IMG/VR virus record: IMGVR_UViG_3300044638_007250
Location: 1-63,212 of that record
Strand: one strand, 5' to 3'
From: a virus
DNA length: 63,212 nt
Shown here: piece after piece, positions 1-63,212 of the stretch
Numbering within the stretch: position 1 is the first letter of the stretch
Layout of the letters: each line of letters opens with the position of its first letter
Program-made: the position numbers and the translations under genes
Notes under the pieces: generated by a model
The model's input: only the letters and a program-made list of their open reading frames with translations
The model's database searches: none
What the model was told of the DNA's origin: nothing

Positions 1-561
1 ACCACAAGCAGAATTTGGTACCGCATATAAACCATAATTTAATACTGGAGAAGATTCAATAATGAAATTCGATGTCTGAGCAGTACACCCACCCAAATCT
101 TCAACCGTCATATAATATGTTCCAGCGGTCAAACTACCAAATACAATAGTTTGTTGATTGGTAATCGCAGATTGTGAAAATACCCCGTCCCCGTGATATA
201 GATAAAAATTAGTAGATGAATAATCGGATGTTGAACTACCTGTAACAAATCCGTTATTAAGATTACATGTCGTACTTTGTACTCCGAGAATACTAGCACA
301 TACCCCGCTCGATACTGGTATGTTAATGTAAAATTCGGCGTTCGTAGGTAAAGAGCTATCATTAACTCTAACCGCATAAGTATCACCACTTAAACCCGTT
401 TTAACTGCTGGCGCTACCGTAACAACGTCAGGTGACAATACAGGGTCAATCCATTGTACTGTGTACGGAGGAGTCCCACCCGTCAACAGTAAACTTATTG
501 AACCTAAATTACTATTTGAACAGTCTCCAGTTACCGATATGTTATAATTAAAAACTGACAT
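1..561 (-). CDS. Partial tail fibre/adhesin-like protein with SprB-like repeats
   Basis: The N-terminal 187 codons of a gene that runs off the left edge. The ATG (559-561) shares one base with the stop of the upstream gene (TAATG), so translation is probably coupled. The visible part has at least two Ig-like repeats: residues 11-75 carry GGTPPYTVQW, which matches the GGTPPY[ST]..W signature of SprB-type repeats in Bacteroidetes gliding and surface adhesins, and residues about 98-170 carry a second Cys-starting unit with the LTAGTYYMTVEDLGGCTA pattern typical of the end of such repeats. There is no signal peptide. It follows a gpI-like baseplate gene, the position where tail fibre genes usually begin, so a receptor-binding fibre is the best inference. 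Total length and C-terminal tip are unknown. Confidence 0.7.
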   Translation of the reverse strand, partial: MSVFNYNISVTGDCSNSNLGSISLLLTGGTPPYTVQWIDPVLSPDVVTVAPAVKTGLSGDTYAVRVNDSSLPTNAEFYINIPVSSGVCASILGVQSTTCNLNNGFVTGSSTSDYSSTNFYLYHGDGVFSQSAITNQQTIVFGSLTAGTYYMTVEDLGGCTAQTSNFIIESSPVLNYGLYAVPNSACG

Positions 562-3545
562 TATATACTACAATCTATATTAATATTTATTCCAACATTC
601 AAAACAACAGTTTCTTGAAGATTTTGTGTGATACAATTTAAGTTGGTAATTGTTAGTTCATTACCATTTAAGAAATAAGTATATCCGTAATCATATAACA
701 TTGGTAGATAATCAATCAAGGCATTTCTCCATTCAGTATTTGTAGGTACATCATTATATCCGTAACCACTATAGAATGTCTCTTGTATTAATATATCACC
801 ACCAATTCGTAAGTCAACAAACCATTCAGTCTGAACCGAATTTTGACTACATTGATTAAGTGTTAACCCACTTGATGATAACATGTTATTAATTCTATTT
901 GCAAGAATACTATCAAAATTAGAAACATTTATATCACCATTTAACCAAGGATATATATTGAAATCGACATACTCGGTGCTACAAGTGTAATCAAATATGT
1001 TTGAGATAATAAAACAAGGGTCAACAGGTACTGGTACAAATTGACATCCCCTTTGTCGTCTATAAACAAATTTTTGTTTGTGAAGAACAGAGTTTTCTAA
1101 TCTAACACCACCATTCCAAATGGTAGTTGCAGGAACCATTTGCTCAATCAATTTAGTCCAATAAGGACCGATACCATTAACATAGTCAATAAGTTTTTGG
1201 TACGTATATTTGTTATTTGGTAAACCAACAGTTTGTTCTGATTCAATATATTTCCACCATATAGATTGTAATGTAGGATATCCACCAGTCTTACCGTCAG
1301 AAATGTATTGTCTGTTTCTCGTATTAATCATATTCTGCCAAAAAGTTTGGGAGAATTCAAAGAATGTTTTCTTTTTAGGTTTTGGGTCAACATAAGTCCA
1401 ATCCACACCACCTGGTACAGGATATCCAACAGTTAGACCTGATTCAGGTATTGGGTAATCATATTTTCTTGACTCATCCCAAACATCATAAACCAAACCT
1501 TGGCCAGGATTAAGGAATATGTCTACGTTTTTAACGTTAAGAACTAATTTTTCATTATCGACAAAATAATATGCGTTATAATCTCCTTGAGTCGAAATTC
1601 TAACTCTGTCGTCATCAGACAACCATGACTTATTATTATCGACTACTTTTTGTAATTTAAATCCTTCAGTCATGTAAGGGAAATCTCTAAACCTGTTCAA
1701 ATAAGTTTGACCATATGTAAACGGTTGTAATTGAGTTTGAATATTAAAGTTTTGTCCTGTATATACATTACCTGTAATTGTAACTGCATCAGGACTTCTA
1801 TGTTCTGGTGTTGTTTCGTACCATCCCGCACCTATTTGAAAAAAGTATGTTTCAGTATTAACAGGAGCCTTTGGATATCCAAATATATCAATAGGGTAAT
1901 CATCTAATGTAATATTCACATCCTGATAAGTTGAGTTGGTAGTAAATGCGGAATAGATATTACCTTGAATACTATATGTTTGGCCTGGTGCGTAAGTTGG
2001 AGTTTGTTGAACGTAAGTTCCACCTGATATCTGAGCCCATTGTGTGTAGAATTGGTCTAAATTAATTCTTTGGTCCGCTAAATAAATGTGTTCATTATAT
2101 TCAATTAATGAATCAGGTGCGCCAATTAATCTTAATAAAAATTCAACAGACCTTCTCGTACCTTTTGATTTAAATAGGTAAGACGCATTTAAAATTAAAT
2201 TTCTATAATAAGCATAATTTAATTCTGTTGGCGTAAGAGCTCTTGCGTAACCAGGATATGTTGGTGTTGCGGTATTACCAAAAACAGATGATAAGAAATC
2301 TTCATTTGTTATTGGTGAAAAATTTGAAGACCATCCTAATGTTTGTGATAAATTCACCAATAATTGTGACGGTATATCATTTGAAGGGTTGTAGTTTACT
2401 GAATTCATGTAAGCCAAACCTTCAATGAAAGTTTTAATTTGGTCAAAACTTCTTCCATAGATTTGAAATATTTTTTCAACCTTTCTACCTAATGTGTCAA
2501 ATTCTTTTAATGAATCAGAAACTAAAAACCTAGATATTAAGTTTGTCTTAAATGAGTCAAGATTAACAGCAATGGCTTGGATTTGTTCCAAATAAGAGTC
2601 AAATAAGAATGAACTAATATCTAAATTCCACACACCATCTTTCGGCCATGTAACTTGTTGATAATCTGTAAAGGTCTGTCCATATTCATTTTGTTGTGGC
2701 ACTTGGAATACCGCGGTATATTCAGGCCTAACCAATCTATTAACTAAAAATTTCTCAACCTCATCAAAGTCTTCTTGAAATGTCTTATCAACAATATAAT
2801 CATTTGGTCTTATTTGAAATTCTTCTTGGGTCGTGGTTGCAGTCAACCCAAAAGGTGAACCTGAAACATAGAATACAATTTCACCTGAGGATAATGTCTG
2901 TGATGGTGTAAATGATATAACTTTATAAATGTTATCATTAATACTAACACAGTAATCTAAATAGGTATTACTAAGATTTCTATATTTTGAAGTTAGAATT
3001 TCACTTGCAGCCAAATTAGTTGCGGCACTGACAGAGTAATCAATATCAAATGGATTTTTAATTCTATCAACATTAACTTTAAAGTACGTCTCGTCAGCTT
3101 GAACATCATACACAATATCAAAAGCCGTGTTACCCGTAACGTAATCGTTGTTACTAAATTGAATGTCTAATGACGCTGGAAAATAATTAATGATTTTAGT
3201 AATTGAAACTCTGAATCTTTCAGACAATGAACCGTACATTGAAAAGTTAAGAACTTGTGTGATGTCAAAGTTTGGATAAACTCTAAATTGAGTTGCCAAT
3301 ATTCTTCGACTCTGTTCAAGACTGTCGATGTTCATTGCATCTAACGTCATTGGTTCTGAGAACGCTCCGACATTAAAAGTTCTATTAACTTTTTCTGTTA
3401 CTCCCGTTGTAAACTCAAAATTACCTTGCGTAAGTCCTCCACCCTCAACAGTTTGTAATCCTACAATGTTGTCGGAAAAAGTACCCGCACCGTTTCCAGG
3501 TCTTGGTGGGTAAAAGAACTTAGTATTTTTTGTGTTTACCGCCAT
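561..3545 (-). CDS. Large baseplate wedge protein with P2 gpI-like segment
   Basis: 994 aa, start ATG overlapping by one base the stop of the 302-aa gene. Residues about 443-475 contain RNLILNASYLFKSKGTRRSV followed by EFLLRLIGAPD, which fits the R.LI..A..L...KGT..AV...L..LG pattern of the P2 gpI / Tail_P2_I family, the baseplate wedge component that connects to tail fibres. A preceding segment (IPSQLLVNLSQTLGW, about 392-406) fits the upstream part of the same family. The protein is far longer than gpI (about 180 aa), with long beta-rich N- and C-terminal regions, closer to the size of T4 gp7 (about 1030 aa). It lies at the end of the baseplate cassette just before the fibre gene, supporting a wedge-to-fibre role. 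The gpI match is from motif reading only. Confidence 0.6.
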   Translation of the reverse strand: MAVNTKNTKFFYPPRPGNGAGTFSDNIVGLQTVEGGGLTQGNFEFTTGVTEKVNRTFNVGAFSEPMTLDAMNIDSLEQSRRILATQFRVYPNFDITQVLNFSMYGSLSERFRVSITKIINYFPASLDIQFSNNDYVTGNTAFDIVYDVQADETYFKVNVDRIKNPFDIDYSVSAATNLAASEILTSKYRNLSNTYLDYCVSINDNIYKVISFTPSQTLSSGEIVFYVSGSPFGLTATTTQEEFQIRPNDYIVDKTFQEDFDEVEKFLVNRLVRPEYTAVFQVPQQNEYGQTFTDYQQVTWPKDGVWNLDISSFLFDSYLEQIQAIAVNLDSFKTNLISRFLVSDSLKEFDTLGRKVEKIFQIYGRSFDQIKTFIEGLAYMNSVNYNPSNDIPSQLLVNLSQTLGWSSNFSPITNEDFLSSVFGNTATPTYPGYARALTPTELNYAYYRNLILNASYLFKSKGTRRSVEFLLRLIGAPDSLIEYNEHIYLADQRINLDQFYTQWAQISGGTYVQQTPTYAPGQTYSIQGNIYSAFTTNSTYQDVNITLDDYPIDIFGYPKAPVNTETYFFQIGAGWYETTPEHRSPDAVTITGNVYTGQNFNIQTQLQPFTYGQTYLNRFRDFPYMTEGFKLQKVVDNNKSWLSDDDRVRISTQGDYNAYYFVDNEKLVLNVKNVDIFLNPGQGLVYDVWDESRKYDYPIPESGLTVGYPVPGGVDWTYVDPKPKKKTFFEFSQTFWQNMINTRNRQYISDGKTGGYPTLQSIWWKYIESEQTVGLPNNKYTYQKLIDYVNGIGPYWTKLIEQMVPATTIWNGGVRLENSVLHKQKFVYRRQRGCQFVPVPVDPCFIISNIFDYTCSTEYVDFNIYPWLNGDINVSNFDSILANRINNMLSSSGLTLNQCSQNSVQTEWFVDLRIGGDILIQETFYSGYGYNDVPTNTEWRNALIDYLPMLYDYGYTYFLNGNELTITNLNCITQNLQETVVLNVGININIDCSI

Positions 3546-4453
3546 TAAGTTGTTATGTTTGTAAAGTTTTTACTGAAATCAATATTATTACCTCTACTCT
3601 GTCTAACCTCATAAAGTAATGCGTTAAATTGGTCTCTAATTTCATATAAGTTGTATTGTCTGTATATGTTATTTTGAGGGTCATAGATTGTGTAGATACC
3701 ATCATCGATTGATTTGGTTTGATTACCGTAAAGAGCAATTGCAAGAGATGATACATCGTACTCAACCATTTCTATTTCCAAAGTAATTGGATTAAAGAAT
3801 GTGTTTGATATAATAATGTTTTGATTTGGTTGTCCAATAAACGGAGTTGAATTTGGATTGTTTGTTGGCGATGAAGATGGTGATAGTGTTAAGAAAATCA
3901 AATTAGAATTTCCTTCAACATATCTATATCTAATACTTTTTTGTGTTGTATTTGTTTCATTCGTAACTACAGGTTCGCAAAAGAACGATGAGGTTACAAC
4001 TCTAAAGAAATTTGGAATCTTTGAACCATCAGGATTTAAGTATTCAATTCTAAAACCAACTAAACCTTGAGGTACAAATTTGTTTTGATATTGTGTAGGT
4101 ACATTTGTAATGTCAATTACAATTCCTTTTACGTTTGGTAATGCATTTAAGACACCACAGTCAGTAATTAGTGTTCTAATTTGTGCAGGTCTTAAATAAA
4201 GTGTGTAAATGCCAAGAGCATTGAACTGTTCTGCAGGTAATGTTAAATTATATAATCCACCCAATACCTCAACACCAGCATTTCCACCTGTTTGAGTATT
4301 GTTGAAATAAGGCTTAAGAATTGTTTGTGCATCAAGTTGTGTAAGGATAAAATTATCCGTAACATCCCTTGATGGAGTATAATTCATAATAATCTGAACG
4401 TCTTCTGGTGAGACATCACTTGGTCGTATTGTGCCGTATGAACCTATTGCCAT
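3545..4453 (-). CDS. Unknown baseplate-cassette protein (302 aa)
   Basis: Not recognised. 302 aa, no membrane segment and no enzymatic motif; rich in Asn, Thr and Tyr with a beta-protein composition like its neighbours. A Ser/Pro/Asn-rich loop (SPSSSPTNNPNSTP, about residues 192-205) suggests an exposed linker. The C-terminal region (YRQYNLYEIRDQFNALLYEV) is probably helical. It has its own upstream late-type element (4467-4474) and is followed by the gpI-like gene through a TAATG overlap, so it is probably a structural wedge or fibre-attachment protein. Confidence 0.6.
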   Translation of the reverse strand: MAIGSYGTIRPSDVSPEDVQIIMNYTPSRDVTDNFILTQLDAQTILKPYFNNTQTGGNAGVEVLGGLYNLTLPAEQFNALGIYTLYLRPAQIRTLITDCGVLNALPNVKGIVIDITNVPTQYQNKFVPQGLVGFRIEYLNPDGSKIPNFFRVVTSSFFCEPVVTNETNTTQKSIRYRYVEGNSNLIFLTLSPSSSPTNNPNSTPFIGQPNQNIIISNTFFNPITLEIEMVEYDVSSLAIALYGNQTKSIDDGIYTIYDPQNNIYRQYNLYEIRDQFNALLYEVRQSRGNNIDFSKNFTNITT

Positions 4454-4466
4454 ATCTTTTTATCTT

Positions 4467-4474
4467 ATAAATAG
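4467..4474 (-). promoter_or_regulatory. Late-type element CTATTTAT upstream of 302-aa gene
   Basis: Sense-strand CTATTTATAAG ends 13 nt before the ATG at 4453. It is one of the recurring VTATTTAT elements found before structural genes; a promoter role is inferred. Confidence 0.45.
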
Positions 4475-4475
4475 T

Positions 4476-5585
4476 TTAGTTCTTTTTTTCAACGTTAAAA
4501 AATCCATATCCGTAGTTAATCATGTCACCTAAATTGTCAACTTCTCCCATTCTTTGGATTCTTTCATATGCAGAGTTCTTACCTCTTTCAACAAAAACAT
4601 CTGTTTGGATTTGTGGTTGGTCAACTACTTTGATTAAACTTTCTTCTTTTGTTATTGGTCTTGATGTCAAATTATTTTCAGTAAATCCCGATGATTGTTC
4701 AAAGAAGATTGTTGTTCCGTCTATGTAATCATAGTAATCAACAGAATTAACTGTATAGGCAGTGAAGGTTGTTGCAGTATTGGTTATTGCACCCCATATC
4801 TGACCATTCTTAATAACAGGAACCCCAACTTGAAATTTGTTTGGTCCATACATTGATAATTCATTCAACTTAGATTTAGTTAGTCCTGAAACCGTGTATG
4901 GAACCGTTGTAAAATTATTTGATGTTTGAGCAGATACCACGTTAACCGCATCACCTGAAAATATGTAGTCATAACTAATTGGCGTTTCGAACCAATTACC
5001 CCCCGCAGGAATAAAAAACGCCTCACCATTTGGATTATTTATTACAACATCCGAATAAGGGGTTGTTATCGTTTTTTGAACCTTTGTAACCCCCCAAGGA
5101 TTTGTTTGTTTTAATGTGATTATATATTTGGCATTTGCAACAGGGTATGTATGTGAAATAGAATTTGGTGTGTAAGTAGTTATTATTTGGTCAGGCGTAC
5201 CATCACCCCAATTTAAAATATAATTTGATAATTCTAAAAACTTTTGGAAATCACTTGATGTGTTATATATGTTATAGACATACGGATTGGTAGTCGTGGA
5301 AGAAAATATAAAATTAGCCACAACGTCTTTCTGTAATACCGCACCATCAAAAGGACTATAGTATCCAAAATCTACTGCAGTCTGTCTAAACAATATTGGA
5401 ATCGTCACTCCTGTTAATAAAGAACTACCGTCGGTACCCCCACTCAAAACTTGAGTCATTGCCGAATAAACTCCAGTCGTTTCACCCGTATAACCAGGTC
5501 CAACGTTTTGACCTTGCATATCAACAGTAAAAATATCACCCTTAATTGTTTCGGGGGAAATTATAATATTATAAAAATCTTCCAT
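4476..5585 (-). CDS. Baseplate-cassette protein with PKD-like domain
   Basis: 369 aa. Residues about 121-176 contain LNWGDGTPDQ and SHTYPVANAKYIITLKQT, the W.DG.....HTY......Y.V.L signature of a PKD (Ig-like) domain, a module common on Bacteroidetes surface proteins. The rest is beta-rich and not recognised, apart from a probably helical C-terminus (SAYERIQRMGEVDNLGDM). ATG start; the end of the 273-aa gene overlaps the start by one base. The PKD domain may bind glycans or protein on the cell surface, or only brace the wedge. No signal peptide. Confidence 0.65.
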   Translation of the reverse strand: MEDFYNIIISPETIKGDIFTVDMQGQNVGPGYTGETTGVYSAMTQVLSGGTDGSSLLTGVTIPILFRQTAVDFGYYSPFDGAVLQKDVVANFIFSSTTTNPYVYNIYNTSSDFQKFLELSNYILNWGDGTPDQIITTYTPNSISHTYPVANAKYIITLKQTNPWGVTKVQKTITTPYSDVVINNPNGEAFFIPAGGNWFETPISYDYIFSGDAVNVVSAQTSNNFTTVPYTVSGLTKSKLNELSMYGPNKFQVGVPVIKNGQIWGAITNTATTFTAYTVNSVDYYDYIDGTTIFFEQSSGFTENNLTSRPITKEESLIKVVDQPQIQTDVFVERGKNSAYERIQRMGEVDNLGDMINYGYGFFNVEKKN

Positions 5586-6406
5586 TATGGGTTAACATAT
5601 TCATACCATTTTATGGGTTGTAGAGTTCCCGCTCTTTGACCATCATTCAAATAGATGGTTTGATTTGGATTCATATTGAATACTTGATATTCTTGTTTCT
5701 CATAATCAAGATGAACCTTATAATAGAAATACTGTGAATTATCAAAAACATATTTATTACCCGATAAAGATGATTGAGGCATATTCATCATTTTAACAAA
5801 AAATCCACGCTCAGCATCATAAAACTTAGCGGTCATATAAAATGTATCAATATCCAAGAAATTTCTTTTCTTTAACCAATAAATAAAGAAACCTTCTTTA
5901 TCCCCCACATAATCCAAAACAAATGAAGGTTTTTTGATTGTTACATCAGTGGTTTGCATAATAGCATTCATCTTTAAACCTTGTTGGGTAGGTATAATTA
6001 ATGTAATGTAGTTTTTCTGTCTCTTCTCATCAAAATTATCGTACAAGTCAAGTTTGAAAAAAGAATTTGAAAAATTGTTAGTATAGTAGTAAATTTCTTG
6101 TGTTGAGAAACCTTCAGCTCTATAGTCGGTAATCCAATTAGATTCTACATCTAATGAACTTCCTGACCAAAAGTAAAACTCGTATTTAATATCCGTTGGT
6201 TCAGATGTTGTACCCGTCAATGGTGAGTGAGCAAATCTGCTAACCTCAAAATCTCGACCAACACCAATTACTTCAGTAATAATTTCGGTCTCAAACGCCT
6301 CGATACTTTGGTCTTGACCTAAGTCATCCCAAGTAAATTGTACGGGAATTGTAAGTTGGTTGTCCACAAATCCGTTGTTTCGAATTGTAACTTTATTCAC
6401 ATTCAT
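5585..6406 (-). CDS. Unknown baseplate-cassette protein (273 aa)
   Basis: Not recognised. 273 aa, rich in aromatic residues, Asn and Asp. Short blocks such as FDEKRQKNYITLIIPTQQG suggest a beta-sandwich fold. Start overlaps the end of the 562-aa gene by 14 nt and the stop overlaps the PKD gene by one base, so it is translated as part of the baseplate operon. No TM or enzyme motif. Probably a wedge accessory or fibre-network protein. Confidence 0.6.
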   Translation of the reverse strand: MNVNKVTIRNNGFVDNQLTIPVQFTWDDLGQDQSIEAFETEIITEVIGVGRDFEVSRFAHSPLTGTTSEPTDIKYEFYFWSGSSLDVESNWITDYRAEGFSTQEIYYYTNNFSNSFFKLDLYDNFDEKRQKNYITLIIPTQQGLKMNAIMQTTDVTIKKPSFVLDYVGDKEGFFIYWLKKRNFLDIDTFYMTAKFYDAERGFFVKMMNMPQSSLSGNKYVFDNSQYFYYKVHLDYEKQEYQVFNMNPNQTIYLNDGQRAGTLQPIKWYEYVNP

Positions 6407-8081
6407 CTATCAATGGTTTAATTGGGTATGCCACACCAAGTGTGTTATAGTTTATACCTTCAGGAATTAACCTGAAAATTAAATCTTTGAACGGATATTG
6501 AGCACTATTCAAAAATGGGTAATCAACACCTCTTTCAAGATTATCTTTAAATCCATAACTATATAAATCTCTCCATCTGAATTGTTGGTCGGATGCCGAG
6601 TAATAAGAATATGAAGGGATGTTTTCAACCTGTCCAACATTAGCGGTCTCTACGTAGTCAGAAAAAACTCTAATCGTCATTGAAGTGTGGGGTTTATAAT
6701 AGAAACCTGGACTATTTGTGTCGTATAAACTTGTAGTTTGAAAGACATTCTGATTGTACTTTATCTTTTGATAGTATGGTGAAATAACTCTTTCCAATTG
6801 GTCATAGTCATTCCATTCACAAAAATCACCGTCAATAACGTCATCTTTTTTAAGGTCTTGATTGTAGTAGAAAGTTTTAGTAGCACCATTAGTTAAAGTA
6901 TAGTTAGATGTTGGAATGTTAGTATCTGATTGATTATTTAATAAATCCCACCATGGACTAACAGGAGATGTTAAATTAAACTCCCACCCTTGTTTTAACC
7001 CAATACCACTATTTGGTTGATTAAAGTAACCTGTATATCCCTTATTAATTATAGTTAAAAACAATTCACTAACAGGTCTTTTCTGATTGTCCAACACGTT
7101 TAATAAATTCAAATCTTTAGCAACCGTAACATTATATGAATTACTACTTGTCTTTTGTGAAATCCTTGAAACTTGGTTTGGGGTAATTGAACTGTATTCA
7201 AACTTTTTTTCTTCACCGAAAACATTTTTTTCAAATCCGTTTTTAGTCATTATAGTCTCATCAACATCAGTTAATATCTTATGTTGTCTTATATAATATT
7301 TTGATTTTGTTTCAGTTAGATTTTCAGGATTGATTACTCTTTTGAAGGTACCTGTAACACTATTAGCAAATGTAGTTCCTGTGTATCCAAAATTATAAAT
7401 GTTAAAAATATATTCACCACTATCAAACTCACCCGTCCCTAAAGAATACACTTGAAATAAATTCACTTGATTATAAAAGAATGATAATTCAACATATTCA
7501 CCAACTGTTAATCCATGTGGTGCGATACATTGAAAACTAATCACGTTAGCCCCATTTTGAGTTCGATTAAGTATTGAAAATGGTATCCCGTCAGATGCAA
7601 CCCAATTAAATGAACTATTATTTAAATCATATGATAGTGGTTTACTATAATCATTACTATAAACATAACTTATATAGTAAGTCCAATTGTAGGTGTAGGC
7701 ACTTTTAGATTTATAGTCTATGTGTTGGTCAGTAATGTTTGGTCTATAAAAATCAAATTCGTAATACTGAGGAAATCCTTTCCAAATACCATTTACAGTA
7801 GATTGTATTGGGTCAACATAATATAAAGTATCCCTAAATGGTACGTATTGAGTAGTACCAGTATATGTATTGGCATATAAGTAAGTCACTTTAAATGTCG
7901 GTCTAAATACAGTACACGCTTGTCTCTCATCGTTATATACTTGAGCCAAGTTAATACTTTGACTTCGGTCATACTCAACAATAAGTTGTGATTGACTTTC
8001 TAAAGTAACCGAAATTTCTTGGTCAACAAAAGGTGCTGACTTGTATTTTTGACTACTAGGTATGATGGTATATTTATTCAC
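6393..8081 (-). CDS. Unknown baseplate-cassette protein (562 aa)
   Basis: Not recognised. 562 aa, very rich in Tyr, Asn, Ser and Phe, with beta-type composition throughout, e.g. FQCIAPHGLTVGEYVELSFF near residues 182-201, a pattern seen in phage fibre and wedge modules. ATG start overlaps the stop of the 1657-aa gene by 8 nt. By position (after gp25, gp6 and a gp7-position protein) it may correspond to a gp8-gp10 class wedge/fibre-network component, but no sequence match is claimed. Confidence 0.6.
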   Translation of the reverse strand: MNKYTIIPSSQKYKSAPFVDQEISVTLESQSQLIVEYDRSQSINLAQVYNDERQACTVFRPTFKVTYLYANTYTGTTQYVPFRDTLYYVDPIQSTVNGIWKGFPQYYEFDFYRPNITDQHIDYKSKSAYTYNWTYYISYVYSNDYSKPLSYDLNNSSFNWVASDGIPFSILNRTQNGANVISFQCIAPHGLTVGEYVELSFFYNQVNLFQVYSLGTGEFDSGEYIFNIYNFGYTGTTFANSVTGTFKRVINPENLTETKSKYYIRQHKILTDVDETIMTKNGFEKNVFGEEKKFEYSSITPNQVSRISQKTSSNSYNVTVAKDLNLLNVLDNQKRPVSELFLTIINKGYTGYFNQPNSGIGLKQGWEFNLTSPVSPWWDLLNNQSDTNIPTSNYTLTNGATKTFYYNQDLKKDDVIDGDFCEWNDYDQLERVISPYYQKIKYNQNVFQTTSLYDTNSPGFYYKPHTSMTIRVFSDYVETANVGQVENIPSYSYYSASDQQFRWRDLYSYGFKDNLERGVDYPFLNSAQYPFKDLIFRLIPEGINYNTLGVAYPIKPLIDECE

Positions 8082-11000
8082 TTAACGAATATTTTGTTTT
8101 GAATTTATCCAATGCACTATTACCTTTTTTAATTCCAAAGTAAAAATGAAATGGTGCACCAACTAAAAATTTACTTGACGGTACACCGCCCATGGTGTAA
8201 GAATATCCTCCATTAGAATTTACATTGAATATATATCCTCTTTGGTATATATCATTTGTATTATTAGCACCAATAAAATAAGATGGTGGGTTTTGATTTC
8301 TTCTACTCAATGATTGATAATTGTATCCAAAAATACCTGTACTATTCAAATCTGACGATTGGTTGGTTTTCCAATTGTTATCTTGGGAACCAAATATGTT
8401 AACTACCCCTTGAAATTGTTGTTTTAATTCCCACTGATAGAATGGCACATATTGTGATTTAATACCATAAGGATAAGTAATTGCGTTTGCCGTTGGGTTT
8501 GGTCTAAAATTAATAACTCCTGGTGTAACATAATCCTTATTTTGTAAATCTTCAGTTGTTGAAGAAAAGAATATACCCATTGTTGCAGCAGTTGCTGGTC
8601 CTAAAATCACAACTGGGTCACCAGGGTCTCCATTTGAAACATAGTATTCTGGCGAAAAAGGTATAACCCCAAACTCAGAATTTATCGACATACTCTGAAC
8701 CAAATCTCCATCAACTTTTTTATCAGGTCTACTAAATAACATGTTCAAACTATTATCGAGTCTGATTGGTAATTGTTGTAAAAAAGTTTTGTTAGATATT
8801 CTTGATATAACAAAGAGGTTAACTAAATCCGAAGTGTCAGAGTAACTCGTTGGATTTAAGTTATTCATAATATAAGCACTTGACGATGCTTCCAAGTCAA
8901 TTTCTTTGTAAACCGCGTCTTTAACCCCTAAATTAATAATAGTAGTTGGAAATAGTAGATTTCTTTCGTTTGATGGATTTTGTAAAAAGTCGGTAGGTCT
9001 TCCAATGAATCTTCCCGAAGTTGTTCCAGACAAGAAAGGTGATGACCTATAGTAGAAATTATTTGTTTTATCATCAAAATAAACCAATTGTTTAGGGAAT
9101 TGTGGAGGTAGAGGTTTATTTTGTTTATCATAAAAAGTATCTACCTGTATTGGAAACGTGAATAACGAACCGTTAACCCAATTATTTGTAAATGTTTGTG
9201 AAAGAACACCTCTACACAAACCATAAAAAAATCTAAATCTGTAACCCCACTCACTAAAAGCCTTTATGTCATCAGCAATACCAAATAGAGGTTTTTCAAT
9301 CAAAACGTAACAACCTTGTTTAACTACTGTATTACTGTCACAATTTGTGTCAACTCCAAAATTTGTTCCATCCCCTTGATAACAATCCAAACCAACCATG
9401 TTTTGACAATTACCTAAAGTGTTTAAAACGTTTGTCCCCGCAACTTGACCCTCAATGTCAGGAGTAACTTGTGACGCTCCTGTACTATAACCTGGTGTTA
9501 TATATGTTATATTATCACCATCATAAACATAAGTTGCAAATCCAAGGTTTTGTTGTAATAAACTAACACTACCTCTTAAATTTTCACTATCAATAAAATC
9601 TGATGATGGTAATCTGTCAGTTCTCATAATATTTCTTGAGTAACCTGTAATGTTAAGTTGGGTTAGTCCTGTAAGTGATGGGTATAATATAGGGCTAAAA
9701 TATACAGTACCAAATTGTCCATAACTTTGTAATGTTGGTGGTATGGAACTATTTGCAGGATAAACTTGTAAAGGATTTCCCCATGTAATTGCCCCACCTG
9801 ATAAATCTTCCGAAGTATCGTAATCATTTACAGAAATTGCACTTTCATAATATACGTTTGTAGTTTTAGTCGATACTCCTTTAACCGTACTATATAATGG
9901 TGTTTGATTTACAAAAGAAGATGATGAATACGTTGCACCTGGCACTATAACCGCCCTTGAATTTCCATCTAACGCGCCATAGTACCCAACATTACTTGTC
10001 GTATAAGAAGAGAACTGTAGTCCTGGCGTTGTTGAGCCAACAATACCTGGAGTAAAGAAATGTGATTGGAAATATATATTATTCTGTACGTTGTGTTGAG
10101 GTGTAAATGTCTGCGACCCTGTAGGAACTTTTTGTATTGGGACGTTTAATCTTGTATTGGCAGTAAATGTCCAATTAGAATCACTTTCGTTGGTACCAAA
10201 TAAAGTTCCAATAGAATATTTGTTTGGTATTTTAGGAGAATAGGGGTCAACTCCTCTTTGTAAGATTAAAATAACTTGTTCGGTAAAACCATCAAAATAA
10301 CTTGTAGGTGTTAAATTAACAGTATTTTCTAAAGTTCTACTATTTGGTGGATATGGTATGAATCTTTCTGTATAATTTTCTATTATACTTGTTTGTTGTA
10401 ATACTCCTTGGAAAAACCCTCCTGTATTTGCTGAGTTTTCAACAAATGGAACAGTTACTCCATTAACAGTTGATGTACTTATTGTTATTGCGGTTAATAC
10501 TTGATAATATTCAATGTCCGATGGGTACACATATCTTTGACATGTTTCCCCACTGTTTATTAAAGTGTAAGTTGCAGTACCACCTAAAGTACCTAAATTA
10601 ATACAATCATCGTTTGATATTGTCTGAACACCTAATGTAATAGCATTAAAAGTGTTACTATCACCGACACAATCTCCGTACGTAATCGTACCTAAACTTG
10701 TAACATCAACTGTAATATCACTGACACAATTTACGTTTGTATTTGCAGGTATTGTATATAGAGTAGTTAAGCCGTTTAATGGATTTGTTGGGTCAGCATA
10801 TTCAACATTAATTGTAAATTCATTTGTTTGAAGTCTTCCATTAATACCACTTACAGTACTACCCGCCGTTGTTGTTGCACTCCATAAATAATTACTATCT
10901 GTAGTACTGTCAGGATTTACAAAACTTAATAAAGTACCCGCAGAAAAAGATTGTGTCGCAAGAACAGTTAGTGTATTGTCATAATGATGAGTTAAATTAT

Positions 11001-13047
11001 TTTCAGAAGCAAATGTGACTTTAATTTTATTAGTACCTTCAAAATATTTGGTTTTTAAATTAAAAATATTGATTCGTTCACCAATAGGTATTGTTTGTTT
11101 CTGTATTGACGAATACAATGGAACGGCACCTTTAGCACATTTAAATGATAATGGATTTGATGGGTCTAAATTATTTGTTGCAATTGCAAGTGGTATAGTA
11201 TTAACCCAATTTGAATTTGCAAATTGTTGACTAAGTTTTGTAGTATAAAGTTCAGGATTTGAAACTTGAGTTAATAAACCTGAATCAGGTACTAAAACTG
11301 ATTCTGAGTAGTTTAAATTTTCGGGTTGTGTTGAACCGCAATCACAAGCTTGACAATCGGGCCATGTTATCATCGGTAATTTTATAGTTCCGACTTTTTC
11401 AACTTTACGGAAAGGGAGCAATAAAATCGCCCAAGGTGGAAGGTTTCTTAAAACTTTATTTTTTAATACATTATTAACTAAAAATGCAACTAAACTAAAT
11501 ATAATAATAAACGGAACACCTATATATTGAATAACCGTAAATAATATTGAAAATAAAAAATATAAAAAATCAAAGTTCCTAAACCCTTCGTTAACAGGAA
11601 ATTTATTTATAGTGTTTTCACAATCATTATCGTCAATTTCTTTAATACCAACAAATCTACCTCTACCACCATTTTTGAATTGGTCAATAAGTCCTGAAAC
11701 CGTGTACACTCTATTGTACTGAAATTCATAAAACGTGTCGTCACAATTAACCGCAGCATCAATATTTGTATAACCTGACCAATCCAAACCAAAATAATAA
11801 GAACCCGCCAATCGTTTTTGGATAGTTGAACTTGAAGAATAGTTTGGGTCGTTGTCTACGTTAGTTGTCCATCCGTATTCTCTAACATTTGGGACTAAAT
11901 AATACGGTCTTCTAACTTGTTCTGTTAATGTTGCAGGTTGAGCCCATTTAATTTTAAATCGGTACTTACTTTTTGTGGGTATACCTATTGTTGGGTCATT
12001 AGATACTATTTTTTCACCAAATTCATTGGTGATATAATAATCCAAATTCATAGGTAGCTCGGTCAACCAAACTCCGTCACCGTCAATAATATTACCCGAT
12101 TGCGCTAAACTATATTGTTCTAAGACTGGATATCCCTGACTATCTTGGTCAATAGTTTGTCTAATTGCTAATATCTGTCCAGGACCTGTTTGTAAATCAC
12201 ATAGGTTACCAAAATTATCTTTTGGTCTAGCGCTTTGTCTAATTCTGAAACTATCTGCGGTCGAATATATTGACCCCATAAACACAGATGTTGGTTGTAT
12301 ATCAATATTTGCCTCATCACGTAAATCAAAATCAACTCGGTTTATTGCAATATCACAAATGGTTGGGTCTCCCCATAATGGAGATACCTCAACAGTCTTC
12401 ACTAAATTGATTATCTGTGGTAAAGAATTTAAATCATTTGAACTTCTAAATGTATTACCAGCAACTTGAGCATCGGTGGCTAGTCCCATTCTTATTAAAT
12501 CTTGAGGTGTTAATGAGAACTCACCTATATCAGATAAATCAACATCCATAACTATAGTTTGGTTACCTAATGGAACCCCCATAATCATGTAGTCACCACT
12601 TTCGTTGGTCTTTGCGGTTAATTTATAATATCTATCAAAAATCTCAACCGCGGTGGCCCCTGTTAGTACGTCAAGTCTTGACGGTAAAGTACCCGTAGCT
12701 GCGTGTGTTGAAAATGATTTTTCATAAGGTAATAAGTTGTACCTGTATCCATCTTCATTTTTATCTTCGGGTGATTTATATGGATAGATACTTGAGATTA
12801 TTGGGTTGGATTCGTCAATAGGTAAAATTGGTATAAAAATAGATACTCGGGCATTTGGTAATCCAAATCCATTGTTGGCAGTAACCCTACCAACAAGAAC
12901 ACCATAATCCGCACAGTTTCTATTATAAACATCCTCCTGTTGAATTTTTAAAGATAGAATCTCTAGTTGTTCAAACTCTTGGTCTAACTGTACATTAATT
13001 GTTTTAGTGATACCTAACTCGGTTCTTATTCTATATGATTGACCCAT
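8074..13047 (-). CDS. Giant baseplate wedge-position protein with hydrophobic segment
   Basis: 1657 aa, in the gene order position of T4 gp7 (directly after gp6). Residues about 47-155 look like a carboxypeptidase-regulatory-like / Cna-B type beta-sandwich: GVLVGRVTANNGFGLPNARV, then YKLTAKTNESGDYMIMGVP. Residues about 487-526 form one long, strongly hydrophobic stretch (including FSILFTVIQYIGVPFIIIFS) that would be read as one or two transmembrane helices, followed by basic residues and, at about 562-572, a Cys cluster WPDCQACDCGS. The rest is Ser/Thr/Asn-rich beta structure. There is no N-terminal signal peptide. ATG start, with a late-type element upstream at 13063-13070. A hydrophobic segment is unexpected in a baseplate wedge protein; host-membrane contact on infection is one guess. 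Confidence 0.6.
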   Translation of the reverse strand: MGQSYRIRTELGITKTINVQLDQEFEQLEILSLKIQQEDVYNRNCADYGVLVGRVTANNGFGLPNARVSIFIPILPIDESNPIISSIYPYKSPEDKNEDGYRYNLLPYEKSFSTHAATGTLPSRLDVLTGATAVEIFDRYYKLTAKTNESGDYMIMGVPLGNQTIVMDVDLSDIGEFSLTPQDLIRMGLATDAQVAGNTFRSSNDLNSLPQIINLVKTVEVSPLWGDPTICDIAINRVDFDLRDEANIDIQPTSVFMGSIYSTADSFRIRQSARPKDNFGNLCDLQTGPGQILAIRQTIDQDSQGYPVLEQYSLAQSGNIIDGDGVWLTELPMNLDYYITNEFGEKIVSNDPTIGIPTKSKYRFKIKWAQPATLTEQVRRPYYLVPNVREYGWTTNVDNDPNYSSSSTIQKRLAGSYYFGLDWSGYTNIDAAVNCDDTFYEFQYNRVYTVSGLIDQFKNGGRGRFVGIKEIDDNDCENTINKFPVNEGFRNFDFLYFLFSILFTVIQYIGVPFIIIFSLVAFLVNNVLKNKVLRNLPPWAILLLPFRKVEKVGTIKLPMITWPDCQACDCGSTQPENLNYSESVLVPDSGLLTQVSNPELYTTKLSQQFANSNWVNTIPLAIATNNLDPSNPLSFKCAKGAVPLYSSIQKQTIPIGERINIFNLKTKYFEGTNKIKVTFASENNLTHHYDNTLTVLATQSFSAGTLLSFVNPDSTTDSNYLWSATTTAGSTVSGINGRLQTNEFTINVEYADPTNPLNGLTTLYTIPANTNVNCVSDITVDVTSLGTITYGDCVGDSNTFNAITLGVQTISNDDCINLGTLGGTATYTLINSGETCQRYVYPSDIEYYQVLTAITISTSTVNGVTVPFVENSANTGGFFQGVLQQTSIIENYTERFIPYPPNSRTLENTVNLTPTSYFDGFTEQVILILQRGVDPYSPKIPNKYSIGTLFGTNESDSNWTFTANTRLNVPIQKVPTGSQTFTPQHNVQNNIYFQSHFFTPGIVGSTTPGLQFSSYTTSNVGYYGALDGNSRAVIVPGATYSSSSFVNQTPLYSTVKGVSTKTTNVYYESAISVNDYDTSEDLSGGAITWGNPLQVYPANSSIPPTLQSYGQFGTVYFSPILYPSLTGLTQLNITGYSRNIMRTDRLPSSDFIDSENLRGSVSLLQQNLGFATYVYDGDNITYITPGYSTGASQVTPDIEGQVAGTNVLNTLGNCQNMVGLDCYQGDGTNFGVDTNCDSNTVVKQGCYVLIEKPLFGIADDIKAFSEWGYRFRFFYGLCRGVLSQTFTNNWVNGSLFTFPIQVDTFYDKQNKPLPPQFPKQLVYFDDKTNNFYYRSSPFLSGTTSGRFIGRPTDFLQNPSNERNLLFPTTIINLGVKDAVYKEIDLEASSSAYIMNNLNPTSYSDTSDLVNLFVISRISNKTFLQQLPIRLDNSLNMLFSRPDKKVDGDLVQSMSINSEFGVIPFSPEYYVSNGDPGDPVVILGPATAATMGIFFSSTTEDLQNKDYVTPGVINFRPNPTANAITYPYGIKSQYVPFYQWELKQQFQGVVNIFGSQDNNWKTNQSSDLNSTGIFGYNYQSLSRRNQNPPSYFIGANNTNDIYQRGYIFNVNSNGGYSYTMGGVPSSKFLVGAPFHFYFGIKKGNSALDKFKTKYSLSE

Positions 13048-13062
13048 TAATCTCTTTAGTTA

Positions 13063-13070
13063 ATAAATAG
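13063..13070 (-). promoter_or_regulatory. Late-type element CTATTTAT upstream of 1657-aa gene
   Basis: Sense CTATTTATTAAC ends 15 nt before the ATG at 13047. It lies in the 92-bp gap after the gp6 stop; no terminator hairpin is visible there. Confidence 0.45.
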
Positions 13071-13139
13071 TTTATGTGGTATTTTTAAAGTTTACGCACA
13101 CAATTAAATAATAACTTAAAGAAAAAATAAATAAACTTG

Positions 13140-14978
13140 TTAAGAGAAAGTAATTGATTGGAAGTTCTTAACTGACACTCTGATGTCTTTACCAGGATAT
13201 CTGATTTGATAAACTTGTGATGGTTGTGCAAATATTGTATCATCAACAGGTGCAATCAATTTTACTTCAGGGTCGGCATACTCCATTGAAGTTTCCGCTG
13301 AAGAGTATTGTCCTCCAACTTCATTGAACACCTCTAATCCTGCAACAGTTAATACTCCGTTAGTGTTTTGAATAATACTTCTTATCTCTGACAGATATAC
13401 GTTCTGACCTAACTGTCTTGTTTGTGGGTTAAAGTATGCAGAAACTTTATCAATCACACTTGAAATAACCTGTCCTGAGTTTTGAGCCGAATCCAAAACA
13501 ATTGAAACATCAACACTCAAGTCAATAACCTCAGCACTGAATATCGATATGTAGTCATTCATCATACGATAATTTGATAGGTAGTTGGCAATATTTTGTC
13601 TCAAAGTATTTGAAACAATATTTGTTAATTTACCTGATGTATCGTATGATAAAATTTGAATTAAAATTTTGTTGTCGTTTTCTGTAATTGAAACTTTGGC
13701 AGGTGCCCCAAACTGAGCTGGCATGTTTCTAATAATTGATTCATAATCCTGTACTGTAACCGCTCTCTTTTGAGCCGCAAAGTTAAACGATACATAGTTT
13801 CTAATTTCTTCTAATGATGGTATACCCGCACCACCAACCGCTGCCGTTACGTTAACGCATCGTAATGAGTTGATTACTGCAGAGTTTGTTGTTTCAGATG
13901 GACCATTAACAAAGAATGAAACTGTACCAATTTGATTAATAACATTCGTACCTAAGTTTGTTGCTAATCCACCACCAACTCTATATTGTATAAACAAAGT
14001 AGAATTAGGTGTTAATGTAGAACCTAATGAAAAATTGTTTGAATATTTCTGCAATTCTAATGTAGTACCTAAAGTTGTGAACTGATTCAATTGGTCTTGA
14101 GCAGTATTTGTACCACCACCAAATGTCATTTTTTTAAACCCTTCAGGTGTGTATTCAGTAATAAACCTATCTTGTGTTTGAATATACCTACCTACTTTAA
14201 TACCAGGTTGGTCAGATACTTTTGTTGGGTCTTCAATAAAGACTCTATCTTCGGCTAAAGCATCTACCTCATACCACCTATTCTCAACACCTAAAAATTC
14301 TGCGGTAGTTGGTATGTTAGTATATTGAGTTCCATTCTTTAATAAAACACTTGTTATACCTAACACATTTTTTTCAGGTAAAAACAACTCAAAGAATGGT
14401 TTAACATCATTTGCTCCAATAACTCTCTTGAATACTTTTGTGATACCATTTACAACAATTTCTCTTTTTGTAATTGTGTAGTTAACCAACACGTTATTTG
14501 AATTAAAGTTTGGTATTTTAATTCTATTTGGGAAACCTTGAGCATTGTACGGTGACGCAAAATCAATGTCATAAACATTTTCAAATACAACACCAGCTCC
14601 AACAACTTGAGAACCTCTTTGTAGTGTTCCCAAATATCTTTCATCTTCTTTATCCCCAAATGCTGGAACTGTAACTGAAAAATCAACTAAAGCAACTGAA
14701 GGTCTTTGACCTGGTAATTTTAACCCGTAGGTTCTGGCAATGTTATAAATTGATGACCTTTGTTGAGCATATTGTAATACAGTCTCTTGAACACTTCTAT
14801 CAATGTTATAGTGTAAGTTATCTGCAATTGCTGCATTTAAATCAATGAAAACAGAAAATACCGAAGCGTCGTTAAAGTCTTGAATTAAATCAGGGTAATA
14901 CGTTCTAGTATAATTTAAGAGTTCAGTTCTAATTGACTGATAATCTCTTGTTGCGTACGATATTCTATTATTTGCCAT
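13140..14978 (-). CDS. 6: Baseplate wedge protein gp6-like (baseplate J family)
   Basis: 612 aa; T4 gp6 is 660 aa. The N-terminus (YATRDYQSIRTELLNYTRTY, then DLNAAIADNLHYNIDRSVQE) is characteristic of the gp6 / baseplate J family, with the conserved TYGLKLPGQRPS segment near residue 84 and a C-terminal part of the same family (YESIIRNMPAQFGAPAKVSI; DLSVDVSIVLDSA). gp6 forms the ring of baseplate wedges around the hub. It begins 5 nt after the gp25-like gene, the usual wedge pairing. ATG start. Confidence 0.9.
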   Translation of the reverse strand: MANNRISYATRDYQSIRTELLNYTRTYYPDLIQDFNDASVFSVFIDLNAAIADNLHYNIDRSVQETVLQYAQQRSSIYNIARTYGLKLPGQRPSVALVDFSVTVPAFGDKEDERYLGTLQRGSQVVGAGVVFENVYDIDFASPYNAQGFPNRIKIPNFNSNNVLVNYTITKREIVVNGITKVFKRVIGANDVKPFFELFLPEKNVLGITSVLLKNGTQYTNIPTTAEFLGVENRWYEVDALAEDRVFIEDPTKVSDQPGIKVGRYIQTQDRFITEYTPEGFKKMTFGGGTNTAQDQLNQFTTLGTTLELQKYSNNFSLGSTLTPNSTLFIQYRVGGGLATNLGTNVINQIGTVSFFVNGPSETTNSAVINSLRCVNVTAAVGGAGIPSLEEIRNYVSFNFAAQKRAVTVQDYESIIRNMPAQFGAPAKVSITENDNKILIQILSYDTSGKLTNIVSNTLRQNIANYLSNYRMMNDYISIFSAEVIDLSVDVSIVLDSAQNSGQVISSVIDKVSAYFNPQTRQLGQNVYLSEIRSIIQNTNGVLTVAGLEVFNEVGGQYSSAETSMEYADPEVKLIAPVDDTIFAQPSQVYQIRYPGKDIRVSVKNFQSITFS

Positions 14979-14983
14979 TTATA

Positions 14984-15454
14984 TTAAATATTGATAATCA
15001 CAAAATCACTCTGACCAAATGTAGAACCATTGGTCGAATAATCTAATCTTATTTTTGCGGTATATTCTGACGTACCCTTACCAGGGAATCGGTATACGGA
15101 TGATTCACTTGTACCTAAAAGATTTTGACCTGTTGCAATGTCAACTTCTTCTTGGGCGTCCGCAGGAGTAATACTTAAACTATTAACCAATAAATTTGGC
15201 ATGAATGTTTCAATAGCATCTCTTATGTCAGATTCAATGGCATTAAATGTAAGTCCGTCAAATGGTTCAAATAGAAACTCATAAAGTCTTGTTCCAAACT
15301 GAGGTAAGAAATATCGAGAACCTTTTCTTGTTAATAATAAATGTATTAAGTCGGCCTTAATCTCCTGAGATTCTAATTCAGTAAGTTCTAAGTAGTCACC
15401 TCGTCTAGAATCCCTAAAGGGAAAATTTATACCATAAGTAATTCCATCTGCCAT
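14984..15454 (-). CDS. 25: Baseplate wedge protein gp25-like
   Basis: 156 aa; T4 gp25 is 132 aa. The core LLLTRKGSRYFLPQFGTRLY followed by EFLFEPFD and IESDIRDAIETFMPNL is the GPW/gp25 family signature (R.GE....FG..L...LFEP), a wedge protein with a lysozyme-like name but a structural role joining the wedge to the hub and sheath. First gene of the wedge operon: a terminator lies upstream (15504-15528) and a late-type element ends 4 nt before the ATG, so it is probably the first cistron of a long late transcript. Confidence 0.9.
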   Translation of the reverse strand: MADGITYGINFPFRDSRRGDYLELTELESQEIKADLIHLLLTRKGSRYFLPQFGTRLYEFLFEPFDGLTFNAIESDIRDAIETFMPNLLVNSLSITPADAQEEVDIATGQNLLGTSESSVYRFPGKGTSEYTAKIRLDYSTNGSTFGQSDFVIINI

Positions 15455-15458
15455 AACT

Positions 15459-15466
15459 ATAAATAT
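15459..15466 (-). promoter_or_regulatory. Late-type element ATATTTAT upstream of gp25
   Basis: Sense ATATTTATAG ends exactly 4 nt before the ATG (15454). It sits between the nrdA terminator and gp25, the expected place for a promoter starting the wedge operon. Confidence 0.55.
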
Positions 15467-15503
15467 AATACTATCTATTTTTCTTTAAATAGATTAAAAA
15501 TGA

Positions 15504-15528
15504 AAAATCCCGAATGAATCGGGATTTT
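15504..15528 (-). terminator. Rho-independent terminator after nrdA
   Basis: 10-bp perfect stem (AAAATCCCGA/TCGGGATTTT), 5-nt loop, followed by a T-rich tail on the minus strand, directly downstream of the nrdA stop. Confidence 0.85.
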
Positions 15529-15532
15529 CAAA

Positions 15533-17959
15533 TTAGGAACTACATCCAAAACATTCAAAAGGACTATCTTCAGGTTTTTGAGTTAGTTCGTATATCTCAA
15601 CTTTTGGTTGTACAATTTTGGTTTTAGGTTGTTGTATTTTTGATACATCAACCGCTAAGTGTTTAGCCCCTGTTGAAATTGCTTTAGTTCTAACATAATA
15701 ACATAATGTCTTTAAACCTTTTTCCCATGAATGGAAGTGTGATGAGGTAATCTTAGACAATGTTGGGTTAGCCATATAGATATTCATTGATTGTGATTGG
15801 TCGATAAATGGTGCTCTGTCCGCCGCCATGTTAATCAATTCTCTTTGTGAAATCTCCCAAATTGTTTTGTATTTACTAATCAAGTGTTCAATACGTTTAA
15901 CTTTCTTTGTATAGTTTTTATCCTCAGTATCAAGGTGATTATTAAAATTAATGTTTTGAACTGAACCTTCATTTAAAATGATTTCATTTTTCAAATCCTC
16001 ACTCCAAATACCAATCTTTTCAAAGTCATTAATCAAATACTTGTTCACAATCATAATTTCACCACCAACAACTCGTCTGTTAAATAACGCTGAGTGAGCT
16101 GGTTCTGTCATTTCAAATGAACCTGTAATCTTAGCTGAAGATGCCACAGGCATCTGAGCCGTGAATAATGAGTTACAAACACCGTAAGTTTTAACTTCTT
16201 CTTTTAAAGAATCCCAATTCCAAAGACCACTTAATCCTTCATAATCTAACCCCCACATATCAAATTGGAATACCCCTTTTGACATTGGTGAACCTTTAAA
16301 GTGAGCGTATGGTTTGTGTATCATTGTTTTACATAATTCCATACTTTCAGTGATTGCTGCAAAGTAGATAGTTTCAAAAATGTTTTTATTCAATTTCTTA
16401 GCATCTTCAGATGTAAAGATGTAATCCATCAAATAGAATACGTCCGCTAAACCTTGAGTACCAATCGCAATTGCTCTTTGGTCCAATCCACCCTTTCTAC
16501 CTTTTTCAGTTGAGTAACTGTTTATGTCGATAACTTTGTTAAGAGCTCTAACAACTTTTCTCACTTCACTATAAAGTAAGTTATAGTTAAACTCACCTTT
16601 CTCAATAAAGTTTTTCAATACCATCGAAGATAGTGTACAGATTGCCGTAGTTTCTTCATCGGTGTATTGGTAAATCTCATTACAAAGATTTGATTGTTTA
16701 ATCACCCCAATGTTTTGGTGGTTTGTTTTCTTGTTAGCATTATCTTTAGAACATAAGTAAGGAACACCAGTTTCAACTTGTGATTCGATAATCTTAGTCC
16801 AAACATCTTGAGCCTTAACTTTTTTACCAAGACCTAACTCAACCGCTTGGTTGTAGTTTGCTTCGTATTCGTCACCATAACATTCTTGAAGTGGTTTTAT
16901 ACCCGCCTTAATAATGTCGTTAGGACAAAACAAATACCAATCAGAACTTTCCTTTACCGCTCTCATGAAGTTGTCAGGAATCCAAAGAGCTGTGAATAAA
17001 TCTCTTGCTCTTAATTCTTCCGCACCTGTGTTCTTTTTAATATCTAACAAGTCCATAACATCTTTGTGCCATGGTTCGATGTAGATAGCAGCACTACCAG
17101 GTCGTCTTCCTTGTTGGTTAAAGAATCTTAACGACTCGTTAACTATTTTCAAATACTTCAACAATCCACCCGCAAATCCACCTGATGAATTGATACGACT
17201 TTCTTTACTTCTGATGTTAGACATTGATAAACCAATACCTGCAGCGTCTGAAGAATAAGTTGAAATATCATTCAGTGTTTGTAATAAACCATTACGTGAA
17301 TCTGAGTTATTATAATGTAAAACACAAGACGCTAATTGAGGGACTTTGGTTCCTGAATTAATAATTATTGGTGTCGCTGGTGAAATAAGTTGATTTGATA
17401 ATGAATGGTAATATTCAACCGCTTCTTCAAATGAGTTTGTTACCCATAGAGCAACTCTCATGTACATGTGTTGTGGTCTTTCTATTACTTTACCTTGTGG
17501 TGTTTTTAGTAAATACATTTCTTGTAATGAACGCCAAGCAAAGTAATCAAAGTTATAATCATTCTCATGATTAATAACCTCATCAATTTTGTCATGACCA
17601 TAAGAGTCCATGATTTCAATTAACTTGTCATTGATTACACCAGTTGAATGTAACTCCATAATAGTCTCACAAAAACTATCATTAGTTTCTTTGTGGTACG
17701 CAGAAATTGCAACTGACGATGCTAATCTTGAATAGTCGTGGTGACTACCAGTATAAGCCGCAGCAATTTCGTAAACTAACTTATCCAACTCTTTGGTTGT
17801 GATAAGTCCTTCAGTTGGGACTGATGTAATGACTTTGATGAAGATTTCATCAGAGTTTACGTTCAATCCTTTTGCCGCACGTTTAACTCGATTATAGATT
17901 TTTTGAGGATTAAATGATACGTCCTCACCGTTTCTTTTTTTAATTTTTAATGACATCAT
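15533..17959 (-). CDS. nrdA: Ribonucleoside-diphosphate reductase, class Ia alpha subunit
   Basis: 808 aa. Reduces ribonucleotides to deoxyribonucleotides with NrdB for phage DNA synthesis. Residues about 1-90 form an ATP-cone (KKRNGEDVSFNPQKIYNRVK). Catalytic residues in order: C212 (ASCVLHY) and C441 (AICTLSS), the redox pair; C426 (NLCNEI), the radical cysteine, with E428; the MPVASSAKITGSFEMTEP block; the YY pair of the radical path (LKTLCYYVRT, near 767-776); and a C-terminal shuttle pair C803/C806 (CFGC). The C-terminal CxxC spacing is like eukaryotic R1 rather than the E. coli CX4C. It starts with ATGATG 12 nt after nrdB and ends at a terminator. No intein or intron is seen. Confidence 0.95.
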   Translation of the reverse strand: MMSLKIKKRNGEDVSFNPQKIYNRVKRAAKGLNVNSDEIFIKVITSVPTEGLITTKELDKLVYEIAAAYTGSHHDYSRLASSVAISAYHKETNDSFCETIMELHSTGVINDKLIEIMDSYGHDKIDEVINHENDYNFDYFAWRSLQEMYLLKTPQGKVIERPQHMYMRVALWVTNSFEEAVEYYHSLSNQLISPATPIIINSGTKVPQLASCVLHYNNSDSRNGLLQTLNDISTYSSDAAGIGLSMSNIRSKESRINSSGGFAGGLLKYLKIVNESLRFFNQQGRRPGSAAIYIEPWHKDVMDLLDIKKNTGAEELRARDLFTALWIPDNFMRAVKESSDWYLFCPNDIIKAGIKPLQECYGDEYEANYNQAVELGLGKKVKAQDVWTKIIESQVETGVPYLCSKDNANKKTNHQNIGVIKQSNLCNEIYQYTDEETTAICTLSSMVLKNFIEKGEFNYNLLYSEVRKVVRALNKVIDINSYSTEKGRKGGLDQRAIAIGTQGLADVFYLMDYIFTSEDAKKLNKNIFETIYFAAITESMELCKTMIHKPYAHFKGSPMSKGVFQFDMWGLDYEGLSGLWNWDSLKEEVKTYGVCNSLFTAQMPVASSAKITGSFEMTEPAHSALFNRRVVGGEIMIVNKYLINDFEKIGIWSEDLKNEIILNEGSVQNINFNNHLDTEDKNYTKKVKRIEHLISKYKTIWEISQRELINMAADRAPFIDQSQSMNIYMANPTLSKITSSHFHSWEKGLKTLCYYVRTKAISTGAKHLAVDVSKIQQPKTKIVQPKVEIYELTQKPEDSPFECFGCSS

Positions 17960-17971
17960 ATTGTTTTAATG

Positions 17972-18919
17972 TTAGAAATCTTCCTCAAAGGAGATTGTTT
18001 CATTTAATTTTGCTTTTTGATATTCAACCGTTCTTGACTCAAAGAAATTTCCTTTTGTCTCAACAGCAATTTGTTCCATAAATTTAAATGGTTGTTCAAC
18101 ATTGAATTCTTTTTTACAACCCAACTTAACTAACAAACCATCAACAACGAACTCAAGATATTGTTTCATTAAGTTTGAGTTCATACCAATTAAAGATACT
18201 GGTAATGATTCAGTGATAAATTCTTTTTCAATTTCTAATGCCGATAATAAAATTTCTCTAATTCTTTTTTCACTTGGTCTGTTTTCAACGTGGTTGTTTA
18301 ACAAGTGGATTGCAAAATCACAATGTAAGTTTTCATCTTTAAAGATTAAAGAATTGGCATTACACAAACCTTGCATGATACCTCTTGATTTCAACCAAAA
18401 GATTGAACAGAATGAACCTGAGAAGAAGATACCTTCAACCGCCGCAAACGCAACCAATCTTTCTTGGAACGATGCTTTCTCAATCCAATCCAAAGCCCAT
18501 TTAGCTTTCTTTTGAACTGCTGGTAGATTGTCCAATGCGGTGAAACATAAATTCTTTTCTTCCTCATTTGAGATATAAGTGTCAATAAGAAGTGAATACA
18601 TCAAGCTATGGATGTTCTCCATCATAAGCTGGAACCCGTAGAAAAATTTTGCTTCAGGGTATTGTACCTCACGATAAAAGTTTTCAGCCAAGTTTTCATT
18701 AACGATACCATCAGAAGCCGCGAAGAACGATAAAATGTTTTTAACAAAATATTGTTCGTTCTCAGATAGATTATTCCAATCTCTGATGTCATTAGTTAAA
18801 TCTACTTCTTCAGCCGTCCACAATGCCGCTTGGTGCATTTTGTAGTATTCCCAAATATCATTGTGCTGGATTGGGAAGATAACAAACCTATTAGGGTTCT
18901 CTATTAATATTTTTTCCAT
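17972..18919 (-). CDS. nrdB: Ribonucleoside-diphosphate reductase, class Ia beta subunit
   Basis: 315 aa, typical R2 length. Holds the di-iron centre and tyrosyl radical that activates NrdA. Diiron ligands are readable: D40 (EEVDL), E101 and H104 (ENIHSLMY), E162 (VEGIFF), E196 and H199 (DENLHC). The radical tyrosine is Y108, at the H+4 position as in E. coli Y122, so it is the classical tyrosyl type. The acidic/aromatic tail FEEDF matches the C-terminal peptide that docks R2 onto R1. ATG start; just downstream of the helicase gene and upstream of nrdA. Confidence 0.95.
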
Positions 18920-18940
18920 AATTGTTTTTTGTGTTTTTTT

Positions 18941-20320
18941 TTACGATTGTTTTTGTTCTTCTCTTTGTTTTCTCTTTTCCAAAAGTTCCTTAACTCTGTC
19001 TCTTTTTCTTTCCTCTTGTTGTTCTTCAAAACCTAAGAATGTTACCGACGATTCAGTATCAATTTCAAGTAGTTCGTTGTTGAACTTACAGTTCTCAAAC
19101 ACTACCCCATCTTTACCAATACGTGATTTGGTAATCGCAATAGTTGCTAAGTTCATTTCTTTTTGTTGTAAAGTTTTCGCCACGGAAATGATAACGTGTC
19201 CAACTTGTGCTTTCTTAATAGAACCACCCATCTGGTCGGTGGTAACAACCTCAGAAGATATAGAGCTTCTGTTACCCTGTGTTGCTGTCCATCCTACTAA
19301 TGATAGTTCGTGACACATTGCCTCGAAACCTCTCATTACGGAACCTTCAGCCTTCCATTCATCTTTACTTGTACTCTCAGGAACCACACAATCGATATAG
19401 TCCAAAAGAACCAAGTCAATCTTAGTACCATCAGCAATCATCTTTCTGATTTGGTTTTTGATTTGGTTCATTGACATCGAATCCGATGGAAGTTTTTTCA
19501 AGATTAACTCGTTCTTCATCGTTTCTTTGATGTCAGTGATTTTAGCCATTACTTCCTCTTTGTGTTTTACCAAGTTGTCTGGTTCGATACCCGTCCAAAG
19601 TGTGAAGTGTTTACGTTGTACAATCTTTGGGTTGTCCTCAAAAAAGATTTGAAGTACATTGTATCCAAGATTAAACGCATTGTTCGCAATCTTTGTTAAG
19701 ATAGTTGTTTTACCAACACCTGTAGGTGCTAAGATAACACCAATTTCTCCTTTTGCCAAACCACCTTTAAGTAGTCTGTCAATACCTGGTATTCCAATCG
19801 CAATTGGGTGACGGAAGTCCTCATCAAGTACGGTGTCAAGGTTAGAGAAGATATCAGTTGTTCCTGTATCTCTTTCCCCAACCTGAAGAGCTTCACGTAC
19901 CAAACCTTCAACTTTGTCATAAGATTCAAAGTCACCTTCGGTAATGATTTTTTGGGCTTTGTCCATCGCCTTCTGTAATTCTTGTTGTTTACAGAACTTC
20001 AACGCTTTTTCTTGAACGAACATTGTTCCTTCAAATGGTGCATCTTTTACTTGTTTGATAGTGTCAAGGACAATTTTTGCAACTAATTCTTGTGAAATTT
20101 CTGATTTTACAATCTGCTCAAGAGTATCGAAGTTAGGGGTAGATTGGTATTTTGCGTGGTACTCCTTGGTCATTTGCAAGATAATCTTGAAGTATTTGTT
20201 ATCAAAATAAGAACTCTCAATTACATCCATAATTGATGTAGAAAATTCTTTATCCACGATAAGTTGGTTTAAAAGTTGTATTTGGAATGTATTCCCTAAG
20301 TAATCAAAATTCTTGTTCAT
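18941..20320 (-). CDS. 41: Replicative DNA helicase gp41-like (DnaB/RecA-fold)
   Basis: 459 aa; T4 gp41 is 475 aa. Hexameric fork helicase that unwinds DNA 5'-3' ahead of the polymerase. The N-terminal half (1-165) is helical, as in DnaB proteins. The C-terminal RecA fold begins with GIPGIDRLLKGGLAKGEIGV; Walker A APTGVGKTT at 198-206; Walker B LVLLDYID at 303-310; a sensor-like Q-loop (TATQGNR) and an SKTLQQ/KSRIGKDG tail follow, as in DnaB-type ATPases. The C-terminus is a charged Glu/Arg/Lys helix. No primase domain is fused and no primase gene is seen in the window. Confidence 0.88.
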   Translation of the reverse strand: MNKNFDYLGNTFQIQLLNQLIVDKEFSTSIMDVIESSYFDNKYFKIILQMTKEYHAKYQSTPNFDTLEQIVKSEISQELVAKIVLDTIKQVKDAPFEGTMFVQEKALKFCKQQELQKAMDKAQKIITEGDFESYDKVEGLVREALQVGERDTGTTDIFSNLDTVLDEDFRHPIAIGIPGIDRLLKGGLAKGEIGVILAPTGVGKTTILTKIANNAFNLGYNVLQIFFEDNPKIVQRKHFTLWTGIEPDNLVKHKEEVMAKITDIKETMKNELILKKLPSDSMSMNQIKNQIRKMIADGTKIDLVLLDYIDCVVPESTSKDEWKAEGSVMRGFEAMCHELSLVGWTATQGNRSSISSEVVTTDQMGGSIKKAQVGHVIISVAKTLQQKEMNLATIAITKSRIGKDGVVFENCKFNNELLEIDTESSVTFLGFEEQQEERKRDRVKELLEKRKQREEQKQS

Positions 20321-20358
20321 ATTGTATTTTTTCGTCCGTCTGTTTTATTAAATATAGC

Positions 20359-20808
20359 TTACTTTAAGTCAAATCCCAAATAATCAAAAGATAATTTTTG
20401 AGCTGAAAAAATGTCAGTTAATTCTTTTAAAACGTCTTTCAAAAATGGTCGTACATCAACCGTATAACGAACTTTTGGTGGGAACAATTTTCCGTCAAAA
20501 TTTCTATGACAAATTGTCTGCTCCCCAATTTTAACGTAAAGGTTAAATTCTTCTTTACCATCAGTAAACGATGTGTCCATAATTGCAGGGTCTGTAACAA
20601 TCGCATCTTTGTTGTCCATCATGTACACAACTGTTTTCATTTTTAAGTTGTACTCAAGGGAATCTTTAAGTCGTTTAATAAACTCGTATAACTCCAAAGA
20701 ATTTTTTGCTTTTGGGTTGTACCCACGAACATTAAAAAATCTCTGAACAACGATGTTGTCATTCAACGTAAGTAAGAATTCCATTTTGGTGCTGTCTTGC
20801 TCTTTCAT
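20359..20808 (-). CDS. Unknown protein in replication operon (149 aa)
   Basis: Not recognised. 149 aa, ATG start 3 nt after the exonuclease stop, 38 nt before the helicase gene. It has a mixed alpha/beta appearance (FLLTLNDNIVVQRFFNVRGY; LYEFIKRLKDSLEYNLKMKT), charged, with no membrane segment and no clear catalytic motif. Its position between rnh and gene 41 suggests a replication-linked accessory; helicase-loader identity (gp59) is not supported by any motif seen. Confidence 0.65.
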   Translation of the reverse strand: MKEQDSTKMEFLLTLNDNIVVQRFFNVRGYNPKAKNSLELYEFIKRLKDSLEYNLKMKTVVYMMDNKDAIVTDPAIMDTSFTDGKEEFNLYVKIGEQTICHRNFDGKLFPPKVRYTVDVRPFLKDVLKELTDIFSAQKLSFDYLGFDLK

Positions 20809-20811
20809 AAT

Positions 20812-21813
20812 TTAATTTTTGTTTGTATTTCTTTTTTCTTTTCTTGTTAATTTCATAAAGGGTTTGAGGAAGTTAACCCAAGCTTCATCGTTCTTGGGTA
20901 GATACTTAAAGAGACCATCTTCCATCATCATTCTCATTAAGTTCTTATATCCCCTATCTGTAGGGTCTATAGTGTCGGTTAAAATCTGTTCAACTAATTC
21001 TTTTCCATCGGCAGTAATTAAAGGGTTTGTAAGGTCGACTATCTTTTTGTTGGTTGTATAAAACTCTTCTCCAAATATAGTTGATTTAGTTTTACCAGTC
21101 AAAAGATTTGTCAATGTTTTGGAAGGTTTCTCTTGCGGGAGATTTCGTGCATAATCCAAGATTTCTTCGATAGTGCATGGTTTCTCCTGCAATTGTGGGA
21201 ATAACTTAACTAAAGTTTTTTCTCCAAGTCCTTGAATACCATCAATGTTATCGGACTTGTCTCCTGTGAATACTTTAGTCACCAATACATTATAGTGAGG
21301 GATGTCCACCTTGTTGATGGAAATCATATCTCCGTTTTTAAAGTATTGTTTTGTGATTGGGGAGTAGATGGTTACATTCTCGGAGATAAGTTGTGTAAGG
21401 TCTTTATCCGCAGAAAAAATGATAATCTGTTCGTCTTTGGATATCTTACAATAATGAGCAATGAGGTCATCCGCCTCATTATCTTCAACCTCAATTTGTC
21501 TTACGAAAATTTCTTCGAGATATTGTTTGACACGAGCTCTTTGATACAAATACGATTCGTACTTGTATTCATTCATACTCTCTCGTCTGTTCTCTTTGTA
21601 TTGGGGATAAATTGATTTTCTTATAGATGAATTTGATTCACCATCCCAAAATACAACAACCTTATCATGGTTGTGTTCTTCAAGGAATTTACGGAGTATA
21701 TTCACAAAGTGAAATACTCCACCCACGTGGTCTCCGTTGTTAAAAACATCTTTGGCTCCGTGGAATCCTATTTTAAATAAGTTATTACCGTCTACTAATA
21801 GTGTCTTAATCAC
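20812..21813 (-). CDS. rnh: 5'-3' exonuclease / RNase H of FEN family
   Basis: 333 aa; T4 Rnh is 305 aa. Removes RNA primers and 5' flaps of Okazaki fragments. Active-site acids follow the FEN/Pol I 5'-nuclease order: LLVDGNNLF (D8), VVFWDGE, DNEADDLI, FSADKDLTQL, then the helix-hairpin-helix block TGDKSDNIDGIQGLGEKT, which binds DNA and ends the metal site. The start is GTG (21811-21813); no in-frame ATG lies close upstream and the protein starts at the expected first beta strand. Lies between uvsX and the 149-aa gene. Confidence 0.9.
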   Translation of the reverse strand: MIKTLLVDGNNLFKIGFHGAKDVFNNGDHVGGVFHFVNILRKFLEEHNHDKVVVFWDGESNSSIRKSIYPQYKENRRESMNEYKYESYLYQRARVKQYLEEIFVRQIEVEDNEADDLIAHYCKISKDEQIIIFSADKDLTQLISENVTIYSPITKQYFKNGDMISINKVDIPHYNVLVTKVFTGDKSDNIDGIQGLGEKTLVKLFPQLQEKPCTIEEILDYARNLPQEKPSKTLTNLLTGKTKSTIFGEEFYTTNKKIVDLTNPLITADGKELVEQILTDTIDPTDRGYKNLMRMMMEDGLFKYLPKNDEAWVNFLKPFMKLTRKEKRNTNKN

Positions 21814-21842
21814 ATTTGTGATTTAAATGGTGAAACAATATA

Positions 21843-22844
21843 TTAATCCTCTTTTTCTTCTTTCAATGTGAAATCACCGTCAGTTCCAATAATTTCTTTC
21901 CAATAGTCAGCGTGTTCTTTTTTGTATGACTCAATGGACGCTTTTTCTTCTGACGCTTCTTTACCTGCCAAGAATCCGTGTGGTGTCACAATAATCTTAC
22001 CGTCTTCATAACCTAAACCATTGATGTGGTTTTTCATTACGGAAACTTTAGTTCTAATTGCAAACTTAACACTTCTCTTATCTTTGGTTGCAGTAATCTT
22101 ATTTGTTCCTGCACCTTTTTGATTACCAAATAAGAATACTAATGATGAGTTTAACCAAATAGCTTCACCACCTTTAGCTTTAATTTTTGGTTGACCAAAT
22201 GGATTGTCAGGTAATTCAACCCAAGGTTGGTTAACGATAACCAATGTGTTTTCGTATTTTGAATCAGATTTACGTGAACCTGAAATACGTTGATTGATAC
22301 CCATACCGATTTTATCCGCTAATACAGATGCGTTGTGTTGTTTACCACCTTTACCATCAAATGTCATCTTACAAGGAACTGAACCAACTGAATCCCACAA
22401 GAATAATAAACTGTAATCCAATTCACCTTTTTCTTGTGCGTCTAATAAACTATTAATGTAGTCAGTAATTTGTTCAATGTAATCAAAGTCATTGTTGAAG
22501 ATGTAAAAACCATCCCAATCAATCTCACCTGTTTCTTCATCGACAACTTCCTCACATTCAAAACCCATAAGTTTTGCGTGTTCAAAAGACCATTTCTGCT
22601 CTGTAATAATGAATACAGGTAGAATACCTTTCTTTTGGGCATCAACTGCAGATTTAACTAAAGCAGTTGTTTTACCTGTATCAGAGTGACCCAAGAACAT
22701 ATTTAAGTGCCCAATCGCAGGACCAGGTAGTCCAACCGCATCCAAGAAGTCAGGACCTAAATCAAAAAATCTCTGTGGTTTGTATTTAGCCGAAGTAGAG
22801 AATTTTTTCTTTACCGCACTAAAATCGTTCTTTTTAATCGCCAT
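21843..22844 (-). CDS. uvsX: UvsX-like RecA-family recombinase
   Basis: 333 aa; T4 UvsX is 391 aa. Strand-exchange ATPase for recombination-dependent replication and repair. Walker A GHSDTGKTT at 52-60, catalytic Glu in ITEQKW (E82), Walker B LLFLWDSVGS (about 146-154), and the VIVNQPW/KAKGGEAIWLNSS blocks equivalent to the RecA Q-loop/L2 region. The C-terminus is acidic (TLKEEKED), as in other UvsX/RecA proteins. ATG start overlaps the end of the 75-aa gene by 11 nt. Confidence 0.88.
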   Translation of the reverse strand: MAIKKNDFSAVKKKFSTSAKYKPQRFFDLGPDFLDAVGLPGPAIGHLNMFLGHSDTGKTTALVKSAVDAQKKGILPVFIITEQKWSFEHAKLMGFECEEVVDEETGEIDWDGFYIFNNDFDYIEQITDYINSLLDAQEKGELDYSLLFLWDSVGSVPCKMTFDGKGGKQHNASVLADKIGMGINQRISGSRKSDSKYENTLVIVNQPWVELPDNPFGQPKIKAKGGEAIWLNSSLVFLFGNQKGAGTNKITATKDKRSVKFAIRTKVSVMKNHINGLGYEDGKIIVTPHGFLAGKEASEEKASIESYKKEHADYWKEIIGTDGDFTLKEEKED

Positions 22845-23061
22845 AATTCGTTGAATAAAATTGTTTTAGGGTTACAAGTTTATCTGAAGCGTTTGCAAGT
22901 TTTTCGACAAAATTATCCATTTCTTCCAAGTGTTGAGGGTGTTCCCCAATTCCTACCGCATTCTCCATATAAACCATTAATGTTGCCTCAGCTTCAGCAA
23001 CTTCACTCTCGTATTTCAATACAAGAGATTCAAACATTTTTTTTCCTATTCTATTTTCCAT
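22834..23061 (-). CDS. Small conserved-type phage protein (75 aa)
   Basis: 75 aa, mostly helical and acidic, with the phrase AVGIGEHPQHLEEMDNFVEK. A GIGEHP-type small protein near replication genes is familiar from large myoviruses, but I know no function. The stop overlaps the uvsX start by 11 nt, and the frame has normal codon use, so it is a real gene. It is the first cistron after the gp32 terminator. Confidence 0.75.
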   Translation of the reverse strand: MENRIGKKMFESLVLKYESEVAEAEATLMVYMENAVGIGEHPQHLEEMDNFVEKLANASDKLVTLKQFYSTNYGD

Positions 23062-23084
23062 GTGTTATTTTTTATAAAAGAAAA

Positions 23085-23121
23085 GAGCTTGGACACTACG
23101 TCTAAGTAAATGTCCAAGCTC
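23085..23121 (-). terminator. Rho-independent terminator after gp32
   Basis: 11-bp perfect stem (GAGCTTGGACA/TGTCCAAGCTC), 15-nt loop, followed on the minus strand by TTTTCTTTT. It separates gp32 from the uvsX-nrdA genes, which have no clear promoter of their own, so partial read-through is likely. Confidence 0.85.
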
Positions 23122-23128
23122 AGTTAAA

Positions 23129-23977
23129 TTAGAATGGTAATTCAGAGTCAGCTTCGTCGTTAGCCTGTGGGTCAACGATTGGTGTAGACTTACCACCACC
23201 GATAGATGTTGTAGATTCAGTATCGTTTGAATATACATAACCACCTTTTTCACTATCCCATTTTGGAGTTTCTCCACGAGCAATCGCCTCAAGATAATCA
23301 ACAGGTTTTTTAGAATATACGTCCATCCAAGTCATCTCGTCATTAATCCAAGCATCTCCTTGAGCTTTGTCTTCATGAACAGGAGCTGGGTCATCGTACA
23401 TGATTGTAGAAATACTTGTGTACTCTTTACCTGCAGGTGTTTTAGATTTTGTCAATTCGATAACAAGGTCACGTCCTTTTTCAGGGTCGGTGATATCTCC
23501 TTTGTTTCTCCAAATTGGAATGATTTTATCCAAGATACCATCATTCTTATAGTTGTGTTTAAATCTCCAAAATTTAACACCATCTTCTTCGTGGTCACGG
23601 TCGATAACCTTAACGATGTAGAATTTACGAGATTTGTATTGTTTTGCCAATTCTTTGTCTGACTCTTTACCCGTAGACATCAACTCTTCGTAAACCTCAT
23701 TCAAAGGTGAACGCTCGTTGTCATTTTTTCCTGGGTCATAAAATTTGTTCCACTGACCACCAACTTGAATTTCGTGATACCATGCTTCTTTGAATGGTGA
23801 AGAACCATCTGCTGTTGGGAGGATACGTACTCTACGTTGTCCTGATTTCTCCTTGTCAGAAAGGATACAAGCGAAATACTTTTTCATTCTTTCGTCTTGT
23901 GACATTTTACTTTGGGCCCCGCCCCCTTGTTGTGCTTTTTCGTACTGTGCCAATACGGCGTCTAATGAACTCATCAT
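23129..23977 (-). CDS. 32: Single-stranded DNA-binding protein gp32-like
   Basis: 282 aa; T4 gp32 is 301 aa. Coats single-stranded DNA in replication and recombination. Evidence: a basic N-terminal helix region, the core RRVRILPTADGSSPFKEAWY with WYHEI, YKSRKFYIVKVIDRDHEEDG, and KFWRFKHNYKNDGILDKII, which follow the OB-fold order of gp32 in T4-like phages; and an acidic tail ending DEADSELPF, like the protein-interaction tip of SSBs. The zinc-ribbon cysteines of T4 gp32 are absent: only one Cys (C37) exists. Start is ATGATG. A strong sigma70-like promoter lies 34-62 nt upstream and a terminator follows, giving a one-gene transcript. Confidence 0.85.
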   Translation of the reverse strand: MMSSLDAVLAQYEKAQQGGGAQSKMSQDERMKKYFACILSDKEKSGQRRVRILPTADGSSPFKEAWYHEIQVGGQWNKFYDPGKNDNERSPLNEVYEELMSTGKESDKELAKQYKSRKFYIVKVIDRDHEEDGVKFWRFKHNYKNDGILDKIIPIWRNKGDITDPEKGRDLVIELTKSKTPAGKEYTSISTIMYDDPAPVHEDKAQGDAWINDEMTWMDVYSKKPVDYLEAIARGETPKWDSEKGGYVYSNDTESTTSIGGGKSTPIVDPQANDEADSELPF

Positions 23978-24010
23978 GTTTTTATATATTTAAGTTTAAT
24001 TTGTTTTACA

Positions 24011-24039
24011 ATTATAGTCTAGTTTTACCACTTTGTCAA
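24011..24039 (-). promoter_or_regulatory. Consensus sigma70-like promoter of gp32
   Basis: On the minus strand: TTGACA (24039-24034), 17-nt spacer, TATAAT (24016-24011). The -10 region reads TATAATTG and the -35 is preceded by T (TTTGACA), so it also nearly fits the Bacteroidetes -33 TTTG / -7 TAnnTTTG pattern. It lies directly after the terminator of the preceding operon. Confidence 0.8.
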
Positions 24040-24046
24040 ATAAAAA

Positions 24047-24069
24047 AAGGTCACCTTTTGGGTGACCTT
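24047..24069 (-). terminator. Rho-independent terminator after the 233-aa gene
   Basis: 9-bp perfect stem (AAGGTCACC/GGTGACCTT), 5-nt loop, then a run of seven T on the minus strand. Confidence 0.88.
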
Positions 24070-24088
24070 ACATTATTTGTTGTGTTTG

Positions 24089-24790
24089 TTATTTGTATTT
24101 GAATTCGTCTTCAAATCCGTTACCTTGGAAAGAATTCTTAATATCGTTAACATTGATGTCGGTCACGTCATCAGGTGTTAAAACATAATCATTTTTTCCC
24201 GTCTTTTCCATCTCTTCCGACTTATCATCAAAAAATTGTGATAATTTTTGACTGTAAGGATATGAGTCATAAGTTCTTAACTCCAATTTTTCTTGTGGAG
24301 TTTTTTCACGATACTTCTCGATTTTGTTTTCAAGAGCATTTAACTTATTCATAATCGCATCCATCTCACCTAATCTTGATTCCAATTTACCTAATTGTCC
24401 AAATAAGTTTTCAAAGTAATCGTCTTGTTTTGATTGAATGTCTTTTTGAGTGGTAACCAATTCAGTAATGTCAAGTTCTTCACTATCACCACCTTCTTCG
24501 GTACCTTTTTCCATTGATTCACCTTCATCATCGATTTTCTCAACATCAGGGTCATTTTCAACATCGATAGGTGTTGCAGGTGCCTCTCCCGCTGGTGGTG
24601 CTCCCGCAGCATCAGGTGCTGGTGGTGGAACCGCCGCTGCGTCTGCAGGTGGTGGAGGAGGTGCCGCTCCTGCATCAGGTGCAAGTGCAGCTAAATCATC
24701 AGGAGCTGACTCTGTTGCCTGTTCCAAAATATACTTGTTGATACTTCTGTATCTTTCAATTTCACTTAATATTTTTTTGTCTATACCCAT
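24089..24790 (-). CDS. Unknown acidic protein with Ala/Pro-rich linker (233 aa)
   Basis: Not recognised. Three parts are visible: a short helical N-terminus (1-25); a low-complexity Ala/Pro linker (about 29-74) with PPPPPADAAAVPPPAPDAAG; then an acidic Asp/Glu segment (75-108), a predicted coiled coil (about 110-160, QLGKLESRLGEMDAIMNKLN) and a mixed C-terminus. The linker has higher G+C than its neighbours because of Ala and Pro codons. Starts 4 nt after the 74-aa gene, at the end of a late-type transcript, so probably a virion or assembly protein. No enzyme motif. Confidence 0.7.
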   Translation of the reverse strand: MGIDKKILSEIERYRSINKYILEQATESAPDDLAALAPDAGAAPPPPPADAAAVPPPAPDAAGAPPAGEAPATPIDVENDPDVEKIDDEGESMEKGTEEGGDSEELDITELVTTQKDIQSKQDDYFENLFGQLGKLESRLGEMDAIMNKLNALENKIEKYREKTPQEKLELRTYDSYPYSQKLSQFFDDKSEEMEKTGKNDYVLTPDDVTDINVNDIKNSFQGNGFEDEFKYK

Positions 24791-24794
24791 TGTA

Positions 24795-25019
24795 TTAACC
24801 GTTTAACAATTGCTTTATACCTTTAGATGTTTCAACTCTTACTTTTCTATTGGCAGTTGTTTGGTGACCAGCTCTTTCAATAAGACCGTCTCTTTCTCTA
24901 ACAGTATAACAATCTCCCGTATCTAAATCACAAACTTGTTTAGTACCGTCACCGTTATCTTCTTGAGAAAATCTTGTAGATTTACCAAGGTAGTTGTCTA
25001 ATGCTGTTTTAATATCCAT
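24795..25019 (-). CDS. Unknown small protein (74 aa)
   Basis: Not recognised. 74 aa, hydrophilic, with a short beta-hairpin-like block CDLDTGDCYTVRERDGLIER that has two Cys seven residues apart and resembles a minimal nucleic-acid or virion module. A late-type element ends 14 nt before the ATG, and the 233-aa gene follows after 4 nt, so the two probably form one transcript ending at 24047-24069. Confidence 0.7.
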   Translation of the reverse strand: MDIKTALDNYLGKSTRFSQEDNGDGTKQVCDLDTGDCYTVRERDGLIERAGHQTTANRKVRVETSKGIKQLLNG

Positions 25020-25033
25020 AATTATGTTTCTAT

Positions 25034-25041
25034 ATAAATAT
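25034..25041 (-). promoter_or_regulatory. Late-type element ATATTTAT upstream of 74-aa gene
   Basis: Sense ATATTTATATAG ends 14 nt before the ATG at 25019, in the gap after the 2453-aa gene. Confidence 0.45.
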
Positions 25042-25057
25042 ATCGTTATTTGTTAAA

Positions 25058-28000
25058 TTATTGAGGGAATGCAAATGGGAAGAATTGTGTTGCACTACTA
25101 TTTTCATTTGGTTGTTGTATTTTTCTAGCACTTATTTTTAACTTACAAAGTACTCTACTAGTACCTTGTGGAATATCAATACCTTCATTTTCAAAATAAA
25201 ATAACACATCTTCAGCATTTATCACATATGTTGTTGGATTATTAAAGAAATCATCCATGTAACTAGAAGGTATTGTTCCTTCACCTAAAACAACTTGAAC
25301 AACTTGATTGTTAGATGTTGCACTCATTCTTACAAATTGATACGTCAATGATGGCAGAGGAGCACTTAAGTATAACCATTCAGCATTTCCTAAAAATCCG
25401 CCAGGTATTAATTCAGGATTGATTTTCACTGTTAGTTCATAATCATTAGCATCAAATTCCGATACCATAACCACAGGTCCTGTTTGTTGTGGGTTGGTAT
25501 TACTATTTGGTGGTACTGCAGGTACAACTGTTGGTGGAGCAGGAGTAGGTTGTTGAGGATTGTATGTAAATGTATTTGTGGTGGTGCCACTACCATGAAT
25601 ACCATAAACACTAATGGTGTTGTTTTGAGGTACGGTCGTATTACTAAACGGTACAACTACCACAACACTTGCAGAATTATTTATTGTAATACCAGTAGTC
25701 ACGCTAACATTGTTTATTGTGACAGATGTAATACTACCCAAGTCAGTTCCTGTTAAATTTAATATGGTTCCCGTAACACCTGTTAATGGTGAGAACGATG
25801 TAACATTAGGTGGTAAACATGATGGTGGTGGTGGATTTGACGTGTTTAAATTATTAGTTGCACCTTTACCACCACTAGCAATTTGTTGAGCCTGAGCATC
25901 ACCCGCAGTTTTAATTGTTTTTGCTGACGCAACATTTAATTGTACGTCACCAGCAGACTTAATACCTTTTTTAACTGTATCAATTGTAGTTTTAAATTCA
26001 TTTTGATTTTCATCAAAATATGATGGTGGTATGTTAGGATTCGCACTTGTAGCTGGTAACCAATAACAAACATAATATTTTGGTAAACCTAATGGTGCCT
26101 CCCCATTTTCACCGTAGAATATTCTATTAATATTCGGTGTTAATCTTGCAACCATAAAACTTAAAAACTTATCAAGGTTTTCAAAGTTAGCAATTGGCGT
26201 TGATGATGGTGAACCCGTAGAATTTGGTACGTCAACACAAGACGCTTGTTTCTGTATAAAATATTGTGTACTTGGTCCCCAATAAAGTGATAAATCTACG
26301 TTGGCAAAGTTGTTATTATAACCATAGAAACTATCTTTATTGAACGTCTTAATATAACACATTAAATAAATTAATACTTGTAAATCAGGGTTGTCAGTTT
26401 TATTTCTAATTTCGTCCGCTAACTGCAATGGAGATAAAGTAATTGTTGCCGATTCTTTAAAATCACCCCACGTCGAATAGTTTGTATTAAGTTTTTCTGT
26501 ACATGAGTTAACTGAGGCCGCAACATTATTACCTTGTTGTTGTAACAATGCCGTCTTATTAATATTTGTAGTAGGTTTGTTTGGCTTATTATCTTTTTTG
26601 GCCAATATAGCACTTTCAATTTGAGTTAATAAGTTTTGATTAATACTTTGAAGTAAGTTATCAATTGACGGTAAGTCGTAAATACCTTGTCTAACCCCCG
26701 TAAAACTTGTTTGGAATTCACCAGCATTTATTGTATGACTTACATCAGTAATTAGATAAGGTCCATTGAACATCGGAACGTGTCTTAAATTAAAATACAT
26801 TGTTGGTTGTATCAACGCATTTCCAAATGATACAATATTACACTGATAACTTCTTTGTTTGTAAAGATTATATAATCCCACATTTTGAGTTGCACTGTTT
26901 TTTCCATTGGCCTGATTAACCATATTCAATTGTGTTTGAATTGTTTCAGACGTTGCCTTGCCACTATCCATTGAAACGTTAAATGAGTAGAAAATATTTT
27001 GATTTCTAGTTCCAATATCAACATTAAATCCTACACATCTATTGGAAACTGCCCAATCTTTTTTACCTTGTTGATTTTCAATTAAAGGATTTTCCGAAGC
27101 TCTTCTTAACTCAAATGAGTCATTTCTATACCTTGAATTACCTTTTGGTAAATCTAAGTGCGCCGATGGTAATCCCGCATAAAAACAAACCATTTTTGGA
27201 CCTGATTTTCTATAGTCAACATCAAGGAATGTTCCCCACATATTATCGGCAAATTCTAATGAGCCCTCAGTGTTTTGTGAAATTGTTGTACCATCCACAT
27301 CTTGTACATTGTAGAAGTTAACATACGCAGGTAATGGCATCACATTAAATTTGTTTTTAATCAATATACCACTTAAGAATGTAAAAACACTCATTTCCAT
27401 ATTCATGGACGTTTCTTCAAAAGTTTTTGTACCCAACAAAGTATCTTTTAATGATATGATGTCAACGATTATTGTGTCACCAATATTTCTTGATGCTCTG
27501 TCTAAAAATAAGAAATCTTCAAATAATGTCTTACTTGTAAAATCACCACCCGAAATCCATTTGTCATTTAAGGCCTTAAAAACTTCATAGTTTTCAACTT
27601 TACTTTGTTGTCCATCAATTACACTTTGAATTGATTTTTCAGGAAGTTCTTGTTGGTTTGGTAACTTAGCCCTAACTCGATTTAATACTTGGTTCAAGAA
27701 TAAATCTTGTAATGCAGATGTACCATCTAAGTAAGTTTGTAATCTTGATTTAAATTCATTACTATTCAGTGTTGGTGTCAATAACTTTTGAGTCGCATAT
27801 TGTTTTATCAGTTGGGAACACAATGTAATGTTAGCAACCGAAAACTCAATATTATTGTCTATAAAGAAATCGGTAATATATGAACCTTGGTCCGTGTAAA
27901 CCAAATTTTGAATCGTCGAAAATCCAATTTCAGTTTCTAATGCCAACCATTGTGATTGAAATAATGCTTTGGATTGTGCCAACGTAATAGTACCTCCTGC

Positions 28001-31000
28001 CGATGGTAAAGAATTTGTAACATAAGTCCCAAAATTTATAGGGTCAACAATATCATTTGCCCCTCCATTTGAAGCCAAGAAAGAATCCACAACTCTTCGT
28101 TTGTAGTTTGAAGGATTACCGTATTTCAAAATAACATCATACTCCAAGAAAGACTTTATTGTTGTTGAAAATGATGATAGTTGTGTGTTAGGTATTGTAT
28201 TAAAATACTCAGTAGTTGTTTGACCCGCATTACTTTCAATGGTCATAAGACTTCTGAACAAATATTGGAAATTTTTATAAACCGCATTATTATCTACAGG
28301 AGACTGACCAATTGGAACCGCAACTTGCGGTCCTAACTCAATATCCGCAACGGGTCTACTAAAGTTTAAAAACTCTTGTTCAAACTTATCTAAAATACTT
28401 TTATCAAAAACTGAAAATATTTCTTCGATATTTGAATATTCATCTGTAATTAAAAATTTAAATGGTGCTTGTTTTGTATTACCAGTTAAAATTTTATTTA
28501 GATACTTATCAGGACTCGGTTTAATTATCTCGTTACTTTTGAAGTATCCATAATTTGGTGCCGCCCATAATAATCTAACAGACCCATTATAAATTGATGG
28601 GTCATTTAAGAAAGAAAAGTTTTGAACGTTGTTTTGTAATAACTCAGAGCTAACTTGATTGAATGGTGTACCAAATGATGGTACGATGAAATACTTAATA
28701 CTTGTAGTATTTTGATTTGGAGAACAATTTCCTGAAAGCGCTGGTAAGTCCATAACAGTATCAGGTAAAATAACAGACCAAGTTTGTATTGTAGATGCCG
28801 TTGGACTTCCTGTCGCAATACCAACATTTGAACTTGTTGGTATAACGTTTGAGTCTACAAAATTATAGACTTTCATACCACCATTTATACTTGCCTGAAT
28901 TTCTTGATTATCATAATTAACGTATAAATCATAACCATTATAAAATACGTTAAAGTCATTTATAACTTTAGGGTAAAATCCTGTTTGTATTTTTTGGATT
29001 GTTGGGTCTGAAGTATTTTGTAATGTTATTTTTTTAACACCATCAAACTCAAATTCATATGTTTTTGTATCCGCACTTGTTATCGGGTCATAATTAGTTT
29101 TATAATCAAAATTAGTCCACGCACTATCCAAGAAATCAACTCCGTTAGTTTTGTAGTACTTGTATCGATACCATATTGAACCCATTTTAAGGACCCAAGA
29201 ATATGGCATTTTATGGATAGCACCAAACTTTTTGAAACAAGAAGCAATATAATCTAACTCACTTGACGCACCATCTGTTCTATATCTCTCTCTTAGTGAT
29301 GCAAGTGGTAATGAATTAATGAATAAATAAGCCGCCTGAACATAAGGATGTTTATCTTTTCTTCTCCAATTGTAAACACCGTTTTGAATTGCATTTACCA
29401 TGTAAGGAGTATTCAACATTGAAGTTGTTGTTTCTGTAGTTGCGTTCGTAATTGCTCTTGTATGAGTAATATAACTTTCCGTTGGTACAAATTCGTCAGG
29501 ATTTTTTCTTAGAGTATAAAATACGTTAAGCCCTGTTTCAGAAATTTCAGTGGTTGGATTTGAAACTTTCAAATACGAAAAATTAGTAACTGGTCTATTC
29601 GTCGTATAGTTATAAACACTATTGAAATTTGAAATTACATTTCTTTCTTTAAAAACGGTCAATACTTGTTTAGTATCATACACACCATTACCTTGACTTC
29701 TATTACTTTGACTCATGTTTTGAGAAACCCAAGATGGATTTGTAAAAGGATAAGTGTCAATTATCAAAGGTTCACTTGTCGCATTTTTAACCAATTGCTC
29801 CAGTGCCTCATATTTAGCAATTATTTGTGGTTCTTTACCTAATTCGTTTGTTGTTAAAATATTAAAAGAGTTTTCCGTTAAATTTCTAATGTATGGAGTC
29901 ACAAAGAAATCTCTTATGTATTCTTGATAAGCTTTACCAGTACCTTGGTTTGAAATGTTAGATAAAAACTGTGGGTAATTTTGAGCGGTAATATCGTAAT
30001 TCTTAAGTTTCAATGTTAAGAATGGTGCACTAATACCTAAACTTGTAACAATATTACTAGTTTCAGAACTTAAAATTAAGTCAGTCAATTGACTTAGTTG
30101 GTTACCAGTTGCCCTAACAAAATTTGAATAGTTTGAAGTTAAGAATTGTCTTTCCCAAATTTCATAGAAAAATTTTATTTCCTCTTTGTTAACGTAAGCA
30201 ATACCATTTGAGGGGTATTCAATCGCATTTATATTAATAATGTTTGTGGTCGCCTGACTATCTGTTGGTACTTGGGCAACAGGTGGATTAAACTTTTGAG
30301 TTAATCCTTTCATATATTCTTCAACAAATTCAACTTCAGGCCATTTTTCGTAAAGATATCCTTTTGTAATATCAACAACAGATGGGTCTGCAATATATGT
30401 AAGTTGAAACCTTCCCTTTTTATCTTCAGGAGTTTCTTTAAAGAATTGAGGCCAAGGGTAAACAGGAACTTTAGCCGTGGATAAACCTTGATTCTCATTT
30501 TGAGCTTCTTGTGATATTGAGGTTTTATCCGTAGTATCAACACCAGGTGCAGAAGACGGGTTATCTAAAATTGCCAATTGTCTTACTGGGTCATATTTAA
30601 CATTCCAAGCATTTGTATGGACCTCATCCATCAATCTTATGAATGCTTCTGCAGACGCCATAATAACCGCAGAAACATTTCTAACAGTTGGTTTAAATCC
30701 TATACCTAATGTTGGGTCTTCAATTTTTCTTTGGAAGTCAGCAGTTAACCTTGTTTCGTATTCTGTTAATTGTCTATTAGCCTCAGCTTCCATTTGATAT
30801 ATCAAATTTTCAAACCTTGGTCTTGTAAGGTTTGTAACTGTATCACTTTTAAAAACAAAAAGAGGTGGTATGACAAGATTTGTACTTTTATTAGGATTAG
30901 GAATGGCACCTGAACTCAAAGTTGTTTCAAGTTGTTCTGATAATATCTTACTCAAATAATCTGAAGTAGTTTTTTTATCCGCCTCACTTACCACAGTACT

Positions 31001-32419
31001 CCCTACTTGTTGTTGTGTAGTTTTTTCTAAATCAATATCATTTAGATTAACATTTTCTAATAACGTATCGTAAGTAATACTATTTTTAATGGGTGTGGCA
31101 CCTCTAGTACCAAGTGTTGGGTTTTCCGCCAATAATTTATTAAATTCCGAAGTATAACCACTTAATAATGTTTTTGCGGTTTGTTGTTTATCAACCTCAA
31201 TACCATCTTTAAACGTATACGTAAATGTACCGTTTTTCAATACGATAGGCTTTGGATTCATAAAAGTTCCAAACCAAGAAGTTTCAGAACCATAAACCTC
31301 ATTATAATAATTTTTTAAAGTTTCTTTATAAGCCCTAATGTTTGTTAAGGGTTCAACATCCGCCTTAATATATGTGTTGATAATATTTTTTTCTAAATTT
31401 TCTAACGAGTTCATAAACTGAGCAAATGTCAGTTCGGGAAAATCTGGGTCTAACAATCCTTTAGCCTTATACTCACTATATACTTCTTTAACTTTCTGAT
31501 ATCCTTTTTCACTCACAACCTGAACTGTAACATTATTTTGACTCGCAGTCGATTGACCAATATTACCCCCCGTTTGTTTTGTTTGTGCCTCTATATTTTT
31601 ATTACCACCTTCAGTTGATGTCGGTGATTTAGTAAAATCAAATCTTGTACTGTACATGTGTGGAGCAGCAAGAAGATTACCCATAGATATTTCATTCAAA
31701 ATATTAAACTTATATCCTACAAATTCTAAACTTATTGAATAGTTTCCACTAAAAGAGTTAAATCTAGCATTAAAAGTTTTTAAATTTAATTGGTATTTTA
31801 TCGCTTGTCCGTAATATCCCTTTAGTGTTAAATAAAATGGTGGGTATGGTAGGTTAAAAAACGCTGCGTAAGGTGAGTTATCACCCAATTGAAATAGTGC
31901 TCTTCCTTGTATGTCTTCTAACTCCATTGTTACTGTAGGAATAAATGAAGTATTTGTAGTTACACTAATATTTGTAATACCTAGTAAACCATTATCTTTT
32001 GATGTCCCACCTGGATTTACAACAGTTACTTTATTGTATGGAGTATTACCATTATTTGGTTCTACCAACTGACTACGAATTTGATTATCCCCTAAACCAT
32101 TTCTGGAGTTTTTACCTGTTAATTCGTCATAATACCCTGTGGTCAACGAAGTCCCCTCAGTAGGTCGTAAAAAATTAATTTTTGCAACAGAAATTACTGT
32201 TGCGGTATCTTCAGGAGTTCCTCCAACCGCTAATTTAGTCCTTGGTAATAATTCAGCTTCAAGGTTGGCGAACATAACCATCTTTTCATGGTCAACCAAT
32301 CTTTCACGAATATTACCAAACGCGTCAATAGTTTTATTCGGGTCAACAACAATTATGTTGTTATAATCAAATTCAACTAAAATATTTCCGCTATTGTCCC
32401 CTGGTGTGTTACCTGCCAT
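25058..32419 (-). CDS. Giant baseplate hub protein with TIG domain (2453 aa)
   Basis: 2453 aa, the longest gene here. Residues about 148-250 read like a tail hub beta-domain (FIPTVTMELEDIQGRALFQL; FFNLPYPPFYLTLKGYYGQA). Residues about 1690-1926 resemble the second half of gp27/gpD-type hubs, ending in NALIQPTMYFNLRHVP and GPYLITDVSHTINAGEFQTS, the usual 'result of hub domain' pattern. Residues about 1983-2096 (GYNNNFANVDLSLYWG then NFENLDKFLSFMVARL) look like a compact helical domain that could be a cell-wall-cleaving tail lysozyme; weak. Residues about 2200-2283 are an IPT/TIG Ig domain (VTSFSPLTGVTGTILNLTGT). Starts by an 11-nt overlap with the LysM-like gene. Probably fuses hub, spike and cell-wall functions. 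Confidence 0.7.
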   Translation of the reverse strand: MAGNTPGDNSGNILVEFDYNNIIVVDPNKTIDAFGNIRERLVDHEKMVMFANLEAELLPRTKLAVGGTPEDTATVISVAKINFLRPTEGTSLTTGYYDELTGKNSRNGLGDNQIRSQLVEPNNGNTPYNKVTVVNPGGTSKDNGLLGITNISVTTNTSFIPTVTMELEDIQGRALFQLGDNSPYAAFFNLPYPPFYLTLKGYYGQAIKYQLNLKTFNARFNSFSGNYSISLEFVGYKFNILNEISMGNLLAAPHMYSTRFDFTKSPTSTEGGNKNIEAQTKQTGGNIGQSTASQNNVTVQVVSEKGYQKVKEVYSEYKAKGLLDPDFPELTFAQFMNSLENLEKNIINTYIKADVEPLTNIRAYKETLKNYYNEVYGSETSWFGTFMNPKPIVLKNGTFTYTFKDGIEVDKQQTAKTLLSGYTSEFNKLLAENPTLGTRGATPIKNSITYDTLLENVNLNDIDLEKTTQQQVGSTVVSEADKKTTSDYLSKILSEQLETTLSSGAIPNPNKSTNLVIPPLFVFKSDTVTNLTRPRFENLIYQMEAEANRQLTEYETRLTADFQRKIEDPTLGIGFKPTVRNVSAVIMASAEAFIRLMDEVHTNAWNVKYDPVRQLAILDNPSSAPGVDTTDKTSISQEAQNENQGLSTAKVPVYPWPQFFKETPEDKKGRFQLTYIADPSVVDITKGYLYEKWPEVEFVEEYMKGLTQKFNPPVAQVPTDSQATTNIININAIEYPSNGIAYVNKEEIKFFYEIWERQFLTSNYSNFVRATGNQLSQLTDLILSSETSNIVTSLGISAPFLTLKLKNYDITAQNYPQFLSNISNQGTGKAYQEYIRDFFVTPYIRNLTENSFNILTTNELGKEPQIIAKYEALEQLVKNATSEPLIIDTYPFTNPSWVSQNMSQSNRSQGNGVYDTKQVLTVFKERNVISNFNSVYNYTTNRPVTNFSYLKVSNPTTEISETGLNVFYTLRKNPDEFVPTESYITHTRAITNATTETTTSMLNTPYMVNAIQNGVYNWRRKDKHPYVQAAYLFINSLPLASLRERYRTDGASSELDYIASCFKKFGAIHKMPYSWVLKMGSIWYRYKYYKTNGVDFLDSAWTNFDYKTNYDPITSADTKTYEFEFDGVKKITLQNTSDPTIQKIQTGFYPKVINDFNVFYNGYDLYVNYDNQEIQASINGGMKVYNFVDSNVIPTSSNVGIATGSPTASTIQTWSVILPDTVMDLPALSGNCSPNQNTTSIKYFIVPSFGTPFNQVSSELLQNNVQNFSFLNDPSIYNGSVRLLWAAPNYGYFKSNEIIKPSPDKYLNKILTGNTKQAPFKFLITDEYSNIEEIFSVFDKSILDKFEQEFLNFSRPVADIELGPQVAVPIGQSPVDNNAVYKNFQYLFRSLMTIESNAGQTTTEYFNTIPNTQLSSFSTTIKSFLEYDVILKYGNPSNYKRRVVDSFLASNGGANDIVDPINFGTYVTNSLPSAGGTITLAQSKALFQSQWLALETEIGFSTIQNLVYTDQGSYITDFFIDNNIEFSVANITLCSQLIKQYATQKLLTPTLNSNEFKSRLQTYLDGTSALQDLFLNQVLNRVRAKLPNQQELPEKSIQSVIDGQQSKVENYEVFKALNDKWISGGDFTSKTLFEDFLFLDRASRNIGDTIIVDIISLKDTLLGTKTFEETSMNMEMSVFTFLSGILIKNKFNVMPLPAYVNFYNVQDVDGTTISQNTEGSLEFADNMWGTFLDVDYRKSGPKMVCFYAGLPSAHLDLPKGNSRYRNDSFELRRASENPLIENQQGKKDWAVSNRCVGFNVDIGTRNQNIFYSFNVSMDSGKATSETIQTQLNMVNQANGKNSATQNVGLYNLYKQRSYQCNIVSFGNALIQPTMYFNLRHVPMFNGPYLITDVSHTINAGEFQTSFTGVRQGIYDLPSIDNLLQSINQNLLTQIESAILAKKDNKPNKPTTNINKTALLQQQGNNVAASVNSCTEKLNTNYSTWGDFKESATITLSPLQLADEIRNKTDNPDLQVLIYLMCYIKTFNKDSFYGYNNNFANVDLSLYWGPSTQYFIQKQASCVDVPNSTGSPSSTPIANFENLDKFLSFMVARLTPNINRIFYGENGEAPLGLPKYYVCYWLPATSANPNIPPSYFDENQNEFKTTIDTVKKGIKSAGDVQLNVASAKTIKTAGDAQAQQIASGGKGATNNLNTSNPPPPSCLPPNVTSFSPLTGVTGTILNLTGTDLGSITSVTINNVSVTTGITINNSASVVVVVPFSNTTVPQNNTISVYGIHGSGTTTNTFTYNPQQPTPAPPTVVPAVPPNSNTNPQQTGPVVMVSEFDANDYELTVKINPELIPGGFLGNAEWLYLSAPLPSLTYQFVRMSATSNNQVVQVVLGEGTIPSSYMDDFFNNPTTYVINAEDVLFYFENEGIDIPQGTSRVLCKLKISARKIQQPNENSSATQFFPFAFPQ

Positions 32420-32732
32420 AATAATAAAAATAATTTTCTAAAGCGGCTTTATAATCCTGTAAAGAAGGTAGTAGTGGATACGGAATAATCAATACCGCAC
32501 CATCGAATATGTTATTTTCCAAACCACCAAATTGTGGATTTGCCTGTAAAATCAACCAACCAAAATATGGTGAGTTATAATACTCTTGAGAAACAACGTC
32601 CAGTCTACTTCTTGCAACTTTATATATGTAGGCCTTGTCCGTAGGTTTTTGTGGTAGTTGCACAAATGGAACTACAGTCTGTTCACCGTTAATTAAGAAG
32701 TCACTATATCTATTCCAATATTGATATGCCAT
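32409..32732 (-). CDS. LysM/gpX-like baseplate protein (gp53-like)
   Basis: 107 aa. The core RSRLDVVSQEYYNSPYFGWL followed by ILQANPQFGGL and a closing ILIIPYPLLP-type strand fits the LysM-like fold of P2 gpX and of the T4 gp53 domain (D.L..IA...YG.P..WW.I..AN). These proteins clamp hub to wedges in contractile tails. The start shares one base with the stop of the 1680-aa gene (TAATG) and the stop overlaps the giant hub gene by 11 nt. The N-terminal Tyr-rich part (MAYQYWNRYSDFLINGE) resembles gp53 starts, but that is less sure. Confidence 0.7.
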   Translation of the reverse strand: MAYQYWNRYSDFLINGEQTVVPFVQLPQKPTDKAYIYKVARSRLDVVSQEYYNSPYFGWLILQANPQFGGLENNIFDGAVLIIPYPLLPSLQDYKAALENYFYYYGR

Positions 32733-35700
32733 TAGTTAAGTTTTACTTTAGAAATAAACACTGATGCACCTAATTCGTCATTCCATGTTTTATTATTTGT
32801 GTTTTGGTTTTCAACAGCTCCAAGTCCTTTTATTAGTGTCACCCTACCCTCATCATTCGCATTTTCACTAGTGTAAGTGAACAATCTTTCTTTACCAAGT
32901 GTATATGGTGTAAACTTCAAGAAGTTTTGTAATTTTTCTTTTTCAATATAATCAATAAACTCTTTAGTTAAATCATTTTCATTCACAAAAGCGGGTTTAG
33001 CACTAACCTTCCAATAAGCGTCAAAAAGATTATTTAAGGTTGTTGTTGAAGTGTCACCAAGAATACTAGGATTATTAAGTATATTACCAATTAAGGCATT
33101 TTTAAATGTTTCATACTTTTTATCGTCCACAACATCATTAGAAATTATCATATACACTCTTCTAAATGAAGGTTTATCAAAAAGATTTATTCTACTAAAA
33201 GGTACAAATACTTTTTGGTTTTCAGGTAATTTATAACCTTTATCAAAAACCAAAATACCTTCATAAGATTTACCCCCAATACTAAGACCTTTAGTTTCAA
33301 AAGTAGTTACTGAACCAACAACTTTATTAAATCCACTAATACCTAAACTAATTAAAGTTAAATCTTCTTTTAGTTCATCTAAAGTATTTGTAACATTTTG
33401 CGAACTAGTGTGCACTTGTGAAGTACCAGATATCACATAACTTATAACTTTACCCATCTTGTCTTGTTTTCCATCAGTACCTCTATTGGTAAAAGTAGGT
33501 GCATAATAAACAATAGTATTTGACTTCGCTAATGAACGAATATAAATCTGTTGGGCATCAGTCATACTTTGAGTTATAGTTGTTATTGGATTTAGAAAAG
33601 AGCCTTTTTTATCCTCAACAAATTTTGAATAATTTTCTTTTAATTGTCTAATTATTTTATTTGAAATATTTTTTTGTGGTTCATTCATAAACTCTATAAA
33701 ACCTTCATTACTGTTTTTTATATCTTTCAGTAACTCATCAAAAATAACGTCGACTCTTTGTTGGGTATTGTTTGGTTTTCCATACAACACTGTGTCACTT
33801 TGAGCGGTAGTAGAGATTTTACCATCCATATAATTTCTTTCTAACATCCACTGTTGTCTCATAGCATTATTATATTGATTTGCAACCTCTCTATTCTTGT
33901 TAACAACTGTAGTAAAATATGTTTGGGTATCCGTTACTAAATTATCCATGAAAGTTTTATAGTTAATTTCACCAGTCTCAATTCCTGAAACATTAACTTG
34001 ACTACTAACTATACTTCCAATTGTGTTTTCGTTACTTTGTCCATTATCAACCGCAGCATTATTGATTGTTGGAGGCACAACACCAGAAATTGCCGCAAAT
34101 TGTAAAAACTCTTTATCCAATACTTGATAACTTGTATCAGTAACATCTGCCCTATCATCGTAAATTTCAGTATTGGCATAGTAGTTAAATGTTAATGCAT
34201 TCTGTAACTTATCAACAGATTCTTTAAGACCACTACCACCAACAAAATTAAATGCTAATGTTACCTTTGCAATCATTGGCTGAACACCAATCCCTTCAGG
34301 GTTAATATCTAATTGTTCGTACGCTAAACTTAAACTTGTTGGGATTATTTTTGTATTATAAAAATCACCAATTCTCAATATTAATACTGGTGGTGTACCA
34401 AAAGCTGTGTTTGTGGCATTGTTATATTCTAAAACATCTTTACCACCAACAGATTTTACAACAGGTATAGTATCACCTGGCCTCATACATTGTTGTAAGA
34501 ATGTTAATCTTGTATTCAATCCTTCAGGTGTAATCGCGTGGAAAGCAGGTTGGAAGAATTTCAATTTATCTTTTAGATTATCAAACACCATAGGTGTCTC
34601 TTCTTTGATTACCTCAAAATAATCACACTCAGATAATAAAGACCTCAAAACCCTTTTTGTAATATTATCTCTAACAACTGCAACATTTTCTATTTGAGTT
34701 TGAGTTTCAGTTTTAGTTACAACATTACCCGTCACAACAGTTATATACTTGGGTGGTAAAACAGGGTCGGGAGATTTTAACTTATTATCTATTTTTGATA
34801 TGAACGCCCTTCTACAAGACATTGCTGGTGTTGTGTAAATATCTTTAGCCCCAACCTGAGTATCACCACCAACCGCGTTTTGGTTTGTGTCGGTACAGTT
34901 TACAGATTGAGCTGGTGACATCTCATTAACAGAATAAGGTTCTTGAGTCTTTTTAGATTTTAGTGGTGTTGATGTTGCAACTTCACCAAATCCAGTACCA
35001 CTAACAACCAACAATCTTTTTTCTTCAATATATTTTTTTGTTGCAGGATTCTCGTTAAAAAATCTTATAACCGATGCAATCCTTCTTGCCGCCAAAGATT
35101 TATTGTATTCAACAGTTTGTGGTGCAGAACAACTTGAGTCAATTGAAATTGTAACAGTACCAGAAGTACTATTTTTAATTTGCTCAGCAACATCAATAGC
35201 CAATTGTTGAGCAATTTTATAGTTTGGTGTAATTACAGTATTATAAAATTCATCTAACTGAGGACCGTTTGATTTTTTTGAATACGTTGGTTTTTCTTCA
35301 ATATATTCATCATACATTTCATTGTAATTAGGTGCAGTTTTTGGTCGTGGGTAATCATTTGAAAAATAAAAACCAATTTGTTCGTATTTTGACAAATCAA
35401 TACCTCCATTACCATTACTACCACCAGAACCTGTAGCTCCTCCACCACTATTTGGTGCCGCGAGTTCAGGTTCTACTTTAATTGTGTTTGCAATATATTC
35501 CATTTGTTCCCTTGTAACTTCTTTTGAAGTAATTGCTTGTTGCATTTGAAACAAATCATTTGGATTAATTGTATAGTATTTTTTAGCTAATTCATAGATA
35601 TCATATTTTCTACACCCCGCAAAGAATGAATCCAATATTCCATCAATTCTTGTCTTGTTAGTTTCATTACCTAAAACTTTATTAACAATAACATTCAATA

Positions 35701-37774
35701 CTGATGGGTGGTCAACAACAATATCCCAAGTTAAACTACCTGTTCTACTTGTATTTTTATATGTATAAATGGGTTCAGGTCTTCCGATAAAATCATTTTG
35801 ATTCCAACTTGCCTGTACTGATTCGTTGAATGTTAAGTTATATGGTGGGAACCACATTACTCTACCTCCGTTAGGACCTCTCTCACACACCGCCAAATCT
35901 GACACAGAGTAACCAGGCGCATTTGATGTCGCCCACGCCAAGTTCTCCAATGAGAACATATATTTCTTAGCATAAGCGTTATTCATCGTACCAATAATAT
36001 TGGTCGAGTCTTGACCTCCTTCTTGTTTGTTTGGTCCAATGTTAAGATTATAAGTCTTATCCAATACCGACCAAGAAAATCTTCTACCTTCAGTTGTTAT
36101 ACCGTCAGTCTTTTGAAGGTCATTGTATTGTAAGTACGGAACGTCTTTGGCAAACACACGACAGTATTCAGTACCAACCTCTTGTCCGATTGCCCCAACA
36201 TAACTTAACACTCTTGAACCTTTCGTCATTTCTTTATACCCATCATTGAATACTTTACTAACTTGGTCAATTGCATTACCCGCGTGTTTTAAACGATTAC
36301 CACCTTGTGGTTGGCTATCAATAATTCTTTGAGTGTCGTCAAGAATAGAACCTTCTCTAAATGTTCTTTCCGTTGACTCAGTGGTATTATACGATGATGG
36401 TTTAAAGTCTTCGTCGTCATTAGTTATTTGTCCACCAATACCAACTTTTTTACCAGCATTACCTTTGTATTTTGGTGACACCCATGTGAAACCACCTTCA
36501 ATACCCCCACCGTTACCATAGGTCGGTCCGTTAGCACCAAGTCTAATTTCTTTACTTGGTCCTTCATATAACTGAGCCAACTCTTCAGGACCATAAACAG
36601 GAGCTTGAACTTCATTTCCATAAGGGTCATTTGGTAATGAACCTGATGGTGAAAATATTCTTGATGGTTCAGACGTTGTTGAACCAACGTAATAATTGGC
36701 ATTGTTTGTATTGGTTCCAACAAGGGCCCCACCCAAACGGTCAATTAATGTTCGGTCATAACTTGGCTTGTATCTGTTAAAGTTTATATTCTTAAACAAT
36801 AAAGATTTTTGTCCTTGTCCCGTATTTTCAAAAAATATTTGAGAACCTGTCTTACCCGCGCCTAATAGGTTACTAATAAAGTTACCTGCCGCAGCTAACG
36901 GATTACCAAGTAACGCTTGTTGGATTGTTGTTGGTTGTGGCGGATTAATATTTGGGTCCCAATAAGAACCTGGTATAGTTGAGAACGGTAATTGACTACC
37001 CCCAAGACTTAACGCAAATTGTGCTGCAGCCCCTAAAGGATTGTTAGGTACCGTAATATTATAGTTTGGTTCAATTATCGGAACATTACCTGTTAAAATA
37101 TTAACAAGGTTTGTACTACTATTAACATTTAAAATGTTTGCCCTACCAATCGTTTCTCTAATAATAGCTCTACCGATTCGGTCTTCAAATTCTCTCTTTA
37201 AAGTTTTTGCACCTAAACGAGCGATGAATGAATCCGCGCTTAATAATCCATTACTACCAAGAGGGTCGGGACTTAATAGGATAGAAACTGAACGATAAGA
37301 CGATGCGTTAAACGTTGGGTATGGTTGTCCATTTGGTGGTCTGTCTTGGTCAGGTCTAACCGTCTCTAATGTTGTTACCGCTTCACCCGCATCAAAGTTA
37401 TTTGAACTTGAATACGCATTTAATGGTCTCCACTTTTGAGTTGCCGCAAATCCCGTATCAACGATGTGAGCGTCTTGTTGACCTGGTCCATATTCCCCGT
37501 TATTTGAAACAGTATTTAAATTTCCTGAAATGTCGGGAGCAAATTCATATCCACCTTCATTACCCCATCTGTTAAGGGTATATTGTTTGTCGGCAAAAAA
37601 TGTTGTATCAATTAAGAAATCAGGACTATCAATAACAGAAATATCCCCCTGAACCACTTCGTAAGTAATTGGCGGGGTTGCAGGGCTTGGTGATTTACCG
37701 TAAGGTTTTAAATTACGGGTCATCAGTTTTTTTCTGAAGCCTTCGGTACTAATATAATCTAATGGACTACCCAT
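32732..37774 (-). CDS. Giant tail hub/tube-initiator-like protein with OmpA-like insert (1680 aa)
   Basis: 1680 aa. Two blocks look like the halves of a tail tube or tube-initiator beta-barrel: about 635-690 (MWFPPYNLTFNESVQASWNQ; RPEPIYTYKNTSRTGSLTWD) and about 1128-1190 (LILRIGDFYNTKIIPTSLSL; GVQPMIAKVTLAFNFVGGS). Between them, about 868-930, is a segment like the OmpA/MotB peptidoglycan-binding fold: VEYNKSLAARRIASVIRFF followed by RLLVVSGTGFGEVATSTP. N-terminal 450 residues are Gly/Asn/Pro-rich and unrecognised; the C-terminal 400 are mixed alpha/beta. Follows the tape measure and carries its own late-type element. Probably the hub or tube-start of the baseplate. Confidence 0.65.
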   Translation of the reverse strand: MGSPLDYISTEGFRKKLMTRNLKPYGKSPSPATPPITYEVVQGDISVIDSPDFLIDTTFFADKQYTLNRWGNEGGYEFAPDISGNLNTVSNNGEYGPGQQDAHIVDTGFAATQKWRPLNAYSSSNNFDAGEAVTTLETVRPDQDRPPNGQPYPTFNASSYRSVSILLSPDPLGSNGLLSADSFIARLGAKTLKREFEDRIGRAIIRETIGRANILNVNSSTNLVNILTGNVPIIEPNYNITVPNNPLGAAAQFALSLGGSQLPFSTIPGSYWDPNINPPQPTTIQQALLGNPLAAAGNFISNLLGAGKTGSQIFFENTGQGQKSLLFKNINFNRYKPSYDRTLIDRLGGALVGTNTNNANYYVGSTTSEPSRIFSPSGSLPNDPYGNEVQAPVYGPEELAQLYEGPSKEIRLGANGPTYGNGGGIEGGFTWVSPKYKGNAGKKVGIGGQITNDDEDFKPSSYNTTESTERTFREGSILDDTQRIIDSQPQGGNRLKHAGNAIDQVSKVFNDGYKEMTKGSRVLSYVGAIGQEVGTEYCRVFAKDVPYLQYNDLQKTDGITTEGRRFSWSVLDKTYNLNIGPNKQEGGQDSTNIIGTMNNAYAKKYMFSLENLAWATSNAPGYSVSDLAVCERGPNGGRVMWFPPYNLTFNESVQASWNQNDFIGRPEPIYTYKNTSRTGSLTWDIVVDHPSVLNVIVNKVLGNETNKTRIDGILDSFFAGCRKYDIYELAKKYYTINPNDLFQMQQAITSKEVTREQMEYIANTIKVEPELAAPNSGGGATGSGGSNGNGGIDLSKYEQIGFYFSNDYPRPKTAPNYNEMYDEYIEEKPTYSKKSNGPQLDEFYNTVITPNYKIAQQLAIDVAEQIKNSTSGTVTISIDSSCSAPQTVEYNKSLAARRIASVIRFFNENPATKKYIEEKRLLVVSGTGFGEVATSTPLKSKKTQEPYSVNEMSPAQSVNCTDTNQNAVGGDTQVGAKDIYTTPAMSCRRAFISKIDNKLKSPDPVLPPKYITVVTGNVVTKTETQTQIENVAVVRDNITKRVLRSLLSECDYFEVIKEETPMVFDNLKDKLKFFQPAFHAITPEGLNTRLTFLQQCMRPGDTIPVVKSVGGKDVLEYNNATNTAFGTPPVLILRIGDFYNTKIIPTSLSLAYEQLDINPEGIGVQPMIAKVTLAFNFVGGSGLKESVDKLQNALTFNYYANTEIYDDRADVTDTSYQVLDKEFLQFAAISGVVPPTINNAAVDNGQSNENTIGSIVSSQVNVSGIETGEINYKTFMDNLVTDTQTYFTTVVNKNREVANQYNNAMRQQWMLERNYMDGKISTTAQSDTVLYGKPNNTQQRVDVIFDELLKDIKNSNEGFIEFMNEPQKNISNKIIRQLKENYSKFVEDKKGSFLNPITTITQSMTDAQQIYIRSLAKSNTIVYYAPTFTNRGTDGKQDKMGKVISYVISGTSQVHTSSQNVTNTLDELKEDLTLISLGISGFNKVVGSVTTFETKGLSIGGKSYEGILVFDKGYKLPENQKVFVPFSRINLFDKPSFRRVYMIISNDVVDDKKYETFKNALIGNILNNPSILGDTSTTTLNNLFDAYWKVSAKPAFVNENDLTKEFIDYIEKEKLQNFLKFTPYTLGKERLFTYTSENANDEGRVTLIKGLGAVENQNTNNKTWNDELGASVFISKVKLN

Positions 37775-37788
37775 CTATAACTTTATTA

Positions 37789-37796
37789 ATAAATAG
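37789..37796 (-). promoter_or_regulatory. Late-type element CTATTTAT upstream of 1680-aa gene
   Basis: Sense CTATTTATTAAT ends 14 nt before the ATG at 37774, between the tape measure stop and this gene. Confidence 0.45.
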
Positions 37797-37815
37797 GTTA
37801 ATTGAGTTTTTTTTA

Positions 37816-39657
37816 TCATTGATATGCAACAACTCCTGAACCTTTTGTATCTTTTCCAAGATTAGCAACATATTGTTTAAACGCATCACTATTGAATATT
37901 TGCGTTAATTGTTGTTGTGTTAAACCATTCGCCCCAACAGACCCATCTATTGTAATTTTTATGTTTCCTGTAACGTCATTTTTTACATTAGTTGTGCTAG
38001 GTTGTTTTGACTCTATTTGTTTCGCAGCAACTTTAGACTGTATACTTTGTCCTAATATATCCGACTCAGATAAAGGTTTGACTTGAGCCTTTTCTTTTAC
38101 CGCATTGGCAGCGGCATTTGTTTTAACTCCAGCAGCGCTTAAAGTTTCATTTATAAAGTTTTTAAATTCTTTTTCAATTCCGCTAGTTCCCGTAATTTTC
38201 TTATTCGCATCCTGTAATAAATCTTTCAAAGCATCAACACCTGTTTGACCTAAACTATTAGCTTGGCTCATTATACTGTTTTCTAACTCTTCAACTTGTT
38301 TACTAAAATCTTGTTCACTTAATTTACCAGCATCTTTTTGAACAAATAGTGCACTCATTTTATCAACTGCGTCGGTAACTTTTTTAGTAATTTCCGCGCT
38401 TTCAGGAACCGCTTTATCGATTGAACTAACAACCGCTCGACTAATTCTTTCAGCACCTGTAAGATTACCTCTAATAACAGGTGTCGCTGCAACACCAAAA
38501 GTACCCTTAGCAATATTTGCATCCAATGAAGATTGAATATTTTTTAAAACGTCTAACTGACTTATTTGAATATCTTCTAAAGTTTTAGGTCTATTTTCTT
38601 GTTGTTCTCTTAATTTTTCAAATTCGTCTTGAGTTAGGTCTGCAAGTTTTTTCTGTTCAATATTACCTTTGTCATCTTTAATTTGAACAACGTACTCACC
38701 TTCTTTACCCATCGTTGCCATGTTGGCCAACAATTTCTTATCTTCTTCATTTTCAAAACTAATTGAAGGGCTAATTGCCGATAATCTTTTATCTAAATCC
38801 GCAGCTGCCAAAGCAGTTTTAGATAATTCAGCAGCACTAATACCTGTAACATCAGCCATTTCTTTTAACATTAAGATACCTTGAGGGTTTATCTTAAATG
38901 TTTTTGTTTTTTCATCAAACTCAGTAAATTGTTTTGTCGCATTAATAATACTATCTTGTAATGCTCCAGGGTCGGTTAATGATTGATTCATTAACGCAAA
39001 TGGGTCAGTAAGATTTCCAATTGAAACTCCTAATCTTTGGAACCCTGCAGCGGCTTCAATTGCACCTTCAGGTCCCATAACTTTGTTTGCAAAGTTTGCG
39101 GTGTTTTGCATATCAAACCTCAACATAGAAGCTTGTGCTGCCATTTTTGTTAAACCAGCAACACCATCGGCAAAACTAAATTGATTCATCAACGCCATGT
39201 TGTCGGTAACTTCACCCATAACAACCTGAGCATTTAGACCAACACTTTGTACATATTCTATAGATTGTTCTAAGTTGGTACCAATTTGAGACGCCTCTAC
39301 ACCCGCCTGTGCAAAATTACGAACAATAGTCTCTGTATCTTTACCAATAATTTGACTAGCGGCAAATAATTTACTAACCTGTTCTTCCGTAGCCAAAACA
39401 TTTCTTTCAGAACCTCTGGCAATATCTGCCATTGTTGATGAAACTTGTTCAATACTACCACCCAAACGAATAACACCAGCGGCAGACCTAGCAACCGCAT
39501 CAGCCATTTCATCCATTCTGGTTCTACCTTGAAGAAATGCGTTGTTAAGATTTTCGGCACCTTGGTACATATCCCCAATAGATTCCAATATCTTATCGAT
39601 AGGAGATTTTAAGCCTTCTATGGAGTTTTTTAGATTTTCAAAATCGTTTTCCGCCAT
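37816..39657 (-). CDS. Tape measure-like tail protein
   Basis: 613 aa. Long, Ala/Gln/Asn-rich and mostly helical, with coiled-coil-like segments (residues 1-110; 460-560) and the TMP-type pattern of small residues (FAQAGVEASQIGTNLEQSIE; FANKVMGPEGAIEAAAGFQR). It lies between the tail-assembly genes and the hub genes, the standard place of the tape measure, which sets tail length and guides DNA. It is short for a tape measure; by the usual relation of about 1.5 angstrom per residue it would give a tail near 90 nm, similar to T4. No TM helices or lysozyme domain seen. ATG start, late-type element upstream. Confidence 0.7.
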   Translation of the reverse strand: MAENDFENLKNSIEGLKSPIDKILESIGDMYQGAENLNNAFLQGRTRMDEMADAVARSAAGVIRLGGSIEQVSSTMADIARGSERNVLATEEQVSKLFAASQIIGKDTETIVRNFAQAGVEASQIGTNLEQSIEYVQSVGLNAQVVMGEVTDNMALMNQFSFADGVAGLTKMAAQASMLRFDMQNTANFANKVMGPEGAIEAAAGFQRLGVSIGNLTDPFALMNQSLTDPGALQDSIINATKQFTEFDEKTKTFKINPQGILMLKEMADVTGISAAELSKTALAAADLDKRLSAISPSISFENEEDKKLLANMATMGKEGEYVVQIKDDKGNIEQKKLADLTQDEFEKLREQQENRPKTLEDIQISQLDVLKNIQSSLDANIAKGTFGVAATPVIRGNLTGAERISRAVVSSIDKAVPESAEITKKVTDAVDKMSALFVQKDAGKLSEQDFSKQVEELENSIMSQANSLGQTGVDALKDLLQDANKKITGTSGIEKEFKNFINETLSAAGVKTNAAANAVKEKAQVKPLSESDILGQSIQSKVAAKQIESKQPSTTNVKNDVTGNIKITIDGSVGANGLTQQQLTQIFNSDAFKQYVANLGKDTKGSGVVAYQ

Positions 39658-39677
39658 TTTATATTATCAGTTTGTAT

Positions 39678-39685
39678 ATAAATAG
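39678..39685 (-). promoter_or_regulatory. Late-type element CTATTTAT upstream of tape measure
   Basis: Sense CTATTTATATAC ends 20 nt before the ATG at 39657 and begins just after the hairpin at 39686-39713. Confidence 0.5.
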
Positions 39686-39713
39686 AAGAAGGACTAATTT
39701 TTTAGTCCTTCTT
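39686..39713 (-). terminator. Hairpin terminator after the tail-assembly genes
   Basis: 11-bp perfect stem (AAGAAGGACTA/TAGTCCTTCTT) with a 6-nt loop. The stop codon of the 59-aa gene lies in the stem/loop. The 3' flank (CTATTTAT) is not a pure T-run, so termination may be partial. Confidence 0.7.
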
Positions 39714-39881
39714 GTTATCTTCAAGCCATTTATTTAGTAGATACTTTCTAACAAATATTGGCATTCTTTCAAAATCTTGGTAGGTTATACCTAATAATGT
39801 TCTTAAATAATAAAATTCGTCAATTTGACTTTTTCTATAATCAGAAGAAAGGGCGAAAAAAGTCGACCCCAAAACCAACAT
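39702..39881 (-). CDS. Small tail-assembly partner overlapping the gp26/51-like gene (59 aa)
   Basis: 59 aa from ATG 39881 to TAA 39702, in a different frame from the 247-aa gene and overlapping its end by 41 nt. The body is clearly protein-like (RKSQIDEFYYLRTLLGITYQ; FERMPIFVRKYLLNKWLED), with the MP..VRKYLL helix typical of the short proteins encoded beside tail-assembly chaperones. The first 13 residues lie in the overlap and look arbitrary, so the domain may instead be made by +1 frameshifting from the upstream gene at TTTTTTC (39855-39861). Position directly before the tape measure supports a chaperone role. Confidence 0.65.
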   Translation of the reverse strand: MLVLGSTFFALSSDYRKSQIDEFYYLRTLLGITYQDFERMPIFVRKYLLNKWLEDNKKD

Positions 39882-40584
39882 TCACTGTTAGTTTTTCTCC
39901 TGACGGGGCCATAATAGTTTTGTTCATGTCTAATCTTGGTTCATTTTCATTCATAAATTTTCTGATGAATTTTGAATCCATAATTGGCATTGACTCAATA
40001 AATTTAGCAATCCCCGCCTTATCGGATGAACCATTTACTTCAACAATTTCTCTTTCCATTCTCCAAGTAACTCGTGGTACTGTTCTACCTTGTGGGTACA
40101 TTGCCGCCATGGAATTAATGTCCATGATTTCACCGTAAGTTAATGGTTTTAATTTAATAGTAGATTGTGACTTTGGTAAAAGTACCGTGAAGGTACCATC
40201 TTCATTTGATTTTTGGTTACCAACAATTGATAACTCATCTAACATTACAGTTGTTTGGAATGGTTTTTTAGTTGCAGGGTCAGTGACATTAATAGTCATT
40301 TCAGGACCAAACGCAGTATTTCTTAAAAAGATTAGAATTGCTTCAACGTCACCTTCAATTAAATCTTCAACTCTTACATCTGGCTCATAGATTTTTGCTC
40401 TTAACAAGGTCATTGTTAAATCATTTGCACCACCCATAAGAATGTTCTCATCGGAAGCAGTAAGATATCCAACCTTTAAGGTTTTCTTTTTATTTTTATA
40501 AAATATACCTTGTGAAGGTAACTGAACTACATCGTGTGGTAGTGTAAAATTTTCTTGACCGTAGTCTCTTGCTTGATTTTCCAT
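39841..40584 (-). CDS. Baseplate hub assembly protein, gp26/gp51 (T4_baseplate) family
   Basis: 247 aa; T4 gp51 is 249 aa and gp26 is 208 aa. The N-terminus has the family hallmark LPSQGIFYKNKKKTLKVGYL followed by TASDENILMGG; a conserved central part (RVEDLIEGDVEAILIFLRNT), and an end FGVDFFRPFF like the FF.P ends of this family. In T4 these proteins act in hub assembly; in many phages the same slot before the tape measure holds tail-assembly chaperones. Flanked by terminators at 40594-40623 and 39686-39713. A small second ORF overlaps its 3' end. Confidence 0.75.
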   Translation of the reverse strand: MENQARDYGQENFTLPHDVVQLPSQGIFYKNKKKTLKVGYLTASDENILMGGANDLTMTLLRAKIYEPDVRVEDLIEGDVEAILIFLRNTAFGPEMTINVTDPATKKPFQTTVMLDELSIVGNQKSNEDGTFTVLLPKSQSTIKLKPLTYGEIMDINSMAAMYPQGRTVPRVTWRMEREIVEVNGSSDKAGIAKFIESMPIMDSKFIRKFMNENEPRLDMNKTIMAPSGEKLTVNVGFGVDFFRPFF

Positions 40585-40593
40585 ATAAAAAAA

Positions 40594-40623
40594 TAACCGT
40601 AAAGTTTATTAGCTTTACGGTTA
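40594..40623 (-). terminator. Rho-independent terminator after tail tube gene
   Basis: 11-bp stem (TAACCGTAAAG/CTTTACGGTTA), 8-nt loop, then TTTTTTT after one A on the minus strand. Confidence 0.85.
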
Positions 40624-40656
40624 AATATAAGTGAGTATGATTTTATGTAAATAGTA

Positions 40657-41145
40657 TTAGTATACTAACACACATCTATCCATTCTTAAAGAAGCTGTGA
40701 TATCCGCCAACGCATCTTGACTATAAGATAACGCTCCGAAGTTAACATCAGTTAAGAAAGTTCCATAAAGAATCCATTTCTCAACAACAACTCCTGTAGG
40801 GTCCAACATTTCAAGGTCGATGTCTTTTTTGTAACCCGCAGCATAACCCATACGACCTGTCACTGATTCAGCGTGTAAACGAACCCACTCCATAAGTGCT
40901 TGAGCAGCAGACGGTCCAATAGGGTCACGGAACTTAACACTAATTGGGTCCCAGTTAAATCTACCTGCAACGAATGTAGATGTGTTTAAGAATTGTATTT
41001 CAGTTGCACCAATCTTAATAGATGGTCTTGAAGCGCTTTCAACAAACCACTCGTTGATACCCAAACTTGACGGAAACCTTAAGATGAAACGGTTCTGGCG
41101 TTTCGGTTCGTAAGGTATCGGCATTTTCATTAATAAATCAGCCAT
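40657..41145 (-). CDS. 19: Tail tube protein gp19
   Basis: 162 aa, almost the same length as T4 gp19 (163 aa). Stacks as hexameric rings to form the inner tube through which DNA passes. Family features: PKRQNRFILRFPSSLGINEW at the start, the ESASRPSIKIG block, WDPISVKFRDPIGPSAAQAL, and the end LADITASLRMDRCVLVY. It has its own late-type element and a strong terminator, consistent with a highly expressed single-gene transcript. Confidence 0.92.
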   Translation of the reverse strand: MADLLMKMPIPYEPKRQNRFILRFPSSLGINEWFVESASRPSIKIGATEIQFLNTSTFVAGRFNWDPISVKFRDPIGPSAAQALMEWVRLHAESVTGRMGYAAGYKKDIDLEMLDPTGVVVEKWILYGTFLTDVNFGALSYSQDALADITASLRMDRCVLVY

Positions 41146-41183
41146 GTTATTTTAATTTTGTTTTTTTTGTTTTGTTTATTTCT

Positions 41184-41191
41184 ATAAATAT
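41184..41191 (-). promoter_or_regulatory. Late-type element ATATTTAT upstream of tail tube gene
   Basis: Sense ATATTTATAG ends 38 nt before the ATG at 41145; the leader between is A-rich. Confidence 0.5.
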
Positions 41192-41242
41192 ACTCTTGTT
41201 AAAAATTTTTTCTCTTTACTTTTATTTTGTTAAGGTTATTCA

Positions 41243-42073
41243 TTACTTATATTCCTTCTTAACGCCACCAGCAGTAGAATAAGTTTTAACTATATTATCT
41301 GGTTTATCTTTAAAATGTTTACTCATTACTTCTACATTTCTAACATCATCATCTGAAAATCCAATTATAGGTTGCTCTGGAACGAAATTATTTGAAATGT
41401 CATTTTTTACAAACGCCTTTTTACTTAATAAATTCGCCATTCCTTTAATATAAGAAACGAAATCTTCCATTGCACGAACCTTAGCTTCTTCAGGGTTGGC
41501 AGCTCCTTTTTCATCACCAAACGACACTGGATGATATTTGTTGAGTTCTAAATACGACTTGATTAATTCATCGTCCGTCATATCGTCTTCGTCTACAAAC
41601 GTCCTGTATTTTTTAAGGTTCTTAACTAGTTGGTCCTTATCGATACCATTAAATCCGTCAATAATATAATTGTAAACAGCTTGTTTTAAAGTGTTGGGGT
41701 TATGACCTCTTGCAGTTATGATTGAAAATATTGAACCGTTATTAATTGCTTCTCTAAAGTCATTAAATGCTGGACCAAGTTTTGCTCTCATTGCATCAAC
41801 TAAGAAATCTTTATCACCCGCAGTTCTGAAGTTTTTGAACGGGTCTTCACCAAATCCTACAATAGTGTCTCCGTTGTATTCAAAATCTTCTTTTCCGATT
41901 TTACTTCTATATTCCGCAAAATCGTCTGTACTCATACCAACTTCATCACCATCATCAGTCTTTAATATTATCTTTGTTGGCATGTGAACAATATTGTCGT
42001 CCCAATCAAACGCATAATATTTCATATCTGGTGTTCCTTCACCTTTAAATCCCTCTCTAAGTTGTCTTTTCAT
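41243..42073 (-). CDS. HAD-superfamily phosphatase-like protein
   Basis: 276 aa from ATG 42073. The open frame continues to a TTG at 42082, but the ATG three codons in is preferred because the TTG abuts the hairpin at 42088-42108. Motif I is YAFDWDDNIVHMPT (DxD pair, as in DxDxT), motif II SIITARGHN, and a motif IV-like FSDDDVRNV near the C-terminus with KYHPVSFGDEKGAA before it. This is the layout of HAD hydrolases that remove phosphate from nucleotides, proteins or small molecules; the substrate is not evident. It sits between sheath and tube genes, an unusual place for an enzyme. Could be a virion or assembly phosphatase, or a DNA-end-processing enzyme like the PseT phosphatase; no kinase domain is present. 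Confidence 0.7.
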   Translation of the reverse strand: MKRQLREGFKGEGTPDMKYYAFDWDDNIVHMPTKIILKTDDGDEVGMSTDDFAEYRSKIGKEDFEYNGDTIVGFGEDPFKNFRTAGDKDFLVDAMRAKLGPAFNDFREAINNGSIFSIITARGHNPNTLKQAVYNYIIDGFNGIDKDQLVKNLKKYRTFVDEDDMTDDELIKSYLELNKYHPVSFGDEKGAANPEEAKVRAMEDFVSYIKGMANLLSKKAFVKNDISNNFVPEQPIIGFSDDDVRNVEVMSKHFKDKPDNIVKTYSTAGGVKKEYK

Positions 42074-42087
42074 ATTTGGCAAATAAA

Positions 42088-42108
42088 GGGGGTATGATTA
42101 GTACCCCC
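42088..42108 (-). terminator. Hairpin terminator after tail sheath gene
   Basis: 7-bp GC-rich stem (GGGGGTA/TACCCCC), 7-nt loop, then TTTATTT on the minus strand, directly after the sheath stop. Confidence 0.75.
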
Positions 42109-42117
42109 GTTAGTTTA

Positions 42118-45100
42118 TTAAATGTTTTCAAACGAAGCTCCTGTTGGAGTAATGAAGAATTCGATATCTATGAATTCTAATGCCTTCGTAGGTTTTAAGT
42201 AGATTTTACCTGTTAATGTATTTCTATCTAAGTCTTCAGGTGAAGATGATACGGTTACACGGAAATCGTATAAACCTCTGTCTCTTCTGATTGAATCTAA
42301 GATAGGGTTAACACTATCCAAGAATTGTTGTCTTACAATCTGGTCGTTTTGTTCGAACAATAATCTTACCGCTACTGCTGAAATCAACTTACGAGCTTGA
42401 AGTAATAATCTTCTTACGTTCAATCTGTTAAGTGCTGTGTCAGCAACTTGTAAAGTTTTGTTACCCCAAATTACAGTTCCAACATCAGAGAAAGTTGCGA
42501 TAGGGTTGATTCTACCTTGATACAATGTATCTCTGTCAGTTTGTGTAAGTTTTTGTCTAGCTTTGATTGAGTTTACGAGACCTCTTGTGTAACCCGCAGA
42601 TGCGAACCAAGGGAATGAAATGTTATCGGTCAATGCCAAGTTTCTACAAACCTCACCCGTTGGTGGTAAGTAAATTTGTGTATTGTTTACAGTATCTCTT
42701 GTTAAAATCCAAGGATAGTAAGTTGCAGTATAGTTAGAGTCGATACCTGTGTTATCCAAGTTGTCAACCGCTTCTTGTGAGTAAATGATGTCCTGAGGAT
42801 TTGAAGCATCAGGTGTATACATTCTGTAATCAGGAGTAGTACAGATATAAACTGAATCTGCTCTTGAGTATTGTACCATGTCAATTGCCTCTTCTACAAG
42901 ATTAGAGTTGTTAACATAATCGATACTTGCAGTTGCAAATATGTTAATGTTTGTCGCTTCAGGATTAGCAAACGTTAAGATACCAAGTAAGTATGCGTAG
43001 TAGTCAGTGTTTGCAAAATCCTGAGTATTGTTTTGAACAACAATTCTCTTAAACATACCGTCACCTGTTGCAGTTGGGTATCTTGATGATGGAAATGCAC
43101 CTGCCAAATAACCTGACGCTCCCAATTGGAATCTGTCTTCGTTAGTTCTCCATTCTCTGTAGATATCCCATCCGTCAAATCCACCAGCAAAACAGATAGT
43201 GAATTTTCTTGAGTAGATAAAGTAGTATGGATTTTCTTGAGTTGCTGGGTCTTCTCTAAATTCTGCAACACCACATTCAAACGCGGTTTGACCACTTGAC
43301 ATTGAACTATTAGAAATAGTTACAACAGTTGCTCCTGAGTCCATGTGGAAACCTTTACTTAATACATTCCATTTAACTGAATCAGTTGCAGTTTCCCAAC
43401 CTGTTTGTGGGTTTTGTTTTCCTTTATAAGTTAAGAATGACTCATCAATACCATATTGAGTTGAGAAACCTAAGTAAGTTCTTCTTACAATATCTCCTGG
43501 TGATTCAACAGAGTTAGAACCTCCAGTTGCAGTACCGAATGGTGGGTTAGCAATAACTTCACCTGGATAGTCATACTTAGTTTTGAATTTAGGATATGGT
43601 GATGGGAATTCAGTAACGTCAGAATATTCTCTTTGTGTGTATCCATAGAAACCACAAGGTAATGCGTCAATCGGAGCTTCGTCAGCCATCTCAACCATTA
43701 TGTATTTTGAAATTAATGCAAACTCACCGTTAGATGAACCAATTTTCTTAGCAATAAAGTTATTTGACGCTGGGTCCATGTTACAGTTTGTAAATTTCTC
43801 AATAACCACAGGGTTAGCATCAGTATCAAAGAAGTTTCTTACGAATACGTCAAAAGACATATTGTTATATGACATGTTTGCCAATGAAACTTTAATTTCA
43901 GTGTTTGCCGAGTCACCATCAGAAATTGAAATGAACTTAAATAAGTTATAAACTTTGTTACCTCTTAATTCTGAAACGATATATGGTGTTTCAGGTGATT
44001 GGTATCTTTCTAAATTCCAAGCAATTGACTGACTTGATTGACTTCTTGCACTTGGTAATGCAATTAATTCTGAATTTAAACCTCTGATGTAACCTTGGTT
44101 GTAAGCGTAATTCAAACTACCTTGGTAAACCTCTTCAACATATATAGGTGTTTCAAATCTTGATTTTCCAAAGTTATCAACACCTAATACTTTAGTTATG
44201 TATTTTGCCGATAATGCCGATAATGAAGTTTCAAATGCGAAAACATCATTATCTTTTGTAACACCTGATAATAAGAATGTTGCAAAAGGTGAATCTGTAA
44301 TTCCTGAGTATTGACCCGTACTTACAATTTGTAAATTATTCGGTGCCCAAGCATTATTGTTATTGTAATCGATACCCACTTCGTAAACAGGTCCATGGTT
44401 TTCACTTGTTGAACTATTTGAGTATAATGAAATACCTCTTGAACGAATAGTACCTACAACCATATTATTGAATTCAGTGTAAGCAGTTCCTGTGAAACTG
44501 TAACTTTCACCTGTAATAGTTCCTGTAAATGTACCTGTACCTCCTGTAGTTAAAGTATCTACAACATAATAGAATGAATAACCTGTATATGCATTTCCTG
44601 ATGAAATGTCAAAGTTAGCGTAGAACCAAGGGTCGTTTGTCGCTGAAGATAAATCATTATCGTTAAAAGTATTAACACAATTGTAAGGGTCAGTAACCGC
44701 ACTATATGTTGTTGTTAAAGTGTCGTAATCCGCATTAGGTATTGCACCATAAACAACCGCAGTTGTTGACGATAATGATGGAGTGTCAATTATTTGACCT
44801 AAATATGCGTCAAAGTCTCCTTGTAATGTTGATGTTGAACCATCAGCTACTCTATATTGTAAGTTCAAGTTTGCTTGAACTTGAGCAGGTAAAGCTCCTC
44901 CAATAAAAGTAACCGTACTTCCTGATGCATCACCTGTAAATGTTGCAGTGAAAGTTGTTGCGTTTGATGGGTCACCGATTGTTGTTGGGTCAACATTGGC
45001 AATTAATGATAAACTCCAAGATGGACCCGCATCATAACCTGATAATCCCAATACTCTAGTTACAAACAATTGGTTTGATTGTTGCAAGTACGACTTGGCA

Positions 45101-45348
45101 ATATAAGCCGCTTCGTATTTAGGAATTTGAGTGTTATAAAACTTAACGGGTTCAGTCCCTCCAAAATATGCTTGGAACTCATCGTAGTTTGTTATGAATA
45201 CTGGTTCGAATGCTGGACCTCTTAAGGTTTCCCCTACAATACCTAATGTAGTAACCCCCACACTTTGGGCTACAAAAGATAAGTCGGTTTCAGATGTGTA
45301 TACGCCTGGTGATACGAATACTTTTTGATTTGCTTGTGCTGTTGCCAT
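42118..45348 (-). CDS. 18: Contractile tail sheath protein gp18
   Basis: 1076 aa; T4 gp18 is 659 aa. Forms the outer contractile sheath. N-terminal signature KVFVSPGVYTSETDLSFVAQ and GIVGETLRGPAFEPVFIT; C-terminal signature LNRLNVRRLLLQARKLISAV, FEQNDQIVRQQFLDSVNPIL and the final LKPTKALEFIDIEFFITPTG. The extra 400 residues lie in the middle (about 120-420), Thr/Ser/Gly-rich and beta-like (TATFTGDASGSTVTFIGG), and probably decorate the outside of the sheath. ATG start; late-type element upstream; terminator downstream. Confidence 0.92.
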   Translation of the reverse strand: MATAQANQKVFVSPGVYTSETDLSFVAQSVGVTTLGIVGETLRGPAFEPVFITNYDEFQAYFGGTEPVKFYNTQIPKYEAAYIAKSYLQQSNQLFVTRVLGLSGYDAGPSWSLSLIANVDPTTIGDPSNATTFTATFTGDASGSTVTFIGGALPAQVQANLNLQYRVADGSTSTLQGDFDAYLGQIIDTPSLSSTTAVVYGAIPNADYDTLTTTYSAVTDPYNCVNTFNDNDLSSATNDPWFYANFDISSGNAYTGYSFYYVVDTLTTGGTGTFTGTITGESYSFTGTAYTEFNNMVVGTIRSRGISLYSNSSTSENHGPVYEVGIDYNNNNAWAPNNLQIVSTGQYSGITDSPFATFLLSGVTKDNDVFAFETSLSALSAKYITKVLGVDNFGKSRFETPIYVEEVYQGSLNYAYNQGYIRGLNSELIALPSARSQSSQSIAWNLERYQSPETPYIVSELRGNKVYNLFKFISISDGDSANTEIKVSLANMSYNNMSFDVFVRNFFDTDANPVVIEKFTNCNMDPASNNFIAKKIGSSNGEFALISKYIMVEMADEAPIDALPCGFYGYTQREYSDVTEFPSPYPKFKTKYDYPGEVIANPPFGTATGGSNSVESPGDIVRRTYLGFSTQYGIDESFLTYKGKQNPQTGWETATDSVKWNVLSKGFHMDSGATVVTISNSSMSSGQTAFECGVAEFREDPATQENPYYFIYSRKFTICFAGGFDGWDIYREWRTNEDRFQLGASGYLAGAFPSSRYPTATGDGMFKRIVVQNNTQDFANTDYYAYLLGILTFANPEATNINIFATASIDYVNNSNLVEEAIDMVQYSRADSVYICTTPDYRMYTPDASNPQDIIYSQEAVDNLDNTGIDSNYTATYYPWILTRDTVNNTQIYLPPTGEVCRNLALTDNISFPWFASAGYTRGLVNSIKARQKLTQTDRDTLYQGRINPIATFSDVGTVIWGNKTLQVADTALNRLNVRRLLLQARKLISAVAVRLLFEQNDQIVRQQFLDSVNPILDSIRRDRGLYDFRVTVSSSPEDLDRNTLTGKIYLKPTKALEFIDIEFFITPTGASFENI

Positions 45349-45382
45349 TATTAAATTATTCTGTTACAGATTTATTTTATTG

Positions 45383-45390
45383 ATAAATAT
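45383..45390 (-). promoter_or_regulatory. Late-type element ATATTTAT upstream of tail sheath
   Basis: Sense ATATTTATCAAT ends 34 nt before the ATG at 45348, in the 120-bp divergent region shared with the plus-strand gene at 45469. Confidence 0.5.
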
Positions 45391-45425
45391 TCAAGTTTTT
45401 ACGAAAAAACTTTACTTTTGTATAA

Positions 45426-45433
45426 GTATTTAT
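45426..45433 (+). promoter_or_regulatory. Late-type element GTATTTAT upstream of small plus-strand gene
   Basis: Plus-strand GTATTTATAAAC ends 35 nt before the ATG at 45469; same element as before leftward structural genes, but here on the other strand. Confidence 0.45.
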
Positions 45434-45468
45434 AAACGGTATGAATTAATTCTGCCTTTTTTCTACCC

Positions 45469-45630
45469 ATGAAAACTAAGAAGGAAATAAAGAACATTAA
45501 AATATCCCCCGAATCACATGATATCCTAAAAAAGTACTGTGATAAACGTGGAATTAAGATTTATAAGTTTTTGGAAAATTTGATTATTGAAAAGTGTAAA
45601 GAAAAGAAAGATATCTATGGAGAAGATTAA
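45469..45630 (+). CDS. Small ribbon-helix-helix-like protein (53 aa)
   Basis: 53 aa, basic. The pattern IKNIKISPESHDILKKYCDK followed by RGIKIYKFLENLIIEKC is a short beta strand, a helix, a turn and a second helix, as in ribbon-helix-helix (Arc/CopG-type) DNA-binding proteins. It is the only plus-strand gene in a long minus-strand tail block. Its stop codon overlaps the stop of the convergent gp15-like gene (TTAA, both strands reading TAA). A late-type element lies upstream. A small transcription regulator is the best guess; targets are unknown. Confidence 0.65.
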   Translation: MKTKKEIKNIKISPESHDILKKYCDKRGIKIYKFLENLIIEKCKEKKDIYGED

Positions 45631-46670
45631 ACTAACTTGTTTTCGAATAGTATGTTGGATGGTAGAGAATTATTATCTTTTGTAACTTCAATCCTCAAAA
45701 CATCATTTGTGGTAATTTCAATTCTTTGTAAATCACTACCATAATAATCACCATTAATATAAACATCAAACGTATCTACATTATCTGTAGATATTAAAGT
45801 CATATTTGCCGTAAAGTCAATTATGTCATTTAATATTGTATTTCCCGAAACAAATAAAAATGGCATTTCAAAAGTGTCAGGATTTTCAGGATATTTTTCT
45901 CGTCTTTGTTTTCTTAATGATGTATCAACTTCAATAAGTTGTGTCATTCTTTGTATTGCTGGTTTTACCTCAAATTCTTCTTCATCTATTAAGTAACCCA
46001 ACATAGTAAAGTCGTAACTCTGAACATAATACTTTCTTGAATCCATATTCATCTGCGATTCATCGGAAACATTGTTCATTATGATTGGGACGTATTGACC
46101 CTTAATAAATGTATATGCTTGTCTTGATGAAAAAGTTTGCATCACAATTTTATTTAATTGGTTCAACTCTCTCATTCTATTGCAAATGATTTTAACTTGA
46201 TAGTTGATATCAACAGGAACAGGTTGTGGTATTGTGTAGATATCCATACCTTGTTCGTTTCCGTTCCATGTTGGAACTGAGGCATAATAGAATTGTTTTC
46301 TATTTGGAATTGTATATTGAAGTGATGGGTTTGTACCGTACTTAACTTCAGGTGTTCTAACTACTGTAATAAATGGCGGGGACGGGTTGTAATCTAAATC
46401 CACAAACTTCCACGTTTCTAAATATTGTGTCCAGTTTTGACTTGTAATGATAATATCCAACAAAGGTACAACTTTACCTGCAGTTACAACTTCAAGTTCT
46501 GTCTTGACAAAATCGAGCATACCCCTATCCAAATCAGCATGTAATACTGATTTAGGTAGATATGTTCCATCCTCCTTAATATATTCCAAAAGTTGTTCTC
46601 TACGTTCAGATAAAACTTTTTTTGGAACTAACGGTAATGTTGGTTTGACAACTGTTCTTGGTAGTGGCAT
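45627..46670 (-). CDS. Probable gp15-like tail terminator / sheath completion protein
   Basis: 347 aa; T4 gp15 is 272 aa. The middle segment (PVPVDINYQVKIICNRMREL; NKIVMQTFSSRQAYTFIKGQ; YVQSYDFTMLGYLIDEEEFE) follows the gp15 order of a strand describing a tail-end ring: fixed-spacing helix, then a strand with RRxxY/FTxxxxGWxxP-like pattern. It lies between the neck genes and the sheath, where gp15 sits. The N-terminal 100 residues (PRTVVKPTLPLVPKKVLSER) are extra. The start shares one base with the preceding stop (TAATG). The assignment rests mainly on position and fold-like pattern. Confidence 0.5.
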   Translation of the reverse strand: MPLPRTVVKPTLPLVPKKVLSERREQLLEYIKEDGTYLPKSVLHADLDRGMLDFVKTELEVVTAGKVVPLLDIIITSQNWTQYLETWKFVDLDYNPSPPFITVVRTPEVKYGTNPSLQYTIPNRKQFYYASVPTWNGNEQGMDIYTIPQPVPVDINYQVKIICNRMRELNQLNKIVMQTFSSRQAYTFIKGQYVPIIMNNVSDESQMNMDSRKYYVQSYDFTMLGYLIDEEEFEVKPAIQRMTQLIEVDTSLRKQRREKYPENPDTFEMPFLFVSGNTILNDIIDFTANMTLISTDNVDTFDVYINGDYYGSDLQRIEITTNDVLRIEVTKDNNSLPSNILFENKLV

Positions 46671-47083
46671 TATTCTTTTACTACAAATAGTTTATTTTGC
46701 GAATTAATCATGTCAACCTCTTGAGCGGTGTAGACAGGTTCTTCACTATTTTTATAAACAAACGAATCGTATTTATACGGATTATAAGTAACAACTTTAT
46801 CTGATGGTGGATTTGGAATATCCTCACAAGGGTATTCACAATAGTCTAATAATTTTCCAATTACAAATGCGTGAACGTTTTTTGATTTTTCTGAACGAAC
46901 TCGTTCTTTTCCACCTTTTCTAACTCTGAACTCAACATCACCCAATTTAACATAATCGGCATGCATAATTACTTTACTGTTGTAGGTTACAGAAAATGTG
47001 TGTTTGTGTAAATTATAATACACCATTACTTTCTTACCCAAAAATAAATTATCAAATTGAGATTCAGTTATTATTACTTGCAT
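46670..47083 (-). CDS. Conserved-type phage protein (137 aa)
   Basis: 137 aa. The block VMVYYNLHKHTFSVTYNSKV, then VEFRVRKGGKERVRSEKSKN and VHAFVIGKL is of a type familiar from large myoviruses (a small basic beta-protein sometimes encoded near neck or early genes), but no function is known to me. Both ends share single bases with neighbouring genes (TAATG), so it is translationally coupled within the neck operon. Two Cys near the C-terminus (YCEYPCED). Confidence 0.65.
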   Translation of the reverse strand: MQVIITESQFDNLFLGKKVMVYYNLHKHTFSVTYNSKVIMHADYVKLGDVEFRVRKGGKERVRSEKSKNVHAFVIGKLLDYCEYPCEDIPNPPSDKVVTYNPYKYDSFVYKNSEEPVYTAQEVDMINSQNKLFVVKE

Positions 47084-47607
47084 TATATTCCTCTAAATTC
47101 ATTCTCACTTACAAAAGTTGCGGTAACCGTTCTATAGAATGGTTTGTACCCACCGTAAGTGTGTTTGTTATCTGACCTTACATATCCATCATCACTAACA
47201 GAATAATATCTTACTCGGTCTTCAGTTTCATAGTAACCAATATAATCGCCCATGAATATTTCAACACCTAAGTCATCAAGAGTTTTTTGATAAATTGAAA
47301 ATTTCATATTACCTGGTTCTTGAATCTCGACTTTAGAATTTCCGTATAACTTATTTACGGGAGCCATAACTTGAACCAACCCTTTTAACTCGATAGGTGC
47401 CATGAATTGTATTCCGTCTTCAACTACTTCACCGTATACATTATCCTTTTTTGTTTTGTAACGGTCAATACGATACAATACGATTGTAAAATTCATATCA
47501 CCTTCCAACCATTCTTGTCCCATACCAATATCAAGGTCATAATCTTCACCACCGAAGAACATACCCAACCTTGTAATCGGAACCAATTTTTCTGACGTTT
47601 GTTTCAT
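47083..47607 (-). CDS. Possible neck protein gp14-like
   Basis: 174 aa; T4 gp14 is 256 aa. The segment VEIFMGDYIGYYETEDRVRY followed by YSVSDDG and a late FYRTVTATFVSENEF resembles the head-tail connector pattern of gp14 (a short barrel entered through 'GDLIYFP...EIxxVE..DPFY'). It is the first leftward gene after the divergent region at 47608-47663, opposite to the strand of gp13. The GP14 assignment is mainly positional. Confidence 0.4.
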   Translation of the reverse strand: MKQTSEKLVPITRLGMFFGGEDYDLDIGMGQEWLEGDMNFTIVLYRIDRYKTKKDNVYGEVVEDGIQFMAPIELKGLVQVMAPVNKLYGNSKVEIQEPGNMKFSIYQKTLDDLGVEIFMGDYIGYYETEDRVRYYSVSDDGYVRSDNKHTYGGYKPFYRTVTATFVSENEFRGI

Positions 47608-47610
47608 ATA

Positions 47611-47639
47611 TTGATAAATACCTAAACATTTACTATATT
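47611..47639 (+). promoter_or_regulatory. Sigma70-like promoter of the SNF2 gene
   Basis: Plus-strand TTGATA (47611-47616), 17-nt spacer, TATATT (47634-47639); the ATG follows at 47664. Overlaps the leftward element for the 174-aa gene, so the two directions may compete. Confidence 0.55.
47614..47621 (-). promoter_or_regulatory. Late-type element GTATTTAT upstream of 174-aa gene
   Basis: Sense GTATTTATCAAT ends 6 nt before the ATG at 47607, inside the plus-strand -35 region. Confidence 0.45.
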
Positions 47640-47663
47640 TAAGTTATAATTTACTAATTTTAA

Positions 47664-49418
47664 ATGAGCGATGTTAGTTTAGAGTCAAAAGCGATGACGA
47701 TTCTTGAGTCCTATGAGGGCGGCAATAACTATATCTTGGAATTAAAACGCAAATCACAAGTTAATAAAAAGTTTTATCCAACAAGAAGCCAATCAGAATA
47801 TATTATCAATTTCCACGATAAACAACCAAAGGTTGCTAAAAAGTGGGTAATCCTTGATGCATACTTTGCACAGAAATTGGCTGACGATAAATTATATACC
47901 GAAATACCACAAAAGGTATGGGTTGAGAAGTTATTGGCAGATAAAGAGAAAGCTTACCACATTTGGGGTAAAGTTTTAGATAAAGAAGAATTTCACGATT
48001 TTTGGTTACCAAAAGCGGCAATCATTAAAGACAATTCAGTTAAAGATGTTGTGATTGATTATTCAAAATATTCTCACCGACCTCCACTTGAACATCAAAA
48101 AGAAGCCGTTCAAAAATTGGTGGAGAATAAAAAGTTTATTCTTGCTGATGACATGGGTCTTGGTAAAACCACATCTACAATCATCGCAGCTTTAGAATCG
48201 GGTTCTAAGAAGGTATTAATCATTTGCCCCGCAACATTAAAAATTAACTGGAAACGTGAGATTGAAAATTATTCTGACAAATCAATCTACATCGCAGAAA
48301 GTAAAAATTTCAGCACAGAAGCTGATTTTGTTATTATAAACTATGACATAATAAAAAATTTCCATGACCCTAAAAAGAAAGATGACTCTCAAGTTCTTGC
48401 TGCCAATTTTGATTTGGTTATTGTCGATGAAGCGCACTATATCAAAAATGCTACAGCGCAAAGGACGAAACTAATTAACGACATCGTTAAAAAAACTGAA
48501 CGACTTTGGTTGTTGACGGGAACACCAATGACATCACGACCAATCGACTACTTTAACTTATTAAGTTTAATTGACTCACCCGTTGCAAAAAATTGGATGG
48601 CTTATGCTATCCGTTATTGTTCAGGATACCAATTTAATGTTGGTGGAAGAAAAGTTTGGAACGTAACAGGAGCATCCAACCTTGAAGAATTAAGAGACCG
48701 AACTGTTGGTTTAACATTACGACGATTAAAAGAAAACGTTCTTGATTTACCTGACAAGATTATTACTCCCGTATATTTAAGATTAAAATCAAAGTCATAT
48801 GAAAATGTAATGGGTGAATACTACGATTGGTACGATAAAAACCCTGAAGAGTCCAAATCACTCACCGTACAGTTTTCAAAATTAACAAAAGTTAGACAAA
48901 TCATCGCAGATGAAAAAATTGCACAAACTATTGAACTCGCTGAAAACATTCTTGAACAAGACAAGAAAGTTATTATTTTCTGTAATTTCACTGATTCCTT
49001 AAATAAAATTACAGAACATTTTGGTAAATCCGCAGTTAAACTTGACGGGTCAATGTCAAAACCTGAACGTCAAAACTCTGTTGACCAATTTCAAGATAAC
49101 CCAAAAGTTAAAGTATTTGTGGGTAATATTAAAGCTGCAGGTGTCGGTATTACATTAACCGCAGCTGAAGCGGTAATCATGAATGACTTATCATTCTTAC
49201 CTTCAGACCACGCTCAAGCTGAAGACCGAGCATATCGTTACGGTCAAAAAAATAATGTTTTGGTTTATTATCCAATATTCGAAAACACAATTGAAGGTAT
49301 CATTTACGATATCTTAAACAACAAAAAACAAGTCATCGCCACCGTTATGGGAGACAACCAACACCCCGCCGATGCCGCAGAAGAAATACTACAAAGAATT
49401 AACGAATTGCGATATTAA
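47664..49418 (+). CDS. SNF2-family DNA helicase/translocase
   Basis: 584 aa. The ATPase core follows an N-terminal region of 135 residues: PLEHQKEAV (Q-type motif), motif I DDMGLGKTTS at 162-171, LIICPATLKINW (motif Ia), DEAH at 255-258 (VDEAHYIKN), motif III LLTGTPMTSRP, then the second RecA lobe with KVIIFCNFTD, LDGSMSKPERQ, AGVGITLTAAE and motif VI AQAEDRAYRYGQ. This is the SMARCAL1/HARP-like branch of SNF2 rather than T4 UvsW. Such enzymes remodel forks and anneal DNA, so it may take the UvsW role in recombination-dependent replication. Sigma70-like promoter upstream; no late element, unlike the next gene. Confidence 0.9.
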   Translation: MSDVSLESKAMTILESYEGGNNYILELKRKSQVNKKFYPTRSQSEYIINFHDKQPKVAKKWVILDAYFAQKLADDKLYTEIPQKVWVEKLLADKEKAYHIWGKVLDKEEFHDFWLPKAAIIKDNSVKDVVIDYSKYSHRPPLEHQKEAVQKLVENKKFILADDMGLGKTTSTIIAALESGSKKVLIICPATLKINWKREIENYSDKSIYIAESKNFSTEADFVIINYDIIKNFHDPKKKDDSQVLAANFDLVIVDEAHYIKNATAQRTKLINDIVKKTERLWLLTGTPMTSRPIDYFNLLSLIDSPVAKNWMAYAIRYCSGYQFNVGGRKVWNVTGASNLEELRDRTVGLTLRRLKENVLDLPDKIITPVYLRLKSKSYENVMGEYYDWYDKNPEESKSLTVQFSKLTKVRQIIADEKIAQTIELAENILEQDKKVIIFCNFTDSLNKITEHFGKSAVKLDGSMSKPERQNSVDQFQDNPKVKVFVGNIKAAGVGITLTAAEAVIMNDLSFLPSDHAQAEDRAYRYGQKNNVLVYYPIFENTIEGIIYDILNNKKQVIATVMGDNQHPADAAEEILQRINELRY

Positions 49419-49427
49419 CGAATTACG

Positions 49428-49454
49428 GATTATTTATATATAACGGATAATCCA
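49428..49454 (+). promoter_or_regulatory. Inverted repeat with late-type element before the SOD-fusion gene
   Basis: GGATTAT (49428-49434) and ATAATCC (49448-49454) flank a 13-nt centre; TTATTTAT (49431-49438) overlaps the left arm, ending 21 nt before the ATG. A near-direct repeat TTAACGAATTxCG also lies just upstream (about 49400-49427). A promoter with a possible operator is inferred. Confidence 0.45.
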
Positions 49455-49459
49455 ATATT

Positions 49460-50989
49460 ATGAAAAAAACAAAAGAGAAAATCCAACAACTAGAGTTACA
49501 GATACTTGAAAATCACGTAACAAAAGAAAAAGAGTTGTTGATTACAGAAATGAAGAAAATCGGAATAGAGAAACTACCTTATTCCTACTCAGCCCTCAAA
49601 CAATTTATTGACCCCGAAACCATGAGTTTCCATTACAATAAACACTACAAAGGGTATGTGGATAAATTAAACGACGCACTTTCAAAAAAGAAATACGGAG
49701 ATTTAGATTTAGAAAAAATTATTAAAACAATTAGTCGTTTTGATAAAACAATTCGAAACAACGCAGGTGGAGCGTTTAACCACGCATTGTTTTGGAATAT
49801 GTTAACTCCCGAACCAAAGAAACTTACAGGTGAACTTTACAAAAAGATTACTAAACAGTGGGGTACATTTACAAACTTCAAAAAAGAATTTGAAAAAATT
49901 GCCAAAGAAAGATTTGGTTCAGGTTGGGTATGGTTAGTTTTAACAACTAAAAACACATTGAAGATTATGTCGACCCCAAACCAAGATAATCCATTGATGA
50001 ATGTAATTGAAGGTGGGGGATTTCCATTGTTGGGATTAGATTTGTGGGAACACGCATATTATTTGAAGTACAGAAACAAAAGAGACGAATATATTGTAAA
50101 CTTTTGGAAAGTTGTGAATTGGGATTTTGTAACTAAAATGTACGAAATGAAAATTGAAACCAAGTTATTAGAATCAACAAAAATGAAACAGGTTTTAAGT
50201 GAGGGTAAATCTGAAATGTGTTCCAAATCAGAAAACGAATTTTATAGAATGTTATTCAATGTAAACCAAGAAATTAAATGGACATACATGAATGGTATTA
50301 ATAAAATTCTTAGAGAAGTTTTTAGTGAAAACTTTATTGAAAAACCTGAGAACAACCAATTGTCGGGGGTTTATGACCTTGAGGGACCTGGTAGGTCTGT
50401 AATTAATAAGTTGAATACTAACTACACGGCATTTTGTATTTTATTAAAAGATATTAATCAAGTTATTGCGACCATACCAAATAAAAATCCTATTGTTTTT
50501 ATTGACAAAACTCCCGCAGAACAAAAGAAAGAGGTTGAAAGGCTTGTTGGGGCTTTAAACCATTTCAAATATAGAATTTTTGATAAAGAAAGTTCAACAC
50601 TACATAATTTATTAAGAACGTTAACCGAAAAAGATAAAGCGGGTAGTAAGAGAGAGGAAATCACTGCAGCAATACTTAAAAGATTTTTTGGTAAATCGGC
50701 GAAAGTTGAATTAGTTGGTGAATTAGGTAACAAAAAAGATGCAATTCAAGGTGTTGATTTAGAGATTACAAAGGACGGCCAATTACATACCGCACAAGTA
50801 AAACCATATAGAGAAATGAAAATCGGTGAAGATGGAATTACTTTAGAAGGTACCGCAAGTGTTAAATTATATAAGACAGATTGGATGGTTTTTCAAAAAG
50901 GTAAGAATGTTTTAGTCTTTAATCAAAAACCAAAAATTGTTGGTGGTAATTTTGTTTTCCCATCCGAGTCACTTTTATATAACATATAA
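49460..50989 (+). CDS. Manganese-type superoxide dismutase fused to nuclease-like C-terminal region
   Basis: 509 aa. Residues about 38-230 are a complete Fe/Mn superoxide dismutase: FHYNKHYKGYV (H58 ligand, H62, Y66), NNAGGAFNHALFW (H108 ligand), FGSGWVWLV, NQDNPLM (Q175), and LDLWEHAYYLKYRN (D194 and H198 ligands), then VVNWDFV. All four metal ligands are present. NNAGG and Q175 fit the Mn rather than the Fe type. The C-terminal 280 residues are not SOD; about 398-450 have E400, D433 (GVDLEI) and Q446-V-K448, an E..D..QxK arrangement as in PD-(D/E)XK nucleases, though no match was verified. An N-terminal charged helix (1-37) precedes the SOD. It has a late-type upstream element and lies before the neck gene gp13, so it may be packaged in the virion. 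Confidence 0.85.
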   Translation: MKKTKEKIQQLELQILENHVTKEKELLITEMKKIGIEKLPYSYSALKQFIDPETMSFHYNKHYKGYVDKLNDALSKKKYGDLDLEKIIKTISRFDKTIRNNAGGAFNHALFWNMLTPEPKKLTGELYKKITKQWGTFTNFKKEFEKIAKERFGSGWVWLVLTTKNTLKIMSTPNQDNPLMNVIEGGGFPLLGLDLWEHAYYLKYRNKRDEYIVNFWKVVNWDFVTKMYEMKIETKLLESTKMKQVLSEGKSEMCSKSENEFYRMLFNVNQEIKWTYMNGINKILREVFSENFIEKPENNQLSGVYDLEGPGRSVINKLNTNYTAFCILLKDINQVIATIPNKNPIVFIDKTPAEQKKEVERLVGALNHFKYRIFDKESSTLHNLLRTLTEKDKAGSKREEITAAILKRFFGKSAKVELVGELGNKKDAIQGVDLEITKDGQLHTAQVKPYREMKIGEDGITLEGTASVKLYKTDWMVFQKGKNVLVFNQKPKIVGGNFVFPSESLLYNI

Positions 50990-51000
50990 TAAACTAAAAG

Positions 51001-51008
51001 ATATTTAT
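51001..51008 (+). promoter_or_regulatory. Late-type element ATATTTAT upstream of gp13
   Basis: Plus-strand ATATTTATTAGT ends exactly 4 nt before the ATG at 51013, the same spacing as before gp25, the 125-aa gene and the 519-aa gene. Confidence 0.55.
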
Positions 51009-51012
51009 TAGT

Positions 51013-52134
51013 ATGTCAGTTATACCAGAACCAGAAAGGTCAAAAATTTATACAAGAATTAAACACCTATTAGGTGCACCATTACGTAGTGTTGAAGTCA
51101 CTGACGAAATGATGGATTCTTTAATGGAATTATCTATTCAAGATTACGAACAGTACATTTTGAATTGGTTGATTGATAGTCAGTGGGTTAACTTAGTTAA
51201 TCTTAACATGACAGAAAAATCTGTTGCAAAAGCGTTGATTACAAGAACTATGGATTTTGAACAACAGTTTTCATACTCGTATTCTAAAATTGTTGGTCTA
51301 CAAGCACAAGGTCCTTGGGTTTTAAAGAAAGACTATATTGTTCTTGAACGTGATAAACAAAACTATGAAATTCCTGCTGGTCGTGAAATTAATGAAGTTT
51401 TATGGTTTAGTAATCAACCATGGACCGCATTTGGTATGGGTGGTATTGGTGGATTTGGTGGTGTTGGTTTAGGAGCCAATGAGGCAGGTTTTGCTCAAAT
51501 GGGTTATCAAGGTTCTTATTTTATGATGTCAGGTTTTGACTACTTGATAAGAATGCAAGAAGCAAACATCTTAAACAGAATTCTTGGTGGTTCTTTAACT
51601 TATAGAATTACTGCATTACCTGATGGTAAAAAAGATTTACAACTTTACAACGCACCTGGTAATAACTTTAACTGGAGTCAATATAGTAATTATGTTGGTA
51701 AAGCCGTATGGTATTGGTATTACGATGTAACACCTGATAGTAGAGCAGATTGTTTAAAAAACAATCCCGATGTAATTAAAATGCCTAATGATGTTCCATT
51801 AGAAGAACTTACTTGGTCAGATTTAAATGTACCTGCACAACAGTGGGTGAGAAGATGGTTCACGGCTTATGTTAAAGAAACATTAGGTCGAGTTAGAGGG
51901 AAATATAGTGGAAACTTAAAAACTCCTGACTCAGAATTACAAATGGATTACACAAGTCTATTAACTGAGGGTAAAGACGAAAAAACAAAATTAATAGAAG
52001 AACTTACAGGTGCTGAAGGTTGGTTAACCAGATTGAGACCTGAAAAAGTAATGGAAAAAGAAGCGTTAATTGCAGAAAACTTAAATAAACAAATGAAGTT
52101 TAGAGCAATGCCTCGTCAAATATATGTAATTTAA
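51013..52134 (+). CDS. 13: Neck protein gp13-like
   Basis: 373 aa; T4 gp13 is 309 aa. The signature is the segment AQQWVRRWFTAYVKETLGRV followed by RGKYSGNLKTPDSELQMDY and LLTEGKDEKTKLIEELTGAE, matching gp13 proteins of T4-like phages (VRRW..AL.K..LG..RGK...). An internal Gly/Phe/Met-rich loop (GMGGIGGFGGVGLGANEAGF, about 145-164) is an insertion. gp13 joins the head vertex to the tail. It follows the SOD-fusion gene by 23 bp and precedes the 111-aa gene by 3 bp. Confidence 0.8.
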   Translation: MSVIPEPERSKIYTRIKHLLGAPLRSVEVTDEMMDSLMELSIQDYEQYILNWLIDSQWVNLVNLNMTEKSVAKALITRTMDFEQQFSYSYSKIVGLQAQGPWVLKKDYIVLERDKQNYEIPAGREINEVLWFSNQPWTAFGMGGIGGFGGVGLGANEAGFAQMGYQGSYFMMSGFDYLIRMQEANILNRILGGSLTYRITALPDGKKDLQLYNAPGNNFNWSQYSNYVGKAVWYWYYDVTPDSRADCLKNNPDVIKMPNDVPLEELTWSDLNVPAQQWVRRWFTAYVKETLGRVRGKYSGNLKTPDSELQMDYTSLLTEGKDEKTKLIEELTGAEGWLTRLRPEKVMEKEALIAENLNKQMKFRAMPRQIYVI

Positions 52135-52137
52135 TTT

Positions 52138-52473
52138 ATGGCAATTATAAGAACAATACCATCTACAAGACTAATTAATGGTGAAATCCTTGAGACTTCC
52201 GAAATATCTATTGTATCTGAAAAAGAATACAGAACAAACGGTGAGGAATGTGTTATTATTAGAAATATTTCAGAATCTACAGTAATCTTAGACTCAAAAA
52301 CTACAGACCATGTAGTTGTTAAATCTATGACAAATTTAACAATCAAACCTGATATTGGTAGAATAGACGAAGATTACGATGAAATAGTTGCCGACAAATA
52401 TGCTTGTATTGAGTTTAGATTCTGTGCGGGTAATTGGTACATCCTATCATCAGACGGTCTCAAGAATTCCTAA
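52138..52473 (+). CDS. Small beta-rich virion-type protein (111 aa)
   Basis: 111 aa, beta-strand-rich (ECVIIRNISESTVILDSKTT), ending in ACIEFRFCAGNWYILSSDGL, a terminal phrase seen in short structural or decoration proteins of large phages. No TM or enzyme motif. It begins 3 nt after gp13 with no promoter of its own, so it is co-expressed with gp13. Its last 24 nt overlap the convergent DNA polymerase gene. Confidence 0.6.
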   Translation: MAIIRTIPSTRLINGEILETSEISIVSEKEYRTNGEECVIIRNISESTVILDSKTTDHVVVKSMTNLTIKPDIGRIDEDYDEIVADKYACIEFRFCAGNWYILSSDGLKNS

Positions 52474-55179
52474 TTTTTCTTTCCAATCCTCTTCAGCAAA
52501 GTCATACATATAGTCAGGGCTTAATCCTCTTTTTTCCCAATATTTCAATTCTTGTTCAGTAACATCAAGTACATCTTCTTCTAATCTATCTTGGTCACCA
52601 TCACCTAATGGATGTCCGTTAATTAATTCACATTGTGCCTTTGTAAAGATACCTCGTTTTTCAGGGTCACTAACAATTAAGTTATTTCTAACCTCATCTT
52701 GAAATACAACCATTAATGGTTCCATTCTCTTATTGAATGTTGAGATTGCTCTTGGTACATTATAGTCACCCGTTAAGTTTGGGTTGTTTTCCAATATATC
52801 TTTACTTAACATATAACAATTAAGTTGGACCCCATCACCTTTTTTCTGTACATCACCATGAGATGCTCTTAATCCGTTATTTACATACATAATAACATCA
52901 CCAAGATTAACTGCAAGATTTTCGTGTAATGCAAGTTCCATGTGAGCCATACGACTCATACTATTACCCGCTTTGGTTTTAGTGTTTAATCGTTTCTTAT
53001 AATCATCAAGAGATAATTTAACTTTAGCTCGTTGTGCAATCTTACTTAATGGAATTTGTTTGTCAAAAATCTTTTGTAGGTATTCATAATAATACTCAAC
53101 AAACGACTGACCATCACCTTCTAATAACATCTTAATTCCTTTATCCAAGAACTCCTCAATATAGATTGGAAGTTTCTTAGACTTGATACTATTACCCGTC
53201 AATTTGATTTTACCCTTGGCATCCATAACCGCATAGTTCTTACGAGCCAAGTTAATACATGACGGCCAAACCCCATCCGTATCGAGTGCCATCTCACCTC
53301 TCATGAATATGTCATTGTATTCTGCCACGTCAGCTTCAGGTCCATAATATTCTTTACCCAACTTAACTTTCCAATTCAATCCACGACCAACATAAACTCT
53401 GTCTTTCGCGTCATCAGGAGTTGAGAAGTTCACACCGTCCGTATCCATTACCAAAGGAACATACCCTTTTGTCATAAAGAACTTAATCATCTGACGTAGG
53501 TATTGTCTACCAGTACAAGTAATCTGTTCACCCATATACATGTCTCCCCACGCAAATACCTGTGGAGCCGACAACGCACCGAACATCGAGTTGATGAAAA
53601 TCTTAATCGGTAATTGTTTGTTACCATATGACTCTGATTTCTTACGGTCAGTTTCGTAGAATTCTTCCGCAAGTTGTTTGTATTTGATACGAGTATCACG
53701 GAAGTATTTTAACATTCCTTTCATCGCACCTGTTACGTCACACTTAGGGAATACATCGTGTACCAACTGAATAGATGGATACAGAGACGAAAAGTCGAGC
53801 TTAAGTACGTTCTTACTATAACCAACTTTAAGTAGTCGTGAGAGACCTCCTACGAAGTCTGTTTTACCCTGTTTTTCAGGGATTGCAAGTCCGTGTTTGT
53901 AAGACCAAGCCAACATCAACATCTTCCATAGAGTTGCGGTACCCATTGTAGATACTCTCTCATATGTTGTTGGAATCATCGCTGCAAGTAGGAAAGAACC
54001 CTGATTAAACTCTTGGTCAACCTTTAAGGTTTCATCTAAGTCATCGTCAAGATACATCTCAACAATCTTGTCACCTGTAATCTTTTTATATACGTTAGGG
54101 AACTTTGTGTCTAAGTTATCGTACGCAGGATTGTTAGCTTTCTTGTAGTTACCATTCTGAGTGTTTAACCAATACTCCTCTTTGTTAAGGAACATCTTAC
54201 CGATATTATCGTGGTCAATATAAACACGACTTGGTGATTCGGCATTGATATACTTTGTAATATATTTCAAACCTGCCGCCTTGATACTTGAATTGATTGC
54301 TTGAGCTCTACGAACTGCGTGAATAATGTCGATTACGTTATATCCCCAAATTGAAGTTTGAGTATATGTCTCCACCTCGTTGGCAAGTTTCAACATCCCG
54401 TCTTTTCTTGTAAATGAATGTTGGGGGTGTAATGACTTACAAATCTTTTTAGGGTCAATTCCCAAAATTTTACAACGTTCAAAAATCCAATGCCAGTCAA
54501 AGTTCGCAGAATTGTAACCACCGATGATACTTGGTTTTAATTCGTTGATTACGTTGAAGAACTCGATGATTGCATTTCGTTCTTCAGATTCATCAATACA
54601 TTCGATAACTCTGTGGTATCCTTTATTCGTTTTAATTCCAATCATGAAGATACGACCGTCCTGTGGTTCAAGAGCGGTCGTCTCTAAGTCATATACAAGT
54701 CGGGTGACTTCATCGTAATTCTCGAAGCCCTTAAATAGTCGTTTTTCTTTTGAGATGAGGTATTGTTCTACAGGTGGTAGGATAATGATTTTATCCTTTG
54801 TTTTTTCACCCCACGGGTCACATCCACCTTCTCGGAAGAATTGAATAAGTTCACGATAACCTTTAAGAGATTTGACCATAAAGGTCATGCCTCTTTCTAG
54901 TCTTTCATCACCATGAGTTTCCAATTTGTCAATCATGATACCATGTTTAGTCATGGCTTCTTTTTGGGCTGCTTTGGAACCACCGTAGAAGTTAATATTG
55001 CGTAAATCACCTACCCAAGCGAATGGGGTAAATGTATCCTTACGGATTTCTTTTCCTTTACCAGGAATTTCTTTGATTTTGTAAATGGAGTTGGATGCGT
55101 AGTCAAATTCGATTGCTACTATAAATTCTTCAGGGTCATTCCCGTGCAAGAAAGATTCAATTTCTTCGTTAGATATCAT
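52450..55179 (-). CDS. 43: Family B DNA polymerase gp43-like
   Basis: 909 aa; T4 gp43 is 898 aa. Replicates the genome with a 3'-5' proofreading exonuclease. Exo I YDLETTAL (D164, E166), Exo II NSANFDW (D228), Exo III YLDDD (Y376, D380). Polymerase motif A DFSSLYPSI (D462), motif B KIFINSMFG (K526), motif C MDTDGV (D579, D581). Motif C has Gly where most family B enzymes have Ser (DTDS). No intein or split is seen. ATG start; downstream it overlaps the 111-aa gene. A weak leader hairpin (55206-55221) lies 26 nt upstream. Confidence 0.95.
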   Translation of the reverse strand: MISNEEIESFLHGNDPEEFIVAIEFDYASNSIYKIKEIPGKGKEIRKDTFTPFAWVGDLRNINFYGGSKAAQKEAMTKHGIMIDKLETHGDERLERGMTFMVKSLKGYRELIQFFREGGCDPWGEKTKDKIIILPPVEQYLISKEKRLFKGFENYDEVTRLVYDLETTALEPQDGRIFMIGIKTNKGYHRVIECIDESEERNAIIEFFNVINELKPSIIGGYNSANFDWHWIFERCKILGIDPKKICKSLHPQHSFTRKDGMLKLANEVETYTQTSIWGYNVIDIIHAVRRAQAINSSIKAAGLKYITKYINAESPSRVYIDHDNIGKMFLNKEEYWLNTQNGNYKKANNPAYDNLDTKFPNVYKKITGDKIVEMYLDDDLDETLKVDQEFNQGSFLLAAMIPTTYERVSTMGTATLWKMLMLAWSYKHGLAIPEKQGKTDFVGGLSRLLKVGYSKNVLKLDFSSLYPSIQLVHDVFPKCDVTGAMKGMLKYFRDTRIKYKQLAEEFYETDRKKSESYGNKQLPIKIFINSMFGALSAPQVFAWGDMYMGEQITCTGRQYLRQMIKFFMTKGYVPLVMDTDGVNFSTPDDAKDRVYVGRGLNWKVKLGKEYYGPEADVAEYNDIFMRGEMALDTDGVWPSCINLARKNYAVMDAKGKIKLTGNSIKSKKLPIYIEEFLDKGIKMLLEGDGQSFVEYYYEYLQKIFDKQIPLSKIAQRAKVKLSLDDYKKRLNTKTKAGNSMSRMAHMELALHENLAVNLGDVIMYVNNGLRASHGDVQKKGDGVQLNCYMLSKDILENNPNLTGDYNVPRAISTFNKRMEPLMVVFQDEVRNNLIVSDPEKRGIFTKAQCELINGHPLGDGDQDRLEEDVLDVTEQELKYWEKRGLSPDYMYDFAEEDWKEKLGILETV

Positions 55180-55205
55180 AATATTATTTCGTTGGTTTAT
55201 TAGCT

Positions 55206-55221
55206 CTCACACCATCGTGAG
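55206..55221 (-). promoter_or_regulatory. Leader hairpin of gene 43 (possible autogenous operator)
   Basis: Stem CTCAC/GTGAG (5 bp) with a 6-nt loop, 26 nt before the gp43 ATG. Size and place are like the T4 gene 43 translational operator, but no operator loop sequence is conserved. Confidence 0.2.
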
Positions 55222-55235
55222 GTTTACCTTCGTAA

Positions 55236-55243
55236 ATAAATAT
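55236..55243 (-). promoter_or_regulatory. Late-type element ATATTTAT upstream of gene 43
   Basis: Sense TATATTTATTTAC lies 56 nt before the gp43 ATG, farther than at structural genes, so its role here is doubtful. Confidence 0.25.
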
Positions 55244-55267
55244 AAATGAAAAATCTATTTAATCAAA

Positions 55268-55645
55268 TTAACAACAAGCAGTTTCTGAAATAAAACTTGG
55301 TTGAACATTGATGTACAACTCTTCTCTGATTGGGAGAATTAAATTACCTTCATCATTCTTGATTAAGAACTGACCAACATACCTACCTGGTGTGTTAGTA
55401 TCTCTTGCTGTAAATTTGTAGTAGATATAATATTCAGGTGTCGCACCCAATGGTAAGATAAGTGAAACGATTTCACAAGGAGCTGACACAATTTTAGGAA
55501 TTTCAGTTTCGACATCAATCATTGTGAAGAAAATAGTAGAAACTTCTAAGTCCTGCATCAGTTCCAAGTAACCCGCTCTACCATCTTTAACTACTTGCAT
55601 TTTTAATACAGGTAGTGTCGCATTTTGTTTAATAAAGAATTCCAT
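55268..55645 (-). CDS. Small Ig-like virion protein (BppU N-terminal-like)
   Basis: 125 aa. The pattern FFIKQNATLPVLKMQVVKDG, then TIFFTMIDVETEIPKIVSAP and ARDTNTPGRYVGQFLIKNDE is the layout of the N-terminal Ig-like domain of baseplate upper proteins (BppU): a stretch binding the baseplate ending 'DT.TPG.Y...F'. The protein ends SETACC. It stands alone between the glycosyltransferase block and gp43, with its own late-type element inside a perfect palindrome (55643-55666). Probably a small virion connector or host-contact protein. Confidence 0.6.
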   Translation of the reverse strand: MEFFIKQNATLPVLKMQVVKDGRAGYLELMQDLEVSTIFFTMIDVETEIPKIVSAPCEIVSLILPLGATPEYYIYYKFTARDTNTPGRYVGQFLIKNDEGNLILPIREELYINVQPSFISETACC

Positions 55646-55666
55646 AACAATAAATATATTGTTATG
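55643..55666 (-). promoter_or_regulatory. Palindrome with late-type element and start codon of the 125-aa gene
   Basis: CATAACAAT (55643-55651) and ATTGTTATG (55658-55666) form a 9-bp perfect inverted repeat around AAATAT. The sense late-type element ATATTTAT (55657-55650) ends 4 nt before the ATG (55645-55643), and the far arm covers the stop of the 558-aa gene. It could act as a promoter with a start-masking hairpin. Confidence 0.5.
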
Positions 55667-57338
55667 ACTCTTTTCTTAAACTTCTTTCATAATGTTCAAA
55701 ACGGTCGTGTTCTGTTGGTGTCATTAATAATAAACCAGGATATAATTCACCTTTCTTAACTAATTGATACATGTGACTCATCCATGTTTGTTCGAATGGG
55801 TGTCCCCATGTTGTATCCAAAAACATTTTTTGATTTCCTGTTCTTGTTACGATTTGAGGCCAATTACAATAATATACTTCACCTGTTACGTATGGAATAC
55901 CTTGAAACGAATTAATCGAATCATATGATGCTCTTGGCGCATTTGGGTCTAAACCAATATTAGGTAACCTGTTTTTACCTGGCCAATATTTTTCTCTAAC
56001 ATCTTGAGGTACATTATACCAAGACCACTGAGTACCATTATCCCCAAAGAACTCACTATAGTTAAGTTTTAGGAAATCAAAGTTTTCTTTTTTAACAATT
56101 TGTAATGTCTTAGAATAAAGATTTGGTACGTATCGATTAAATCCATTTCTACAAACTTCTCCTTCATGAGGATAAAAGAACATATCATCTTCAAAGAATA
56201 AATAAAAATCTAAATCTGTTTCATTTTGGAAATGTTCCGCAATCCATTGACGACCACCACAAATACCTAAATTGTCTTTCTTAATGTGTTCAAAACCATT
56301 TTCCTCACATAATTTTGCGTAATCCTCAAATGTTGATTCATCACTTGAGTTATCCAATAAAAACTTTTTAGTCTTTAATAAATAATCTTTATCGTAAGCA
56401 TTCATCGATTCAATCAAAGTTGAGAATTGTTTTGGACTATTAAATGTAATCACATATAAACCAACTTTATTAATGTCTAAAGAATTTGTAATACCCCTTG
56501 GACTTTCAGATTTAGGAACCAATTCATTGTTCTTTAGTTCTTCAAAAAATTTACCGACCAACCCATTAGATTCAATTTCAAAATAATTAATTAAATCAGA
56601 ATGTTTATAACACATAACACTAAAGATGGATTCTTCTGTACCCATGTATCCTTCATCTAATGTTGTCTTTAATAAATTATAATAAATCCCATTAATATCT
56701 GCAATAGAATGTTTTGGTCCTCCAAAGAAACCACCACGAGCCACTTTGTTAACTTTAGCACCAGCGAGTGAGTTTAGTTTTTCATATTCAAAACCATGAA
56801 TTTCTCTTTCTGCATCATAAGGAAAACAAATGAATGAAAACTTTGAAATATATTTTGATAAATTATTGAATACTTTGTCATGGGTAAAGTAACCTTGGTG
56901 TACTGTATTTGTTAGTCCTCCGTCAATCCAAAACATATATTCAGAATCAAACCTATCCATAATTTTCGCGTCATGTAATAAGAATACTTTTGACATAACT
57001 AATGGATTATAGATTTCTAATCTACCTTGTGTAGATTCTTTTAACCATCCTGCCAAATTTTGCCAGTTCTCGTTAGTTCTAATCTTTTGGATTTTATCAA
57101 AAAACTCAGATTCAGTAAACCAAGATAATGGTCTCATAATAAATTGTGTATTATCAGGACTACGTCTTTCAAATACAAATTTTTGGAGTTCTTCATCACC
57201 AAAAATAATCATGTTCTCCTCACACTTTAAAAGTTGTTCAAACTTATCTAAATAATGTTGAAATGGTCGTGACCATCCTTCTGATAACTCACCTCTACCA
57301 ATATCCCAAATACCTGTTACTAATGTTATATTACTCAT
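55662..57338 (-). CDS. Two-domain glycosyltransferase (HtrL/YibB-like plus GT-A)
   Basis: 558 aa. N-terminal 1-290: TLVTGIWDIGRGELSEGWSR and YMFWIDGGLTNTVHQGYF (about 133-150) fit the HtrL/YibB family. C-terminal 290-558: GLYVITFNSPKQFSTLIES opens a GT-A fold as in family 2 glycosyltransferases, with a conserved EDDMFF near 382 as the DxD-like site and NLGICGGRQWIAEHF before it. It is probably a glycosyltransferase that modifies a phage or host polymer; donor and acceptor are unknown. Start overlaps the previous gene by 8 nt; last of the glycosyltransferase block. Confidence 0.75.
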   Translation of the reverse strand: MSNITLVTGIWDIGRGELSEGWSRPFQHYLDKFEQLLKCEENMIIFGDEELQKFVFERRSPDNTQFIMRPLSWFTESEFFDKIQKIRTNENWQNLAGWLKESTQGRLEIYNPLVMSKVFLLHDAKIMDRFDSEYMFWIDGGLTNTVHQGYFTHDKVFNNLSKYISKFSFICFPYDAEREIHGFEYEKLNSLAGAKVNKVARGGFFGGPKHSIADINGIYYNLLKTTLDEGYMGTEESIFSVMCYKHSDLINYFEIESNGLVGKFFEELKNNELVPKSESPRGITNSLDINKVGLYVITFNSPKQFSTLIESMNAYDKDYLLKTKKFLLDNSSDESTFEDYAKLCEENGFEHIKKDNLGICGGRQWIAEHFQNETDLDFYLFFEDDMFFYPHEGEVCRNGFNRYVPNLYSKTLQIVKKENFDFLKLNYSEFFGDNGTQWSWYNVPQDVREKYWPGKNRLPNIGLDPNAPRASYDSINSFQGIPYVTGEVYYCNWPQIVTRTGNQKMFLDTTWGHPFEQTWMSHMYQLVKKGELYPGLLLMTPTEHDRFEHYERSLRKES

Positions 57339-58212
57339 AAATTCTATTAAATTCTTCTAATATTCTATAAAAACTTTTATTTTGTTGGAACATCTCTTCA
57401 GATACTCCTTGTGGGGCATTGTCTCTACACCACCATATATCGAAATGTTTACGTTCAAATAGTTCACGATGATTTACATACATAAGACTCATAACTTGTT
57501 CTTCATGTGGAAGACCTTCATCTTCAGTAAGAATATCACTTACGTATTTCTCGAATAAATTTACAACTTCATCCCACTTGTCTTTATGACCACCAAACAT
57601 ACCACCAATGATGTGAATACTTCTATCGTATTCTTCATACCATTTAGGGTTTACAGTACCTGACCAATAATTTCTATCATTCTCTTTACCAAGAAGTAAG
57701 AACTTATCATTAGTATCAACAATTAAATTTTTAAGAAAATCATTATTGAATAACGTACTTTCATAGTATCTACCTTGAGGGTGAGTATCTGGTAGATATT
57801 TGTTTGGTATTAAACCACAATGTGATAAACCAGCATCAATCCAATAGTAGTAATCGTAGGATTTATCCTCATTCCACCACCAATGGAATTTAGAGTATTG
57901 AATTTCAATACATCTATCCCCTTGTTTAATTTGGTCAATATTCTTTCTAGTGTTAATTAATTCTCTGAATTTAGTTTCAGAAATATCGAATATTTTAAAT
58001 TGTAATTTTTCGGGTGATATTGAGTTCTCATCATAAAAAAAAGTTTTTAATGATTCAATCTCTCGGTCTGAAGTGTAACATAGGAAATCAGCATCGGTCA
58101 TCTTTAATAATGAAAGAAGGCTATAACGATAATGTCCACTTCTACCTACTCTACCACCGAATTCAGTTCCGTGTAAGTCACTGTATATTGATGTAATAAA
58201 TTTAACTGACAT
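57331..58212 (-). CDS. HtrL/YibB-like protein
   Basis: 293 aa. The same domain type as the N-terminal half of the next gene: FITSIYSDLHGTEFGGRVGR at the start and YYYWIDAGLSHCGLIPNKYL in the middle (about 120-140), then GGMFGGHKDKWDEVV. The YWIDAGLS and FWIDGGL phrases in the two proteins match well, so they share ancestry. Function of the family is not settled, but it is found in polysaccharide-synthesis loci and is thought to be a glycosyltransferase. Overlaps its neighbours by 11 and 8 nt. Confidence 0.7.
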   Translation of the reverse strand: MSVKFITSIYSDLHGTEFGGRVGRSGHYRYSLLSLLKMTDADFLCYTSDREIESLKTFFYDENSISPEKLQFKIFDISETKFRELINTRKNIDQIKQGDRCIEIQYSKFHWWWNEDKSYDYYYWIDAGLSHCGLIPNKYLPDTHPQGRYYESTLFNNDFLKNLIVDTNDKFLLLGKENDRNYWSGTVNPKWYEEYDRSIHIIGGMFGGHKDKWDEVVNLFEKYVSDILTEDEGLPHEEQVMSLMYVNHRELFERKHFDIWWCRDNAPQGVSEEMFQQNKSFYRILEEFNRIYE

Positions 58213-58936
58213 ATGTAAATTCTTTGTGTTGTTTATTTCTTTTCATTTCATCGGTGAGCGGTCCATTTAAATATTCTGAAGGTATTTTACAAGGACTATA
58301 TTGATTCCAATTATATGTTTGAGTGTAAAAATTATTGTATTGTCCTTGTGACACATCTGACCAACTACTTATTTGTGGAGCAATTGGTAAAATAGGACAA
58401 TAACTTTGTTTAAGTGGTAATACAAATTGGTAGATATAATCGTCAATTGCATAAAATCTTAAATTTTCAGGGATTTCCATTTTAAGTACCTCATCATATA
58501 TCGACTCATGATATAATATCATATTGGTTGCAAATATACCTCTTTCATGTTCTTTCTTTGGGGGTAAGTTTGTTATGTCCAAAAATAATGGTTGTTCCTC
58601 ACTACGATTAACATTTCTGTTTAGTGTTGGTGCAAAATTGATAACACCAAATTCAAACTCATCTGTTTCGGTTTCAATCTTATTAATTAAATCTTTGGAG
58701 TATGGTAAAAAAGTACAGTCGTCCTCAATAACTAAAACGGATTTATAACCACGTTCCTTTGCAATTTTAATTATTTCTACATGAGATAAAGTACAACCAC
58801 CATGATGGTTCAAATCAACCGCTTTAAATAATTCGTAATCCCAACCAATATAATCCATTTCTTTTTGGATATGTTCTAATCGGTCAGGTCGTCTTTCTAA
58901 ATTAACGACAAACTTAGGGATACTACAAATATTCAT
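58202..58936 (-). CDS. Glycosyltransferase family 25-like protein
   Basis: 244 aa. FVVNLERRPDRLEHI (residues 9-23), GCTLSHVEIIKIAKERGY (47-64) and LVIEDDCTF (68-76) are the GT25 signature of LPS sugar transferases and procollagen galactosyltransferases, with EDD as the metal-binding motif. The start shares one base with the upstream stop (TAATG), and the gene overlaps the next by 11 nt. A galactosyltransferase is the usual activity in this family; substrate here unknown. Since GT25 enzymes of viruses can glycosylate collagen-like proteins, the collagen-like fibre at 62449-63212 is a plausible acceptor. Confidence 0.85.
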   Translation of the reverse strand: MNICSIPKFVVNLERRPDRLEHIQKEMDYIGWDYELFKAVDLNHHGGCTLSHVEIIKIAKERGYKSVLVIEDDCTFLPYSKDLINKIETETDEFEFGVINFAPTLNRNVNRSEEQPLFLDITNLPPKKEHERGIFATNMILYHESIYDEVLKMEIPENLRFYAIDDYIYQFVLPLKQSYCPILPIAPQISSWSDVSQGQYNNFYTQTYNWNQYSPCKIPSEYLNGPLTDEMKRNKQHKEFTYVS

Positions 58937-60201
58937 TAACTAACGTGATTGTGGGTTAATCTACCTGTGATTCTATCACACCATCCTTTTGATTCTGAGT
59001 GAGGCCATACAACCCAATAAGATGGCATCTCATCAGTTTGGAACTCTCTCCACACTTTACAGTATTTGTCAGGGTCTCTCATGAAACCAGCAATTTCATT
59101 CTTGTCAGCATCTTTTCTAAATAAAGTCTCATCTTTATCGTTGTGGAATGCAACAACCCAAAAATCATAATCAGTTTCAGGAACTTGAGAATATCCAATA
59201 TCAATACAGTGTTTGAACATCATACAGAAACTATCTTTCCATTCTTGTTCTGTTTCAAAATTGTATGGGTTTGGTGGGTAATTTTTATCTAATGTATGTT
59301 TGTCAATTGCTCGTTTTGAAAAAAGAATACCCGCATATTTTTCATAATCTGTTAACGTTCTAACTTGACCAAATCCATAAGGACCATCATGACCTTCTTG
59401 AGTTTCTCCATCCATACCAAATAGTTTTCTATTTGTTAAGTGTGAGTGAGTATTTCGTTGACCCCAAGTCTTGTCATCATCCCACTGTTTTGTTCTACCT
59501 TTACGAGTGTACTCATGGTAAACAACAGGAATGTGTGGGTGGAATAAATCGTAACCCCAAGTGTAAGCTCTTGCAGCAATCGAAATCTCTTCACCGTGGA
59601 AATAATATTCAGGGTTGTGTTGAACTTCAGTTGAGAATTGTCCTAATGTAAAACAGAAGTGAGCCGAGTAAAATCTTGCAGTTACAGGTTTTGTCATTTC
59701 CCTCCAACCTGGAATTGTTTCAGGTAAGAAGAAAACCGCACCTTCAGGAATAAAACGGTCAAACACCATTCTCCAAGCATCTTGAGCTCGTCCTGCAGGG
59801 TCATTGTCGGGGTCAAAAGAAGGAACGTAGCCCGTAAGTAGAGGCTTCTTATACCCGTCCTTCTGTAACCCCTTTATCATTTTGATAAGGATATCATCCC
59901 AATCCTTAACAAATCTCATGTGAGAATCAATTTGTAATGTGTATGTTTCACCTTTGTAAAGTTGTTGTACTTGGTGTCTTGCCCAACACACACCTTTAGC
60001 ATCTTGATAAGGAATATCTAAGATTCTAAATCTTTTGTCTTTTCTATACTCATCTAAGTTATCAAACCCATCTTCATCACTATATTGTCTTGCAATACCG
60101 ATAACAAGGTTATTTGGTTTCTTGGCATTGGCCAACATGTCTTTAATTGTTGGGACCAACTGAGGGTCTCTGTACGATGCAATCTGAACGAATATTTTCA
60201 T
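58936..60201 (-). CDS. GlcNAc-transferase-like glycosyltransferase
   Basis: 421 aa. IFVQIASYRDPQLVPTIKDM at the N-terminus, GIARQY, and YTLQIDSHMRFVKDWD (residues 87-102, DSH as the metal site) match the GlcNAc family (related to the Skp1 hydroxyproline GlcNAc-transferase of Dictyostelium). A later HGEEISIAARAYTWGYDLF with HPHIPVVYHEY completes the GT-A fold. That family adds GlcNAc to hydroxyl groups of protein. First gene of the glycosyltransferase block, after a terminator at 60228-60257. Confidence 0.85.
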   Translation of the reverse strand: MKIFVQIASYRDPQLVPTIKDMLANAKKPNNLVIGIARQYSDEDGFDNLDEYRKDKRFRILDIPYQDAKGVCWARHQVQQLYKGETYTLQIDSHMRFVKDWDDILIKMIKGLQKDGYKKPLLTGYVPSFDPDNDPAGRAQDAWRMVFDRFIPEGAVFFLPETIPGWREMTKPVTARFYSAHFCFTLGQFSTEVQHNPEYYFHGEEISIAARAYTWGYDLFHPHIPVVYHEYTRKGRTKQWDDDKTWGQRNTHSHLTNRKLFGMDGETQEGHDGPYGFGQVRTLTDYEKYAGILFSKRAIDKHTLDKNYPPNPYNFETEQEWKDSFCMMFKHCIDIGYSQVPETDYDFWVVAFHNDKDETLFRKDADKNEIAGFMRDPDKYCKVWREFQTDEMPSYWVVWPHSESKGWCDRITGRLTHNHVS

Positions 60202-60227
60202 GTAATACTATTTTATACATAAAAATA

Positions 60228-60257
60228 AAAAACCCTCCACGAAGGTGAAGGGTTTTT
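60228..60257 (-). terminator. Rho-independent terminator after the 519-aa gene
   Basis: Stem AAAAACCCT/AGGGTTTTT with an inner CAC/GTG, loop GAAG, then a T-rich tract on the minus strand. Separates the fibre-like proteins from the glycosyltransferases. Confidence 0.8.
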
Positions 60258-60278
60258 AAGTATATTAATTTTGTTTTT

Positions 60279-61838
60279 TTAACATCCGTTAGGGTCACCA
60301 CTTGTGATTAAACCTGAACCACCAGTTACTAAGTACCAACCTGTATTGTCAGAATAATATCCATCAGACGCTGGTGTTGTTAATGAGGTGTCTGTATAGA
60401 TAGTATCACCAACGTTTAGAGGGTTAAGAGATGGTGATAAGTAATAGTCGATTGGTGATGGGTCAGAACAAGCATTTGCTGAAGACGACAAATCATAACC
60501 TAAATTATAAGTATAATAACCAATTGTAGGTGTTGGTGATGGAGTATTTGTCGTTGTAGGTGTAGGAGTTTCAGAACTTGTCGGTGTTGGGGTTAACGTT
60601 GGTAGTCCCGAACAAAGTGAAACAATTCCCGTAGTACCCGTAGAATCAACCTCAATAACCAATCCTCCATTAGCATAATACCCTGTCATATCAATGGTTA
60701 CAGGTCCTGTTGGATTATTAAAGAATTGAGCGTTATTGTCAAACACTGGGTCTTCACCATAAATTTCACCAAAGTCACCAAAGTCACATGCGATGTTTGC
60801 TGTATTACCTGATGTTATCATGAATGAATTTCTATTTTGTGTTGGGGTTACAGTAGGTGTTGGGGTATTAGTTGGTGTTTCAGTATTTGTTGGAGTGTTT
60901 GTAGGTGTTTCACTTGGCGTATTAGTTGGTGTTTCAGTATTAGTTGGTGTTGGTGTTTCAGTGTTAGTTGGTGTAACTGATGCGGTGTTTGTTGGAGTTG
61001 ATGTATTAGTTGGTGTAACTGATGCGGTGTTTGTTGGAGTTAAAGTATTTGTCGGAGTTGCAGTTGGTGTAGGTAAAGGACATCCACCTAAAAATGTTAC
61101 ACTACCGTCTCCGTCCGCGACTATTATGTTTCTACCACATAACATTAAAGTGTCGAACACGTCTAAGAAAAAGTCAATTGGGAACCCATTACAATCAGTA
61201 CCAACAAAAGAGGTTTGATTAATAGTACCACCAAACAATAAGTAAGTCTTACAAAGTGAATTACTTGGTGTAATTGTTTGAGTTGGTGTTACGGTTGGTG
61301 TTGTGGTTGATGTTGTCGTAACAGAAGGCGTAACACTTGGAGTTGAAGTAACCGATGGAGTTACCGTTGGTGTTTCAGTTTGTGAAGGACTAATACTTGG
61401 TGTAACTGTGTTAGTTGGTGTAATACTTGGAGTAACCGATGGAGTTGGTGTATTACTTGCAGTGGCTGTTGGAGTTAGCCCGATTGTAACCGATGGAGTT
61501 GGTGTAGAAGTGTTTGTTGGTGTAACTGTTGGTGTTTCAGTCGTTGTTGGAGTTGGTGTTTCAGTTGATGTTGGTGATGGACTTAACCCTGGCGTATTTG
61601 TCGGGGTTGAAGTCATTGTAGGTGTCGGACTTGGTGTCGGACCTGGTACATTTAATGAATATGTATATCCATAAAGTGGCACATAACAATTGTAGGTACC
61701 ATAATAGTAGTCAGAAATATAATTAAATGGGAATATTTGAGAGCCTAAGTCAATCGTACCTCCCGTGTCAGGTAAATACGTGACATTTGCGGTTTGACCA
61801 CTTAAATCATCACTTAAAATTCTTACTCCTATTGCCAT
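60279..61838 (-). CDS. Thr/Pro-rich mucin-like virion protein (519 aa)
   Basis: 519 aa. The first 66 residues (GQTANVTYLPDTGGTIDLGS; SDYYYGTYNCYVPLYGYTYS) look like a virion-attachment module. Then three Thr/Pro/Ser-rich tracts, about 66-193, 254-334 and 413-439, of repeating TPTPT, TPTNT and TPSVT units, resemble mucin domains and are the sort of sequence that carries O-glycans. They separate compact Cys-containing domains, the last (about 440-519, YYTYNLGYDLSSSANACSDP, then GDTIYTDTSLTTPASDGYYS) shared with the next gene. No signal peptide. ATG start, with a late-type element 4 nt upstream. Likely a fibre or whisker glycosylated by the adjacent glycosyltransferases. Confidence 0.75.
   Translation of the reverse strand: MAIGVRILSDDLSGQTANVTYLPDTGGTIDLGSQIFPFNYISDYYYGTYNCYVPLYGYTYSLNVPGPTPSPTPTMTSTPTNTPGLSPSPTSTETPTPTTTETPTVTPTNTSTPTPSVTIGLTPTATASNTPTPSVTPSITPTNTVTPSISPSQTETPTVTPSVTSTPSVTPSVTTTSTTTPTVTPTQTITPSNSLCKTYLLFGGTINQTSFVGTDCNGFPIDFFLDVFDTLMLCGRNIIVADGDGSVTFLGGCPLPTPTATPTNTLTPTNTASVTPTNTSTPTNTASVTPTNTETPTPTNTETPTNTPSETPTNTPTNTETPTNTPTPTVTPTQNRNSFMITSGNTANIACDFGDFGEIYGEDPVFDNNAQFFNNPTGPVTIDMTGYYANGGLVIEVDSTGTTGIVSLCSGLPTLTPTPTSSETPTPTTTNTPSPTPTIGYYTYNLGYDLSSSANACSDPSPIDYYLSPSLNPLNVGDTIYTDTSLTTPASDGYYSDNTGWYLVTGGSGLITSGDPNGC
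60520..61640 (-). repeat. Thr/Pro-coding low-complexity repeats
   Basis: Imperfect 6-24-bp repeats (GGTGT[TA]/ACACC-type on the plus strand) in three tracts of the 519-aa gene, with irregular unit lengths and many synonymous changes. They encode the mucin-like tracts; the antisense strand reads as Val/Gly-rich open frames that are not genes. Confidence 0.9.
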
Positions 61839-61842
61839 GTCT

Positions 61843-61850
61843 ATAAATAC
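61843..61850 (-). promoter_or_regulatory. Late-type element GTATTTAT upstream of the 519-aa gene
   Basis: Sense GTATTTATAG ends exactly 4 nt before the ATG at 61838. Confidence 0.55.
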
Positions 61851-61885
61851 TTATTTTTTTCTATTTTAAACAAATAAAATTATTT

Positions 61886-62440
61886 TTAACCACATATACC
61901 TTTGTTTAATATCAAGGTACCTGACATTTGTATAAATGTTGCACCATCTGAAATTGTCCCAATATTCCCTTGAGGGGGAATTGTTAATGATATATTACCA
62001 TAAACATTGTCTCCAGATTCTAATTCGCTAAATGGTATTAAAGTATAAATTGTTATATTTGCGGGGTCTCCAAAATTGATAGACTCACACACATCTTCAT
62101 AGAATCCGCCACTCCACAAATTATATGTGTAAATAATTACAGGAGTTCTTGTTGGTGTTGGTGTAAATGATGGTGTTGGAGTTACAGTTGGAGTTACCGA
62201 TGTTTGAGTTGGTGTTGGTGTGAATGATGGTGTTGGAGTTATTGATGGACATAAACCTATCACTACAACGTCTAATGGTGCGGCATAATCCTCAACATAT
62301 AAATCTTTAGCACATACGTAACTTGTTTGTAGGGGTTCAACAGGGGTGACACTAATAATGTCGGTACACCCTGTCCATCTATAATATCCTGTTTGAACAT
62401 TATTATAGTTGGTTACCCTAAAATAATTACAATTTGACAT
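61886..62440 (-). CDS. Small Thr/Pro-rich mucin-like virion protein (184 aa)
   Basis: 184 aa, a smaller version of the 519-aa protein: an N-terminal Cys-containing module (1-62, MSNCNYFRVTNYNNVQTGYY), a Thr/Pro-rich tract (65-103, TPTPSFTPTPTQ), and a C-terminal module beginning YTYNLWSGGFYEDVCES that matches the layout of the last domain of the 519-aa protein (YTYNL...C...GD..Y...SLT.P......DG...). Follows the collagen-like gene by 8 bp. A virion glycoprotein core is inferred. Confidence 0.7.
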   Translation of the reverse strand: MSNCNYFRVTNYNNVQTGYYRWTGCTDIISVTPVEPLQTSYVCAKDLYVEDYAAPLDVVVIGLCPSITPTPSFTPTPTQTSVTPTVTPTPSFTPTPTRTPVIIYTYNLWSGGFYEDVCESINFGDPANITIYTLIPFSELESGDNVYGNISLTIPPQGNIGTISDGATFIQMSGTLILNKGICG

Positions 62441-62448
62441 ATTTGTTT

Positions 62449-63212
62449 TTATACTTGGGTAATCGTAACAATAACCGATGGAATTGCAGGTCGTGTTGGA
62501 TTTATTTGTGCGGCATCGTATGCAAATCCTAATCTTATATCACTAACATTAAATTTTAATTCCATATAATCACCAGCGTTTAGTGGTTCAACAAAATTCC
62601 AAGCAGCCACACTCCTTCCGTTGTTGGAATTTCCAACAACTTGAGTATTTGAGTTATCAACATTATTACCATTTATAGCCAACCATATATCCATAATTTG
62701 GGCGCTACCTCCCCCTGTTGATTCTATCTGACAAGAAAATTGTAAATTGTATGTACCCGCACTGGCAACAACAAATCTTGTATCTGCGGAAACGATAACA
62801 CCATTACCCGAAGTTTGTGTTGCAGCACTCATTGAATACGCAGTTGTGGTACTTGTCACATATTGACTAACGGTAGAAATGAATGAACCCCAAGCTCCGT
62901 TTACAAATGGTTGAGAAATACCTGATGTTCCGCTAGTTCCTGAAGAACCACTTGAACCTGAAGTTCCGTCTGTTCCGCTAGTTCCTGAAGAACCACTTGA
63001 ACCTGAAGTTCCGTCTGTTCCGCTAGTTCCTGAAGAACCGCTTGAACCTGAAGTTCCGTCTGTTCCGCTAGTTCCTGAAGAACCGCTTGAACCTGAAGTT
63101 CCGTCTGTTCCGCTAGTTCCTGAAGAACCACTTGAACCTGAAGTTCCGTCTGTTCCGCTAGTTCCTGAAGAACCGCTTGAACCTGAAGTTCCGTCTGTTC
63201 CGCTAGTTCCTG
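62449..63212 (-). CDS. Partial collagen-like tail fibre with C1q/TNF-like C-terminus
   Basis: C-terminal part of a gene that starts beyond the right edge. Reading from the edge, at least six 15-residue collagen-like repeats GTSGSSGSSGTSGTD (Gly-X-Y) end at about 62930; then a linker (GTSGISQPFVNGAWGSFIST) and a jelly-roll-like head (VVSADTRFVVASAGTYNLQF type, TGGGSAQIMDIWLAINGNNV; MELKFNVSDIRLGFAYDAAQ) like the C1q/TNF fold that trimerises collagen-type fibres. The frame is open from the edge, so a GTG at 62859 that would give a 136-aa protein is internal and not used. A trimeric receptor-binding fibre is inferred. Confidence 0.75.
   Translation of the reverse strand, partial: GTSGTDGTSGSSGSSGTSGTDGTSGSSGSSGTSGTDGTSGSSGSSGTSGTDGTSGSSGSSGTSGTDGTSGSSGSSGTSGTDGTSGSSGSSGTSGTSGISQPFVNGAWGSFISTVSQYVTSTTTAYSMSAATQTSGNGVIVSADTRFVVASAGTYNLQFSCQIESTGGGSAQIMDIWLAINGNNVDNSNTQVVGNSNNGRSVAAWNFVEPLNAGDYMELKFNVSDIRLGFAYDAAQINPTRPAIPSVIVTITQV
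62930..63212 (-). repeat. 45-bp tandem repeat encoding collagen-like units
   Basis: Six full 45-bp copies (starting 62930, 62975, 63020, 63065, 63110, 63155) and a partial seventh to the edge. Copies are identical except for one synonymous site in a Ser codon (AGT or AGC), which alternates: T,T,C,C,T,C reading in plus-strand order. The number in the genome is probably larger. Confidence 0.95.

Follow-up and report, generated by a model that had tools for sequence, protein, structure and literature searches.

Polymorphic, or modular, toxins pair a constant carrier with an exchangeable nuclease tip. Among nucleases of the PD-(D/E)XK type, the homing endonuclease I-Ssp6803I, the Holliday-junction resolvase Hjc and the SPARDA nuclease DREN have in common a helix that bears a glutamate, a strand that bears an aspartate and a strand with a QxK motif, and in DREN the residues D41, Q60 and K62 do the chemistry, so that D..QxK represents a proven catalytic set (PMC12205087). 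Bacteriophage T4, in turn, can package and deliver foreign nucleases by means of short head-targeting peptides (PMC9026906). The gene analyzed here lies in a window of 63,212 nucleotides, the whole stretch of viral DNA under study (IMG/VR record IMGVR_UViG_3300044638_007250), and joins in one reading frame a superoxide dismutase (SOD) to a second half that resembles nucleases of this type (Table 1).

The preliminary description of this locus had proposed a full Mn-type Fe/Mn SOD followed by about 280 extra residues, and both parts of the claim are borne out. Residues 36-226 match the two Pfam domains of the family (Sod_Fe_N, 1.4e-22, 80.4 bits with a cut-off of 27; Sod_Fe_C, 1.4e-39, 134.7 bits with a cut-off of 20.9), bacterial MnSODs are the closest solved structures (E-values down to 9e-57 against PDB sequences), and the extra residues follow in the same frame in every relative. 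The residues named at the outset (H58, H108, D194, H198, Q175 and NNAGG) are all in place; the four ligands and Q175 are kept in all of the 106 distinct full proteins on which our counts of residue conservation are based, and the second-sphere tyrosine Y66 is as invariant as the ligands. Compared with the SodA/SodB family (PF00081 and PF02777), with which it shares both domains, the four metal ligands, Y66 and the Mn-type signature (NNAGG and Q175), the fusion is longer by 35 residues at the N-terminus and by a nuclease-like half of 280 residues at the C-terminus. The dN/dS ratio of the SOD half ranges from 0 to 0.06 in 11 pairs (one SOD value being saturated), and this half appears to be a working Mn-type dismutase under purifying selection. 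Conservation of the dimer-interface residues E197/H198/Y201 and H62 further suggests that it dimerizes, so that C-terminal halves would be paired. The placement of the gene in a neck module, on the other hand, is only half right: a gp13-like neck gene comes next downstream, but the upstream neighbor codes for an SNF2-type helicase and is no neck gene. An internal start at M242, which would yield a free nuclease, was considered and rejected because many relatives have I, L or F in place of this methionine.

Table 1. Features of the SOD-nuclease locus (positions in the window; residues are those of the fusion protein).
Feature	Position	Strand	Support
SOD-nuclease fusion gene, 509 aa, ATG to TAA	49460..50989	+	intact in all complete relatives
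N-terminal extension, residues 1-35, predicted helix, low confidence (pLDDT about 57)	49460..49564	+	
Mn-type Fe/Mn superoxide dismutase domain, residues 36-230, constant half	49565..50149	+	
Linker, residues 231-255, last SOD helix prolonged plus loop, low model confidence	50150..50224	+	
LLE|S, residues 236-239, candidate gp21-type prohead-protease site, edge of constant half	50165..50176	+	
LSE|G, residues 246-249, second candidate protease site	50195..50206	+	
Nuclease half, residues 256-509, variable exchanged cassette	50225..50986	+	AlphaFold model, Foldseek, cassette swap
E399, catalytic-glutamate candidate, long helix	50654..50656	+	106/106; also kept in free-standing homologs
D433, metal-ligand candidate	50756..50758	+	106/106
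Q446-V-K448, QxK motif on next strand	50795..50803	+	Q446 and K448 in 106/106
Late-type promoter element TATTTATA, 29 nt before fusion start codon	49431..49438	+	104/106 relatives
Late element of gp13, TATTTATT, just past right edge of cassette	51002..51009	+	TATTTAT before gp13 in 106/106
gp13-like neck / head-tail adaptor gene	51013..52134	+	phrog_211, E 2e-10
SNF2-family helicase, without late element of its own	47664..49418	+	PF00176 5e-29; phrog_62

The residues that follow the SOD match nothing above cut-off in Pfam, PHROGs, NCBIfam, PADLOC or PDB sequences. The best profile match below the cut-off was DUF6602 (0.0016), and membership in a known defence or anti-defence family was rejected, all matches being sub-threshold; a cellular origin was likewise rejected, as a pattern search of 84,980 species genomes returned no relative. 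An AlphaFold2 model of the nuclease half (m290f0c4f6d84), built with 38 relatives, reached a pLDDT of 89.8 and a pTM of 0.83, and lays out a helical region, a long helix (379-413) with E399 and then strands, D433 being placed at strand 434-438 and Q446 and K448 in strand 441-449. In a Foldseek search of the PDB the first match to this model was I-Ssp6803I (2ost, probability 1.00, E 8.6e-3, TM to the target 0.4-0.5) and the next was Hjc, with E-values that are modest throughout (9e-3 to 1). The likeness to PD-(D/E)XK nucleases that had been suspected is therefore upheld by the agreement of model, Foldseek and invariant residues, and its E..D..QxK pattern needs a single correction, since D433, Q446 and K448 had been identified properly but the glutamate is E399 and not E400. 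All four residues are invariant in 106 of 106 proteins although the nuclease halves diverge to 30% identity, and the dN/dS ratio of this half lies between 0.07 and 0.31 in 11 pairs. Taken together, the invariant active sites and the low dN/dS values suggest that both halves are kept working, the SOD frozen and the nuclease changing. We conclude from sequence and model that the second half is probably a metal-dependent nuclease of the PD-(D/E)XK type, even though it departs from these enzymes in the absence of the canonical second helix from the model, in an extra helical N-terminal region of about 120 residues, in the lack of detectable sequence similarity to the named families and in its fusion to a SOD.

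Free-standing homologs of the C-terminal half are encoded by two huge phages, LR756501 (735 kb) and LR745206 (634 kb; E-values 2e-17 and 6e-9, respectively). Both keep E, D and QxK as in the fusion, and neither genome encodes a SOD; the LR745206 protein begins with MKKFTEYIKESS, reminiscent of a head-targeting peptide. No free-standing relatives of these huge-phage proteins were found in IMG/VR, and the BFVD collection contains an uncharacterised marine phage protein of 1113 residues with the same C-terminal fold. SET-domain proteins were seen both two genes upstream of the fusion in one relative (L168:5121-5513) and, by eye, directly beside the free-standing homolog of LR756501 (L273:3317-3754), an association that may be due to chance.

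The late-type element reported upstream of the gene proved to be real and lies on the coding strand. Read on that strand, TATTTATW precedes, at a distance of at most 60 nt, 10 genes of the window (0.4 expected) and 40 genes of the 182-kb relative G001 (2.1 expected), and the genes so marked include portal (identified by profile), scaffold, tail tube, baseplate and neck genes. In the window they start at 4453, 13047, 15454, 37774, 39657, 41145, 49460, 51013, 55645 and 61838. TATTTATW on the coding strand corresponds to the T4 late box TATAAATA in reverse complement; the box itself was rejected as the late element, for it is not enriched (10 against 9.5 expected). TATTTATW marks late/structural genes in this phage group and offers a simple late-gene marker for it, uncultured as it is; the conserved element indicates that the fusion gene is probably expressed late. 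Elsewhere in the window, a run of four proteins that by eye resemble glycosyltransferases or sugar-modifying enzymes (55662-60201, minus strand) adjoins long Thr/Pro-rich repeat proteins (60279-62440), and the two are perhaps involved in surface decoration.

Phage SODs of this family had been thought rare, which is wrong for the lineage in question: when the whole protein was used to scan IMG/VR, at least 370 candidate stretches were found to encode it, and the best 80 of the 370 all have SOD and nuclease in frame. In order not to select loci for the fusion, we also anchored them on gp13. This approach located 80 loci in IMG/VR, and in 78 of 78 newly fetched ones SOD and nuclease share one frame, none of the 78 being without the fusion. 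The fusion is hence present in other phage genomes, as far as IMG/VR relatives are concerned, and is fixed in its lineage; none was found in annotated phage records, and the isolates immuto and Mel-JY01, which were checked for gp13, are devoid of both halves. The supposition that no such fusion was known agrees with the literature searched, in which none was found described, yet the fusion is present in databases, as illustrated by a 501-aa relative in BFVD (A0A6J5L953) that was deposited as a plain 'superoxide dismutase'. A fusion that is fixed in a common phage lineage is, in other words, filed under the name of one of its halves. The SODs of phages PA5oct and 2.275.O (a Vibrio phage) and of MW462191 are, unlike the fusion, free-standing. 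Several unannotated 'phage' records (H1-H9, among them OR845917, OR851122, OR846594 and OR844989) carry SODs that are 44-49% identical; these look like bacterial DNA filed as phage and were left out of the analysis, and counts of phage SODs need care given that such DNA sits in phage-labelled records. The same SOD/nuclease-gp13 module also occurs on two IMG/VR contigs of jumbo size (L333 and L330, of 321 and 317 kb), which implies that genome size varies widely within the lineage. Bacteroidota SODs are the nearest relatives of the SOD half (45-56%), and, judged by gp13 and DNA polymerase, the most closely related isolates are phages of Flavobacterium, Microcystis and Salinibacter; these relationships point to a probable Bacteroidota host.

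Comparison of the relatives reveals that the two halves have had different histories. The nuclease halves form five classes below 55% identity, and pairs exist in which SOD halves are 96-98% identical and flanks about 90% identical while the nucleases are only 34-36% identical. In the pair L057/L303, SOD residues 1-235 are 98.3% identical and the nucleases 34.8%; L284/L300 and L166/L285 are further instances. The DNA sequences are about 90% identical over the SOD half, and over the helicase too in four of five pairs; from roughly nt 705-735 of the gene onward they are about 50% identical, and at gp13 the value is again about 90%. SOD halves are as similar between nuclease classes as within them, and a tree built from SOD DNA requires no fewer than 12 changes of class. 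The gp13 gene downstream is conserved across cassette classes, being 82-89% identical among the divergent relatives aligned, the nuclease halves of which go down to 30%. The contrast in identity and the SOD tree together indicate that exchange of the nuclease half has been independent of the SOD half. Its edges appear to be sharp, with the linker on the left and the stop codon on the right. Assembly chimeras are unlikely to be the source of these swaps, because the same states recur on independent contigs from different samples. When other carriers of the c2 cassette were sought, all 36 new loci turned out to be SOD fusions again. No immunity gene accompanies the cassette, and in the window gp13 starts 23 nt after the stop codon. 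In L157 (IMGVR_UViG_3300042924_007202) the region upstream of the gene bears no relation to the one that contains the helicase in L284, although SOD and gp13 are about 90% identical; this break is another exchange edge, just before the gene.

The left edge of the cassette falls close to a possible protease site. Only two matches to [LIVMF]xE[AGST] are kept in 33 of 33 close relatives, and both are located in the linker (LLE|S and LSE|G). The first retains the loose motif in 105 of 106 proteins and the strict form LxE[ST] in 102, and the second is found in 93 of 106, with losses in some members of class c2 and in the majority of c3 and c5; the motif is short, occurs at 0.3-0.4% of positions by chance and was spotted after the fact. 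The relative G001 encodes a prohead protease of the T4 gp21 family (Peptidase_S77), and its major capsid protein (gp23) has a typical FLINE|ASS site, of the same type as LLE|S. In G001 the motif also occurs within the first 30 residues of 13 of 40 late-element genes against 12 of 115 others (odds ratio 4.1, p=0.002), a modest enrichment that is not seen in G006. Residues 1-35 of the fusion contain no conserved cleavage motif of this protease type (33 close relatives, 106 proteins), including any site that would end a targeting peptide in LxE or IxE. The late element, the LxE|S/T site in the linker and the presence of Peptidase_S77 make packaging plausible and lend circumstantial support to the carriage in the virion and delivery to the cell that had been proposed at the outset; packaging, cleavage and injection taken jointly are speculative and, in our estimate, somewhat doubtful. 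The PA5oct SOD-like protein, which bears an 'ESI-MS/MS' note, is a weak proteomic precedent for a packaged SOD because metabolic enzymes in that record bear the same note.

Several other G001 genes deserve mention in this context. A polyphosphate kinase 2 gene (PPK2, 2.9e-70; L187:17933-19030, G001 177933-179030, minus strand) is preceded by a late element at -19, and its product carries LLSE / IIKEA as an N-terminal motif, on account of which it is perhaps another packaged enzyme of the lineage. Several further late-element genes have N-termini of the MK..LxE[AGS] kind (L185:9480-10244, 13936-15444 and 16863-18032; L186:8191-9357; L187:12677-13297 and 17076-17699), and their products are candidates for packaged internal head proteins.

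The reading that we favor, with a probability of about 0.45, is that of a two-part protein made late in infection, in which a constant SOD is joined to an exchangeable nuclease against non-self DNA, and which is possibly carried in the virion. The Mn-type SOD would dimerize and pair the C-terminal halves, and the nuclease would attack DNA that is not the phage's own, belonging either to the host or to a rival phage, with its specificity as the property that cassette exchange trades. The fusion might then be taken into the prohead and cleaved by the gp21-type protease at LxE|S/T, where the constant half ends. It might be injected at the next infection, in which the SOD may shield either the enzyme or the DNA that comes in, and the nuclease, once released, would act. 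At the sequence level, two domains with invariant active sites, cassette exchange, a conserved late-type element and a conserved linker motif are there to be seen, and an antagonistic role of the nuclease half seems a reasonable postulate; phage genes and domains are commonly mosaic, though, and antagonism need not follow from this. We consider unlikely the most complete version of these ideas, a virion-borne polymorphic redox-nuclease effector with the SOD as carrier, in which the nuclease would be released in the prohead, both parts would be injected, the SOD would clear reactive oxygen species and shield the incoming genome from superoxide, and the nuclease, traded as a weapon, would destroy host or rival DNA.

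Alternatively, the nuclease might process phage DNA in the infected cell, perhaps together with the SNF2 helicase, in recombination, branch resolution, packaging clean-up or recycling of host DNA, with a SOD half that guards against superoxide or merely dimerizes the nuclease and with cassettes that reflect ordinary mosaicism. Such housekeeping would suit the fold likeness to Hjc and the Holliday-junction resolvases, the helicase directly upstream in the window and in the loci inspected, the homologs that huge phages carry without SOD and the fixation of the fusion in the lineage, which is what a core gene would show. We nonetheless hold it to be rather unlikely, since the late element belongs to the fusion and not to the helicase, the upstream region differs in L157 and one would not expect a core enzyme to vary more than gp13 or the SOD half, whereas the nuclease half is by far the most variable part. 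Replacement between conserved flanks with sharp edges would also result, by itself, from allele homing or marker exclusion, in which the nuclease would cut the cassette of a co-infecting relative and repair would copy in its own allele. The replaced tract is indeed bounded by conserved SOD and gp13 sequences, the class changes repeatedly on the SOD tree and a homing endonuclease is the closest solved fold, but 78 of 78 loci are fused, with no nuclease-free allele as would be typical of homing genes, a late promoter would be poorly timed for homing and no target site was identified, all of which makes this account quite improbable. The weak Foldseek scores and the missing second helix might finally be taken to mean that only the SOD is an enzyme, a notion in keeping with the free-standing, and hence on their own useful, SODs of other phages, and that the C-terminal half is a degenerate nuclease fold that binds DNA or the capsid. 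Both free-standing homologs and 106 of 106 proteins retain E399, D433, Q446 and K448 although the remainder diverges to about 30%, which renders this very improbable.

The two-part protein with its exchangeable nuclease has the appearance of a weapon module of a hitherto undescribed kind. A frozen SOD next to a rapidly exchanged nuclease with an untouched active site bears on the question of why phages carry SOD, the late promoter and the possible protease site on whether this lineage delivers enzymes with its DNA, and cassette exchange on whether related phages fight with exchangeable nucleases. As with the internal proteins and Alt of T4, we are dealing with a late-type gene of a T4-like phage, with an LxE|S/G motif and with a gp21-family protease (in G001), but the T4 targeting peptide is N-terminal and cut by gp21, whereas the motif of the fusion is internal, between the domains. 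With the polymorphic toxins the fusion shares a constant N-terminal half, a possible cleavage site and a sharply bounded, exchangeable C-terminal nuclease; it differs from them in that no immunity gene was found, in that the carrier is a SOD instead of a secretion or head-assembly module, and in that the cassettes are homologous alleles and not unrelated folds.
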